Below, one piece after another: positions 1 through 64,000 of a DNA stretch of 64,000 nt (position 1 is its first letter; every line of letters starts with the position of its first letter). The stretch is taken from assembly GCF_035083965.1 (NCBI RefSeq), contig NC_089722.1, positions 18,848,642 to 18,912,641 of the forward strand, given 5' to 3'. The notes beneath the pieces are model-generated. The model was given only the letters and a program-made list of their open reading frames with translations, had not been told where the DNA came from and did not search any database. Source of the stretch: Branchiostoma lanceolatum (Eukaryota; Chordata; Leptocardii; Amphioxiformes; Branchiostomatidae). The position numbers and the translations under genes are program-made.

Positions 1-150
1 CAAGGCTCGAATGAGCACAGTACAGTGTGTTCTGGCTTTTATTGGCCAGGTGCAAGATGCCCTAAGTGGCTATATGTGTCACTAGCTTTTGATTCAGGAC
101 TGATTAGCAATGATCCATGTGATCTATACCGACTCCCTTCCATTTTACAG

Positions 151-1286
151 CATGAACCAGGAAAGGGAGAAAGGTTCGTGATCTCCCTGGACAAGAGCCG
201 TGCCGACCGGCCCAAGCCGGGCGGGATGTTGGACCTGTTCTGCGAGGGCCTGGACCCGCGCTGGGCCGTCGCGACTCCTGTTGGGGAGGGGGGTGGATCG
301 GATGGTGACGTCATGGTCGTACTGCCGCCCCGTACGTTACTGTATACAAGCCTCTAACAGGCTCCGCGGACAGCTGGGACAATAGTAGAAATTGGCCAAA
401 TAGAGTAAATAGTATGCTAAGAGTAGTCGGCTACGGTTAGAGGGTCCAATAGGCAATCCGTGGAGGCTATTGGACTCTCCGTATCCGACTACCCTTAGCA
501 TACTATTTACTCTATTTGGCCAATTTCTACTATTTTCCCAGCGAACCGCAGAGCCTGGTAGAGGCTAACAGTCTACTTGATCCGTCGTTATGCATTTGTA
601 AGTAGATGATAGGAGGGTAGATCGTAATGTTTTCTGGCTTCCAATTTTTTCTGACACTGTATAAAATCCACTCTTAAAGCACACATTGAAGCATGCGAAA
701 AATGAGGTTCTTCACTTCACTTTCGCGAATGTTTTCAGGTGTAGTGTGACGCGCTACCCTTCTCAGGTTGCTTATCAGAAAAATGAGGCAACCAGGATCT
801 TTTCAATCTTCCCTCCCAACACTTCTTGTACTTTCTCGAGTTTATATATGGATAGAGCCGTCGTTCATTATGGTTTTCTGAGCGCTTACTTCGGAATAAA
901 GAACTTGTAGATGCGATATCGACAGGAAGTTTGAAGACAACGTCTTATTCAAGAAGGTTCCACATCTTGAATCACTATCATATAGGTACATTTAATTGGA
1001 CACCATATCAACTTTTACAATTTATCATTAGATCCAATATATGGATATAGATTTTGCTTCGTTTAACCGTAAAACGCGCACAATCCCTCATTTCTCGTTG
1101 CTATACGTATCAAGCTACCATAAACAACATACGCTTGTTTTGCCAGGATACAAGTTTGGCACATCATCCCCAATGCTTAAATTTCTGACATCTTTTTTTC
1201 TTCTTCTGTTTTCTACGTGTGTCATCCAGGTACTCAACATCACGGAGACAATGGAGAAGAGTAACTCATGGCGGCGGCGTCGCTAG
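151..1286 (+). CDS. BRICHOS-domain cationic peptide precursor, copy A (3' part only; possibly degenerate)
   Basis: Two exons are visible; the upstream exons would lie left of the window. The first follows a CATTTTACAG acceptor at 150 and encodes the second half of the BRICHOS domain, with the Cys motif LFCEGLDPRW shared with copies B and C. The likely last exon is 1231-1286, after an acceptor whose pyrimidine tract resembles that of copy C; it encodes a tail ending KSNSWRRRR and a stop. With the strong donor at 331/332 (GTACGT) the reading phase is wrong and translation would stop early. With the weaker donor at 318/319 (GTACTG, a donor type used by the SGSM exon ending at 49880) the phase fits. 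A foldback MITE (345-578) sits in the intron. It is either a gene using the weaker donor or a copy broken by a phase slip. Confidence 0.5.
345..578. mobile_element. Foldback MITE in intron of BRICHOS copy A
   Basis: Long inverted repeat. The arm reading CTGGGACAATAGTAGAAATT through to TAGTATGCTAAG is repeated in reverse complement ending near 545. A further outer arm (CCTCTAACAGGCTCCGCGG against its partner near 555-575) extends the pairing. It has no coding capacity. A related copy with the same terminal sequence lies at 23478-23665. Confidence 0.8.
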
Positions 1287-1739
1287 TTTCCGTCTAGTGA
1301 TCTGTTACAATTCATTTACTGTACGCTAGTTAATTTCATCATTATTAAAGTTATCACCGTCTGTGTTTGAAAAATTTACTGGTTGTGAACTAAGGTCCGT
1401 TTTACACATATGTTGCAAACATATGAAGCCATCCGACTCAACAAACGCAATATGCTAAAACATTCTTCACAGCGGCCACGGCTAACCCTGAAACGAGCAA
1501 TACGTTTTAAGACGATCAGCATGTTCTAAATGAGACATTTATTAAAGTAACATCATTGGGACGAAAACTGCACATCATGTCACGTCTGAGCATGGGCATT
1601 TGGCCTCAGCTCCGCGGACTCAATAAACAATAGCGAGTTTTCTTCCCCGCTGAGCAGTTGCGTTAGACTCTCCCGGTCGGTAGTTATGCAAATACCCGTC
1701 GGCCTCCCGTCGTCCCTTGCGCGAAAGTCGCTCGGCGAA

Positions 1740-1965
1740 GCTAACTTCAAAAAATTGCTCCGCTCGGAATTCGCTCTGGCGCCTGCGGCGCCACGGGGCG
1801 CGCCCTTCGGGCGCGCTTCGGCGGGGCGCGCCCTTCGGGCGCGCTTCGGGGGCGCGCGCTTCCGGCGGAATTCGGGCGAGGGCGGCTTTCGGGTAAGTTC
1901 GGGATCCGCGCGCCCTTCGGGCGAGGGCGGCTTTCGGGCCTATCAAACTCTTCGGGCGTATCAAA
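1740..1965. repeat. GC-rich CpG-dense short tandem repeat block
   Basis: Two 28-bp units built on GGGCGCGCCCTTCGGGCGCG are followed by diverged copies with the core TTCGGGCGAGGGCGGCTTTC, twice, and then a short repeat containing TATCAAACTCT, twice. The composition is unlike the AT-rich surroundings. Frames open on both strands here (1686-2117 +, 1620-2027 -) are a by-product of the GC-rich repeat and look like no known protein. Confidence 0.7.
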
Positions 1966-3274
1966 CTCTCCTTCCGAGGCCTACAGCCTATGGTCTGAGT
2001 GAAGTCTTTCTCAGAAAGGGTACGCACAGGGGAGCCTCCAGTGCTCCACGGCAGTCACTGGACGCGTTTTGTAAAATCCCAATTATGGTAAAAATAACGC
2101 GTCGTTTCTGCCACTAAATAGTCATCAACAGCAGTTGGCAAAATGACCTACATCTAGGACTACACGAAGAAAACTAACTACGTCGTAAACTATTACATTG
2201 AAATGACCCAAATTACGACAAGGAAATGACCTACATTGTAACATCCAACCCGCGAGGAAACCACTTACGCCCCTGTCACACATAGCATACCATGGACTCC
2301 CGATCTCTTCCTGACCATGATCGGGAGTTAGTCGTAAGCAAGATACTATGTAATTGTGAGTTTGTTGGCGAGGTTGCCTATAGTACTACCAGTCTTTAAA
2401 AGTCATACATGAGCCGACAACCAAAATTACGAGTTTGGGCAAAGGTAAGCAATACACGCTAAAGGCAGGCTAAATCATACATCTCATTTACACTACCGGG
2501 AGAATAGAGTGCTGTGAAAAACTGTTTGGTCTGTAGAGTTTAATCTATTCCCTCCAGATTCCAAGAGCTTGTATATGTGTGAGGACCACATGTGTTTACA
2601 TGCAGTTTGAGCAAAAGTCGCTAGGTTCGCATTGATACCTGTCCACCATTTAGTCTAAACCTTGCACTTCACAGTTTACAACTGTGATAGACCAAGGACG
2701 TAAACGTTCCATCAACCTAGAGAACTAAATTTATATTAGAACCTCCTTGGATGGACTACAAACAAAAACAGATAATCCATTGTATGTCGACAGATAGTTA
2801 GGCACATAGACGTGATGACATGTTGATAGAGGAATGAATGTTTGACAGAGTATTGTAAATTGTCCATCGTGCCTCAGGAATGCCCTCATAGAATAAAGTG
2901 GCGACTAAAATTAACTATTCGCTATGATGTCATCGTCGCCACAAACTTGTATTCGTTCTACATCGTTTCCTTGTCGCGGTACAAAACAGAAGTCACGCCC
3001 GATTTGAGAGTTTGTCTATATCATGCATAGCCTTGGCTAGGGCCGACGTTTCAAAGTGCCATTGACACACTTTGACGGCTTCAGTTCTCAATGAACGTCT
3101 GAATACAAAATATCATTTCAGGATCTCAAGGCTCAGACACATATCTTTCTACGTTCAATACGTTCTTGTATTGATATTGAACGGTTCATATACATGTGGT
3201 TTTGATGAAGTATTTCACAGGCATGACAGTGTTGCTTTTGTTAATGATAGATGACAGGTTAAACCCTTCACTTG

Positions 3275-3490
3275 AATGAGTCCCCGACAATGAGCTTATT
3301 TTCGCTGCAGGTCGTTTCCTCTAGCCTATATGAAAGGCTTCGGCTGGCGTTTTAGAATTAAAGTTACTTTCCAGGTTTCGCGCTATTTTCTTTCCTTTTT
3401 TCTAACACTTGTAACAGCTTATCGCAACACCTCTAAGTAATGAAAATGGCAGCAATTTTTCAGCAAAAACGGCAAAGTCGTTTCGTCGAC
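3275..3490 (+). repeat. Dispersed repeat with inverted partner at 44650-44880
   Basis: The segment reading CTTGAATGAGTCCCCGACAA, then TCGTTTCCTCTAGCCTA and GGCGTTTTAGAATT, is found as reverse complement at 44880 down to about 44650. Shorter relatives occur around 9340-9400, 9660-9710, 10009-10070, 40140-40200 and 40440-40510, all near BRICHOS genes. Confidence 0.65.
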
Positions 3491-4028
3491 TAAAGTCTGT
3501 GTTGGAGGCTAGGTCTCCTTGTCACGAAGGGCGTTACTCAGATTTATGCTAATCTGTCGTTTCGCCTGTGACACCTGACTCAAAATGAGCTGGCTATCCC
3601 CATAATGGCGCTCAATGTAGCTCCGTTTGCGGTTGGCAAGTTGTGATCATTTGCAATGGCCAACGTTGGTCGAGGATGTTTAGAACAAGCTTCCAACATA
3701 TGAATTCGTGGAAGGAAATGACAGGTTTGAAGATTTCTGTCTGTCTGTCTGTGAATTATGTTAATGTCCCGCAGTTTGAATAAGAGATGTTCTTACATAT
3801 TCTCAAAGAAGATTATGGTAGGCAAGATCATGATATAGTCTAAGACAGTGTCTCAGATTGGAACAGTCGAAAAACGTTAAACTCTACCCTCCCTATACTC
3901 ATGATAGTTGCTTGAGTGTTATAGTCAGCTCGTCCTATCTTGGGGAGGGGGTGGTGCTCTATGGAAAGTTTGGACATGTGCTAGGTATAGATTTGCCCCA
4001 GACTGCTGTGTTTACAGTATCAGCACGT

Positions 4029-4275
4029 CTAGCCTGGATGCCAGACCCCTCAAGCTCGCAAGGCGATACCGATACCTTCGGCTAATAAATGTTTCCCTTC
4101 GGAAGAAGCAAATGTACCGCTCACAGTTGGCACCCTATAGTAGATACCCTGAGTTGGCCAGCCCGAGGGTCTAACTCAGGGGTGTCTGTGGTAAATTTCC
4201 TCGGGGGCATGTTGGTCATGGAGCCGACGAGCTGGCCTATATAGGCCCTGGAAACAGTCTGGCATCCAGGCTAGA
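4029..4275. mobile_element. MITE-like element with TIR TAGCCTGGATGCCAGAC
   Basis: An 18-bp terminal sequence at 4029-4046 is present as exact reverse complement at 4257-4275, bounding about 245 bp without coding potential. Confidence 0.6.
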
Positions 4276-4460
4276 GCACAACAGTCCCAGATTTCCTTCA
4301 TTCGAGATTCGTAATCTTTACTAACAGTCTCGTCTAGGCTCTATCACTTTTGTCATTATTGCATTTGGGGTCCTTTTTCTGTGTCCTTCTTTCGTCATTA
4401 GAGTGTATCGTTTATCGTGTGTCCTTTCCCCTGCCTATAATTACACTGTATAAAAGCAAT

Positions 4461-5396
4461 AACTGTATATATGTCACAGTAGAGATTGGAATCCAGTAGA
4501 GTCCGGAACTCTACTAGTAGAGATTGGAATTCCAATCTCTACTAGTAGAGACTGGAATTCCAATCTCTACTAGTAGAGTTCCGGATTCTACTAGTTGAGA
4601 TTGGAATTCCAATCTCTACTAGTAGAGATTGGAATCGGGATCTGAATATTGGGATTCCAATCTCTACTAGGAGAATTCCAGATTCTACTGGTAGAGATTG
4701 GAATTCTACCAGGACAATCTCCAATTCTGATAGAAGAAATTCGGATTGCATCAAAATGTTTTGAAAAATGGACTGAGTCATTTCACACCTGAAATTTAGC
4801 CTTAGAAATTCACCATTACTATTTTAGGTTAAATACTGTATGTTTTAGATATCTAATAAACCTTCTGTCAAGACACATTGTAACCATGCGGATTGCCGTC
4901 CGGTCCAACCTTAGTCAATGGCTATTTGTAAATGCCACTGATATGTCAATCATTTGCATACGGCCATTATGGATTAGTGACTCAATATGCTCAACTAGTT
5001 TTTCCAGTTCGTTAGTGACTCGGTATATAAGAGCTAATTTACCCCTGCCAAGCCAGTTCCAAAATTGATGTCAAAGTTATCAGATATCTAAAATATGAAA
5101 TAATTCACCTAAAATAGTAATGGTGAATGTAGGCTTAGCTATGCTGCAATTTTAGGTGTGAAATGATTCAGTCTATTCTCCAAAACATTTTGATGGAATC
5201 CCAATATCCAGATCCCGATTCCAATCTCTACTAGTAGAGATTGGAATTCCAATCTCTACTAGTAGAGTCCGGAACTCTACTAGTTGAGATTGGAATTCCA
5301 GTCTCTACTAGTAGAGATTGGAATTCCAATCTCTACTAGTAGAGTTCCGGACTCTACTGGATTCCAATCTCTACTGTGACATATATATTAACAGTA
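4461..5396. mobile_element. Large foldback element with internally repeated arms
   Basis: Each end carries an array of short palindromic units such as TTGGAATTCCAATCTCTACT alternating with ACTAGTAGAG. The inner parts also pair: 4775-4860 (TCATTTCACACCTGAAATTTAG, ATTCACCATTACTATTTTAGG) recurs inverted at 5075-5205. The outer ends match as inverted copies too (TGTCACAGTAGAGATTGG). Total about 0.93 kb with arms of roughly 400 bp. A related satellite fragment is at 13720-13850. Confidence 0.8.
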
Positions 5397-6119
5397 CGGC
5401 AGTAATTTCACGACCAGTGAATTACAGAAGCATACAGAGTGACTTTAATAGGAATAGGTTTAAAAACTTGCATACAGTCAGTGAACAGTCAAATAACCAT
5501 TCATATGTATTTGTATTGTGTCTTAACTTCCAACGTCGGAAGTACCTTCGATCCCAAAAGGTCTATATAACGCGCTACAAATTGAACCAATATAGACTTA
5601 GCTACATACACATTGTACATAGTAAAACTTCTAATCTTCCCCGATCCTATTCATGGTGATGCGAGGGCCCCCGGTGGTAAATCCAATGGTGATCCAAGAT
5701 TTAAAGCTAGGTATGCGTAACTCACCAAACATGTCACTGCATAATGCATGTATAAGGCAAATGTAATTCTTTTACATCAATTATGCCACCTGCCGATTCA
5801 AATTGACCTGAAAAATAGCATTTTCTTAAACTTGTAAACAGGCATGGCATAGCAAGACCGTAAGGAATAATACGATCATAACGATACAAATTATACATAT
5901 TAATATTAGAAAGCGCTAACTAAGTCTCCCTTACTTCCCCTATGTGTTCACCTGTTTGCCCGTGAAGGCACAACTGTCTTTCCTTTTTGTTTGGTTCATT
6001 TCCGTTAGGCCCATGAATATTCTAAAGTCTAAAGCGCAAATACTCCCCTAACTTTCACGCCATGCTCGTGATTGAGCCTTCGTCGACGACCTACGACGAC
6101 CGGACTGTTGCAAGGCCTA

Positions 6120-6298
6120 CTATTTTCCGATCCAGCTGCGACGACGGAAGACAGTACGGCGGCGATCGAACCACGTGCGGCGGCGAACGATACTACGTCG
6201 GCGATCAAACCAGGAGCGGCGGCGAGAGCTGCTCCGACGACGCCACAGCTTTGTTTGGCCGGCGGGCCTCGGCCTTTCCTTTTCTTCGTCGGAGGTAC
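6120..6298 (-). CDS. Effector exon of copy B: three 13-residue Arg-rich repeats
   Basis: It follows a TTTTCTTTCTAG acceptor and joins in phase (G+GT). The pattern is RRR-x3-RRR-[ST]W[FI][DG], three times, so six RRR triplets alternate with spacers of 3 and 4 residues. The 39-nt DNA repeats are diverged in codon use (CGC/CGT/CGA/CGG), so protein-level constraint rather than recent DNA slippage is likely. The stop lies immediately after the final SWIGK. Confidence 0.8.
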
Positions 6299-8124
6299 CT
6301 AGAAAGAAAAGACGTCAGCCATGTACTTGTATCAAGATTGTTGTAGCTAGCTGACTTCTGCTCTGACGAAAACGAGTCCATGATGAAAAAAAATCTCAAA
6401 CAATATCGGCCTGTACATTTTCAAAAGAGGCATTAGGTGGCCTACAGCACTTACTCTCCGTCCCTCTATTGACAGCTCAAGTTCAGTGACATAGCAGATG
6501 CGTTTTAATTGGGGAAGGCCGTTAACGAGACAGACACGCTCTTCGACAACTCAAGAAAAAAGGCCACGTACCTGTCTCCACGATGACGTCGGCATCAGAG
6601 TTTTTGTCCGCCGGTTCAGCGGTGGCCCAGCGCGGGTCCAGGCCCTCACAGAAGTCCGCTAACTCCCCGCTCAGCTTGGGCTGGTCCTTACGGGTCTCGT
6701 CCAGGGAGATCGCGAACTTTCCCCCGTCGTCTTCCTCCTGTAAAATGATCATTTGCATTTCTTTTATTACTTTTGAACTCGTCCTCTTAATTGTCTTGAA
6801 CTACGTATACTGGAAGGCATAGTTTTGGATGTTGTAAGATTGTTAAGATAAAAATCACGATAAAAGTGGGTAAGATTTATAATGTGTTGTTTACCTCGTT
6901 GTCACGGTCTGTGTATGATTCATCGACGATGTAGCAAGTTTTACCACCGGGAGCCTTCACTGCTACCAGACCCTGCGTATTGACATGATACAGGCACAGA
7001 TGAATTAATCCCAGCGGTGCGCATGCTTATCTCACAACAATATAAACCATATAGGAGAGTTTATTGTTTAAACATGCTTCACATTGAAGAGTACTCAAAC
7101 TTAAAATTATTAGGAAACACTAGTCATGCTTTTATGCGGGGATTTGATTTCGCGGTAGGGACAAAATGGAGTGTTCGCGGCGGTTGCGGTTGAAATTATA
7201 TGTAGAGTATGCGGACAGAAAACAGAACAAGCATTTTGCGATGGCTGTAAGTTCACGGTGAAGGGGTCATCGCGAAAATCGCCGACACTAAACCACTGCG
7301 AAAATGTCAACATTTACTGTACTCTATGTCACAGCCATGTAAAAAAGTTAAATCTTACCGTCTTGGTGTCCTCCTTGAACTCGCCCTATCACAAAACGTA
7401 TAGAAAAAAGATTATGATGATTGTATCTAAAATTCCCTTTATCAAAGTAGTTCAAATGAATAAAATGTGAACCAAACAAAAAAACAAACAAAAATCTGAC
7501 AGCGTATGAAACAAGTTGACAAACCGGTGTCACGCGGCACGTACCATGGACAGGAGCTGGCCCCGGGCCATCCCTGCCGCCAACAGCACGACCAGCACGC
7601 CGACGAGGAGCGGGAGTCGCACACGACACAGCCGGCCTGGCCTGGCGCCCTGCTCGGTCTGTTTATCGATGAAAACAAAAACAGTAAGAATCAGGTTATG
7701 ATCCTGCTTGCCATTCTTTTTTTCGTCCGTCTGCTATGATTTTAAGCTTCATATTTCCGATGAAATCGTCCCTTGAAATTTATAATGCATGCGCGCGTGT
7801 GGTGATCAATGATTGTTAGTTCGACCACTTCGCACACTTGTCATACATAACACGGACAGATTGACTTTTATTTTGCGCTTTAACATACATTAAACAGCAA
7901 GGCTTATCTAGTCTTACTTTAGAATGATCTAGATCAAGCTTAAGACTTTTACATATCTAAATGGGACACAAAGATACTCTTTAGGTCTTCATCTGTTCGA
8001 CATCACAGAAAGTTTCGCCTTTTTAAACCGTAGATTTTCAATTGCTCACCCTGTAGGGGGCGGATCCGTGCGGGGTCTCCGTGCCGCCTTCTTGGTCCAC
8101 CTTGTCGTCCTGGCGGGATGTCAT
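6120..8124 (-). CDS. BRICHOS-domain precursor with tandem RRR cationic C-terminus, copy B
   Basis: Six coding exons with GT-AG borders: 8124-8050, 7658-7545, 7385-7359, 6972-6895, 6737-6572, 6298-6120 (212 aa; all phases join). Residues 1-43 are a hydrophilic N-terminus. A hydrophobic segment (LLVGVLVVLLAAGMA) at about 45-59 could be a type II anchor or a long signal peptide. A BRICHOS-like region follows, with GLVAVKAPGGKTCYIV and FCEGLDPRW providing the two family cysteines. The last exon encodes an acidic/basic spacer (TSDEEKERPRP) and then three 13-residue units: RRRSSSRRRSWFD, RRRSIVRRRTWFD and RRRTVFRRRSWIG, ending in Lys. Inferred role: secreted antimicrobial-type peptide released from a BRICHOS proprotein, as in annelid arenicin precursors. 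The first five exons are very close to copy C; the last is unrelated. Confidence 0.85.
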
Positions 8125-8136
8125 CGTGAATTAAGA

Positions 8137-8360
8137 AAGCCTGGAAATGAAATATCGACGGATTTTAGCGGGTAAATTTCGTTAGATAAGCCAGCAAAAT
8201 CGTCTAAAACGCCAATAGGTGTGATTTTTTTACCTGTCGTCTGCCCGTCTTGCCGCTCAGGAAGGAACAGGTAACTTCTGCAGCCGCGAAGTGAGTAAAC
8301 TTGGGAGAGTTCACGGTCAGAATGGGACAGCGGGGCTTGAGGGGCGGTATATATACACCT
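8137..8360 (-). promoter_or_regulatory. TATA promoter and 5' UTR intron of BRICHOS copy B
   Basis: A TATATATA box (8348-8355 on the minus strand, context GGTGTATATATACCGCCC) precedes a non-coding exon ending at donor 8234 (CAG|GTAAAA). A 5' UTR intron follows to the acceptor at 8141, 16 nt before the ATG. The same arrangement and sequence occur before copy C. Confidence 0.7.
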
Positions 8361-8540
8361 GTTGGGTACGGTTCTGGGTACTCATTAATATTAAACATCA
8401 TCTTCAGCCAATCGAATCAAGCGATTTGAAGCTTAACCAGAAATTCTACACGACGTTTTGGCCCAAATGGGCGGAGCTATGCTATTAATATCTATTTTGA
8501 AATATGGGCAGAGCTATCTAAGTTTGTGGCCCACCCTTTT
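8361..8540 (-). promoter_or_regulatory. Conserved upstream region with paired TAGCTCCGCCC motifs (copy B)
   Basis: On the minus strand ATAGCTCCGCCCAT lies at about 8464-8477, and a diverged partner (ATAGCTCTGCCCAT) at about 8502-8516. Copy C has two intact copies at the matching place. The CCGCCC core suits an Sp1/KLF-type factor; this is inference. Confidence 0.45.
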
Positions 8541-10560
8541 CATATGATACGATGATCTCATCACGAAGCCATGAGGAAATGTCACACTTTTAGGCGACCA
8601 AATTCTGGTGAGAAAAGCGTGGAAGTGATTGCCTTCTTTCAAATCATTGCTTTCTCATTTCATCTTTCACAATCACGACCAGCTTTAACGATGAGAATGA
8701 CCATAACAGACTATCATGGAAACACAGAGAATCTTACTGATATTTCAACAGAGATTGCATCTGATAACAAAGTTTTCTGACTGAGTGAGTTAGTCAATCA
8801 TGTTAGTCAGTCAATCGATCCTTTTCTGATATACGATGATCTTATCACGAAACCATGTAGAAATGTTGTACCTTTAGGCGACCAAATTTTGGTGAGAAAA
8901 GCGGACCTCTGATTGCACTTTTTCCAAACATTTGTATTTCTCATATCATTCCGTGACACAACCAACACCAGATTTGACGGCGTGAATGACAATAACGTTA
9001 AGTTTTAGTACGATTATCGTCTTGTGAATGAAGAATGTGAAAGTGACGTCATAGGGATGAATGCTGGATCTGAGCTAGAACACCTTAAGCCAGGTGTCTG
9101 GCACAGGTGCACAAGGAAACATAGCCTCCATAGCAGCCCCTGTTAGGCTGTTTGAAATAGTCGCTTTTGTCTGACAGGGAAGCTGATTTGTCGGGGTTTT
9201 TTTCTGATAAGGTACTAAGTTCTGATTGTTCCATCGTATGGTCGTTAGTGGTACCGTTTTAGGCTTGGGACAACGAAAGATATAAAGAACACTACATAAC
9301 CTGGGCAAAAAACGGACAATTTCAAAACGCCCACCGAGGCCTGCATTACAGGCTAAAGGAAACGATTAGCAGCGGAAACAAGATAATTGTGGCAGGATTA
9401 TGGACTTGGATAGTTTGCATTGCCATCTCTCCCCACTATGAGGTCTTTAAAAAGCTACCACAACAAGTGAATAGTACTAGAATACACTGAATAAGATATA
9501 TGAATTTGGCTTGGTCATGTAGTCTGGAAATGCTGTAAGATATCTATTGATGGCTCCAACCCAGAAAACTATGTCAATGACCTGATCACATAATTAAGCA
9601 TTAAGCCCCGGGCTACAGACAAGCTACGACCGAGTTGTGTGTTACTTTTGTCTTGTTTCACAAGGAAACGATCTACAGCAAAAATAAGTTAATTATCGCA
9701 ATGATATCGTCTATGAGAACAGTTGAACATTTCCGATTTCTAGATATTCTTCTTCCTCATCACTGTGAGGTCTTTGATTTAAAAAAAAAAACACATAACA
9801 AATGTATAATACAGGAAGTTCGGAGATGTCGACAAAAACGGGGCATATGATAAGTTCACAATTTTCCCCACCAACCTCTGCTTGGAGTTTATCGATTGAG
9901 TGGCGTCAAGCCAGCACACGTGTGTCAGTGACCTCATCATTTTGAGCCGTCATGCTTAAGCTATACAGACAAGGGACCGTCCGGTGAAGCGTCGCCTTTG
10001 TCTTGTTCCGCGAAAAGGAAACGACTCACAGCAAAAATAAGTTTAATTGTCGCAATGATATCATCGATTGGAATACTTGGATATTTTCACACGCGAAGGA
10101 GGAACATGTCACATGTGATAGTTGGGCTTGATTATCCAAAATTAACAAAATCGTGTTTTTTTAGAAAAGGACATCGATTTACTAGAAAAAATAGCTTCCC
10201 CTAAAACGACGTGAACAAAGCTTAAAATAAACCCAGCCTAAGTGGAAGAGGATGTTCAAAACTGTATGTGGGAAGTTACGTACACTAGCTATACATGTAC
10301 ATGGCATCAACTAGACTTTACATACCATCCTGGCAACTCTCGTCCATGTGCATATGTTTCTCTCCAACAAGTTCGGGCTTGTTTTTCGTGCAGACAAGAA
10401 CTAAGATTACAATCCATAAGGTCGTATGGTCTTGCTTATGTATCCTATTCATATAACGTTAGATCTACCAGAAAGGACTTGGGCACAGGAAAGAGTTCAT
10501 TTGTTGTTTGTACCTGAAAACTATTCACAATAAAAAAAGGCTCAAAACACAGTGACCAAG
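8540..10560. repeat. Repeat-rich flank, left arm of the inverted duplication
   Basis: It contains a tandem duplication (8546-8705 against 8829-8995, sharing ATGATCT-ATCACGAA and TTTAGGCGACCAAATT) and two or more copies of a roughly 300-bp unit (9500-9710, 9900-10070). Reverse-complement counterparts lie at 39835-40000, 40140-40330 and 40765-41060. No gene is supported in this stretch. Confidence 0.65.
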
Positions 10561-10576
10561 TCTATTTTGATGACAT

Positions 10577-10582
10577 TTTATT
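10577..10582 (-). terminator. Candidate polyadenylation signal for METTL16
   Basis: AATAAA on the minus strand about 1.17 kb after the METTL16 stop. The AT-rich, gene-free stretch 10583-11754 would then be its 3' UTR. Confidence 0.35.
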
Positions 10583-11754
10583 GCAGTTAAATAGTGTTGA
10601 CATCATAACAATTAACATCAAGATGATGTTATACTTATGTTATACTATGTTAATATACTTTTTTGGCCATCTTGCATGGCAGAAACTTATCATACAAAAT
10701 AAACATACTTACATGTTATCTTTGAACATGTACAAAACGACAAAAAATAGAAGTTTCTTCATGTCTTATTCTTGGAAACAGTTTTATAAGGAAACTATAA
10801 TTCAATATCATGGCTTCATGAGCATTTTCTTTGATGGACATTATTTGCAGGGAAACATAATTTTACGTTTAACTAAAAGATAAAAAAGAGAAATCAGACT
10901 TGTACAAAATCATCTGCATCCACCTTATAACTTTCACTTGGTCAACAACTCGAAGGAAATAACATGTCATTTAAGTTTAAATTTATGTTTAAATTTTAGT
11001 TCAATGTAGCAATACAGAAACCTTATGACATATTTAAGTCTGTGCTTTGCATGGAATTAGAAGGAAGCTGTATGGAAAAAAAACACGTATTGCTTAAAAT
11101 CAAAAAAGGAGGAACTAAAAAAATACAAAATAACTTCATTATACTCAATGTTATCTACTGTTTCCATGCATCTCCATTGTTACCAGCTGAGGTCAGTCAT
11201 ACACAATCTTTATAGAGGAGAGTTGCAAACATCGAATTAGAAAGAGAATTTTTTGGATAATGTAGTCCTTTCAACTCAAGATGCTCTCCATAGTTTTTTG
11301 TTGAGCTTTAACTAAACAATAAACAGATAAAAATATATTTCCGCCCCTCCTTTGACAAAAGAAATTTAACAACTACCTTGTAGTTGATGAGGATCCTGGC
11401 ACAACATAAGTATACCACATTTTACACATTTCATCTTCCCAACTAAAAAGGCTCTTCATACTAGCTGGGAATCATAGCTTTTTGTTGATTAAACAGTAAC
11501 CATTTCAAACAAGCCTAAGGATAGGTACTATAAAAAAAGATGTTCTAAAACAACTGTGCTAAAATTCACCAATGTACGTGTTTGTGAAAAAAAAAGGAAT
11601 TTTGATCAGAAGCGAAGAGTAAAAAAAATTCCTTGTCCTCCTTAGACAAAGGAAATATAATGTTAACAACTACCTAGTAGTTGATGAAACACAGTACGCC
11701 CATATATATGGATCATACCACATTTCAGTACAAAGTATGGATACTTCTTACACC

Positions 11755-14700
11755 TCACACTTTGGTGAACTGGCTCTTTATGTAACACACCAGCTGGTTC
11801 ATACCATCCTTATCCTTCCCCTCCAGCCATGCCATCTCCATGACGATGCCCTTGTCAATCATACTGATTGACAGGCAGGCTTTGAAAAGCAACTCTTCAG
11901 ACACAGACACTTCCGAAGCTCCCCGTTTACCAGGGCTGGTCGCGCTGTTTGCAGCCCCTTCTGTTGTCTCTATTTTCTTTCTGTCCGCATCATTGCCCTT
12001 CACAGGTGTGCCCCCCTCCCCAACATGGCTGCCATCATGCTCCATCTTCTCTTCTTCCGTATTTGGAGTGGACTGTTCCGCCATGGGTTCTTTCTGTTCC
12101 TCTGTATCAAACTGTAACAACAGTGGCTGTTCCACCTGTTTCTGTCCCTCCCTCGCCTCCCTGGACTTCTGCCTGCGTCTCTTCCTGTTGTGAATCCAGG
12201 TGTTCTCAGTGGGAGTTAGAGTCAGGGAGACACGGTGGTCTGGACTGGGGGGAGCACTCTCCTGGAACGGCACCTGGCAAGGAAAGGAAACATTATAGAA
12301 AAATGCTGACTCAATAAAACCTAATAAGAAAACAACAAACAAGATGGGTAATAAAAATTAGAAAAAATTCAATGTAACAAGAATCAAAATGAACGCCGCC
12401 AACAAGTCTTTCATTTCTGTATTCAAGATGAGCAGAAAGGGACACTACTGTGGTCGACTTGACTCACTTAATAAGTTGGCAACTATACTGGTGTAACTTC
12501 TACTAGTACTACTGCCTAACTAGTTTCACTTCTAAAACTACACTCATACCTCACTAGTTTTACTTCTACATGTACACTAGAGGCTACACTAGAGACAAAT
12601 TTTCCCATCTTTGTTATTTTCTTGTCATGTTGACAATCTCTGATGGGGAACCAATATTTTTTTTCTTTCAAATCAGGCAAAAATCAATGCATGTGCTCAT
12701 AAAATTTACTTGCTGTGGCCATGCACTTGCACTGAATACAGCTGTAGCTGAATACCTGCAGTTCTCCCAATAGCTGCTTGATGGCGTTGCTGACCAGCTG
12801 CACCCTTGTGTTCTGCATGCCTCCAGTTTGAGCAGCATGCTTCATGAGGTGCTGAAGGTACTTCTCTGGCACAACTGTGGTAATAGGGGGCTTGCTCTTC
12901 TTCTTCTGTAGTGGAGATGTCTATAGATATTAAACATACAACAACATACAACAAGGTTCAGAGTTTTGGTATAAAACCTGGTTTTCCAGTTCTTCCCTTT
13001 AGTCACTGACGATGCTGTCTGGAACATCTGACTGTTTCAAAGTTTCATCCAGATACTTGAGTAACTGTCATTTGGCCTATCTTATTACCTGGATGTCTGA
13101 CCTTCGTCAACATAAGAAGGTTATATCTTTGTGATCTCTCAATGATTTCAAAAATCCAATCATGTTTTGGTTTGCTTGCTTATTGGTTAAACAATGGTAG
13201 CACCATCCTGTGGAGATGGTGCATTAACCTTCTCCTACCCCTGGCCATAACCAATAGAGAATCGGTAGCCATATTCCTACTTCAGTGTGCAAAAGGTCAA
13301 AATCACAGAATTTCAACACTATTGATATTTTCATTCTATCACTTATCAGATCTCAAAATTCATTTTTGGGAATAGGCGCACTGATGTACACATACCTAAG
13401 TAGTAGAAGTACATGTAGTATAAGTAGGTTTGCGAAATGTTGTAAGGTAAAGTAGAATGTCAGCAAAACCTGACAACAGAGTTTGTCAGCTATGAAGAAT
13501 TGTGATTAACTGAAATTCTATACATGTACAGGCTAACATCAAAGTACTAGTAATGCAACAAAGGCTTCAGTATATTTTCATGACAGTGTACAATAGTACC
13601 TTTATGCTACACAAACCAGTGCACCCTCAGTCAAAAATTAGAAGCACAGTTCTAATTTTGGGTCCACAAACGTGCATATGCATCCAATATCCAATTCAGT
13701 AATAAGATTCAAATCTGTCCTAGGAGAGATTGGAATTCCAATTTGTCCTAGGAGAATCTGGAATCGTCCTAGGAAGGTTCAGAATTCCAATCTCTCTTAG
13801 GAGAATTCCAGATTCTCCTGAATTCCAATGTCTACTATGACATGTACATTGTACTTGGCCTCCCTAATGTAACGACATACAACAGAGACACCCACTAGCA
13901 GAGTGAAGTTCTCGTGGAAGGTCCAGACTATCCCCCATCTCATGGTGCGGCCCTGGCAGAACTCTGTGCACGCAAAGTTCTCTATCTGGAAACACAAAAT
14001 GTTCACATACAATCAGTGAAGTATATCTTCATTTTTCTTACCATTTGCTTCAGTCAAGTTCAAATTTGGCTAAAAGGTCAAAGAAGACAGCATGCATTTT
14101 GGTGTTTGTTTAAGGTTTGTTTGTTTGCTAAGGCAGACTTTACTCTGAGTAAGGTGACTCAGTTTGAAAGAACTTTGTTATCCAGTAACTTATACCAACC
14201 TGATGAAACTATTCATGGCCATAACAATTATCAATACAACCCGCCCGACATGATGATGTTGATGATGAATGTACCTAAATCTTACCCCTTTTTCCTTCAG
14301 CATCTCCTTCAAAGGTTTCAAGCTGGATTTCTTGCCCAACATGGAAGTGTAAAACCTGTTTGAAAAAAATAACAAGGTACAATGTTTAACTATAATTGGT
14401 TGATCAAGTCCTATGTGGATACATGCAATTTGCTTGCAATAGGCTGACACAACTTCAAGGAATGCCTGAAGATGTAGAATTAGGAGCAAGAATGCCGGCA
14501 AAAGTCTTTGTATGGGTATTATTAAGGCCACACCAGTTTATATTTCATAGGTTTTGGGACATTTCATTTATCATGTAATGAAAGGGCTCCCTTGGAAATC
14601 AGTTACAATGTTAACTGAAGGGACCACCCTAAAGATTGATAAATAGATAAATAAATGAGAGCTTTCTAAAGTCAGAAGCCTGGATGTGAGAAAAACTTTT

Positions 14701-17266
14701 ATCCGACTAGATTATCTGACTTTGTGTGTAGTAAGGTAAAGATCTGGTTGTGGATCTTGATCTAAATTGTACCTTGTGAATCAAAGTGGTGTGAATCACA
14801 TGTACTTTCTGCATCCTAAATGATGATGATGGCTGTTTCTTCACTTCGCATCCTAAATACATGACTTTTAAATGCTAAGGCAAGTATGTGACTGGCCATA
14901 TGGACGGGAGGCATAAAGGGCAGTAAGTAAGTAAGTATATGGACTACGCCAAATTGTGCGAGGAAATTGCAGGGGAAATATGTGACCACTACAAACAGAA
15001 TGGCCACCGATGGCCATGGAGGCATGGAATGACTCTCTGGTTTGGCTCAAAATCAGATACAAAATGACTTAATTGGAAATCCCACTGACTTAAAAACCAT
15101 GGAATGATTGCGCCGTTTGCCGATTGGAATCACTTTGTGAATGGCTTTCACAATTTGGTGCAATTTTGCGCAGTCCAGTGAGAGACCCGATTAAAACAAG
15201 TCCGTACTCACCCTATCCTCTGCTGCAGCTGCAGACTCTCCAAGATGATCCTGCCTACATGCCCCACCTCACCTCCGCAGGCCACACGCTCGGCCTCGCT
15301 CGCAGTACTGATGGAGGATGGCAGGGGGCGCTCGCTGCCCCGGTCAGGCATCAGTCCCTGGGCTTCCAGGTCATTGGCATAGAAAGGTGGGTTGCACATG
15401 CAGAAGTCGTAGCGAGTCTCGTCTTCCTCTAAGACTTTCAGAAGGCCTTCGTCCCTTTGGACGTGTTTTACTGGAAGTGAAAAGTGATGACAATATTAAG
15501 GTGACAGGTATGTGCATGTATGAGCATCATATAATGATAAAGGCTAGGTTAGTCACTTAGAGGTAATAACCAGGGCTTGAAATACTGGATGCATAGGCAC
15601 TTCTGTGCATCCCAAATTGAAGCTGAAGACCCGATAATTTTTGACTGTGGATGAACCTAGATATTAAATATCTAGGTGCATTCACAGTCAAATATGTTCA
15701 AGTACATAGGTAAAGGTACTATATAATTGTACACTTGTGTACAGCATATTCTTGACATTTGTTTCTGAAAAAACTAATAAAACCTTTGTTACACTTGCAT
15801 TGTACACCTACCTTTTTTCTATAGTGACCTCTATCTTTAGGTGAGGTGCACCAGTGCACGGTATTCCCCCAAATTATTTTTACTTCTACATAATTATAAA
15901 GCCTACCCGGCCAATGTGACTACTTTTTGGTGTTCCCTAAGCAAGCAAGAATCCTGTCTAGACTCTATAGTGACCACTTGTTCACAAGACCAAATCCTAT
16001 AGGTCTGTATCTGTATCTGTATCTATATAGCCGGTATAACCGCCATTCGGCGTAACACACCGGTCCACTGCATGAGTGATCTTCTTGGGCAGTTTTGCCG
16101 TACAAATGTACGTGTTGCATGTCCCAGTTGTGTGTGGCATTATTAGTTGTGATCACCACAACAATACCCACCTGTGATGTTGTCCTGTTTGTTGTTTCTG
16201 CTGACGTTGTTGACAGCGTAGGTGAATGAGGTGGGGTCCACCTCTGTGGCCAGGAAGTTCCAACTGTTCAGGGTGCAGCCCAGCAGGGGGTAGATGCAGC
16301 AGGCACCAGCACCTATGTAATAAAAAAACGTTATATTCAGTTATCATAGAAATTTGATTAACACAAACATATGCATGATAAAAGAAAAACTTTGAAGAGG
16401 ATCCGATGGAAGGTATGAGCCTGTTATGTCACTGGCCATGAATTTGGCCAAGCATGTTGACTCCTAGTCCTACAGTACTCTTCTAAGTGTGTTGGGTTCA
16501 TTTAAATGTGCATCTAGGTTGAATGAGTTAAAGTTTGATATCTATTTAGCTTGGGCCCCATAAACCGGATCATATTATACTTACTTAATACTATTCCTCT
16601 ATCGAACAAACACATTCAATTCAAATCAGATACACTTCTCAACTTGGATAGAAATCAAGCTCGAGGTTCTGTTCATGTGTGCTTGGTTCCACCATCATGT
16701 TTATAATGCATATAAAAAAACTGGCTGAACTTCAAAATCAAGGTGAATATTCAAGGTGAATAAAGCACCAGGTCTGCTTGTACTTTTTTTGTCTCCTGCA
16801 TTTTGTGTACATAGAAATTGCAGCATTTACAGCTGTGACAAATATTAATATAGAACCAACATTGATCATGAACTACTTTTAGTAACAAGCTATCTTTAAC
16901 CCGCCCTGCTACAAACATACCTATGTCAATACCCGTAACCTTCCCAGAATCCCCTGCTGCCTTCGTCACATCGCCCATCCCCTCTAGCAGGTCTTCGATC
17001 CAGTGGATGTAGTTCAGGCGCAGCGGTAGCGTCGGGATCAACCGATCGTTCGGAATCTCAACTTCCAGCCCAAAGTCCTCCTTCAGCAGGGTGCATGTCA
17101 GACATCTCATGGCCTCCGGTTCCTTAAAGTTTATGAAGCCCCGCGTCTCGGACTTGTTGTACGTCACGTATTGGGCGAAATCGGGGTACTTCTTAGCCAG
17201 GGTTGCAAAATCTGGAGGGTTGTTTTTGTACTTATTCCTAGGATGCATATATTTGTTGAGAGCCAT
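11755..17266 (-). CDS. METTL16: RNA N6-adenosine methyltransferase METTL16
   Basis: Seven exons: 17266-16921, 16312-16172, 15470-15212, 14355-14286, 13985-13896, 12905-12756, 12273-11755; all phases join to 524 aa (human about 562). The start MALNKYMHPRNKYK matches the family N-terminus, which binds RNA. The Rossmann methyltransferase core includes GIDIGAGACCIYPLLG (SAM binding) and the catalytic CNPPF at about 188-192. TEFCQGRTMRW (about 279-289) is a family signature. The last two exons encode the vertebrate-conserved region: a basic stretch (NRKRRRQKSREAR), an acidic low-complexity linker and a C-terminal fold ending MNQLVCYIKSQF. The family methylates U6 snRNA and MAT2A hairpins and controls SAM levels. 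It is divergent from LIS1, as in human. Confidence 0.95.
13720..13850. repeat. Satellite fragment related to the 4461-5396 foldback arms
   Basis: Alternating GAGATTGGAATTCCAAT and TCCTAGGAGAAT units just downstream of METTL16 exon 5 resemble the arms of the large foldback element, with CCTAGG in place of CTAGTAG. Confidence 0.5.
15565..15865. mobile_element. Dispersed repeat shared with 31478-31880
   Basis: Both copies contain a CTTGAAAT/ATTCGAAAT-like edge, TAATTTTTGACTGTGG, a CTAGATAT motif and a GTGCACCAGTGCAC palindrome. It lies in METTL16 intron 2 and has no coding potential. Confidence 0.55.
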
Positions 17267-18414
17267 CTTGTAAACAAGCCTGTCCTAGAATGTCAATATG
17301 AGATTGTTGATGAGGTAAACAAGTGAGATGCTGAGTTGAGCTCTGTGCATAAAGAGGATGATGAAGACTAAAAAGAGTAGAAAAGGGTCGTTTGGATTGC
17401 AAATAAATACAGTACCTGGATCAGAATAGTCTCCCTTGGGTATGGGTGTTTCCAAAACTAACAAAAACTTTCAAAAAACGACCAAAAATTGCAAATTTAT
17501 CATTTTTTGGCAAAATGTGAGGAAGTTGAAAACATCATGGCGCGCTGCATCCTGGGAATGATGTCACCCTACTGAGTGTGCGCGGTAACAAACCTGCGCA
17601 AAACTGTATGCGCAGTAGTTCGGCCAGAGCTGTTGGACGGATTTTTAACGTGTGGAAAATTCAGATATTTCAAGGAAACTCGCCACGGATTCACCGTCTT
17701 GAGACGCTGGTTCGGTTTCTTAAAGGATTCGTAATCTTCCTTAGGTAAGGATCGACGTTTGTGCGTTTCTGTCGCCCCAAAAATCCGTTCCGAACGGAGG
17801 GAATTTGACCCGACAAGCTGTCAAAGATGGCTGCCCGGGTTGCAACAGATTCTGCAGAATTTCTGTTGGCATCGTTCAAAATTTCATCGCATATTTTGTG
17901 ACATTTCATGTTAATTCCTGTATATTTCTTGACGTTACGTTTTCTTAACGTCATTATGTCGTTATGAACGGGAAGTTGAGTGGCTAGCCGGCGGTTTGAA
18001 GGCCAAGCCGGTACGTTTAAATCTTGGCCGACTGTTGGAATTTTAGGGCGGCTGAGTGTAATTTTTGTCAGATCGGATCATGTTGAACTTTGGCACGGGC
18101 CGCGGCTTCTGTTTGATTTTACTGCGAGAAATGTTCCAAAACTGTGCAAAACTTCACATTTTCACGGAAACAATTGTTGTTTTGTGTTTACCGAAGCTGT
18201 CATAGTTAGGAGACAACCTGAAATGTGATATTTGCCTATTTTCCAGGATGACCTAAAAGCGTTGGGTCAGACGTTCGACCACCGCCCAGCTGTATATATC
18301 AAGAAGTTTGTCACAAGATCGTCTTAAAGTAAAACTGAATCTTGGAAGGAAAATCCGGCCAAGTAGAATCTTTTTCCCGACTATTTCGGATTCGCATCCG
18401 TGACGAAAATAAAG
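17267..18414. promoter_or_regulatory. Bidirectional METTL16/LIS1 promoter region
   Basis: The two start codons are divergent and 1,148 bp apart. No TATA box is obvious. Motifs seen: a ZNF143/STAF-like site (CATTCCCAGGATGC on the minus strand, 17548-17561), a CRE-like ATGATGTCA next to it, NRF1-like halves (CTGCGCA and TATGCGCAG, 17593-17613), and YY1-like ATGGCG (17537-17542) and AAGATGGCTGCC (17824-17835). Such combinations are typical of TATA-less housekeeping promoters. LIS1 may have a 5' non-coding exon using the GTACGT near 18011, then an acceptor (TTTTCCAG) near 18246. Confidence 0.6.
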
Positions 18415-21400
18415 ATGGTGCTGTCACAGAGACAACGAGAAGAACTGTAAGTACCTTTCAGGTTCTTGGTTTTCAGTAAACGTATTTTCATCTGGTCCAG
18501 ATTTTATTCAAGACTTCCTAGGATGTCAGACAGTGGGTGGGAACGTTTCCTTTCTTATTTAGTATGTTCATCACGTTAGAAGGATGGGATATTTGTTCAG
18601 TGAGTGCTAGAAATCAGGAATTAACTGCAACTGACTGTCCGGAAGTGGCCAAGTAATGCGATCTTAACAAACTTTCTACCTTGAATGGCCCCTTGCAAAT
18701 TCCAGTATGACTAATCCACCTACATGGTCAACAAAGTACCCTTTCAAGCCTGCCTGTTAGCATATTAAACAGGTACATGTGCTGAGATTTTAGAATGGAC
18801 AAGAAGTTGCTTTTCTCTCCATGGCATCTGAGTTAGCATACCTTTAGCTGATAGGATTAGGGTTTGAAATACCAGGGCTAGAATGTCTAAGGATCATAGT
18901 ATTCGTAAGGTCATGGCAAAACAGATAACTGCCATTTTTTGGAAGATAAAAATTGGAAGACTGGAGCCATTGTTGGAGTGAAGATATCATGAATAATAGA
19001 TTTCACTTTCACTGGGTTTACTAAAGTCTCAAGCCACTAAGAAAGTGAGAGTCCTTTTCATGTTATATTTTATTTTATTTTACCGGTGATCTTTATACCT
19101 ACATGAACGAAGTGACAGTGTCTACTATACTTAGGAAAAAGTCATACCACAAACTTTAGAAGGTGAACATGACAACACATAATGCAAACAGGTATGTTAA
19201 TTATACAAGGAATTAAACTTTATTGCACAATACTCTTCCATGATATTATTTTATATTTGCAATAAAGCAGAGTATTTGTGTTTCTACCATTAACAAATTC
19301 GATTTCCTCATGATGAAGTATCTATATTGCTATTTGGCTTACAAGTCATTACCCATATGTTTTCATTAAAAAGCTTATTAACGAAACAGGCTTTATTTTC
19401 TACATGTAGATGTCATGGTAGTTCAGGGCTCTTCTGGAAAATAAGAGGAAGCAATATGGTAACTGTGTGTGTGTCATAAAAAAGGATACGAATACGGACA
19501 ACTTTAGACAACTTGGGTCTATAAAAAGTACAGATAGGGAGGGGGGCATTGGGTTATTGTTATGCTAAAAAAAACTGTCACCAACATCCCCTAGTTTTAT
19601 TTCATGCCTTCATGTTTTACTTAGTGTCAGGAATGGTTCTCGTCAAACTAATTGGTTCCCTGTGCAGAACTGATCAGCTAATTGGAAGTGACCCAGTTGT
19701 TGACATGTTGACATGTCCAGAATAGTGCAGTGGTCAGGATAATGTCCAGTTTGGAATGTCTTCCATGTTATTTTAGGGTCCGTGTTTTGCTAGGGTGTTA
19801 TTTTTTGTCATTTGTGGAAAGGAAAATTAAATGTAGGACTGACCCCATCAGAGCAAGGACCCTCTCAGTTCTAGTTTACAGAGGTATACTTGGTACAGTG
19901 CCAATATTTTGTAGTCTGTCACATGCTGGTATGACTATGAGCCTGGTATAACAACTATTAATGTATGTGTATTCTGTAAACATTTCTTTCCAATATAGGT
20001 TTCTGATTTTGAAAATTATGTCTCATTCGGTACTCTAAATCGGTGACAAAAGTTCATGTCATTCCATGAAAATTCCCTTCAGTTTGAACTAGTAGCAGCA
20101 CATCCATTTCAGATCAATGTTGTACATGTTGTAATGCGGAATTGATTAACATTCATTGTAATTTGTAACCAGTACGAGGAGGAATTCTACTTAAGTAGCG
20201 TAACATTTTTATCATTATGACAGGAATCTTGCCATAAAGCTGTTTGAAGAAATTGCCAATATGTTGCCAAAAGCAAAATATAATTAGCAAAAGAGTCAAA
20301 ACAATTTATTAGCAATTGTAACTGGTTAAAGATGACATAATGTTTTTCCTGACTGAAAATCCTGACATTCATGGAGAGTGAACTTTATTGCTCAACAATT
20401 GTAAATTATACCATGAATGGCATCATATCAACAATACTAGTAGCACAACTACAAGGTAATTTCTAACTATAAAATTACAATATGAATATAGTCATGTATG
20501 GGTAATTCAGTCATAGTGTCGGTGGAAAATATTCAATAACAATCGTTCCTCCCGGGTGAATGTTTAGTGTGAATGGGAAACGGCAGTACGTATTGATTTT
20601 GGATTTTGTCCCTGACATGAAATGGAGATGCATATCAGAGCATTGACGTATTCAGCAGTTCTACTTCAAGTACTTGTTACTGACAACTTGCACATTTTAC
20701 TGATAATGACAAACAAGACAACTCAAGGGACTGATTAAATCTGGTCTATGTGGACAGGTGGTCACTATGGACACACAAAAATATGCTCACATTGGCTAGG
20801 TGGTCCTAATGTAGACTTCGTCATTTGTGCAGGTTTGACTCTATGTAGAACTAGTTGTGTATGCTCTCTTTCTTGTAGAGCCTAGAGGTAGTAGAGGATT
20901 GTAGTTTATTTTGTGTAAATCCTCACCTCATCTCACATTTCCCTTGACTAAATCGTTTTCTTGGAATTCTCCAACACATTTTGTAAATTGCCTCTTTATA
21001 TGGTATATTGAACGTCACAGGAAATAATCTTCCTGCTCCATTTTGTTTCGCTATTACACAAAGCCGTACAGCTAGGCCATGTGACCAATTGTAGTAGTTC
21101 ACACTTAATTAATATATCAAGCCACTTATGGGGATTAAAGAGAATTACTGGCGCCTCTGAATGGTTGTGACGTAGATATAGACTGTACAAAACAGAATAA
21201 TAGTGTACAAGTTTATGGACCACTTTAAGCATGCATTTATTTCCCATGGAGAGAATGAATTCCAGTTTTCGTCCATCTATTATATTCGTTTTATCAGAGT
21301 AACTTGATACAGGTTTTTACAAGGAAAAATTATGTGAACGTTGATGGAAATATGGAAGTTAAATCGGATAAACATGTCCATTGTAGTCCTTGAAATAAGA

Positions 21401-24400
21401 TTGTCTGGAAGATGGCTCAAAAATCACCAGGAACTCCAGCCTACTGTCACTAAAAGTTAAAACCCCTTTCCACTAGTCGCTACGACCACCGAGCGACCAA
21501 GGATTTGAACAGATCTGTCAACAAAAATTTTTTAGATTTTCTGTTTTGTGTGTTTTGCCATCTTTTAAAACTTGTATCATGCTTTTACACCATGTATCAT
21601 GCTCCACTTATAAAATCAAATGGTGTACAAATCCTATTGTGGTCGCTGTACAGTCAGATCCGTCTGATGGAAAGAGGTTATCTTTTCAGACACACTTCAG
21701 ACAACAATTGATTGTGCCAGAGGTGGTCGGCTGTGATTTTCCTGATATTGGGATTAATGGTGTGTTTCATGTGATGTGATTTTCTAATCCATCAGTCTTA
21801 ATGAAAAAAGACAATGGAAAGATAGCTACCACCAGTACCAGGATCAAAAGATATGGGCTTTTCCTTGATTTGTGTCGGGCACACTGAACAATACATGATC
21901 GTTATGAAAGAAATGCAACATGTATTATTTATCACCACCAGATCTATTTTGATGACGTAAGGAGACACATGTTTTTGCCAACGACGGTGATTTGGGCAAA
22001 TTGGTTAGATGTTTTGACAGTTGTTTTTTGTAAACAAAATAAATCAAAACATTATTGCTGAAGTCCTTTTTTTATGGCTAGACTCTGATCAAACTACTGA
22101 TCTGTTTTGGGAATCTGGATCCAAAATCTTGATCACAAAATGTTGTTTGTTATTTAACCGTGCCATCGTGGTTGTAATTTACGAGCAAAATTATATGATA
22201 GCAATCTGTTACAAATGCTCAAGTAAGTAATAGAGAGGCCAACAATTTAAGCTAAGTCTTTAACGCCAAAGGCATCAACAGCTAAAGATTCTTTGCAAGA
22301 TAGACAGTCGCAAATTCCTGTTGTTCTGAAGCAGGAAGCTGCCCGGGAGTCAAAATGTTTCTTCTCACCAAAAAGGCAATGATTTGAGTTCATGCATAGC
22401 TTCTTCAGGGATCTCAAACACAGATAAACAAGCAAAGAAAACAAAACAAACTGGCCTACAAACATAACCTCCCCAGTACAGGTGACAACAGTACACCTGG
22501 TTGTTGCCCGGAGGCCTGTTCTAAATGAAGGAGAGACAATAGTCGTCACATGGTGTCCCCGAAACTCTTACCTGGACAAATAGCCCCCTATTCAGGTGGA
22601 CAAGTGGTAAATGGGCATGACCTTTGGCCTTATTACAAGGGCTCTCTTGTTTTGGTACATACCCGGACTTGGACATTCGGTAGAAAAAGGAAAAATGCTT
22701 CACCTAATTTTTGTACTTTATGCCCCTAAACTGTCTGTTTTGAATATTTGTATAAGAAGGACAAATGTTTTAAATAGTCAAATAACTACCTTAGAACATC
22801 AGGAATTATAGGTATGTTAACGCCTGTGTGTTAACCTCATTTTGTATTCTAAAAATATCACTTCAAATTTACACTGAAGATCAACCACCGGACTAAAACC
22901 TTTCAAAGTGGTCAAAACAGTATGGATCATTATTTTGGGCACAATTGAATTTTAGCAATTCAAGATTTGTTTCAGTTGTTCCTACATGTGTAGTTTCCAA
23001 GACAGACAGGTACACAAATGCATTTTGACTTTATGAGCCTTTTGAAGAATTCATTGAAATAGCCTATTAAAGTTTGAAGGAGCAAGGTGGCATGGTATTT
23101 GACCATGAATGACACTTTGTATCAAAAGGACTAGTCAACTGCTGCCTTTACAAACAACTTCATGAGGACATGCCATATGTTTTCATTCTGGCCCAGCTGA
23201 ATTCCTATGTGGTGGGGTCCTGCCCTCTTCTGGAGTCTTGTCATTCCAGTTCCATTTTGTCATAAGACAGCCACATTGCAGAAACTTCATACTTTCTTAG
23301 GACTTAAAGGTGTTTAGGGTGGGGCAGTAGGAATTTAGAATTATGTATTCTTAACAGTTGTTATTTAGCAGTGGTTCATAAAGCGGCATAAGACTGTGGG
23401 TGTTAAATGTTGTGAACTACATAATAGTATGTTGTCCTGGGGGGGTTGCATGTTCCAATCCATGGTTATCAGTGTTTAGCCTCTATCAGTCTCTGCGGGT
23501 CGCTGGGAAAATAGTAGAAATTGGCCAAATAGAGTCAATTGTATGAAGGGAGTCGGCTATGGAGAGAGGGTTATCCTCCATGGCCAAAGTCCCCCGGAAA
23601 ATGTTCTCTCTATTTCTGACGCGGTTAGTCTGGTAGAGACTAATCAGTGTTGTGGTATTTTGCTGTAACATGGCACCGCCTCAGGATTAGTTGTTTCCCA
23701 CTGGAGGAAACTATTTTAGTTGTGTTTGGGTTTCTAACTTCTTGTTACCAAACAATAATATTGGTATCAGATCGAGTTTGGAAAATTAGCATGAAGTGAA
23801 GGATTTCAAATTCAACAAGTTGTGGTCTTTTGTTTTAACTTATCATTACTTTCTCTAAGTAATCCAAAGTATCCAATGCAAAGACCCTCCAAAAAGTTAA
23901 ATGTTCTGATCATGCTACCTATACATCTAACTTTATATCATACTCAAAAAACCTGTGCTATAAAGCAATTCAGTCTTTGTCATCATTTACAGCTCTACAG
24001 TTAATTATGTTGTACAAGTGACAGAGCTGTATGTACATGTAGATGTCAGAGGTTGAACTTTAGACCCATTACTGTTGAACTTCAAACAGTGTTTGTATGC
24101 AAATGACCACGTAGCAGCATACCACATACATGATGTCATTGTTTTGTGCAATGTAGTCCAAATAGTTCAGATATACATGTAGTAATCAGTTTAAGACTTG
24201 GAGAAAGTCTTCTAAAAGTAGTCTTTTGATACTTTTATCCCAAGACCAGAGTAGAATTGTAGAAAAATGTTTAGATATATTTTTAAGTCTATATATGTAC
24301 TGTATATCTTGAAATGTTTGCAGTAGTCTTATTTTTGCGGAAACCTCTCTGCCGCAAATGAATAACACTGCAAATGCATCTCAAATTTATTACTACTTAC

Positions 24401-27400
24401 TAATTATTTCAACCATTGTGAAAACCCTCTTTCCATTCTACTTTGAATTAAGTATCTGTGAAAATAAATGAATTTGCATTACTATATGCAATGTATTACT
24501 GTGGAGCTTATGTTGAATATGATGCAACATCAATCAAAATCAAAATAGCATAAAGCTAAGTTCTTCCTCAGAATTTAGGTTTATGATGACGAATGGTGAT
24601 TGGTAGATGGGATGAGAGTTATCAGTGTTTTGCACACTTATACGTTATTGATTGTGTCAATTCCATTATGTGTGGTTCTGTGCTAAATCTGAATCTAAGC
24701 ATTATAGATTGCTTGGTGATTTCTAATCTAAGCCTTGTGCAAAATCTCAGTTGATAATTACTCTGCTGTTTTTCAGCTCATGTTAGGCCTTGCCAATGTG
24801 GTAACATTAGATAAGGCAATCACTTATTCTGCTTATGTTTTTTAGAATTGAGGAATTATAGAGACAGTATTGTAAAGATAGAATTGAAAGTTACATTGTA
24901 ATCGACAGTCACCAAATTGGGCCACCAAATTGTCACCAAATTGGGCCCAACCTTTGCAAAATGAGAAAGAAACCAAATTTAATATTCGGACCTTTGAAGC
25001 CCAAATCTGGTCAATATCTGAGAAATCGCCATAAAGTAAATAAGGTTTTAAGTTCAAAGGTTCAAAAATAGAATTCTCTTTTGAACACAATTTCCTTGAT
25101 GTGGTTACCAGTGATTTGCCTGTAACTCAGTGAAATACATTTAAGAGGCTTTATATTTTGTGAGAATTCCACAGACTGAGAGCCAGAGATTTAAGCTGAA
25201 ATTGTAGAAAGAAGTTTGGAAGGGTTGTGACTTCCATTAGATCTCAACGACAAATTGAAACAGGGTGATATTTTTGGAATTGAGATTTTTTTCATGTTTT
25301 GTATAACAGAATTATGATATTGTGTGTAGTAGTTTCATTTTTATTTTCTTATCAAGATATTTAACAAAAACATTGTCTTCTTTTCTTCATGTACAGGAAT
25401 AAAGCCATAGCAGACTACCTGCGGTCGAATGGCTACGAGAGCGCGTTAGAAGCCTTCCAGAAAGAAGCTGAAATGGTGAGTTAATGTTCAAGGTGTCGGG
25501 TTCAAGGCGGAAAGTTGAAGTCCATCATATAGATGCCATTATTGTATGGCCAATGGGATTTCTTTCCATGAATTCTAGGAATTCATCAGATATTTCTGTA
25601 ATCTCTGTACTCCGTGTTTCTGACATAACTCGAAAGGCTGTTGATGGATCCTTATGACTTGGTATGTTGGTGGTGGTTGGGAAAATGAATGTCAAATTTG
25701 ATAGTGGCAGCTTTCTACGGTATTGCAGCGAAACTCCCCCTTTTATATCTTGGGTTCTGGACATGGTCACAATTTTTATTGGTAAGTAGCCTTTGGAACA
25801 GAGAGTAGGTGATGTAGGTTTTGGCCCTCTAGCAGCTTTTTTTGTAACTGCAGGGGCCAATTGTGTTGTGCAGTTTAAACTGTGATTGCAACAGAGGATC
25901 AAGCACAGATTTGCAAAGATTTATTATCACCCCCCTGACCCAGATTACCTGGTGATTGGGTATTAGATGGCTCATTAACAGAACTAATCAATACATCAGG
26001 CTTCTCTTGTTTCCCTTTGTGAAGCTACTGATTTTTTCCAGCCAAAAAATCAATGATTGCTCCACCATAGTATTTGGCGAAATCAAAGCTGGGAAGCATT
26101 CTATCGTCCACGTTACACACTTTAGTCTCTTTTTTTTAAATCTATATTTTACATGTAACTGTTTATCGGGAAATTTTGAATACACAGCAGGTGCTTCTGC
26201 TGTACTTTCTATCTTCAAACAAACATTTACTGGTAAAAAGTAGATATTAATTGCTTAGTCAAAATTTGATAAATGAATGAAAAAGATATTGACATTGGTT
26301 CGAGGTGCATCTCAAATTTGATCTCATGTCCTCTTGAAATAGAAAACTAATTATAAAAGGAAAACATAAACAATGCAGAGAATACAATTTCAAAATATTT
26401 TTCTGTCCCCCAAAAGAGAGGAAAATTAGTATATTATTGAATTTTTGGTCGGTGTCTTGGTGTGTGCATGCCGCTAATGTCTGTGTCTTGAATCTCCCGT
26501 GGTTTATTAGTTAGTTACTGTCATGCATATTTCTGAGGTCTAGAGGGGATTCACCTCAAATAAAAGTGTGCCTGCATACTGCATGAACGAGCCTTGCAGC
26601 ATTTTTAGGGGCAAAGATCATTACTTATTCATGACCCTGCTCTCTAGTGCCTTAAAAACCTGGCAGTGCACACGTCATTCTGTCCCAGGAGCGACATGAT
26701 GTGTTTCCAAATGGCCAATGTCACGACTCGGGAGTGCTGGGAGGATAAACACTAATGTATCAGAACCCTAGAATATAACACCAGCTCAGAAAAGAACAGG
26801 AAATAGTCATCATGCCTTCAACTTCAAGTTATCAACCCAGAATTCAGGTGTTCAAAAATTTGATTTTGCACAAGCTGGTGTGATATGTACGTTGAGGGGC
26901 GATTATACCGGCTGTACAGATACAGCCACAAATATGCTACAACAGGCTGTGCTCTCTAATATTTTTTGCTTACAAGTAACCAGCATAAATTGGTTCCCAG
27001 AAATCAAATTATGCAATTTCTTAAAGCAAGTTGCACTTTCAAAGGGCATTACAGTTATTCAGAGGCAAAAATCATCTACGTTTTCATTAATTTTGTAGTT
27101 TTAAGTTAACTGGTATATTTCCAATTTACTCTGAGTCTAAGTACAATATTGCATAGATTATTACTGTTTATTTTGTTTATCGCTCTTCCTCATTATTTTG
27201 TATACTGTTGTATATACAAAATTGTAATTACGCAGGAACGTATCATACATTGCCATCATTAGTTTTTATACAAGTACAGTATAGTGGAATATTGTTATAC
27301 AAATTGTTATGAAATGATTGTAGTGCGAGAATCAGATTGTATCTGTGTGATATATTTAAACAATGATTAGGTTAACATTGGGTAGAACATGACTAGCTTT

Positions 27401-30400
27401 TATTTGACAATCTTTTACATGTAAATATTGTACTAAGAAATAATTTCATAATAGGAATCATAGTTTACATCACTGATATGTAACTCAATAAGTTTCTCTA
27501 AACCTCTGCCTTTTTTCTTCAGCCTGGTGAGATTGAGAAGAAATATACCGGTCTACTGGAAAAGAAATGGACCTCAGTCATCAGGCTACAGAAGAAGGTA
27601 TGTTGTCCTAGGCTAGGTGTTATCCTCTGAATTAGTTGGATTTTTTGTTGGAAAAAGATTTAGAATAGTAACAATGGCAGTTATGGAGTAATTAGGCAGG
27701 AAGGAAGATGTGCAAAATGCATATCATCAAAATCATCTATCGTCTAAATTTGTCTGCTGAATGATTGTACTTCTTTTTTGCGAACATTACATGCATAATA
27801 ATAATATCCTCCTCTCCATGTATTTTAGGTTATGAATCTTGAAGCAAACAGTGTTTTTTTATTCAAACAAGGCTGAATAAAAGTTCTAAATGGAAACTAT
27901 GCAGCTCCAGATGTGTTACTGAGGGACGACTGGTGTGAAAGATGTCAGTTAGCTTTAGGAATGAATCCTCTCTACTTTATCCTCTCCATGTATTTTAGGT
28001 AATGGATCTTGAAGCGAAGCTGGCAGAAGCAGAGAAAGAATTTCAGTCGGGCGGTCCGAACAAGAAGGAGCGATCTCCGTCAGAGTGGATCCCCAGACCG
28101 CCGGCGCGGTACAGTCTCAGCGGACACCGCAGCCCCATCACCAGAGTCCTCTTCCATCCAGTCTACAGTGTTATGGTCTCAGCCTCAGAAGATGCCACCA
28201 TTAAGGTAGGAATATCTACGTGTCCACCCTTGAGGTTTGTACACACTGCTGCAAGCCACATCTAGATGTTCAAATTCTGGCAGCCTGGGTTTGCGCCCGG
28301 GGTTGGACATAACTGGAAAAGAGTTGCCTTATTCTTTCGGATGGCGACGTAATGCTGATGGCCCTGTGTATGGGGAGCTTTTGGCATCAAACCTCTGAAT
28401 GTAAAAGAACCCTACACACTTATTGAGAAGAGTATAAGTGACCCGGGGTGCTCAAAATACATGACCCGTAGCAGAGCCATGTTACGGCTAACGAAAAAGC
28501 CTCATGCTTTGTCCTCAGTTTGAGTATACCTAAGCCTAGATAGCAAGTATCTTTCAAAGACGTAGCTCATGTTTTAGTTCATAGTAACATCTCATGTAAA
28601 GGAGCTTTATAAACTGATTACAAGTTGAAGCAACTGATGCAAGACTAAGAAATGAAGAAATGTTGTCTCATTTTAATTATTTTCATGAGTACATTGTATT
28701 CCTTGTTAAGTGGAAATTGTATTTAATGCTAACAGTTAGTAACACTGAAATTGTTTTCAGATTTGGGATTATGAAACAGGCGACTTTGAGCGCACGTTGA
28801 AGGGCCACACGGACGCCGTACAAGACGTGTCGTTCGACCACACGGGAAAGCTGCTAGCATCTTGTTCAGCAGACATGACCATCAAGTTATGGGACTTCCA
28901 GACCTTCGAAAACATTAAAACCATGCATGGTGCGTACAGTATACATTTGTATGTTACTGCTTGTGTTCTTGCAAATTCTGTTAGGTTATAACTTATGGCT
29001 TGTAGAAAATGAGCAAAGCTGCTTGATGTTTCTTGTCAAAGTTTTTAACAAGAGTCCAGGAATTCTTTGTTAGATGTGCAGTCTGATTTGAAGTAATTTG
29101 AGATATGGATGTTGAATTAAAAGTATTCGTAGTATAGCAGTAATATATTATCTAAAAGCTTAAGATTATTGTAATCATAGCAATAGGAATATTTTGCATT
29201 TGGGATTTTTTTGTCATTTTTTTGTCTTGTTTATTTATTATATTACGTTGTGTTCTTGTGGTGACTTTGTATTCTGTATGATAAAAATGCCTAAGGTTTA
29301 CAGAGTCCTCCCAAAATGAATGGAATGAAATGTATTTTCTGTATCAGAGTTATTATAATAAATTGCAAATTTCCAACACAAGTATTTGGACTTGCCCATA
29401 TTTTCGACTGATCAACTCCAGTCCTTTATTGATTCCTTTTTTATCGATTATAACTTTGATCCAGAATGACTTCTACCAACACAGATGAACATTCAAATGA
29501 AGTGTATGTTTGTTGTTCCACTATCCAGGACATGACCACAATGTATCGTCAGTCCACTTCATGCCCAACGGAGACTTCCTGATCTCAGCCTCCAGAGATA
29601 AGACCATCAAAATGTGGGAACTTGCCACAGGGTCAGTCTTCTCATTTTAGTTTGATACTTTGATAGTTGATTCAGATGTCCATCAAGCCCCTATCACACA
29701 TACATGTACATGTAGCCAACCATAGGGCTGTCTCCAGCTTTGAATTTTTTTCTGTCCCACACATCATTTGGGAGCCCATGTTGATGATTTTCGTTGTTAA
29801 ATCTGTCATTTTAAGCCAATGAAAACACATTTTTATCAAGTTCATGTCATGAAGCTCAGATTTTTTGATGGATGGGCTGAAATTTGTTTCCGTCCCAATA
29901 AGCCTTCTGTCCCGGGACGGAGTAACATGTCCTGGAGACAGCCTCCTACCTTGCACTCCCAATCCAACCCAGCAATTCAAGCTAACACAAAATTTACATG
30001 AACTAGACACTTGCACATAAAAAACTCTTTAAGCCCTCCACTGACAATTGGACTGCTTAAGTCGATGTGCAGACAGTAAGTAGAGCTTGTCGCCTTCCCA
30101 GACTGGTCCTGTGTCTGTGGAAGTGAATCGAAGCTTTGACATTATGCCTTGTTTTATTCCTGTCAAGTCTTGTGGAATGACTGGCTACTGCAGGGCTTTT
30201 AATTCACCGTTAATGCCTATTATAGGGATTACATCCAATCTGTGATTTGTATTATACTCTGTAAAAGATTATAATCTTTTAAGCATGTTGTGAAGCATGA
30301 TTGGAGGCTCTGAGTGAAAACATTGCATCTAAGAGACAATATATTTGCGGATTTCAGTTAGTTTCAGTAGATTTTCAAAACCTACAGCCTCCGTCAGTAT

Positions 30401-32730
30401 GAATAACCCAACACATCAGATGGGTGACTTTACAATGTGTTTGGTCACATGACTTTGAGTATGGGTCAATGGTCATTTGATGTAGTGGGTCATGTACCCT
30501 GATAAAGGTTGAAGTGCATAACTTTTTCACATTTTTTAACTTTTTTTGCTCAATCAAAAGTTAAAAGTCTAATGCTTAAGTCATGAAATAAAGCCATACA
30601 AACTACAGAGGTGTATATTTAGTATTGTCCAGCTAATGCAAGTGTATCTCTCCCCCACAGCTACTGTGTGAAGACGTTCACCGGCCACCGTGAGTGGGTC
30701 AGAACAGTCAGAGTAAACCAGGATGGATCTCTACTCGCAAGCTGCTCTAATGATCAGGTAGGCAACAAAACAATGACTGTCTTCTCTTGTACAAGTTTGA
30801 CTGTATATCAATGTCCAGGTGGTCTTTATGCACAGGTGGTCACTTACAGGTTTGGCTGTATATCAATGGCCCTTATGTAAAGGTGGACTACTACTATGTA
30901 GAGGTGGCAACTACATGTAGTACAGGTTTGAGTGTACATTTTACTTCGTAAATGTTCTTACAAGCTACATACAATTATCTTGCCTCCTTCAGACTGTCCC
31001 CGTGTGGGTCGTGACGAACAAGGAGTGCAAAGTGTATCCCAAATGGCCAGGTGGTCACTAGTACATGTTTGACTGTATGTCAATGGCTAGGTGGTCCTTA
31101 TGTAGAGGTGATCACTAGTACAGGTTTGGCTGTGCCTTATTCTAACATACAATATCTTGTCTTCTTCAGACCGTCCGTGTGTGGGTCGTGGCGAACAAGG
31201 AGTGCAAAGCGGAGCTTCGCGAACACGAGCACGTGGTGGAGTGTATAGCCTGGGCCCCGGAGTCCTGCAACGGGCACGTCAACGAAGCCATGGGTGCTGA
31301 GAAGAAGGGGCGATCCGGCCCCTTCCTGCTCTCAGGATCCCGCGACAAGACCATCAAGATGTGGGACATCAGCACAGGAGTGTGCATCATGACGCTGGTC
31401 AGTGATGGACTATTTTACTTGTCGACTATGTCTATGTTTTAGGTGTGTCTGTTTATGTTGGTGTTTGTCCAAAGTCAGGGGATTCGAAATAGTGGGTGCA
31501 TGTGCACCTGTGTGCACCCAAATTTGGAGCTGTACACCTAATTTTTGACTGTGGGTGCACCAGTGCACCTAGATATTTTTGTAGGCTATAGGGTAAAGGC
31601 ACTATTGCATACTAGTATACAGAATATTCTGGAACTGCAAGTATCAGAAAAAGCAATATAACCTTTTGTTGTACTTAATTTGTTGTATCACTTGTTTGAA
31701 ATTTTAACGTTAGCTTTAGAATTACAGATTGAAGTTCTTAAGAGCCTTAAACTTTGTAATTATGTTTTGCTGACATTCAGCTTTATTTCATGTGGTGCAC
31801 CCAAAATTCTTTCTGTGCACCTAATTTTTGGGTTGGGTGCACCAGTGCACCTATTTCTAAAAATGAATTTCGAGCCCTGAAAGTTATTTGAATACACGGT
31901 CAGTAGTTTGGCAGGAAGTCAGTCAGTTGGGAAGGTGATGCAAAGGTCAGGCTTGCCACAGTGTGGCAGGAAGAAGAGTTTAGAGGTCGTTGATCTAACA
32001 TGACAGTCCAGGTCATAGGGTCAGTGGAAGAGGCTACTAATTCACAGGGAGGTGTTGTTTTCGGTCTACCCATTAGTTAAACGTTCACCTTAGAGTGGCA
32101 GTAAGCAGTCAATGGACACCTTTACTGTTAATTAAAACCTCATTAACATAATCTATTTCTCTCCATCAGGTTGGACACGACAACTGGATTCGAGGCGTGG
32201 TGTGGCACCCAGGTGGAAAGTACATCATCAGTGCCTCGGACGACAAGACCCTCCGTGTCTGGGACTACAAGAACAAGCGCTGTCAGAAAACACTGGAGGC
32301 ACACCAGCACTTCTGCACCTCCATTGGTAAGTTTGTATGTGTGTGTGTTTGTATGTATGTGTGTGTGTGTGTGTGTGCGTGTGTTTGTATGTGCGCATGT
32401 ACGTCTGTGTGTGTTTGTCTCAATAAATCAATGGATAATGGTATACTGTCCTAGTTTTGACATTCGTCTTTTTTTAAGATGCAAAGTTGTTGAGACATAA
32501 AAGGACATGTTAGCTGACTGAATATATTGCTTTTATGTACAACAAGTACAACAAATAATGTTCTGGTAGCCGAATTTTGGAGATGCCTTCTATCCTGTCC
32601 CTTATCATGTTTTGTCAAGCAGCATGGAACTCACTTGATGTTTTTTTTTTTCACAGACTTCCATAAGTCTGCCCCGTACGTGATCACCGGCAGTGTGGAT
32701 CAGACGGTGAAAGTGTGGGAGTGCCGCTAG
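18415..32730 (+). CDS. PAFAH1B1: LIS1, dynein regulator / PAF acetylhydrolase 1b regulatory subunit
   Basis: Ten coding exons: 18415-18446, 25397-25475, 27523-27597, 27999-28205, 28761-28929, 29529-29631, 30661-30757, 31170-31397, 32170-32326, 32657-32730. All borders are GT-AG and phases join to 406 aa (human 410). Residues about 7-39 form the LisH dimerisation motif (start [11 protein letters not shown]), 55-85 a coiled coil, and 100-406 seven WD40 blades with repeated GH...D...(I/V)W(D/E) signatures; the end KVWECR is identical to vertebrates. The protein acts with NudE/Ndel1 on cytoplasmic dynein at the cortex, centrosome and kinetochore. Only the Ser/Lys-rich linker ([13 protein letters not shown]) differs notably in length. 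The 6.9-kb first coding intron is the largest and may hold regulatory sequence. Confidence 0.97.
18447..25396 (+). other. LIS1 intron 1 (large)
   Basis: It is AT-rich, with no exon-like open frame recognisable in either strand. It holds a partial MITE copy at 23478-23665. It is the longest intron of the gene and follows the exon carrying the start codon. Confidence 0.6.
23478..23665. mobile_element. Second copy of the 345-578 MITE family
   Basis: It starts CCTCTATCAGTCTCTGCGGG and shares CTGGGAAAATAGTAGAAATT and GGCCAAATAGAGT with the element at 345-578. It ends with TGGTAGAGACTAATCAG, an imperfect inverted version of its start. The inner arms are shorter. Confidence 0.65.
27808..27855 (+). 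pseudogene. Partial duplicate of LIS1 exon 4 acceptor and start
   Basis: CTCTCCATGTATTTTAGGTT followed by ATGAATCTTGAAGC duplicates the real acceptor and first codons of exon 4 at 27980-28017 (GTAATGGATCTTGAAGC). The similarity stops after about 45 bp and the frame soon stops, so it is a decoy acceptor or abandoned exon fragment. Confidence 0.7.
28300..28510 (+). repeat. Dispersed repeat (SINE-like) containing CCTCTGAATGTAAAAGAACC
   Basis: This stretch (AACCTCTGAATGTAAAAGAA, then CACACTTATTGAGAAGAGTA, GTGACCC) matches inverted copies at 44480-44590 (GTGTGTTGGGCTCTTTTACG, TGCAGAGGTTTGACG) and, more weakly, 38715-38800. It lies in LIS1 intron 4. The family was not identified. Confidence 0.5.
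29723..29946. mobile_element. MITE with GGGCTGTCTCCA terminal repeats (LIS1 intron 6)
   Basis: It begins AGGGCTGTCTCCAGC and ends CTGGAGACAGCC. An inverted-orientation relative with the same ends and the internal words GACAGAAAAATGTTA and TTCAAAGTTGGAGACAGCCC is at 54159-54374 in an SGSM intron. Confidence 0.65.
30990..31040 (+). pseudogene. Partial duplicate of LIS1 exon 8 start (possible 39-nt cassette)
   Basis: CTTCAG|ACTGTCCCCGTGTGGG followed by TCGTGACGAACAAGGAGTGC copies the first 13 codons of exon 8 (31170-31208) with three amino-acid-level changes or fewer. A GTGTAT follows directly, so a 39-nt in-frame exon ([13 protein letters not shown]) could in principle be spliced. Intron sequence before it is duplicated as well. 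Most likely a dead microduplication. Confidence 0.65.
31478..31880. mobile_element. MITE-like repeat with GTGCACC palindromes (LIS1 intron 8)
   Basis: It begins GGATTCGAAATAGTGGGTGC and ends with GTGCACCTATTTCTA then TGAATTTCGAGCCCTG, an approximate inverted end. It contains several GTGCACC/GGTGCAC words. It shares its body with 15565-15865. Confidence 0.6.
32336..32415 (+). repeat. (GT)n microsatellite beside LIS1 exon 9 donor
   Basis: An imperfect GT/GTTT tract starts about 10 bp after the exon 9 donor (32326). Confidence 0.8.
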
Positions 32731-34525
32731 CGCCGCGTCAACACCCGCCGTGCTGTCTCAGGTCCCGTCTCTGTGCTGTGCACCTTTCAGGATATCCTAA
32801 CAGGGTGGGGGGAGTGATTCTTCTACAGAAAGATAGAAAAAAGTCAGTAGGAAAGTATTCTTTCCTGTCAGACTTTTACTGTACCAAATATTCCTGTCCA
32901 AGACATCTTAAGTTTTACTTGAAAAGTACAGGTACCTTGTGTAAAATTCAATAGTAGGTCAACTCAAATTATCGATGAATATGGTCGCTGTATTGCAGAA
33001 GGGAGTTATGATTCAAATATAAAGATGGGGCGCTGGGGAAAATTCAAATCAAAGCAATGAAGGGTTTGGGGAAAGCAAAGTTTAAAGGACAAAGACTTTT
33101 GAATTGGACAAGAAGTTGAACATGAAACAACTGGAAGTTGAACGAATTCCTGATAGTCACTCACACAAATTCCTGAAAGTCACACAAGGATTCCTGGAAG
33201 ACATCAAGCCACATCAGTAAACCAAAGTGCAAACTTTCCTCTAACCTGTTGGGGGTGTCTGTGGTAGGTGCACAGTGCAGGATAGGACCTCTCCAAAGCA
33301 CCCTACTGTACATGTTCATGTATGCCACCAGAGCTAAACAGCTAAGTATGTGTGACGTGTCCGGGACTGTAGCTTCTTTCCGGCGTGCAAAAAAGACCTG
33401 GAAACCTCCCCTTATTCTTCGTGCAGTGGGCCGGGTGATGACGAGATCACCATTATGGGCAATATGGCTATGGACTGGTGGACTTTATCTGTAGGGGTGT
33501 ACAGGTGGCACCTGAAGGAAAGAAAATGCAGGCCCCATATATAAGCCAGATCATGCAGCTGACTTTGCCCAGGCTACTTTTACTCTAAGTACCTTAAATG
33601 TTAGGGGGTTGTGAAAAAGTGGAGCAGTACCACAAAACATAGGTGATATGAAAAGTATAACAAGGACAGTGTTGTCAGAAAAATGCATTTCACCTTAAAA
33701 AAAATTACAATGCCAGAATGATATTGTCCAAACTTTAGACCAGTTGTTATTTTATGGGAGCAACTCATAAGATATACATGATTGTAACTAAGTCAGTAAT
33801 ACCAAGTACCCAGAAATGTGCTTACCTGGTGAGAACAGTGGAGGAGTGGCCTGGGCCTTGCCAGTTGCGTGGTGCAATGTACAGCGTTCGTTACAATGTG
33901 GTGTTGAAATGCAGTCATCTTCAACATTTTGATTTGCGATGCTCTGTGGTCGACAGCTGTCAATCAGACAAAATCAAGGCAACACAGACACCATACAGCA
34001 AATCACATACCTAACCTTACAATGGTAAAGAAGTCTTATAAAAATTCCTACACCTCTTTGGATTCAAATCTTTCCAAAATTTAATCTATTGATTCTTATC
34101 TTAGGCCATTTTTAAGGTGTACAGCTTTACTCATTTTTATCGAAAATTAAAGTGTGAAATTCTTCCTTCAGGGTGGAAGCATTGCCGTTATGTCAAGTCA
34201 AACAAAAAATTGCTATACCATCTCTCTCTTTACTATGGAAAAGCTTAATTTCTAGAAAACCATTTTGAGAAGTTCTAAATGTACCTTGCTCTGTTGAGCA
34301 TGTCTGAGGTTCCGAGTCTTCTAACCTTGATTGCCAAAATTGACAGCTGTCTGCCAAAGCATTCAACCCAAAAATTATTGCATACAAAGTTTCCAGGTAG
34401 TCCTCAGATAGCGGCAGAAATGTAAGCGTGTAAATTATTGTTGTTCTATGATGATAAATGGTAGGAGATAAATATTCTAGGCCAGCGATGATAAGTTAGC
34501 ACTGTTATCATGTCGCCCCACTATC

Positions 34526-35027
34526 CTGGTAGCCTCGCCTGGCATCCATTCTGTTCCAGCTCCAGTTGTATCCTCTGATTGCTAATCTCCGCAGAAAAGT
34601 TGGGCACCTGTGGAGAGACGAGCATTTGGCATTTGAAGATTTGCAAGAGCTCTCATTTGGCTTAGAGTTTCAAGGTCATGGTAACTGGGTTCGAATGGTC
34701 ATTACGATGTTCGATCCCCGTTACACTGCTTCTAAATAACATTCAAATGCCAAACGTTCCTCATGTTTGGCATTTGAAGATTGGCGAGAGCTCGGATGTG
34801 CTTGGGTTTGCACGGTCATTTGTGCCGTTATGGTAATGGGGTCAAACAGGCATTTGGATGTTCAATCATTTTTACTGCTTGCCAAAAGAATATTTGATAC
34901 AGGACATAATTGATTGGCATAAGGGCCAAACGTTTAAAGGAGGATGGGTGCCGGACGATTCTGGGTGGAGTCAAACAGAGTACTGGGCTGGAGCTAGAAT
35001 AGGATGGATACCAGGCCACTGGTAGCC
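34526..35027. mobile_element. Inverted-repeat element with TGGTAGCC ends
   Basis: The left end CTGGTAGCCTCGCCTGGCAT continues CCATTCTGTTCCAGCTC; the right end pairs with it (GAGCTAGAATAGGATGG, CCAGGCCACTGGTAGCC). Internally TGGCATTTGAAGATT recurs at about 34628 and 34770. Confidence 0.65.
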
Positions 35028-36176
35028 CACACTGTGGGGAAATTGTACAAGCACATAGAAGCTTCCGCCCCAAACTTCTCGTCGGTTGGGATATCGATGT
35101 CTGATGCGTACACAGAGCTTTTAAACCTTGTTTTACCCCAAAAATGATGTAATTTTTGGCAGTCGAAAATTTCACCATTCGCAAAATGAATTGGAGGGAT
35201 GGTAGGAGTGAGTTTTTCGTGTAAATATGTGTAAATGTAGACGCTCAGCTTCCAAGCCTTGCAGAGTCTTGAAACTAGAGACTTCTTAAGATGTATTGGA
35301 TGTATGCCAAGGCCTGCTGACCGTAGAGTTTTGCTTCTCCAGTTCTGGGATATATATGTATGCTCCAGCTACAAAGAGTGTAAATGTATAAGATATAACA
35401 AGCATAGGGTGCCCCAGTATCATTGGCTTTCAGTATCACAAGAAAGTCCCAATACAACCTATATTACATAGCCTGAAAATGCAAGCTGAAGTATGAATGA
35501 CTGTTGCTCATGTTGAGTTTCCATTCAGAATTCATTGATGGAATTACTAACCATCACCCAAAACATGTAACAGTCTGTAATCCTGTATGCTGTGCACACT
35601 ATGATGGGTGTGTGAAACACATGTAATAAACATCATCATGGGTAAAAAAATCCTTCTGGGTGAGAAACCGAGAACTTCCAAATCTGCATTACAACCACTG
35701 TTGAAGTTGTTTGTCAGTTTTGCCAACAAATGAAAGCGAACAAACGATGTTTGGTTTAGCCCCAAAAGAGTGTATGTATGACATTAGACGCGTTCGCCTG
35801 ACTCTTGCTTCTACAGATGAAGAAAGGTTCCAATTTTACGATGTCGACTACATTGATGTAAACTGAAATTGACCACAGGAATATTTTGGACATAATTAGC
35901 ACGACCTCATGCCCTATACATGTATGTGTGTCAGCGGTTGTACGATGTCGGCATGCAGTTTTAAGGTTGTAGTACTAGTTTGTGCTGAGGGAAAACCTGC
36001 AGTTGCAATTTTCGCTAGAACATAGCCATATTAAACATAGCCGATAGAGAGAGAATCTGTGTGAACATATTCTGCACTGCTGCTTTTGCACATTCACCAA
36101 GAAATAAATCCCAAAAGGCCCTTTATTCACACATCAGAAGAGCATGTAACTGTGGACACAAACTGTAGTATTTGTA

Positions 36177-36272
36177 GAAACCTTTCTACTGTCCATATTA
36201 GGAATGTTTCCATATATGGCATTGGAAACCTTTCTACTGTCCATATTAGGAATGTTTCCATATATGGCATAA
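36177..36272 (+). repeat. 48-bp unit in two exact tandem copies
   Basis: The unit beginning GAAACCTTTCTACTGTCCAT is present twice in succession, practically without change. Confidence 0.85.
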
Positions 36273-37158
36273 GTGATTCAAACTGATTTGCTGGAAAAGA
36301 TACTTCCAGGACTTAGAAGTAAAAACTACGCAAGTAAAGGAATCGTCCTTCAGAATGTTGGTGTTGATATATTGTTTGAAGTCTTAAAGTACGTTTGTGT
36401 TATAAAGGCTTTGTCAGGCTTGCATAACAAAACCACATTTTTATGTTGTGTTCACAATTCCATGCTTTTTTGTGACAATTCAAAATTCCTTTTTGGAGAG
36501 ACACCAAATCGTATCAACAGATGTCAAAATACGCTGAAAATTCAAAACTTGTATGAAGTCGTGGCTTTATCCTCTGCATACTGCCCAAAAGCTTTGTATA
36601 TTTCTTTCCCTTTTGATTTTTGTTAGGAAACTGAAACCGGCAGCAGTACAGAATCTGTAGGTTGGCAAGACATGATGTACTGTTAAAAAGATACAAAGTA
36701 TAAGAATATGTTGTAACTAATTAGAACTGCAATCTTAATATTATGTTTTGTTTTGTTTTTTTAATACCATAACTTGAAGGGGTGGCTAGAGTGTACAAAA
36801 TTCTTTGTCTTATTGTATTCTAAGGGCGTTGCCTTGTGATACTATATACTGTAGTGTTCTTGCTTTTGTGTACGTACAAAGATAGGTGAGGATGTATTGA
36901 AGATAATTAAAGTGAGAAGCTGCAAATATTCAATATGGAAGGATGATTTGTGTATTGTAATTCTGCATAAAGCATTCATTTTATCCACTCAGTGTGAGGA
37001 AATACACCCTTTCTGGTGATGCCTTCTTTTTGCATGCAACATTTTACACTTAACCATTTACATGTTTGTAACATTATGTCATACCTGGGCCCTGGTAATG
37101 GTCAATGCGAGACTTCTGGACCGGTCCGTATTTTGTGGTATCCCACAGGGTTCTACTT

Positions 37159-37330
37159 TACTCTCCAAGCAGAGGAGGGGGTCCGGCTGGTTTTTGACAT
37201 GTTTTTAGGCGTTTTTGTCTGGCTTTCTACTTCGTCATTTTTTTGTCAAAAAGACAAAGTAGAAAGCCCGACAAAAACGCCTAAAAACACGTCAAAAACC
37301 AGCCGGAACCCCTCCTCTGCTTGGAGAGTA
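37159..37330. mobile_element. Hairpin MITE
   Basis: Near-perfect inverted repeat: ACTCTCCAAGCAGAGGAGG continuing through GGCGTTTTTGTCTGGC pairs with GACAAAAACGCC through CCTCTGCTTGGAGAGT. The loop is about 15 bp. No coding potential. Confidence 0.85.
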
Positions 37331-39829
37331 GTTCTACTTGTATTTTACAGGCTTCCATTGAATAATTCAAACGCACTTTACATGCGCCACTGTCAAAAGT
37401 CTAAATACTGTATTTGGACGTTGAAATTGATATTCTTACAATTTTTTTATTTGAGGACAAAAATTTTTCTTAACTTCTGGCGTATATTGCACTGAAAAGT
37501 GTGTTTTCTTGGGCGGGTATGAAATGAAAAGAAAACAACAAGGAAGGTGTATTCCACATCACCCTTGGTCTCAGCCCTCCCACGGGTACCTCGGTTGATA
37601 CACCTTGTATTTTCTAGTAACATACAACGATACATGTAACATGCACAAACACCTACATGTATATACCCAATGTTTAAGACCAACTAGAAAACAAGATGTG
37701 AGGAAGGCCATGACCCTAAATTGGTTGGGGATCCATGGCTTTTGTTTGCTTCTATGTGATATTGTGATTTGTAAAAACGACAGAAATAGCAAGCCAACTT
37801 TAGCAAGCAGATACAGGATATTCACTCCCCACACAACCATGGACTATTCCTAAATCATCCCTGCTCAATATGGACGATTCCCTAATGACCCCAATGTAAA
37901 CTAAAAGTGACCATGTTACACCCCCTCCCCCCCTGGAGGAAAAAAATGTTTCCAAACTCAGGCATGCAAAAATGAGCTATTCCAAAACCATTCCTCATGC
38001 AAGGATGGACCATTGCAGAATATTCATCCCCAGGAAGAGGTGCATCACCATCTTGGTCCTCTAGTTGTATCAATGTCCACTACTCTCCACTTTCACTTAC
38101 CCTGATTGTCAATGTCTTCTAGGTTACTAAGGTCTTCTAGATCATGGGGGAAAAGACAATGAGCCGATACTAGTAGTCTCGAGTAACTCCTATACCTACC
38201 TATGAGATATCTGTCATCTCTGACATCATCAAAGAAAGTTAGGTGGTAGAACAAGGGCAAATAGATGGTTATCTGACACATCGGTGTGCCAAAAGCGCCT
38301 CCCAACGGTTGTAGTTACAACGACAAGCTTAAACCAATGGAAATGTAATACAGTGATACTGTTTTGTGCAGTTATCACGGGGAAAAGATTATCACGAAGA
38401 TACACGTGCAACCGTATTCTAGTTTTGTTCTAAGATACTGTATATAGTGCACTTCGTATCAAATCTCGTTGATTGGCAAATCACACAGTTCATCGACTGT
38501 GGTACCACCACCCATAACTAGGTGGCGCTTCAATACCGCTATGCCATGTATGGCAATTTTCCCGTCGCACGTCGCAAGGACATTATATAGTCTGTATATA
38601 TATAGGTTTTATATCATAATTTTGGGAGGAGTCGCCATTTCATCTGAATTGCTGGGCCTATATATCTGCCGGATGCCATCGTTTAAAATACAGCCTTGGG
38701 AGACCTTGAAGTAGTTGCCACGGCTCGCTTTTAACAACCAACCACATTGGCTCACCCCTAGTCTCACGATTTTCGTACATGCAGAGGTTAGACGCTTTAG
38801 GTTTAATAACAGCTAACACTAAAACACTACTTAAAGAAGGGTCACATTGACCCCACAAACTTTTAAGCACTTTGCTACGATCGCAGCACCTGGCGTCAGC
38901 TGAGCTACAACAGCGCCTCAACTTTTGAAGCTGAGAGAATAGCTGAGGCCAAGAGGAGGGCCAGGAAAGCCCGGCTGCAACAGAACTGATGAAACCATGC
39001 AGACTTGCCTTACACTCTCTCGAGTGGCTGCCAACATGATAACAGCTGAAGCTTCCAAGACATGTTGACGGTAAACGTATCCATATCCCCATCCGAAATG
39101 TCGAATGCAATTCCTAACAACGCCCCAGATTGGATATTACAAGAACACCCTTCGCGGCATTATGAAACTTCCTCGAGCTCATACCCGATATAAAGAAACT
39201 GACCTGTTTTGTTGTATCATTACAGCCAGTAGGTATACATCTGAGTAATGAGGCTGTTGAAACGTGTTGGGGGCACCTCCTCGAACACGGGACCCCCATA
39301 GGCCATTCTACGGCCCTTCCGAACGGCGGTGCAGCTCCTAGCTAGCTACCAGGAGAACCTTCCCCGGATTCGAAAAGCCTTGAAGCTTACAATCTGATGG
39401 TCGTGTCGTTAAGTCAACTTGTGGGTATATGTAAATGTGGCCGAATTCAAGTCTAGTTTAACAATTTGAATCCCCCGGCGGCCAGGTTAGCAGGTGCTAG
39501 TAATTACACCTGTATATTTGTATATTAAGCGGCAGCACGTTGGGTGTTTGATAGACGTACACTGTAATCCAACATGGCGGCATATAAAGAGCCTGTATTG
39601 TGTACGTTACAGTTTTAAACTTCATCTTTCTGGTGTTATGTGGGCCATGGTGCACTAATTATAAGAGCAATTGCAAAACCATACACACAGGTTTCCTACA
39701 GTACGTTTCTTCCCTTCATTTTGAGTGAAGCTAGGGTTCTTTTTCGTCGTCGCTTTTTGGTAAGAAAAAGTCCATTTGCAAAAATTAATTTCAAACCAAA
39801 AACATTGACGATATCAATTAGCTTACTGT

Positions 39830-41230
39830 ATTTTTGCTGTGGAACAAGACAAAGGTAACGCTCAACTCGATGGTCCCTTGTCTACAGCTGTAGCCTGAGG
39901 CTCAAGACTCCAAATGACGAGGTCACTGGCACATGTACAAGTATGGATCCATCAGTATATATCCGCAGCCTTATAGCATTTCCAGGCTACCTTGCTAAGC
40001 CAAACGTAACTATTTTTCGCTCAATGTGTCCATGTACTAATACATTTATTGTGGGATTGTTGTGTTTCAAAGACACACGGTGATGTGATAGAAATGTGAG
40101 ATAGCTATTCTCTAGAAGACCACTGCTCCAATCAACTTATTTTTGCTGTATATCGTTTCCTTGTCGTGCACGTGGAACAAGACAAAGGCGACGCGTGACT
40201 TGACGGTCTCATGTCTGTAGCCTTAGGCTTAACTTAAAGCTTGTTCAAGTGATCAGGTCACCGACACAGGTGTGCTGACTGGGAGCCATCAATAGATACC
40301 TTGCAGTATTTCAAGGCTACCTTACTAACCAAATCATTTTTTGTTCAGTGTGTTTCTGTACTATACACTTACACTTATGCGGGTTTTTTTGTAGACCTCA
40401 CAGTTTTCATGAACAGAGATGACGATGCAAACTATCAAAGTCCACGACGTTGCGACGATTGTCGCTGCAAATCGTTTCCTCTAGCCTCTAATGCAGGCTT
40501 TATATGAGCTTTGATATCACCATTATATTTTCCTGCTTACAGTGTTACTGTACAGTTGCTGTTACAGTTTCCTGCTAACGACCACAAAATGGCAACGATC
40601 AGAATTTTGCATACCCAGTACTATCAGCTAAAAATGGCAATTTGAAGATGCTGAAGAGAGACTGCTATGAAGGCTACGTTTACTTACAATTGTGAGGGAG
40701 GGCTGCTCTCGGGTGTATGCTAATCTGACCTTTTGCCAGACACTTGGCTCAAATTGTGCTTGCTCAGATCCAGCATTCATCCCTATAATGTCATGTTAAC
40801 ATTCTACATTTACAAGACGACAAACGTACGAAAACTTGACGTATGGTCATTGACATAGTTACAACTAGTGGTAGTAATGTAGAATCATTTGAGAAAAGCG
40901 AATGTTTGAAAGAAGACAAACACAGGTACGCTTTTCTCACCCATACTCCCCCCCCCAACAAACACACACACACATATACCCCCCTCCCAAATTTGGTCGC
41001 CTTAGTGTGACATATCCTCATGTCTTTGTGATGAGATCATCCTAAAAATGATGGGCCACAAACTTGGATAGCTCCGCCCATTTCAAGGTAGAGATCAAGA
41101 ACATATAGCTCCGCCCATCTTAGCTTGGCCGAATAGTCGTGTAGAATATGTCGTTATACTTCAAAACGCTTTGTTCAACAACCTAAAGACACTGTTTAAT
41201 ATTAATGAGTACCCAGAACCGTACCCAACA
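39830..41230. repeat. Repeat-rich flank, right arm of the inverted duplication
   Basis: Reverse-complement counterpart of 8.4-10.1 kb. Examples: AGCATTTCCAGGCTACCTTG (39976) against the complement of 9520-9540; GACAAAGGCGACG (40187) against 9985-9999; CCAGCATTCATCCCTAT (40772) against 9053-9069; AAATTTGGTCGCCT (40989) against 8876-8890. Two copies of the roughly 300-bp unit lie at 39835-40000 and 40140-40330. No gene seen. Confidence 0.65.
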
Positions 41231-41354
41231 GGTGTATATATACCGCCCTCAAGCCGCGCTGTCCCATTCTGACCGTGAACTCTCCCAAGTTTACTCACTT
41301 CCCGGCTGCAGAAGTTACCTGTTCCTTCACGGCGGCGAGACGGGCAGACGACAG
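41040..41354 (+). promoter_or_regulatory. Promoter and 5' UTR exon of BRICHOS copy C
   Basis: Two intact TAGCTCCGCCCAT motifs (about 41070-41083 and 41107-41119) lie upstream of a TATATATA box (41235-41242). The presumed start is near 41265. A non-coding exon ends at the donor CAG|GTAAAA (41354/41355); the 5' UTR intron ends at 41446, 12 nt before the ATG. Sequence from TTAATATTAATGAGTACCC through the UTR exon is almost the same as at copy B. Confidence 0.7.
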
Positions 41355-41458
41355 GTAAAAAAAAATTACCTATCGGCGATTTGAATGATGTTGCTGGCTT
41401 ATCTAACCAATTTCACCCGCTAAATCTACCGATATTTCATTTCCAGGCTTTATTCACG

Positions 41459-43630
41459 ATGACATCCCGCCAGGACGACAAGGTGAACCAAGAAGGCTGC
41501 CCCGGGTCCCCAACGGAGCCCTACAAGGTGTGTTAGTATGAGCGATTGAAAATTCACGGTCTAAAACTAGCCTCCTTTGTAGGCCTCCCAGGCGGCGCCG
41601 GCGATAATTTTTTTGGGATTGCTGATTCGCGTTTTTTAACTTATCGGGGACAAGGTCGTTTGCTGAGGAACGGTTCAAAGACCGTATTGCGGGTTCCCCA
41701 GCAAAAGACCCTGCCCGGGCGCCCCGTTGAGTTAAAAAACGAGAATCAGCAATCCACCAAAAATTATTGCCTGGGAGGCCTGCAAAGGTGGCTAGTCTAA
41801 AACGGTGAAACTTTTAGCGATATTGACTGGCAAAACGAAGAACTTAGCTGCTCATTGCTGCAGCTTTGTGCGCAAATGGGATACGTACACATGTCGTCTT
41901 GATCTTGCTATACAGGAAGTCTGTCTGAGCGCACAAGGAAAGTGAATTTGCTTGTGTGAATTAATTAGTGGAACATACAATTAGTCGAAACATGCATTAC
42001 ATATTTCAAGAGACGATTGCGTCGCAAATATGAAGCTCGAAATTTATAGCAGACGGGCAAAATGATACGCAAACAGGCTCATAACCTAACTTTTACTGCG
42101 TTTCGTCACTGAAATAGACCGGGCAGCAGCAAGCCGAGCCAGGCCGGCTGTGTCGTGTGCGACTCCCGCTCCTCGTCGGCGTGCTGGTCGTGCTGTTGGC
42201 GGCAGGGATGGCCCGGGGCCAGCTCCTGTCCATGGTACGTGCCGCGTGACGCTGGTTTGTCAACTTGATTCGTACGCTGTCAGTTTCTGCCCTTATTTGT
42301 TTTAGATTTTTGGCTAGATTTTTCATCTAACATTTCATTCAGTTGGACTACTTTGATAGCGCTAATTTCAGATATGGTTCTGATATTTTTTTCTGACATG
42401 TTTTGCCTAGGGTGAGTTCAAGGAGGACATAAAGAAGGTATGGCTGCACATAATTTTTGTTTTGCCATCGCATGAAATATTTCCTACTAACGTTGTTGTC
42501 CCTTACAATTGAAGCATTTTCCACACCTAAGTATGAAGAATATGACTTTTATTGATTGATGTGAAAGACTGCATGGACTAGGAGTATTCTATCAGTGGAT
42601 ACATATTTTTTCTGTCCAGGGTCTTGTAGCAGTGAAGGCCCCCGGTGGCAAAACTTGCTACATCGTCAATGTGGCACAGACAGACCGTGACAACGAGGTA
42701 AGCCACATATATATTTATGACCATTTTCATGTAATCATTTCTTGAAAATGTTTACAACATCCTAGACTATGTATGGATGCATTCGTCAAGTAGCTAGAAC
42801 TTAGAAGCAATGAGACGACTTAAACATAGCCAAGGTCCCTGTCATTTAAAGTCGACTTGTACCAAGGTATGATGTGAAGAAATATTTCTATTTTGTATCT
42901 ACTTACTTACAGGAGACGGTATTCTAGATATTTGACACATTATGCTAAACTAGTCACTAATCTTGTATGCAAGACTGGTTCTTAAACAACTTATCTCTCG
43001 ATTATTGTGGTCCTACACTACTTTGGCTCCCTACCATTTTGCAGAAGGAGGAAGGCGACGGTGGGAAGTTGGCGGTATCCCTGGACGAGACCCGTAAGGA
43101 CCAGCCCAAGCTGAGCGGGGAGTTAGCGGAGTTCTGTGAGGGCCTGGACCCGCGCTGGGCCACCGCTGAACCGGCGGACAAAAACTCTGATGCCGACGTC
43201 ATCGTGGAGACCGGTACGTGACCAAACACATGATGTAGTCCCGATTTAGATCAAACCCTCCCAATGCCGTATGGACATAGGAAATCGCCCCAGATAGGGT
43301 GGGCGATTGGCCAATAGAATTATCCAGCGCACCAGAGAAAACAAAAGCTGGCTTGTGAGCACTTCTCTGGCGCGCTATTTCTATTGGTCAGGCATCTTAC
43401 ATGTACTCGTTATTGGTTTTCTATCAAGATACAAGTGTGGCATAATGACCCCGCTAGTTTTTTTTACATTTCTGACATCGTTTCACTGTTTTCTATGTAC
43501 TTCATATACATTAGGTGCCTTCGGTGGAAAAAAGGAGAAACGTCCCAGTACCAAATCTTGGTGGTGGGGGAGACGTCGACGTTGCTGTCGTCGCCGCTGG
43601 TGGCCGCTCCCAACGGAGCCTTTGAAATAG
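41459..43630 (+). CDS. BRICHOS-domain precursor with W/R/C-rich C-terminus, copy C
   Basis: Six coding exons: 41459-41527, 42118-42234, 42411-42437, 42620-42697, 43045-43213, 43515-43630; all phases join to 191 aa. The hydrophilic N-terminus begins MTSRQDDKVNQEG. The hydrophobic segment LLVGVLVVLLAAGMA spans about 42-56. The BRICHOS-like region has TCYIV and FCEGLDPRW cysteines about 40 residues apart. The last exon encodes AFGGKKEKR (dibasic, possible processing site though Pro follows), then PSTKS and the cationic WWWGRRRRCCRRRWW, then PLPTEPLK. The arrangement (membrane/signal segment, BRICHOS, short cationic C-terminal peptide on its own exon) matches annelid BRICHOS antimicrobial precursors; function here is inferred. 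Alternatives such as a chondromodulin/tenomodulin relative are less likely because the conserved C-terminal Cys domain of those is absent. Confidence 0.85.
41561..41803. mobile_element. MITE in intron 1 of BRICHOS copy C, absent from copy B
   Basis: Terminal inverted repeats TAGCCTCCTTTGTAGGCCTC / GAGGCCTGCAAAGGTGGCTA, with inner arms (TTGCTGATTCGCGTTTTTTAAC against its inverse) also pairing. Flanks carry a direct CTAAAAC duplication. Copy B has an uninterrupted GGTTTAAAAAGGCGAAAC at the same place, an empty site. Confidence 0.85.
43515..43630 (+). CDS. Effector exon of copy C: near-palindromic Trp/Arg/Cys peptide
   Basis: The exon follows a CATTAG acceptor and joins in phase 1. The core reads WWWGRRRRCCRRRWW: Trp at both ends, Arg blocks inside and a vicinal Cys pair at the centre, net charge about +7. 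The vicinal Cys suggests intermolecular disulphides or dimerisation rather than a hairpin bridge (inference). Confidence 0.8.
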
Positions 43631-45340
43631 GCCCTGATGTGGGAAGCCTTGCACTTCATAGCCACACCTTTTCCCACAAAGCCTTAAGGGTATGGCGTGA
43701 AAAAATATTGAGAGTTCATGCAGGCTTTAAGCTTACTAATAGAGATACGTGTTTTCTTAATTTTTAGTGAACTAGACACCTCAGCAAATCACTAAAAGGG
43801 ATATCGTGCTGCTGCGGACAAACAGGTGATTCTTAGGTTTCACTTTGCTCTTCAATACGTTGTTATCATAGTTTTTTATCATCTCAATTCGTTACCATTC
43901 CATTGCCATGTCAGTCTACCGTACGATACCGTATGTATCAGCATGTAAAGGTGGCATGCTTGAAGTAGAAGAAATCTTTTGCTAGCTTTGAAGGAAACAT
44001 CACCAACAAAAGGATCAAGAAATTTGGGAGTTTTGATATGTATGCCCATTGTGTATAGATCTGCTTCAAATGGTAGCCTTATACATGTAGTTCTTACTGT
44101 AGTCGAAAATAGATACAATTGCAGAAACATGTACGGTGAAAGTTTGATACAAAGGAATGACTGTACACATGCCTTCTAGATTATTCCTATTAAAGTAACT
44201 CTATGTGCCTCTGCAACCCACTGGTCGTGAAATTACTCTACTGTACTGTGATGATAGATAAGTGCTGTGTTACCGTACGCGTGTACGCAGTAAAATGCCA
44301 AACACTGACAAGAAACAAAGGACATACGATAAACAATGAACCCTGACACGACCAAGACGCGGGAAAAGAACAGCGATGACGGAGAAAAGCATAAATGGAC
44401 AGTGGCGATAGAAAGAGAAGACTGTCGATAATATAAAGTAAGGTAATGTAAGGCATGGCGCTTCTTCATTAGCTAGTAGTGCGGCATCGCTACGGCTCGC
44501 GTGTTTTTGACCAAGCACATGCACCGGGTCACCCCTACTCTTTTAGATAAGTGTGTTGGGCTCTTTTACGTGCAGAGGTTTGACGAAAAAGCATATTCTA
44601 CACATCATCGACCAAAAACCGTAGCCTAAGTCACAGATTCTAGTCGACGATTTGACATTGCCGGTTTTTACTGGAAAAACCTCGAATTCTTATTTCTTCC
44701 ATTTTTCGTTGTTAGTGATGATGTCGCGATAAGCTGTTAGAAAACGGAAGAAACCAGAAAACAGTAACGTTACTTAACCAGCGAAGTAACAGCAATTCTA
44801 AAACGCCGACTGAAGCCTGCTATGTAGGCTAGAGGAAACGATCTGCAGCGAAAATTAGCTCATTGTCGGGGACTCATTCAAGTGAACAGTTTGACTTCTA
44901 GATCATTTATCAACAATAGCAAAACCGTGTCCGCGAAACCATTGACCAGAATAACATGTATATAATTATAACCACCAATATCAATGCAAATCTATTTCAC
45001 AGCAATGTACGACAGACTTGTTTCTTCAACCTGGAGGTCTGGGAATGCTGTAAGTCTTCAGACTTCATGACAACACAACGCTTTGAAACATTGACTTTAT
45101 AGACAATTAAACTATCAAATCGGGCGTCGCATCTGCCTTTTACTGCAAAAAGAAAGCGATCTAAAGCAAAAGCATCTAGAGCTCAACACACTGTGAGCTC
45201 AACAGTTCATTTTTATAGAACGTGCCGTGTCATTTTCTTTAAGGACACATTTACATGTACCTGTAAATATCAAGCTGCACCAACCTCGCCCAGCTTCAAT
45301 GGAAAGAACAGGAGAGAGAGCACCGATAAGTTGTAGTTGT
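43631..45340. other. Intergenic, repeats; no gene seen
   Basis: It includes a dispersed repeat (44480-44590, inverted relative of 28300-28510) and the inverted partner (44650-44880) of the 3275-3490 repeat, followed by a diverged relative to about 45190. Short open frames on the minus strand around 44233-44524 have no recognisable family. Confidence 0.5.
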
Positions 45341-45354
45341 TCACTTTATTTTAT

Positions 45355-45360
45355 GAGGAC
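45355..45360 (-). terminator. Candidate polyadenylation signal of the SGSM gene
   Basis: AATAAA on the minus strand (context AAAATAAAGTG) 3.3 kb after the SGSM stop. The interval 45361-48654 is AT-rich, without another gene, and would form a long 3' UTR. Confidence 0.35.
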
Positions 45361-46137
45361 ATGCCTGAGGCAGTGATGATTAACTAAACTCTGCCAAGCA
45401 TCCACTTCTGTACCAGCTTTTCATCACGACTTGGTGCTTTAAAGTTGTCATGGGGAAGCACAGCAAGTTCACATATACCGTTTTTGCATTAAGTTACACG
45501 TGCCATTACATATAACAATTCACAATCAAGATTTGACAGTTTTCACAACAACATAAACAACAAAACCTTGTGTGTCAAAGAGTGGTTTTATTTCTTTTGC
45601 AACAGATCGATACCAAAACAGGCCTAAAATTTACAAACACTAGCAGTTTCACGAATGCAAGCAAATATGGTTTACGACTATCTCATGATCACCACGTGAT
45701 ATACTGTACAACACTTTCATGAGGCACAAGAAACATAAATACATCAATTCTAGGCCTTGTTTAGTAATGCTCTTACGGCATGAAAACCTAAAATACTCAA
45801 GAAGTGATCACCACGTTCTATCTAAAGTTGGCCACCGTTTTCTAACGGATAACGTTACAACAAACCTGGTGCGTTGTTGTTGTCCATTATAAATACTGCA
45901 TTTGGTCAAGCATGATCTCCAAAGCCAAGTTCAGGCTTTTGATATTACATTTCCGGCAGAGAATTCGAAGCCACAGATAAGATGGATCAAGATTCCAATC
46001 AGCTACTATAATGGAAGAAGTTAATACATAGACTCTGACATGATTCTTTCACAAAGGCTTGATACGTCCGTGACAAGTTTCATCAGGTTGGTAAAACACA
46101 AGATAACAAAATTCTTTTATACAAACAAGTATCATTT

Positions 46138-46384
46138 ACCTGGCCGACGTTTCGGTGACCGTCTGTGACCTTCCCCGTTGCAATAGTGACCTGTTTTTCT
46201 TTGCCCTGCAGCTAGGTGTCGCTGCTGCAATATCAAGAGGGGGGTATATGATTGTATAAATGCAGTTACGTTTGGGACCGCATTCTTCACACTGCAGTAG
46301 CGACACCTAGCTGCAGTGCGAAGTAGAACCAGTTAGTACTGTCCTCAAAAAGGCGACAGTTGCCACCCAAACGTCGGCCTGGTA
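46138..46384. mobile_element. MITE with TGGCCGACGTTT ends
   Basis: Ends CCTGGCCGACGTTTCGG and CCAAACGTCGGCCTGG are inverted. The inner arms GCAGCTAGGTGTCGCTGCTGC and GCAGTAGCGACACCTAGCTGC pair as well. Confidence 0.8.
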
Positions 46385-48260
46385 GTGTTCAACTTTGTTC
46401 CTCAAAGCTTGATGCACTTTGCAGAGATTTTTCTGCTTCACACACCAAGTAGCTTAGACTTTACCACCTTACGTATAGTTACATATCTCTGTGCTAAAAC
46501 TTGTTGAATGCCTATCTATGCTCCAAGTTTCTACAAGGACCTTTTACACAAAAGCTCATTGGTTTCTGTCATGGCTGAATCGTACAATGTCATGTATTAC
46601 TTCTATTCTATGCTTCAACTTACATACAAGACTTCTCTTCGAGTCTAAAAAGCCATTAGCTTGCACTCCCTATATCTTGTACATCAAAAATATAATTTTG
46701 TCTCCATTTAACCCTGTAAGGTATAGGAGATAGCCTTACTTATACAATCATTGTGTACTCATTAACTTTTTATCACACACTCTTCCTACACCCAAGATGA
46801 AATACAGAGCTAATGACTGTATTGTGCATTCTAACAATCTCAATAAGATTTTCTTGCTAGCCTTCCTCTGCTACTTCAAATCGTCTTTCACAATCTCAAA
46901 ACGCATATATATATAAACCACACATTTAGTGAAGCATTACTGCAATGAAATGTCAATATAATACAACTTACACAAACTTGACCTTTTTGTCAAGGGGTCA
47001 CATTTATGTATACTGTACAGCACAGAAGCTAGTAAATATCTTCCATTTATACATACAATACTTGAATATAACTGTTACAATACACAAAATATACATGATA
47101 TTCTATGATCATATATTGCACAAGTTCAACGCACAAAGATATACATGAGGTAATATGTATAAGTTAACAACAATGCACATGTCAAAGTTAACTCTGGGTG
47201 GGTATACAGATCCACAAATGTAAGGAGGAACACAACAACCTAGTATCCATGGCAATGAATAGCTTGACAAGATAATTTTATCTATTATCTTTTGTTTGGA
47301 GGTTCTGATGTCATGGTCATATTCAGATGTCGGACGCTTTGGCCCTTTACCAACTCAGCCCATAGCTGATCAGACAAACTTGATGCAACACCCTGAGGTC
47401 ATCTTGGCCCAACATCCCAAACCCTAACCATGGCAAAGTTGACCAGAGTGTTGGGCCATCAGTTAACCTGGTTTTAAAGGGCCAAATTGTTCCCATCTTA
47501 TTGTATTCCACTGTCCATGTTAAACTCACATTAATCATGTCACAACGTTCTTCCTGAAAATGCACAGAGCAGAAAGCTTCTTTCTTTTAGCTCCAAACAA
47601 TTTCTCTTGTTGGAATGACAGCTAGGAATGTTCCTTTTGCAGCTAAAGGCACACTGCTGAAGCTTAAACAATACCTTAAACAGCCAGGAATCTTTGCTTT
47701 GTATCTAATCTGCTAATGCCACTTGTATATACAGTAGTTGTCTTGTCATGTTACTCTGTGAAAGTTCAGAGTTGTAGTTTATCCTCGATATTGTCATGTT
47801 TCCCAATAGAGGATCTAGTGTTATATTCAATAGTTAGAATGTAGCCCACTTTGCATTTTATTGCAACAATTCACACAACAAACAAACAAACAAACAAACA
47901 GCTCCAATGCCAAGCAACTTGCCTTTTTGTCATGGTTAATAGTATCAAGAAATGACATTACCAATAAAACTTTCCATCATCGATAAAACTTTCCAAAACT
48001 CGAGCTAATCTTTGACAATATTCGATTGCACATGTCATTGAACACCATTAACTTTCAAATGTCAACTTTTAATCAAGCAGCAACTCTGAAATACTAGAGG
48101 CCATATTTGTTAATCTCATTTTCATAAAAAAACATGATGCTATTCACTCAAATGGCACAATACCAGTTAATGTTGACATTATATCTTAACACATCTAGTT
48201 GGTCTTGACTTCTGTGCAGTCTTTAGATTGAGATGGTCTCCACAACCCGTGTTCTTAGCC

Positions 48261-48365
48261 GGGTTGGTGGAAAGAGCAGTCCAGTCTGGACTGCAGAAAA
48301 AATGTTCCAGTCTGATTAGGGGGCCAAGAAAGCGGTCTGGACTGTACTGCACTTTCCACCAACCC
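48261..48365. mobile_element. Short hairpin MITE in SGSM 3' UTR
   Basis: GGGTTGGTGGAAAGAGCAGT pairs with ACTGCACTTTCCACCAACCC, bounding about 105 bp with a second inner inverted repeat (CCAGTCTGGACTG / GGTCTGGACTGT). Confidence 0.8.
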
Positions 48366-48654
48366 ATTCTTAGAAATACCTTATCCCGAAGAAGACATAA
48401 AGTGACTCTTCTTCAAGACCATTGAGAAGGAATTGGACTTGAGGTGGTCATATAATGAAGCGTATTTTTCCCTTTTGTATCTCTCACAATGATCATGTTT
48501 ATGGCTTACAACAAAAGCAAAAGCTAAGAATACGTTGTGTCATTTTCCTCATATAGTTCTAGTACAGTTCAATGATCTCTTCTCATACGTCTGTGTTTCG
48601 GTGGGTACTTGTGAGACTTTGGTTTCTTCTTCGACTGTGTTCTACATAAATTAT

Positions 48655-49607
48655 CTACTTGTTCTCGATGAGACTCTGCAGTTCAAACACCAGTTCCCGT
48701 GCCCTCTTTAGAACGGCTTTGGCATCATGTCTCTCCGCCATTTCTGCAAAATGCAGACAACAAAATTATTATCAAACTACTAGTACTTTGATAAAGGTTT
48801 AATATAGACATCAAACATGAAGGTGAAATATTTTTCTGAGTCAATACAAAAGATACACATTGACAAGCAACTGGATAAGTTTGTTAAACGGTAAGACGTG
48901 TCAGTTTTTGTCAGTGACTGAACAGAATCTGTAGTCCACTAGGTATTTGACCCAAACTAGGAAATGTAATTGAAGACAATTCTGGTTCGATTGAAACAGA
49001 GTCAATACAACTATATTGCGCCAACAAATGTTAAACAAAATATCAAACTGTCAGTGGTCCGCCATCAAGACATCATATCTAAGTATGTGCAAGCATGTCT
49101 AACCCTCATGAGGTGGGAAACGACTGATGATAAAATGGATAGTGAGTGTGAGCGAGTTAAAACCCGTACCGTTGAAGAACACAGTGTTAACCCAGAGGAC
49201 AGAGGTGCCTGGTGGTCTACCATCAAGCTACCACATCTATAAGCATTAGCACATCTAAGGCTTGTGAGACAGATAACAATGAAGATAGACCGGATAGCGA
49301 GTGAGAGTGAGCTACATGTATTAGAAACCCGTACCGTTGAAGAACTTGATGATGTCTGTGAAGTCCATGCTGTTGTCCAGGATGATGTCCCTGTAGTACT
49401 CCACCAGGGCCAGCGCAATGAACAGGACAAAGTGCTCCGACGCCAGCGGACGGGCCGTCCAGATCGTCTCCCACACGGAGAACACGTCCTCGTACAGCAG
49501 CTCTGTAAGGAATGTTCAGAACATGGCAATCAGAGATGGCAGACTTTGGCTCAACGTACAAAACCCAAAATGTGGAAACATAAACACACACACACACACA
49601 CAAACTC

Positions 49608-49638
<31 letters not shown>

Positions 49639-52600
49639 AACAACTCTCTCTTGTCATGTGACAAAAGATACAGATACCAGAAGTTCTGCTGCAGTATCAA
49701 GGTCAATGGCCAGAGGGCCCAAAAGTGACTTAGACCTTTGTGTTCACAATACCTACCCACATACCAAATTACATCACAATCCATCCAGATTTTCTTGAGT
49801 TATTGTACACGCAAACATACAAACCAAAAACTAATTATGCTGTCGATTAGCATTATGCAGCAGTAATGTGATACAGTACCTCTCTTGAAGTCCAGCAGGA
49901 ACCATCTGTAGCAGAAGTAGAAGTGGGTGTAGTCCCCGTTCTGGTGCATTAACTCAAACATCTCTGAGTCCAGGATCTATAACATAAAGAACAGATGTCA
50001 ATGAACTACATAATATATATATATATTTAGTGGTTTGGGGCACCGTTCTTATTAATTTGTGGTAACTTGTTACTAGTATACACTAATAAAATCACTGAAA
50101 TACCCTTCTGAAAATAAAAGGCTAACCATCAGAAATCTTGAAAAAACATGCCAACCAAAATCACAGCAACCAATATTAGCAACATGCAAATCAGGGTCCA
50201 TGGCAAGTCCACTGATAGCTTTATGTACACTGATGAAGAACTTTATTGCACGGCAATTGTACACAGTACAAATTAAGGCAACAACTATTAAACATAATAC
50301 AAAATAGAAGTATAGAATAAAACTTAACATCCTAATTTCTAATACAATCACAATAAGGGCTAGCATAAGTCTTTGATATAGTGTAATGATGTATGCTGGA
50401 GTTTGGAGCTAAAAGTGGGTTTACTTGATACAACATGATGATATACATGTAGACAATGTCACCCTGTGACTCTCACCTGTATGAGGGATCTCATGTTGGC
50501 AAAGTGTGTGTCCATGGCTCACCTGTATGAGGGATCTCATGTTGGCAAAGTGTGTCCATGGCTCACCTGTATGAGGGATCTCATGTTGGCAAAGTGTGTC
50601 CATGGCTCACCTGTATGAGGGATCTCATGTTGGCAAAGTGTGTCCATGGCTCACCTGTATGAGGGATCTCATGTTGGCAAAGTGTGTCCATGGCTCACCT
50701 GTATGAGGGATCTCATGTTGGCAAAGTGTGTCCATGGCTCACCTGTATGAGGGATCTCATGTTGGCAAAGTGTGTGTCCATGGCTCACCTGTATGAGGGA
50801 TCTCATGTTGGCAAAGTGTGTGTCCATGGCTCACCTGTATGAGGGATCTCATGTTGGCAAAGTGTGTGTCCATGGCTCACCTGTATGAGGGATCTCATGT
50901 TGGCAAAGTGTGTGTCCATGGCTCACCTGTATGAGGGATCTCATGTTGGCAAAGTGTGTGTCCATGGCTCACCTGTATGAGGGATCTCATGTTGGCAAAG
51001 TGTGTGTCCATGGCTCACCTGTATGAGGGATCTCATGTTGGCAAAGTGTGTGTCCATGGCTCACCTGTATGAGGGATCTCATGTTGGCAAAGTGTGTGTC
51101 CATGGCTCACCTGTATGAGGGATCTCATGTTGGCAAAGTGTGTGTCCATGGCTCACCTGTATGAGGGATCTCATGTTGGCAAAGTGTGTGTCCATGGCTC
51201 ACCTGTATGAGGGATCTCATGTTGGCAAAGTGTGTGTCCATGGCTCACCTGTATGAGGGATCTTATGTTGGCAAAGTGTGTGTCTATGGCTCACCTGTAT
51301 GAGGGATCTCATGTTGGCAAAGTGTGTGTCCATGGCTCACCTGTATGAGGGATCTCATGTTGGCAAAGTGTGTGTCCATGGCTCACCTGTATGAGGGATC
51401 TCATGTTGGCAAAGTGTGTCCATGGCTCACCTGTATGAGGGATCTCATGTTGGCAAAGTGTGTGTCCATGGCTCACCTGTATGAGGGATCTCATGTTGGC
51501 AAAGTGTGTCCATGGCTCACCTGTATGAGGGATCTCATGTTGGCAAAGTGTGTGTCCATGGCTCACCTGTATGAGGGATCTCATGTTGGCAAAGTGTGTC
51601 CATGGCTCACCTGTATGAGGGATCTCATGTTGGCAAAGTGTGTCCATGGCTCACCTGTATGAGGGATCTCATGTTGGCAAAGTGTGTCCATGGCTCACCT
51701 GTATGAGGGATCTCATGTTGGCAAAGTGTGTCCATGGCTCACCTGTATGAGGGATCTCATGTTGGCAAAGTGTGTCCATGGCTCACCTGTATGAGGGATC
51801 TCATGTTGGCAAAGTGTGTGTCCATGGCTCACCTGTATGAGGGATCTCATGTTGGCAAAGTGTGTGTCCATGGCTCACCTGTATGAGGGATCTCATGTTG
51901 GCAAAGTGTGTCCATGGCTCACCTGTATGAGGGATCTCATGTTGGCAAAGTGTGTCCATGGCTCACCTGTATGAGGGATCTCATGTTGGCAAAGTGTGTC
52001 CATGGCTCACCTGTATGAGGGATCTCATGTTGGCAAAGTGTGTCCATGGCTCACCTGTATGAGGGATCTCATGTTGGCAAAGTGTGTGTCCATGGCTCAC
52101 CTGTATGAGGGATCTCATGTTGGCAAAGTGTGTCCATGGCTCACCTGTATGAGGGATCTCATGTTGGCAAAGTGTGTGTCCATGGCTCACCTGTATGAGG
52201 GATCTCATGTTGGCAAAGTGTGTCCATGGCTCACCTGTATGAGGGATCTCATGTTGGCAAAGTGTGTCCATGGCTCACCTGTATGAGGGATCTCATGTTG
52301 GCAAAGTGTGTGTCCATGGCTCACCTGTATGAGGGATCTCATGTTGGCAAAGTGTGTCCATGGCTCACCTGTATGAGGGATCTCATGTTGGCAAAGTGTG
52401 TGTCCATGGCTCACCTGTATGAGGGATCTCATGTTGGCAAAGTGTGTCCATGGCTCACCTGTATGAGGGATCTCATGTTGGCAAAGTGTGTGTCCATGGC
52501 TCCGCCGTGTGGGAAGTTCTGTGACATTCTCTTCATCAGCTGGCAGAAACAACTGTATGTCTTCGCCTCTGTTGGAGTGATGGAAAAACAGTCACTACTC

Positions 52601-55600
52601 AGTTCATTTATAATTATTGTCTTTTGAAATTTTATGTGCATTTGGTATTACTAGGCCAGTTCTTAAGCCCTTCAACGTAATGCACTTGATCACTGAAGGT
52701 ATGTATGAGACCATGGTAACACAAGATTGTGATAACCTTGCTTGTGATTTAACTACGGTAAAAACCAGAATACTGCAAGAAGGACCAGCAAAAAACAGGA
52801 ACTCTTCTAAATCCTTAAACACTCATCCAGCAGCCCTTGAAACTGTACAGAAATCTATTGACAACTAAGCAAAGATGTTAGAAAACCCCAGAAAACTCAC
52901 CATCATCCAGTATGACCAGTAGAGGTGCAGCCAGATCACACATACCCTGTACATACCCCACCTCCATGTGTTCCCACACATACCTGGCAGCGAAAGGAGA
53001 ATACAACAGTTAAAATTCAATTTTTGTCTCTGAAATTACCAATTTTTTAAAACATTCCTTTTCATGATGATCCAGATAGATCAGGGAGCTTCTTACGAAA
53101 GGCTTTTCACATGGCAAAGTTTAAACCACCAGTTTTCCATTACTGCACAATATGTGAACTTTTAAGACCTTAAAAACACCGGAACCACTCCACTTTCCCC
53201 TTACTGCGAAAATAAATCGCCACAAACTTAAAGGCATTTGCATACATCAGATAATTTAAAACAGCCAATCTTTGCTTCTCTTGTATACAAATTGGTACAA
53301 TCATCATGGCACAGTTTTCTTTTTAGTATACCAGCTATAATGAGTTATTATCAAAAGGTGTACTCACGTGCACATGATGTTCCTTAGCTTCTCCAGGTTG
53401 ATGGGAGTGAAGTATGGGTAGTTCCTGTCACAGCGAGCCACGTCCTTGTCTATACGGTGCAGGTTCAGCCCATAGTTGTCCAACAGTTTTGTCTATATGA
53501 AGCATTGATAATGAATCAAATAAATACAAGCTTTTAAGACTGTAGTAGATATGCTTCATACATCATCTACCATATCTATAGCACTTCTTACAAAACTTAT
53601 AGCAAAATTTGGTTTGTTCAAGAGTAAGAATACATTAGATACATAGAAAAGCATTCAATACATTTTCATGATCAGATGCAGCATACATCAAATATGCAAT
53701 TCATTTGGAAATTATTAGGTGTGCACATATTTTGTATGCACATGGCCTATTCTATAATCACATTCTTGTGTATCTTTATGATTTTTGTTTAGTTTCCCAA
53801 ATTTGATCCATTCCCTGTGAAACAATTTGTTTGCAAGTCTGGGTTTTCTACCAAAGTTACTACCAAAATAGGAAAACTTTCCTGCCACTTGATGTCACTG
53901 AAGTGGAAGGCACTGCAAGTTCAGCACCAAGGACAAAAACAGGAGAGATCCCATATAACTATTAGTTTTTCTTTCAGCTTGGCAATAGGAAGTTGTTATC
54001 TGTAGGGATGTTGTGTCATGCATTTCTTTTCAGAGTTTCCTAACTTTGAACCAACCCCTGTGCTCTGTAAGTGTTGTCTTTGGGTACCACCACAATGATA
54101 GCCTTTAGAACCATGATCCATCCAAACTAAAAGATCCTAATGTATAAGAGTTAAATGCAGGGCTGTCTCAAGGATCCGTTCCTCTGCCTTGGGACGAAAA
54201 GTTGCTTGTGGGGACAGAAAAATGTTACCCCATCTGTGCAAAAAATCTCAACTTTGATGCATGAAATTGCTGAAAATGTATTTTTGTAAGCATAAAATTA
54301 TGAATCTAACATCATGTCGAGCTCCCAAACAATGAGTGGAAGAAAACAAAATTCAAAGTTGGAGACAGCCCTAGACTGAACTTTTTGCTTACATCATAGT
54401 CACATCCCTGTGTGGACTCAGGAGAAGGGTTGCGGTCCATGGGTTCCACAGCGAGTGTCTCCTGCTCATTCATACAGGCTGAGATCTCCTGGTCTCTCTG
54501 GTCCTCCTCATCCTCCTCATCTACGGTCGCCTGTCTATCAATGTTGATCATCTCATGGCTTCTCTTTATCTTCTTGTTCTCGTTTTCATCTCCCGGTTCC
54601 TTATCGTTGACGCTCAAGCGCCCGGCGTAGTCGACGCTGTCGCGGTCGTACGTGCTGCATGAGCTCCCGATTCCCTCATCGATTTTATCAGGACCGGAGC
54701 TGACGCTCAGGCCCTTGGGGAGTTCCACGGTGTGGTTGATGCCTTGTATGAATTCTGGACTTTCTGAAGAGGAGTCGACGCTGTCCTTCTTTCTTGCACG
54801 AGACGTCTCGTGGTTCCCTTCATCGTCTTCGAAAACCTGTGGAGGTGTAACACACGAGAATGGTTCAACACTGAAACTCAACTGTATGTCCTACCTACCC
54901 TCTTGTTTTGGCACCATAGTAGTTAGATTCTTTTAACCTTATATACTAGGTACATGTGCTTACAGCACCAGAAACTGTTACTTTACAGTTGACATTCTAC
55001 AGTAATCACCATACGCTGATTTAAGCCTGATAAACTGAAATAGAAATGATACAAAAGAGTTCTAGAAGATTTTTCAAACTGACAAGACAAGTGAAAAAGA
55101 GTCTAGAAGAAGATCACCACCACTTTTTCTTCACCTTCATGCACAAAACACCTTCAAAACATATAGCCGTTCACCAAAATGACATTGCCACTAATGTTGT
55201 AGTAGGTTCCAGTCTTTGGCAGAATTTCATCCTCATCTACCAATGAATCTACACTGCTAGAATGCTGTAACATCAAACATAGTCAGGACAATACATTTAT
55301 TACAATAAGCCATTTTAAAGCAATAACAAGTAGAGCATACCCTGCACACAAAAACAACAAAAACAGAAACCCATATAAACATTAAGGGAGAAGAACACAT
55401 TTAGTTTAGGTGAATATCTATAAGAAAATGTACAACACATACTGTGAACACATAATATTCACACAAAAACAATTAGCAGACAATTAACAAAAACAAATTA
55501 AAGTTTAAACTGACCAACAAAACAACTTAGGTCATGCCGATTCATTCAATTTCTTGGTTTTTGGATATAGAGATGCATGACATGCCGTGATAACATTTAA

Positions 55601-58600
55601 TTCGACCAAGTTAGTATCTTACAGTATAACACGGGCTTCTACTTGTGTCCAGCAAACTTCCATTGAATAATTTGAACATTCTTCTCGTGCGCCGTTGTCA
55701 AAAGTTCAAATACTAGATTAGGATGTTGGAATTGACATTCATTGTGGCAGGGCTGGTACCTTGGGTGATACAGAATACAGTGTGCAGTATTCTCTATGTA
55801 TTCACAGTTTAAAGTGTTCATACTTACATCATTACTGATAGTGGAGTCTTGGCTGTACAGCTTGTAGGCCTGGCTGTCGATACTGCTTCCTGACGACAGT
55901 TTAGCAATACTGGCAGCCTGCGCCTCCCTGTCCCTCTGTCTGATGATGGCCTCCACCGCCATCCAGTCTGACATAATGTTCTCGTACTGCGAGTGCGCCA
56001 GGTCATCTTTCCCTTTTCTCTCCTCGTCCGCGTCGCCGAAGTTGTAGTGGCCGAGCAGGTACGGCCACACCTGAACGGAGATTGATATGACAGATCAATG
56101 ATGATAATGATATGTTAAATGCAAGTTCAAGCCTTTGGGCTAATTGTAACTAACATAAAAATGAGACACAGATAATATAGAACAGTGTAGCAAATGTTTA
56201 GTCTTAGACTAGTTTATCAATGCTGACTCTTTTTATCTGTAAACAAGGAGAAATTAGGATGGAATTTGGTGGCCTCTTCAAATACTGTCATTCTTGATCT
56301 GTTAACTGTCACTTAATTTTAGCTAATTTAACAGTCACTGGTCAACCATTAAAATTTCATTATCGCAAATATTTGATCAATAATATTTGAGACAGTAATG
56401 TTTGTTTCCACCGTTAAAATTCAGTGCCGTGACCTCCTCCATTTTACCCCAAACGCTATATTTTCCATCAGGGAACCACACAATTTTTGCTAAACCAATC
56501 AAGGCTACACTCTTTAAACAAATGACTTAGTGCTTATAGAATAAAGATTAGCCTGAAAAAACTGTATAAATTGTATCACTTACCTCTGCCCTAATCTCAT
56601 GGTCGCAGCCTCCAAAATACACTAGTCTGTAGATCTCTTCTTCATCATTCACCTGGAATGTGAGCAAAGTTTTAGGTACAAAGTTATATGTGATTTATTA
56701 TTTATGATTACATGTTATGATAATGATGACCACAGCTAATTGCCAGCCTATTTGTCCAATAAATCATGCATGCTTACACGCAGCAGCGACTGTTCTGAAA
56801 TGTTCAGTAAAAAAAACCTCACCTCTATCACATGTAGTTTATGGGTTTGTAACCCAGACGACTAGACTGGGCAATGGGATTTGAACCCCAAACCAAACCA
56901 CAGCTCATCGCCAGTCTCATGTATGTAACAAAACCTGCCTCACAACAGCTACTGCTCTTAGATGTTCAAGCAAAATTAAACCTTTATCACATGAATTTCA
57001 TGTGTGACACAGATGAATAGACTTAAGGAGATGAACCTCTAACCAATAAGTGAGTGCATGAGATCTAATCGCCAGCCTATCTGTTCTTCCTCGTGCATGA
57101 TTCACTTCATGCCCTTCAACAGTAACTGGGTTAGAATCAAAGAAACTTCACCTCCATCACAATGTATCTAAATGTAACACATATGACTAGACTGGTCTTT
57201 GAGCCCCAAACCACCCAACCACAGCACAGCATTAGCCTACCTGTCCATCCTCATGCATGCTCCACCACATGTCCCCGGTCAGGCCAAACGTGGCGTCCAC
57301 TGGTCGGTCCTCTGACACGATCTTGTGGTGCACCAGCCCCGACAGGTGGGTACGCACCGTTCTCAGGTGTCGACAGTGGGCCAACCCTGATGTACACATG
57401 GGAAAGGGAGTTTTTTCAAGATGAAGTCTGTTGGAAAGACTTCCTTTGAAAAATCCTGATTAGAGGTCAGTACAGTAAAATCTGTACCTAAAAATGCCTG
57501 AGAACCAAGGAAATGATGTTATTTAACAACCAAAGGTTTCTAATGGTTTACTTATGAATAATGGTTAATACTTACATCCATAGAAGGCTCTTGAGATGAT
57601 CTGTTTCTTCATCGTATCACACAGCAGCTTCAGAGACGTTCTGAAAAGTACCAGGAACATCAATAAGCACACGTTATCTTAACCTTCTGCCTGTTGTAGT
57701 ATGAGGTTTAACCTGAAATAAGGGAGGAATGTATTCAATTCTTGGTCCACCTGGCTTTCGTACATCGGATATAGTTCAACAACATTCCAAAAATTTCATG
57801 TCTTTACGGTAACTTTTTCTTAAGAATTTGATAATTTTCATCATGTTTTTCATAAAGTTCACAACATTTGCTGCTTTTAAGGCACCATTAACTTACGAGA
57901 CTTCAAGAATCATCAGATTGAGTATATTCAAAATTTAAGAGCTTTAGAATTTAAAAGCTTTAAAATCAATGGATTTTTGTAGCTATTAAGACAGATTACA
58001 ATGATTGTAATGAACAGTTAATGTAAATCAAAACAGTTGATTTTATATGATTGCAAGACACAAATAGGGATTTTGACTGTATCAAATTTCAGTCTTTATC
58101 TATAATTTTGCTTTTTGCTTTAATGGCATGATTAAGTTTTATAGATAGCTGCAGAATTACTGCCATGAGGATTGCAAAGGTAAGCAGTGAGAGTAAACCA
58201 TGCGATACCTCAGCCGGGCACTTATGTTCAGGAAATCACCCGGGTCAGAATCTAACGACGATTGTCTGGTGAAAACGGAGGGCTCATCGCTGTGGACAGG
58301 CGCAGGGTTACGGTGAGTGTGGCAAGGTGAATGTGCTTAGGACTGTTCCAATCAAAACTTTAGGGAGGCAGTCAGGAAAATTTTCTAAACTGTTTTGTTA
58401 CAAAATTCACCTCTTTTCAAAGCTTTAAGAATGTAAAAAATTGAAATCCAAAAAGGAAAGACTGATAAGACTCATGAGATCATGTCTAATGTGACTGCCC
58501 CCTCACATTTTAAGTGGAACAAGCCCTTGGTGATAGTGGCTAGAAACTGAGCTTTGAATTTATAAAACATGTCAACAGAAAAAAATCTATGTTATTCTAG

Positions 58601-61600
58601 AGGTAGAAAAATTAAACGCAGTTGCTTATCAAAAAGAAACCAAAATGTCAATAGTATCAAGGTATGAAAAAAACATTGATACAAAAAGATTGAAATCATA
58701 ATAATGAGAGAAAATGAATATACAACTGTTACAAAATATCAAACTTGCTGCAAATCTGTGTCAATGTGCATGGGTAACATATTGTCGGGAAACTTGGTGA
58801 TGTTAAGGTAAACATAACCAGACTTGATATTAAAAGAATTTTGTATCTTTAGCAATACCTAAACTGAAAGAAATAAGGGAAAGCTTGGTTACACTCCTAT
58901 GTTCCAGCACTCCTATGTTCTGACACACCCTAGCCCTAGCCCTAGCTTGAGCCCTATCCCAAGGCCAAGTCCTCACTCTCATTCTAATGCTAACGCTAAC
59001 AAAAGCGAGCATAGTGATGTTGGAACATAAGGGTGTCGGAAAAAAGAACTGTCCCCAAAAGCTTAACCCACCTGGAAGGAGACCCTGTACTGTTTAACCC
59101 TTCAGAGTCCGTAGACTGTCGGCGGGGCGCGTACACCTGGGCGGTGGTGGGCTGGTACGGCGGGGAGGTTGTCTGGGACCCGCCAGACGAGGTTCGTCTC
59201 ACCAGAGGTTTGGAGGACCAGGATAGTGGTCGGGTGAACTTGGGGTCCATCAGGTCTATAGAGACTGGAAGGTGAAAATGGAAAATGATGTAAACCTTGT
59301 CTATTGGTCCTAACACTAAAGCGGGTATCTCACAGGACTGCACTAAATTGCACCAGGCATATCTATACTGGTTAAAAACTGGTGCAAAAAGGGTGTGCAG
59401 TCCAGTGAGATACCTGCTTAAGGCCTCACCAATTCAATTTCTTGGTTCTTGGACATTTCAAAGTAAAAATTTACCAGCAGTCAAGATGAAAAGAGAAGGT
59501 TTGAAGGAAAATTTCCTACCTACATCATGTAACTACTCCCAGAAACTGTGTGCAAGACCCAGACTCTGTTTCAAAGTCAATATGTCAATCTTGAATTTGC
59601 GATACATGTTTAAAACCAAGAATCAAAAAATAAAGTTGTTGATGCCTTAGACTTAGAAAGTAAAATGTGCTTCATGGATAAAATACTGAAATGTAGCAAC
59701 AAAAGTACATGATCGTGAGCAAGACAGATGTGATGAACTGGCAATTTTGCTATAGACTTTGAACAGACCTACAAGAGGAAAGAGTCTAGAAAATTACATT
59801 AGAACGGTGGAAATTTTGAAATGAACTATCAGTGTCATTTTGGTACCATATCCCTGCATGCAAAGGATATCAGATGTTTACGAAGGTTAGTATCATTGTG
59901 TATGTTAGTACACCTAAAGGAAGAAGAGCTAAGGAAAATATAAGAACCAAGACAGCATTTCCATGAGGATCTGTAAAAGAATATCCCACCACCATCAGTA
60001 CAGTGCTGTTCTATGGTAGCCATATCTTACATTTGAAAGCAAGAAAAAGCAGACTGACACTTTTTTAATGTTAGAAATTCTCTAAATACAACTAACACAT
60101 ACTTTTATCAATAACATGTACATGTAGCTGAGATCTGAAAAAATTTGGGATATCTGGTTAGTCTGAAAAGAGTCCTGACAGGCCCAGAACCAACCTGAGT
60201 GTAGAAATCTTACTGCCCAATGTGCCACTTAATTCCTAAGAGGGATCTAAATCTAGTTTAGTCTACTAAGGTAGCAAGAAGGTACCAACTGTGTATACAA
60301 CATGCAAGTAGGCAGCAGGAAATGGTTTAATGTTAAACACCGAGCTGAAGTAATAACAGTAGACTAAACTAAGAGGAAAAGACTAAATACGATCATTCTT
60401 TCTCTAGTAGTTTAACAACACATGCACTGACCCTCATTGTTCACAGGTTTACTCTTTTTAGCTGGCCTGTCCTTATCAACTGGAAAACAACAACAGCACA
60501 CAAACAAACATAAACACAACATTCAGAAAAAAAAATCACACAGATGGACAAAAACAAACAAAAAATGGCAAAGTTAACAAAAAAGAGTAAAAGGAATGAA
60601 AGAATTCAAACATCTAAAACTAACTGTTTAATCATTCATTAGAAAGACTATCTAACCAAAGACCAAGTCAGACTTTTGGTAGAAATTTTCATCACTATCT
60701 TAATGCAATGCATATATCATATTAATCTATGGATTACATACATAAAAAGGAGCAATGAAGGAACATAGTAAAGACTAGAACAGCTAGTGAATGCAGTTGT
60801 TTGCAGTGCAATCTAACACTTTTACCTTGTACCCTCTGTCTGGTTAGCACACCAAGTGTTCGGCAAGCGAGCACATTTAGCAGACCAGGGACACTTCTTG
60901 GGTACAAACCAAGTCTCAGAACATAGTTAACAAAATTGATGTTGGCTTGTGAGGATTCAAGCCATTCAGAGTTGGCTGGAAAATACAAAATGAAATCCAT
61001 TCACCACGTTAGTAGCTAAAGAATCAGTTGTACAGTTAAGTGAAGCCAAAGGAAAAAGCATTAGTTCTCAAGCTGAAAAATATTCCTCCACCAAACATTA
61101 GGAGGGCTGCTGAAGTCAGAATCAGGTGAAAAACACCAGTGACTGTGTGAAAGTTAAGAGACTGAATCACCTGGAAGAATTAGTTCTGTGTTAGTACATA
61201 TTGTACCATCAAGTGCTGGGCTCAGACACTGACTGACACCACATGTAAATGACAAACCTCTTTCAAAACCTCTACTCAATTAGACTTCTTCAAATCTACA
61301 AAATCTAGCTGTTATATATTTACAAATGTCGGCAAAATATGGGCAAAATGGTAGTAAAAGTATGAATCATTTGAAAAACATTTTTTGAAAAATTCTCAAA
61401 GTTCGGTTTTAAGCTTTGAATCTTCGGTGTCACATTCTGTCACTCAATGATAGCCTTCATAAAAGAACTGTTGCCAAAATCTAGCTGTTATCTATTTACA
61501 AATGTCGGCAAAATATGGGCAAAATGGTAGTAAAAGTATGGATCATTCATGCATTTGAAAACAAATTGTTGAAAAGTTTTGTTTTTAATTTTGAATCTCC

Positions 61601-63629
61601 AGTTTCACATTTTGTCATCACTATCATTTAAGAACTGTTGTCAAGCATATACTTCAATGCAAAAACACAACACTTTTGGTAAAGATTTTGATGGAATATT
61701 TTGCATTTTGCTGTCAGATAGTGGCTTTCTAGTTTCTCATTTGTCTTTCACAGTCACCTGTCCTTGGTGCTGAACACCATCCATTTTACCATTCCCTTGT
61801 TTTAACTATAAAATATTTTTCGTTTCTCTATGGGCAGCTACCACCAGGCCTGTCTGCCTGGCTGACATCTACATCTACATCTATACGGTACGTGGCAAGA
61901 CCCCGCAAGGGGCATAACGCCAAGGGAAATGTCAGGGTCACGCCCATAATGTGCCCTGACTGTCTAAATGAATACAAACACATCCTGTCAGTCAATGTCT
62001 GAGTGACAGCTGAGGAGAAAACGTTTTCCACGCACAAACTTCAGTGCTGATGGTGTACTGTACAGGCTCCTCTTGGATTGGTTCAAACTGGTACACCAGA
62101 TATACCCCCTCACACGACGGCAGCAGGGTGGGGCGACTGAGGGGGTAGGGACGGGGGAGGGGGGGTCTTTTCTGTCTCCTCTTCATCTGGGGTCTTCTTG
62201 GGTGAACCAGGATGGAAGCATTGGATTCTAAGAAGGAATCATTACATCCAAAAAAAAAGAAAAAAGATTGAATCTGAATGATTCGTCAATGAACATTTAT
62301 TAACTAAACTACGAATAACTATACAAAATGCACATTTTCAAGTTATAATGTCAAAAGCATATACAATTGTTCTGAACGCCATCCATAAGCTAACTGATAG
62401 TCTTGTCCCTGATGCAGAGCACCTTCTACACAAAGGCAAACCTGTATTTGGTGCTGATTGTCATTAACACACAGGTAGACACTCCAGGGTACTGAATACC
62501 ATACATTAATCTGTAAACACACTTGTCCTTGGTGCTGAACACCATTCACACACAGGTGAATACACCTGTTCTTGCTGCTAAACACCATACACACACAGGT
62601 AAACACAACTTTCCTTGCTGCTAAACACCATACACACACTACATGTGTGTGGATGGTGTTCAGCACGAAGGACAGAACATGCCCTTCTTTGGTGCTAGAT
62701 GCCACATCCACACACAGGTAACCACACATGTCCTTCATTGTAAATGCCTTCCACACAGGTAAACACACCTGTCCCTGGTGCTGAATACCATCCAAACACA
62801 GGTAAACACACTTTTCCTTTGTCCTTTAGAGGGACATGCAAGTATGGATTCAAAAGACGCTTATCAGTTTGTTTGCTCCTGCAGTTGTGCCTTGCCACTT
62901 CCTCATGAAGCCTACCTTCAGGTTTGTAGGCTGTGAGAATTCTGAAGACGTAATCTGTGGCCTCCTCTTCTGTGGTGCTCTCCCCTGCCTCTCCTTCCTT
63001 GCTATCGGCTTTGTGGATGGTCACCTGTGGGTAGACAATTGTATATTGTTATGCAACCACAAACACTGTATTAATTTCATTGCCTACATGTAGACATGTA
63101 GAGATTGTGTCTTTTATTGACTTGGCCAGGACTGCCAATCCAAGCCACAGGCTGCTACTTAGGGTCAGCCTGTGTGTTCAAAACTACTACATTGTAGCTA
63201 CACCTAAACATATGATTGATGATTCTTTGAACCCCCCTTCCATTGGGGCAGTGATATCACTGCGATTGCACTGCGGCCATGCTGCAGCCTTAAATTTGAG
63301 AGAATGACCAACAATAAAGAATGAATATTTTTCATGATTTTTGTGTTTTGTTGTCTATTCAGCTGTACTTAACATGATATTCCAATCATGAAATGAAGGG
63401 TTACACAAATCCAATGTAGGTCACAGTAAGAGTGAAATTGCAGTGCAATTGCCATCTAGCAGAATGGGGGCCTTGACATACTGTATGGATTTAAAACTCC
63501 TCAAAAGGACATCTTTAATAATAATGCGCATTGTGGGAGAGTCGGATAGTCTAAGATATACAGTTGCATCTAAGTGTGACCTACCTGTCTGGTACTTGCA
63601 GCTCCTCTTCTCCGCAGCCTTGGAAACAC
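48655..63629 (-). CDS. SGSM2: Small G-protein signalling modulator (SGSM1/2-type Rab-GAP), C-terminal part
   Basis: Exons in transcript order: 63629-63585, 63024-62916, 60975-60826 (optional), 60479-60432, 59264-59072, 58289-58209, 57640-57576, 57386-57241, 56652-56584, 56070-55828, 54836-54393, 53492-53368, 52983-52901, 52568-52459, 49976-49880, 49502-49335, 48743-48655. Phases all join (754 aa, or 704 without the optional exon). ATDYVFRI marks the Rap/Rab-binding PH-like region; [17 protein letters not shown] is a family signature. The TBC Rab-GAP domain is split by a long acidic insert and carries the arginine finger [12 protein letters not shown] and glutamine finger YVQGMCDL. The end is ELQSLIENK. 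The N-terminal RUN domain must lie right of the window. It could be the single ancestor of SGSM1 and SGSM2; linkage to METTL16/LIS1 favours SGSM2. Confidence 0.92.
49120..49181 (-). pseudogene. Partial duplicate of SGSM exon end and donor
   Basis: ACCCGTACCGTTGAAGAAC (plus strand, 49164-49182) repeats the exon 3' end plus GTAC donor at 49328-49346. The preceding 40 bp (GATAGTGAGTGTGAGCGAG against GATAGCGAGTGAGAGTGAG) is duplicated too. It is a decoy donor in the intron. Confidence 0.65.
49585..49645 (+). repeat. (CA)n microsatellite
   Basis: CACACA tracts interrupted by AAACT/AAAC, in the intron before the SGSM exon 49502-49335. Confidence 0.85.
50466..52505 (-). repeat. Minisatellite: about 45 copies of an SGSM exon end with splice donor
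   Basis: I count 45 units of 44 or 46 bp (they differ by one GT). On the minus strand each unit holds CCATGGACACAC(AC)TTTGCC and ATGAGATCCCTCATACAG followed by GTGAGC, that is, the last 13 codons ([13 protein letters not shown]) of the exon 52568-52459 plus its donor. The authentic exon is at the high-coordinate end; the original intron start (GTGAGAGTCAC) is at the low-coordinate end. Units are almost identical; one (51263-51295) has two substitutions. Confidence 0.95.
54159..54374. mobile_element. MITE with GGGCTGTCTC terminal repeats, SGSM intron
   Basis: GCAGGGCTGTCTCAAGG at the left and GTTGGAGACAGCCCTAG at the right are inverted. It is related to 29723-29946. Its right end lies only about 20 bp from the exon 3' end at 54393. 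Confidence 0.65.
54393..54836 (-). CDS. SGSM exon: acidic/Ser-rich insert between the TBC halves
   Basis: The 148-codon exon (phase 0 both ends) is hydrophilic and low in complexity, with [22 protein letters not shown] and [13 protein letters not shown] runs and several possible phosphorylation sites. Human SGSM proteins have a similarly placed, poorly conserved insert. It does not belong to the TBC core. Confidence 0.85.
59321..59417. mobile_element. Short foldback element, SGSM intron
   Basis: GCGGGTATCTCACAGGACTGCA pairs with TGCAGTCCAGTGAGATACCTGC. A shorter inner pair is TTGCACCAG / CTGGTGCAA. Confidence 0.75.
60826..60975 (-). CDS. Possible cassette exon of SGSM
   Basis: The segment has an acceptor (TTTTCCAG) and donor (CAAG|GTAAAA), is 150 nt (a multiple of 3) and joins in phase with both neighbours. 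The encoded residues (including [20 protein letters not shown]) are not recognised from vertebrate SGSM. It may be an alternative exon or a chance open segment. Confidence 0.35.
62390..62830. repeat. Degenerate tandem repeat, SGSM intron
   Basis: Diverged units of about 55-60 bp carry ACACAGGTAAACACACCTGT and TGGTGCTGAACACCAT words. A stray unit (CACCTGTCCTTGGTGCTGAA) is at 61755-61780. Minus-strand open frames here come from the repeat. Confidence 0.7.
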
Positions 63630-64000
63630 CTGCTTGGGATGGAGGACAGACAGGAATGGGGACATTCAGTTAATTCTGCAGGGAAGTAGCACTTCCACAG
63701 AACGTATACTATCAGGTTGTGTTCCCATATATAAGGTGATATCCAGTGTATAGTTTCCAACTGTAGTGATATTGCATGCATATAAATGGACGATAAGTTA
63801 AGTATGAATCATATACTTTCATTAATGGAGATCTTTCAAATAAATAAAACTCTGCAATGTTGACCAAACATCCAACAGAAACCATAATAAATTCTATACA
63901 TGCCTAATAACACATTGCAACTGTCAACTGAGATATCATGCTGGTCAAGGGTTAAAAGGTGTCTAGTCTGTGTAATAGACTGGGATGGGGCCTTCTAATA

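Follow-up and report, generated by a model that had tools for sequence, protein, structure and literature searches.

The window, that is, the whole 64,000-nt stretch of Branchiostoma lanceolatum DNA analysed here, contains three related loci, called genes A, B and C in the order of their positions. Gene B lies on the minus strand at 8124-6120, and its coordinates, strand and six-exon model, proposed before in a sequence-only reading, hold: rebuilt from the minus strand, 5 of 5 introns are GT-AG and the exons join into one open frame of 212 aa. Coding exon 1 (8050..8124, residues 1-25) encodes the N-terminus, and exon 2 (7545..7658, residues 26-63), in the same rebuilt frame, encodes a hydrophobic segment, presumably a signal anchor, which is the hydrophobic N-terminal segment that the same reading had seen. 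Exon 3 (7359..7385) reads GEFKEDTKT with the candidate BRICHOS Asp (D69), exon 4 (6895..6972) has the first BRICHOS Cys (C85) in a region whose Pfam BRICHOS match is sub-threshold, and exon 5 (6572..6737) has the second Cys (C128, in FCEGLDPRW) and an acidic linker. Exon 6 (6120..6298, stop included) encodes further linker and an Arg/Trp tail with a GK-stop end. Upstream, a TATA-type box (TATATATA, 8348..8355, minus strand) sits within a run of 56 bases without a difference between genes B and C, and it is followed by a probable 5' non-coding exon (8234..8325, minus strand), of which the start is approximate and placed by eye and which has a CAG/GTAAAA donor at its end; exon 1 begins, again by eye, at 8140 downstream of it. 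Over the stretch 8340-8231, 104 of 109 aligned bases (95%) are the same as in gene C. On the 3' side, a candidate poly(A) signal ATTAAA (5444..5449, minus strand) lies in a 68-column block that is 84% identical in gene C. The probable non-coding exon, the C-terminal Gly-Lys and the paralogues A and C are additions to the earlier reading. As a separate observation, a 102-nt direct repeat with copies 80% alike (8547-8648 and 8831-8932) stands upstream of gene B, and by eye gene C has similar sequence upstream as well, near 40930-41060.

Gene C, found by tblastn of the gene B protein against the window, lies on the plus strand at 41459-43630 and has six coding exons, 191 aa, and exon phases as in gene B. 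Its TATA-type box, the counterpart of that in gene B, is at 41235-41242, and the exons are at 41459..41527, 42118..42234 (the hydrophobic segment), 42411..42437 (GEFKEDIKK), 42620..42697, 43045..43213 and 43515..43630, the last one encoding the tail GAFGGKKEKRPSTKSWWWGRRRRCCRRRWWPLPTEPLK before the stop, with a candidate ATTAAA poly(A) signal at 44189..44194. This gene, absent from the sequence-only reading, is the strongest support for the finding on gene B, and the keeping of every exon and frame in two copies is, at the level of sequence, probably the best stand-in for transcript evidence on gene B.

Gene A is known from the same tblastn search as an isolated homologue of exon 5 (151..331, plus strand), covering the region of the second BRICHOS Cys; the earlier exons would precede the start of the window. 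The exon is intact, and compared with gene B it has dN 0.38 and dS 0.51. A candidate exon 6 is located at 1230..1286 (plus strand, acceptor placed by eye), where one frame gives ...EKSNSWRRRR-stop while the usual phase of the family gives the short ...TQHHGDNGEE-stop, so gene A may be either a gene whose alternative donor is weak or a copy that has been damaged. Between the two exons of gene A there is also an 88-nt inverted repeat (349-436/479-566), and between genes A and B a foldback element at 4466-5387, with 194-nt arms 98% complementary and internal units of 21 and 28 nt, which appears MITE-like by eye.

Exon 6 of gene B encodes the tail. As had been claimed, three 13-residue Arg-triplet repeats of the form RRR-x3-RRR-[ST]W[FI][DG] are found there, encoded by three 39-nt units (6126..6242, minus strand) with Arg at 18 of 39 residues; the tail reads exactly RRRSSSRRRSWFD, RRRSIVRRRTWFD and RRRTVFRRRSWIG, then K and the stop. 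Shifted by 13 residues the tail matches itself at 17 of 26 positions; of 100,000 sequences made by shuffling its residues, 0 reach this value, and of 200,000 such sequences 0 contain three copies of RRRx3RRRxW, a motif derived from the tail itself. The codons of the repeats have diverged, as the earlier reading also stated, with unit pairs matching at 29, 22 and 27 of 39 nt. Over a small sample of 39 codon pairs, which are non-independent, the pooled pS is 0.65 and pN 0.22 (dN/dS about 0.18). Since the synonymous sites thus differ far more than the non-synonymous ones, the peptide pattern looks constrained, in line with the selection on the peptide proposed earlier. It should be mentioned that one plus-strand frame over the repeats likewise reads RRR blocks, as runs of CGN codons are nearly self-complementary; the strand and frame of gene B are therefore taken from the splice sites and gene C instead of the repeats. 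The absence of RxxR inside the tail (0 against a shuffle mean of 7.4; as low in 1 of 100,000) was considered as a signal and dropped, being a by-product of spacers of at least 3 residues, and RxxR is present in gene C.

In gene C the tail is rich in Trp, Arg and Cys (KSWWWGRRRRCCRRRWW), and the last exon, ending ...KKEKRPSTKSWWWGRRRRCCRRRWWPLPTEPLK, has one RRR-x3-RRR-x-W module where gene B has three. Among 200,000 shuffles of the last 29 residues, 40 contain such a module, and the 33 nt of the module in gene C agree with the units of gene B at 20-23 positions.

The BRICHOS domain assigned to gene B by the sequence-only reading stands in part. With the Pfam cut-off of PF04089 (BRICHOS) at 25 bits, this family is the sole one matched by the excised domain of gene C (E 0.013, 16.2 bits, profile positions 10-37), by the excised domain of gene B (E 0.15, 12.7 bits, positions 10-30), and by the whole gene C protein (E 0.096, 13.4 bits), in each case below the cut-off, whereas for the whole 212-aa gene B protein a BRICHOS match is not found at E<=10. 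The PF04089 matches start at position 10 of the 91 profile positions and cover the first part only, leaving the second Cys out. Thus the complete lack of a profile match for exons 3-5, which had been named as grounds for rejecting the reading, is not what we observe, although the matches stay below the cut-off. Searched alone against Pfam, exon 5 of gene A does not retrieve BRICHOS. The hallmark residues of the domain are present, as D69-C85-C128 in gene B and D68-C84-C128 in gene C, with an Asp-Cys spacing of 16. In the sections consulted of PMC2751770, one Asp and two Cys are the only fully conserved BRICHOS residues (D144, C160 and C219 in ITM2A), and in those of PMC9627735 the Asp is present in 97% of single BRICHOS domains. 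The D-x15-C spacing of B and C is that of proSP-C and, by the same sections of PMC2751770, also that of ITM2A D144/C160. Local alignment to the proSP-C BRICHOS segment, which was checked against PDB 2yad, gives a score of 47 for gene C (2 of 2000 shuffles) and 37 for gene B (38 of 2000). The Cys-Cys spacing is 43-44 in B and C versus 68 in proSP-C. Table 1 of PMC2751770, so far as available, gives a domain length of 83-104 residues and a linker of at least 24 before the domain; the domain of gene B, by our own boundaries (64-137), has about 74 residues and follows the hydrophobic segment after a linker of about 7, under both values. Because the matches are sub-threshold yet the three hallmark residues are present, we use the label BRICHOS-like, and the proregion is probably a shortened true member of the family.

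Other searches were made around this assignment. In the PDB, the gene B protein has no sequence match at E<=10, and a three-row profile of A, B and C has five weak matches (best E 0.36), with no BRICHOS chain among them. The top Pfam match of the whole gene B protein is DUF740 (E 0.002, 17.4 bits against a cut-off of 21.2), spanning residues 143-193, i.e., the acidic linker and the first part of the tail, and a CCCH zinc-finger model also appears (E 0.13); both are judged composition-driven and are set aside because the tail exon alone has no Pfam match. Introns 2 and 3 of genes B and C contain 17 stop-free pieces of at least 20 residues on the coding strand, and 10 of the 17 compared with Pfam give no BRICHOS, only two unrelated weak matches (E 0.065 and 0.069), so a missed BRICHOS exon is unlikely.

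Comparison of genes B and C shows a nearly constant front and a divergent end. The core promoter and 5' non-coding exon are nearly identical, with identical runs of 56 and 45 bases. A run of 113 identical bases extends across exon 2 into the beginning of intron 2, with about 0.5 of the 34.5 synonymous sites of exon 2 different, and exon 5 has identical runs of 53 and 80 bases and dS 0.116, while exons 1, 3 and 4 have dS from 0.25 to 0.67. Counted in rounded sites, synonymous changes are 5 of 72 in exons 2 and 5 against 10 of 38 in exons 1, 3 and 4 (Fisher p 0.008, for a grouping picked after the data were seen). The likeness of exons 2 and 5 fits gene conversion, and constraint on the DNA may be the other source. 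When exons 1-5 are pooled, dN is 0.077 and dS 0.139; exon 2 alone has dN 0.073 above dS 0.015, with all changes in its first codons. At the protein level the stretch RVRLPLLVGVLVVLLAAGMARG is identical in both. Measured against single-base shuffles (200 for exon 6, otherwise 60), the alignment of B with C is clear in the 3' region (z 11), also present in intron 1 (z 11) and intron 2 (z 14), moderate in exon 6 (z 5.2) and weak in intron 3 (z 3.4) and intron 4 (z 3.2), while intron 5 cannot be aligned (z 1.0). The low similarity therefore spans more than exon 6, and the difference between front and end is one of degree. Among themselves the units of gene B have dS from 0.8 to saturated, more than the pooled exons 1-5 of B versus C. 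This suggests repeats that predate the most recent homogenisation of the front exons, or a separate history of exon 6.

On the whole, the precursor encoded by gene B is laid out as a short N-terminal piece, a hydrophobic segment, an acidic BRICHOS-like proregion and a cationic peptide, and the last exon encodes the cationic C-terminal peptide in both B and C. The net charge of the proregion is -13 in B and -6 in C, and that of the tail +17 and +9. We consider it somewhat probable that B and C, which share the proregion and diverge in the peptide exon, encode BRICHOS-type precursors of host-defence peptides rich in Arg and Trp. The antimicrobial precursor suggested by the sequence-only reading is borne out so far as the layout fits the design of BRICHOS-carried AMPs and is repeated by gene C, and is weakened by the BRICHOS match remaining below the cut-off.

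The mechanism could be as follows. The products of genes B and C, and perhaps of A, would be precursors of the type II membrane or signal-anchored kind. Ahead of the hydrophobic segment stands RPGRLCRVR, with four Arg in nine residues, and by the positive-inside rule the basic flank of such a segment stays on the cytosolic side, so the BRICHOS-like part and the tail would be luminal. There the acidic proregion would shield and chaperone the strongly basic C-terminal segment, the opposite charges allowing partial mutual neutralisation until cleavage, and a basic-residue-directed protease would free the last-exon peptide, in gene B one of about 40 residues, net +17, with three RRR-x3-RRR-xW modules. 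The C-terminal GK might permit amidation, with the terminal Lys first removed and the Gly then oxidised. Once free, the peptide might serve in host defence, its targets being the anionic membranes of microbes or intracellular polyanions. The weakest step for gene B is the release site: gene C has KEKR/P before the tail, while gene B has only KLW-RRR at the tail edge and no canonical dibasic site just before it, its first dibasic pair besides RK at 114 lying within the tail.

How the tail could work may be considered from its physical pattern. It is amphipathic neither as an alpha-helix (at 100 degrees the moment is 0.06, and 4739 of 5000 shuffles are at least as high) nor as a beta-strand (at 170 degrees it is 0.23, with 2272 of 5000 at least as high), and its charge blocks are periodic at about 6.5 residues; being block-periodic and non-amphipathic, it would likely act via charge and Trp blocks and not via a standard fold. 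AlphaFold, run on the 58 residues of exon 6 as one sequence, returns a low-confidence helix (mean pLDDT 58.6), which was set aside as too uncertain. The same block pattern would suit a non-antimicrobial role, in which the polycationic tail of the BRICHOS-like precursor binds glycosaminoglycans, mucus or other polyanions, e.g., for matrix anchoring or granule packing, and most BRICHOS families, in the sections consulted of PMC9627735, are not AMP precursors. However, Trp adjoins the Arg blocks in both tails, and the tails diverge between the paralogues much more than the proregion does, both of which are more typical of effector peptides, so we regard this alternative as rather unlikely.

The sequence of the gene B tail might also be real while the gene itself is silent or decaying, as the frame problem at exon 6 of the ambiguous gene A could hint. 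Such a state is improbable for gene B in view of the fully open frames and intact splice sites of B and C, their near-identical core promoters, and the pooled dN below dS in exons 1-5, though exon 2 alone shows the reverse. Another reading is a precursor cut at each RRR in the style of neuropeptide precursors, freeing SWFD, TWFD and SWI-amide: six RRR clusters part the short segments, the tail has 12 dibasic pairs, and GK stands at the end, but products of 3-4 residues are improbable and the one module of gene C makes no such series, which leaves this reading very improbable. Least probable of all, with only a very slight chance, is an intracellular tail behind a hydrophobic segment that does not export it, serving protamine-like nucleic-acid binding or offering basophilic-kinase RRR[ST] sites, for although Ser or Thr follows RRR in 6 of 6 clusters of gene B, RRR[ST] is not kept in gene C, the tail is Trp-rich, and the conserved hydrophobic segment and BRICHOS-like Cys pair point to the secretory lumen.

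The host-defence peptide precursor thus appears the best reading, strengthened by gene C; from architecture and composition only, we infer that the tails of B and C may be antimicrobial. The design named in the sequence-only reading is well documented, as precursors with BRICHOS and a cationic C-terminal peptide are known from annelids, where they comprise arenicin, alvinellacin, nicomicin, capitellacin and the HfBRI series (in the sections consulted of PMC6265681, PMC10745061 and PMC5431198). With B and C they have in common the hydrophobic N-terminal segment, the BRICHOS or BRICHOS-like proregion and the cationic C-terminal peptide (PMC6265681, in part). The preproalvinellacin gene, as drawn in the portion of PMC5431198 at hand, has five introns with the AMP in the last exon, which is also the arrangement of B and C, and Heteromastus, by the corresponding portion of PMC10745061, has five transmembrane BRICHOS-AMP precursors, with Cys-free peptides too. 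Unlike the annelid precursors, those described here belong to an amphioxus, have a shortened BRICHOS region below the Pfam cut-off, and in gene B have a tail of exact 13-residue Arg-triplet/Trp units; moreover, the AMP exon of Alvinella is nearly invariant, so far as its published description is available, while between B and C it is the peptide exon that diverges. In comparison with vertebrate BRICHOS proteins (proSP-C, ITM2/Bri, chondromodulin and gastrokine), B and C share a hydrophobic segment followed by BRICHOS, the Asp and two Cys, and the spacing of 16, and differ in the shorter Cys-Cys spacing, the almost missing linker and the Arg-rich tail. Among classical peptides, indolicidin and tritrpticin are Cys-free, Arg/Trp-rich AMPs from cathelin precursors; the tail of gene B resembles them in being rich in Arg and Trp and free of Cys, and differs in being longer, built of 13-residue units, and attached to a BRICHOS-like precursor and not a cathelin one.

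For amphioxus itself, the AMPs named in the sections consulted of PMC11767717 and PMC10608444 are BjAMP1, big defensin and ribosomal-protein peptides; they come from the same subphylum as B and C, and no BRICHOS precursor is named for them in those sections or in that of PMC12734493. BRICHOS peptides are discussed under polychaetes in the former two, and BRICHOS and amphioxus are mentioned apart in the accessible text of PMC11767717, PMC10608444, PMC12466427 and PMC12734493. The domain as such does occur in lancelets (PMC11579453), and an amphioxus sequence is placed in a divergent BRICHOS group, with function not given in the portion at hand of PMC2751770. PMC9627735 sets up an AMP group whose BRICHOS domains come from marine animals, and since species are not listed in the accessible part of that paper, a chordate member may be included. 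In the open-licence literature, among the matches listed and in the parts of them available, no chordate, amphioxus included, is found with a BRICHOS-related AMP. Genes B and C may stand in genome annotations already, under a generic name.

The annelid design of BRICHOS-carried AMPs is thus apparently present in a chordate, where the domain is reduced and the Arg-triplet/Trp peptide is of an unfamiliar kind. This would matter as the reviews, in their accessible parts, name few amphioxus AMPs and treat BRICHOS precursors mainly under polychaetes. If chordates do have such a family, its chaperone part near-constant and its Arg/Trp peptides divergent, this would suggest BRICHOS as a general carrier for cationic peptides that are hard to handle, comparable to the cathelin domain of cathelicidins, and RRR-x3-RRR-xW would be a block-patterned design outside the standard helix and hairpin classes. 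More tentatively, we propose an AMP family of amphioxus' own, in which an almost constant chaperone cassette, anchored in the membrane and kept alike in exons 2 and 5 by gene conversion, would carry a fast-changing last exon made of an Arg3-x3-Arg3-x-Trp module, itself repeated, or recombined between the paralogues. On that reading, if true, effectors carried by BRICHOS would occur in annelids and chordates alike, and peptides of triplet-Arg/Trp blocks would form a new type of AMP.

The rest of the window is of other content. Unrelated genes stand between B and C: pieces of an RNA methyltransferase (PF05971), which we take to be METTL16, are found at 15.2-17.3 kb, followed by a WD40 exon at 31.1-31.4 kb. 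A SNORA68 H/ACA snoRNA (30010-30144, plus strand) exceeds the Rfam gathering score. Beyond gene C, a 46-bp satellite-like tandem array of 45 copies with 98% matches occupies 50472-52502. The window also has a miR-2060 family match above the Rfam gathering score, and with Branchiostoma belcheri miR-2060c-3p as query (sequence from the accessible part of PMC5650284), five matches with 1-3 mismatches are found on both strands at 53919-62786, where 0 are expected. Two of the five lie within tandem repeats of 41-43 nt, and together the five perhaps represent a miR-2060 cluster.
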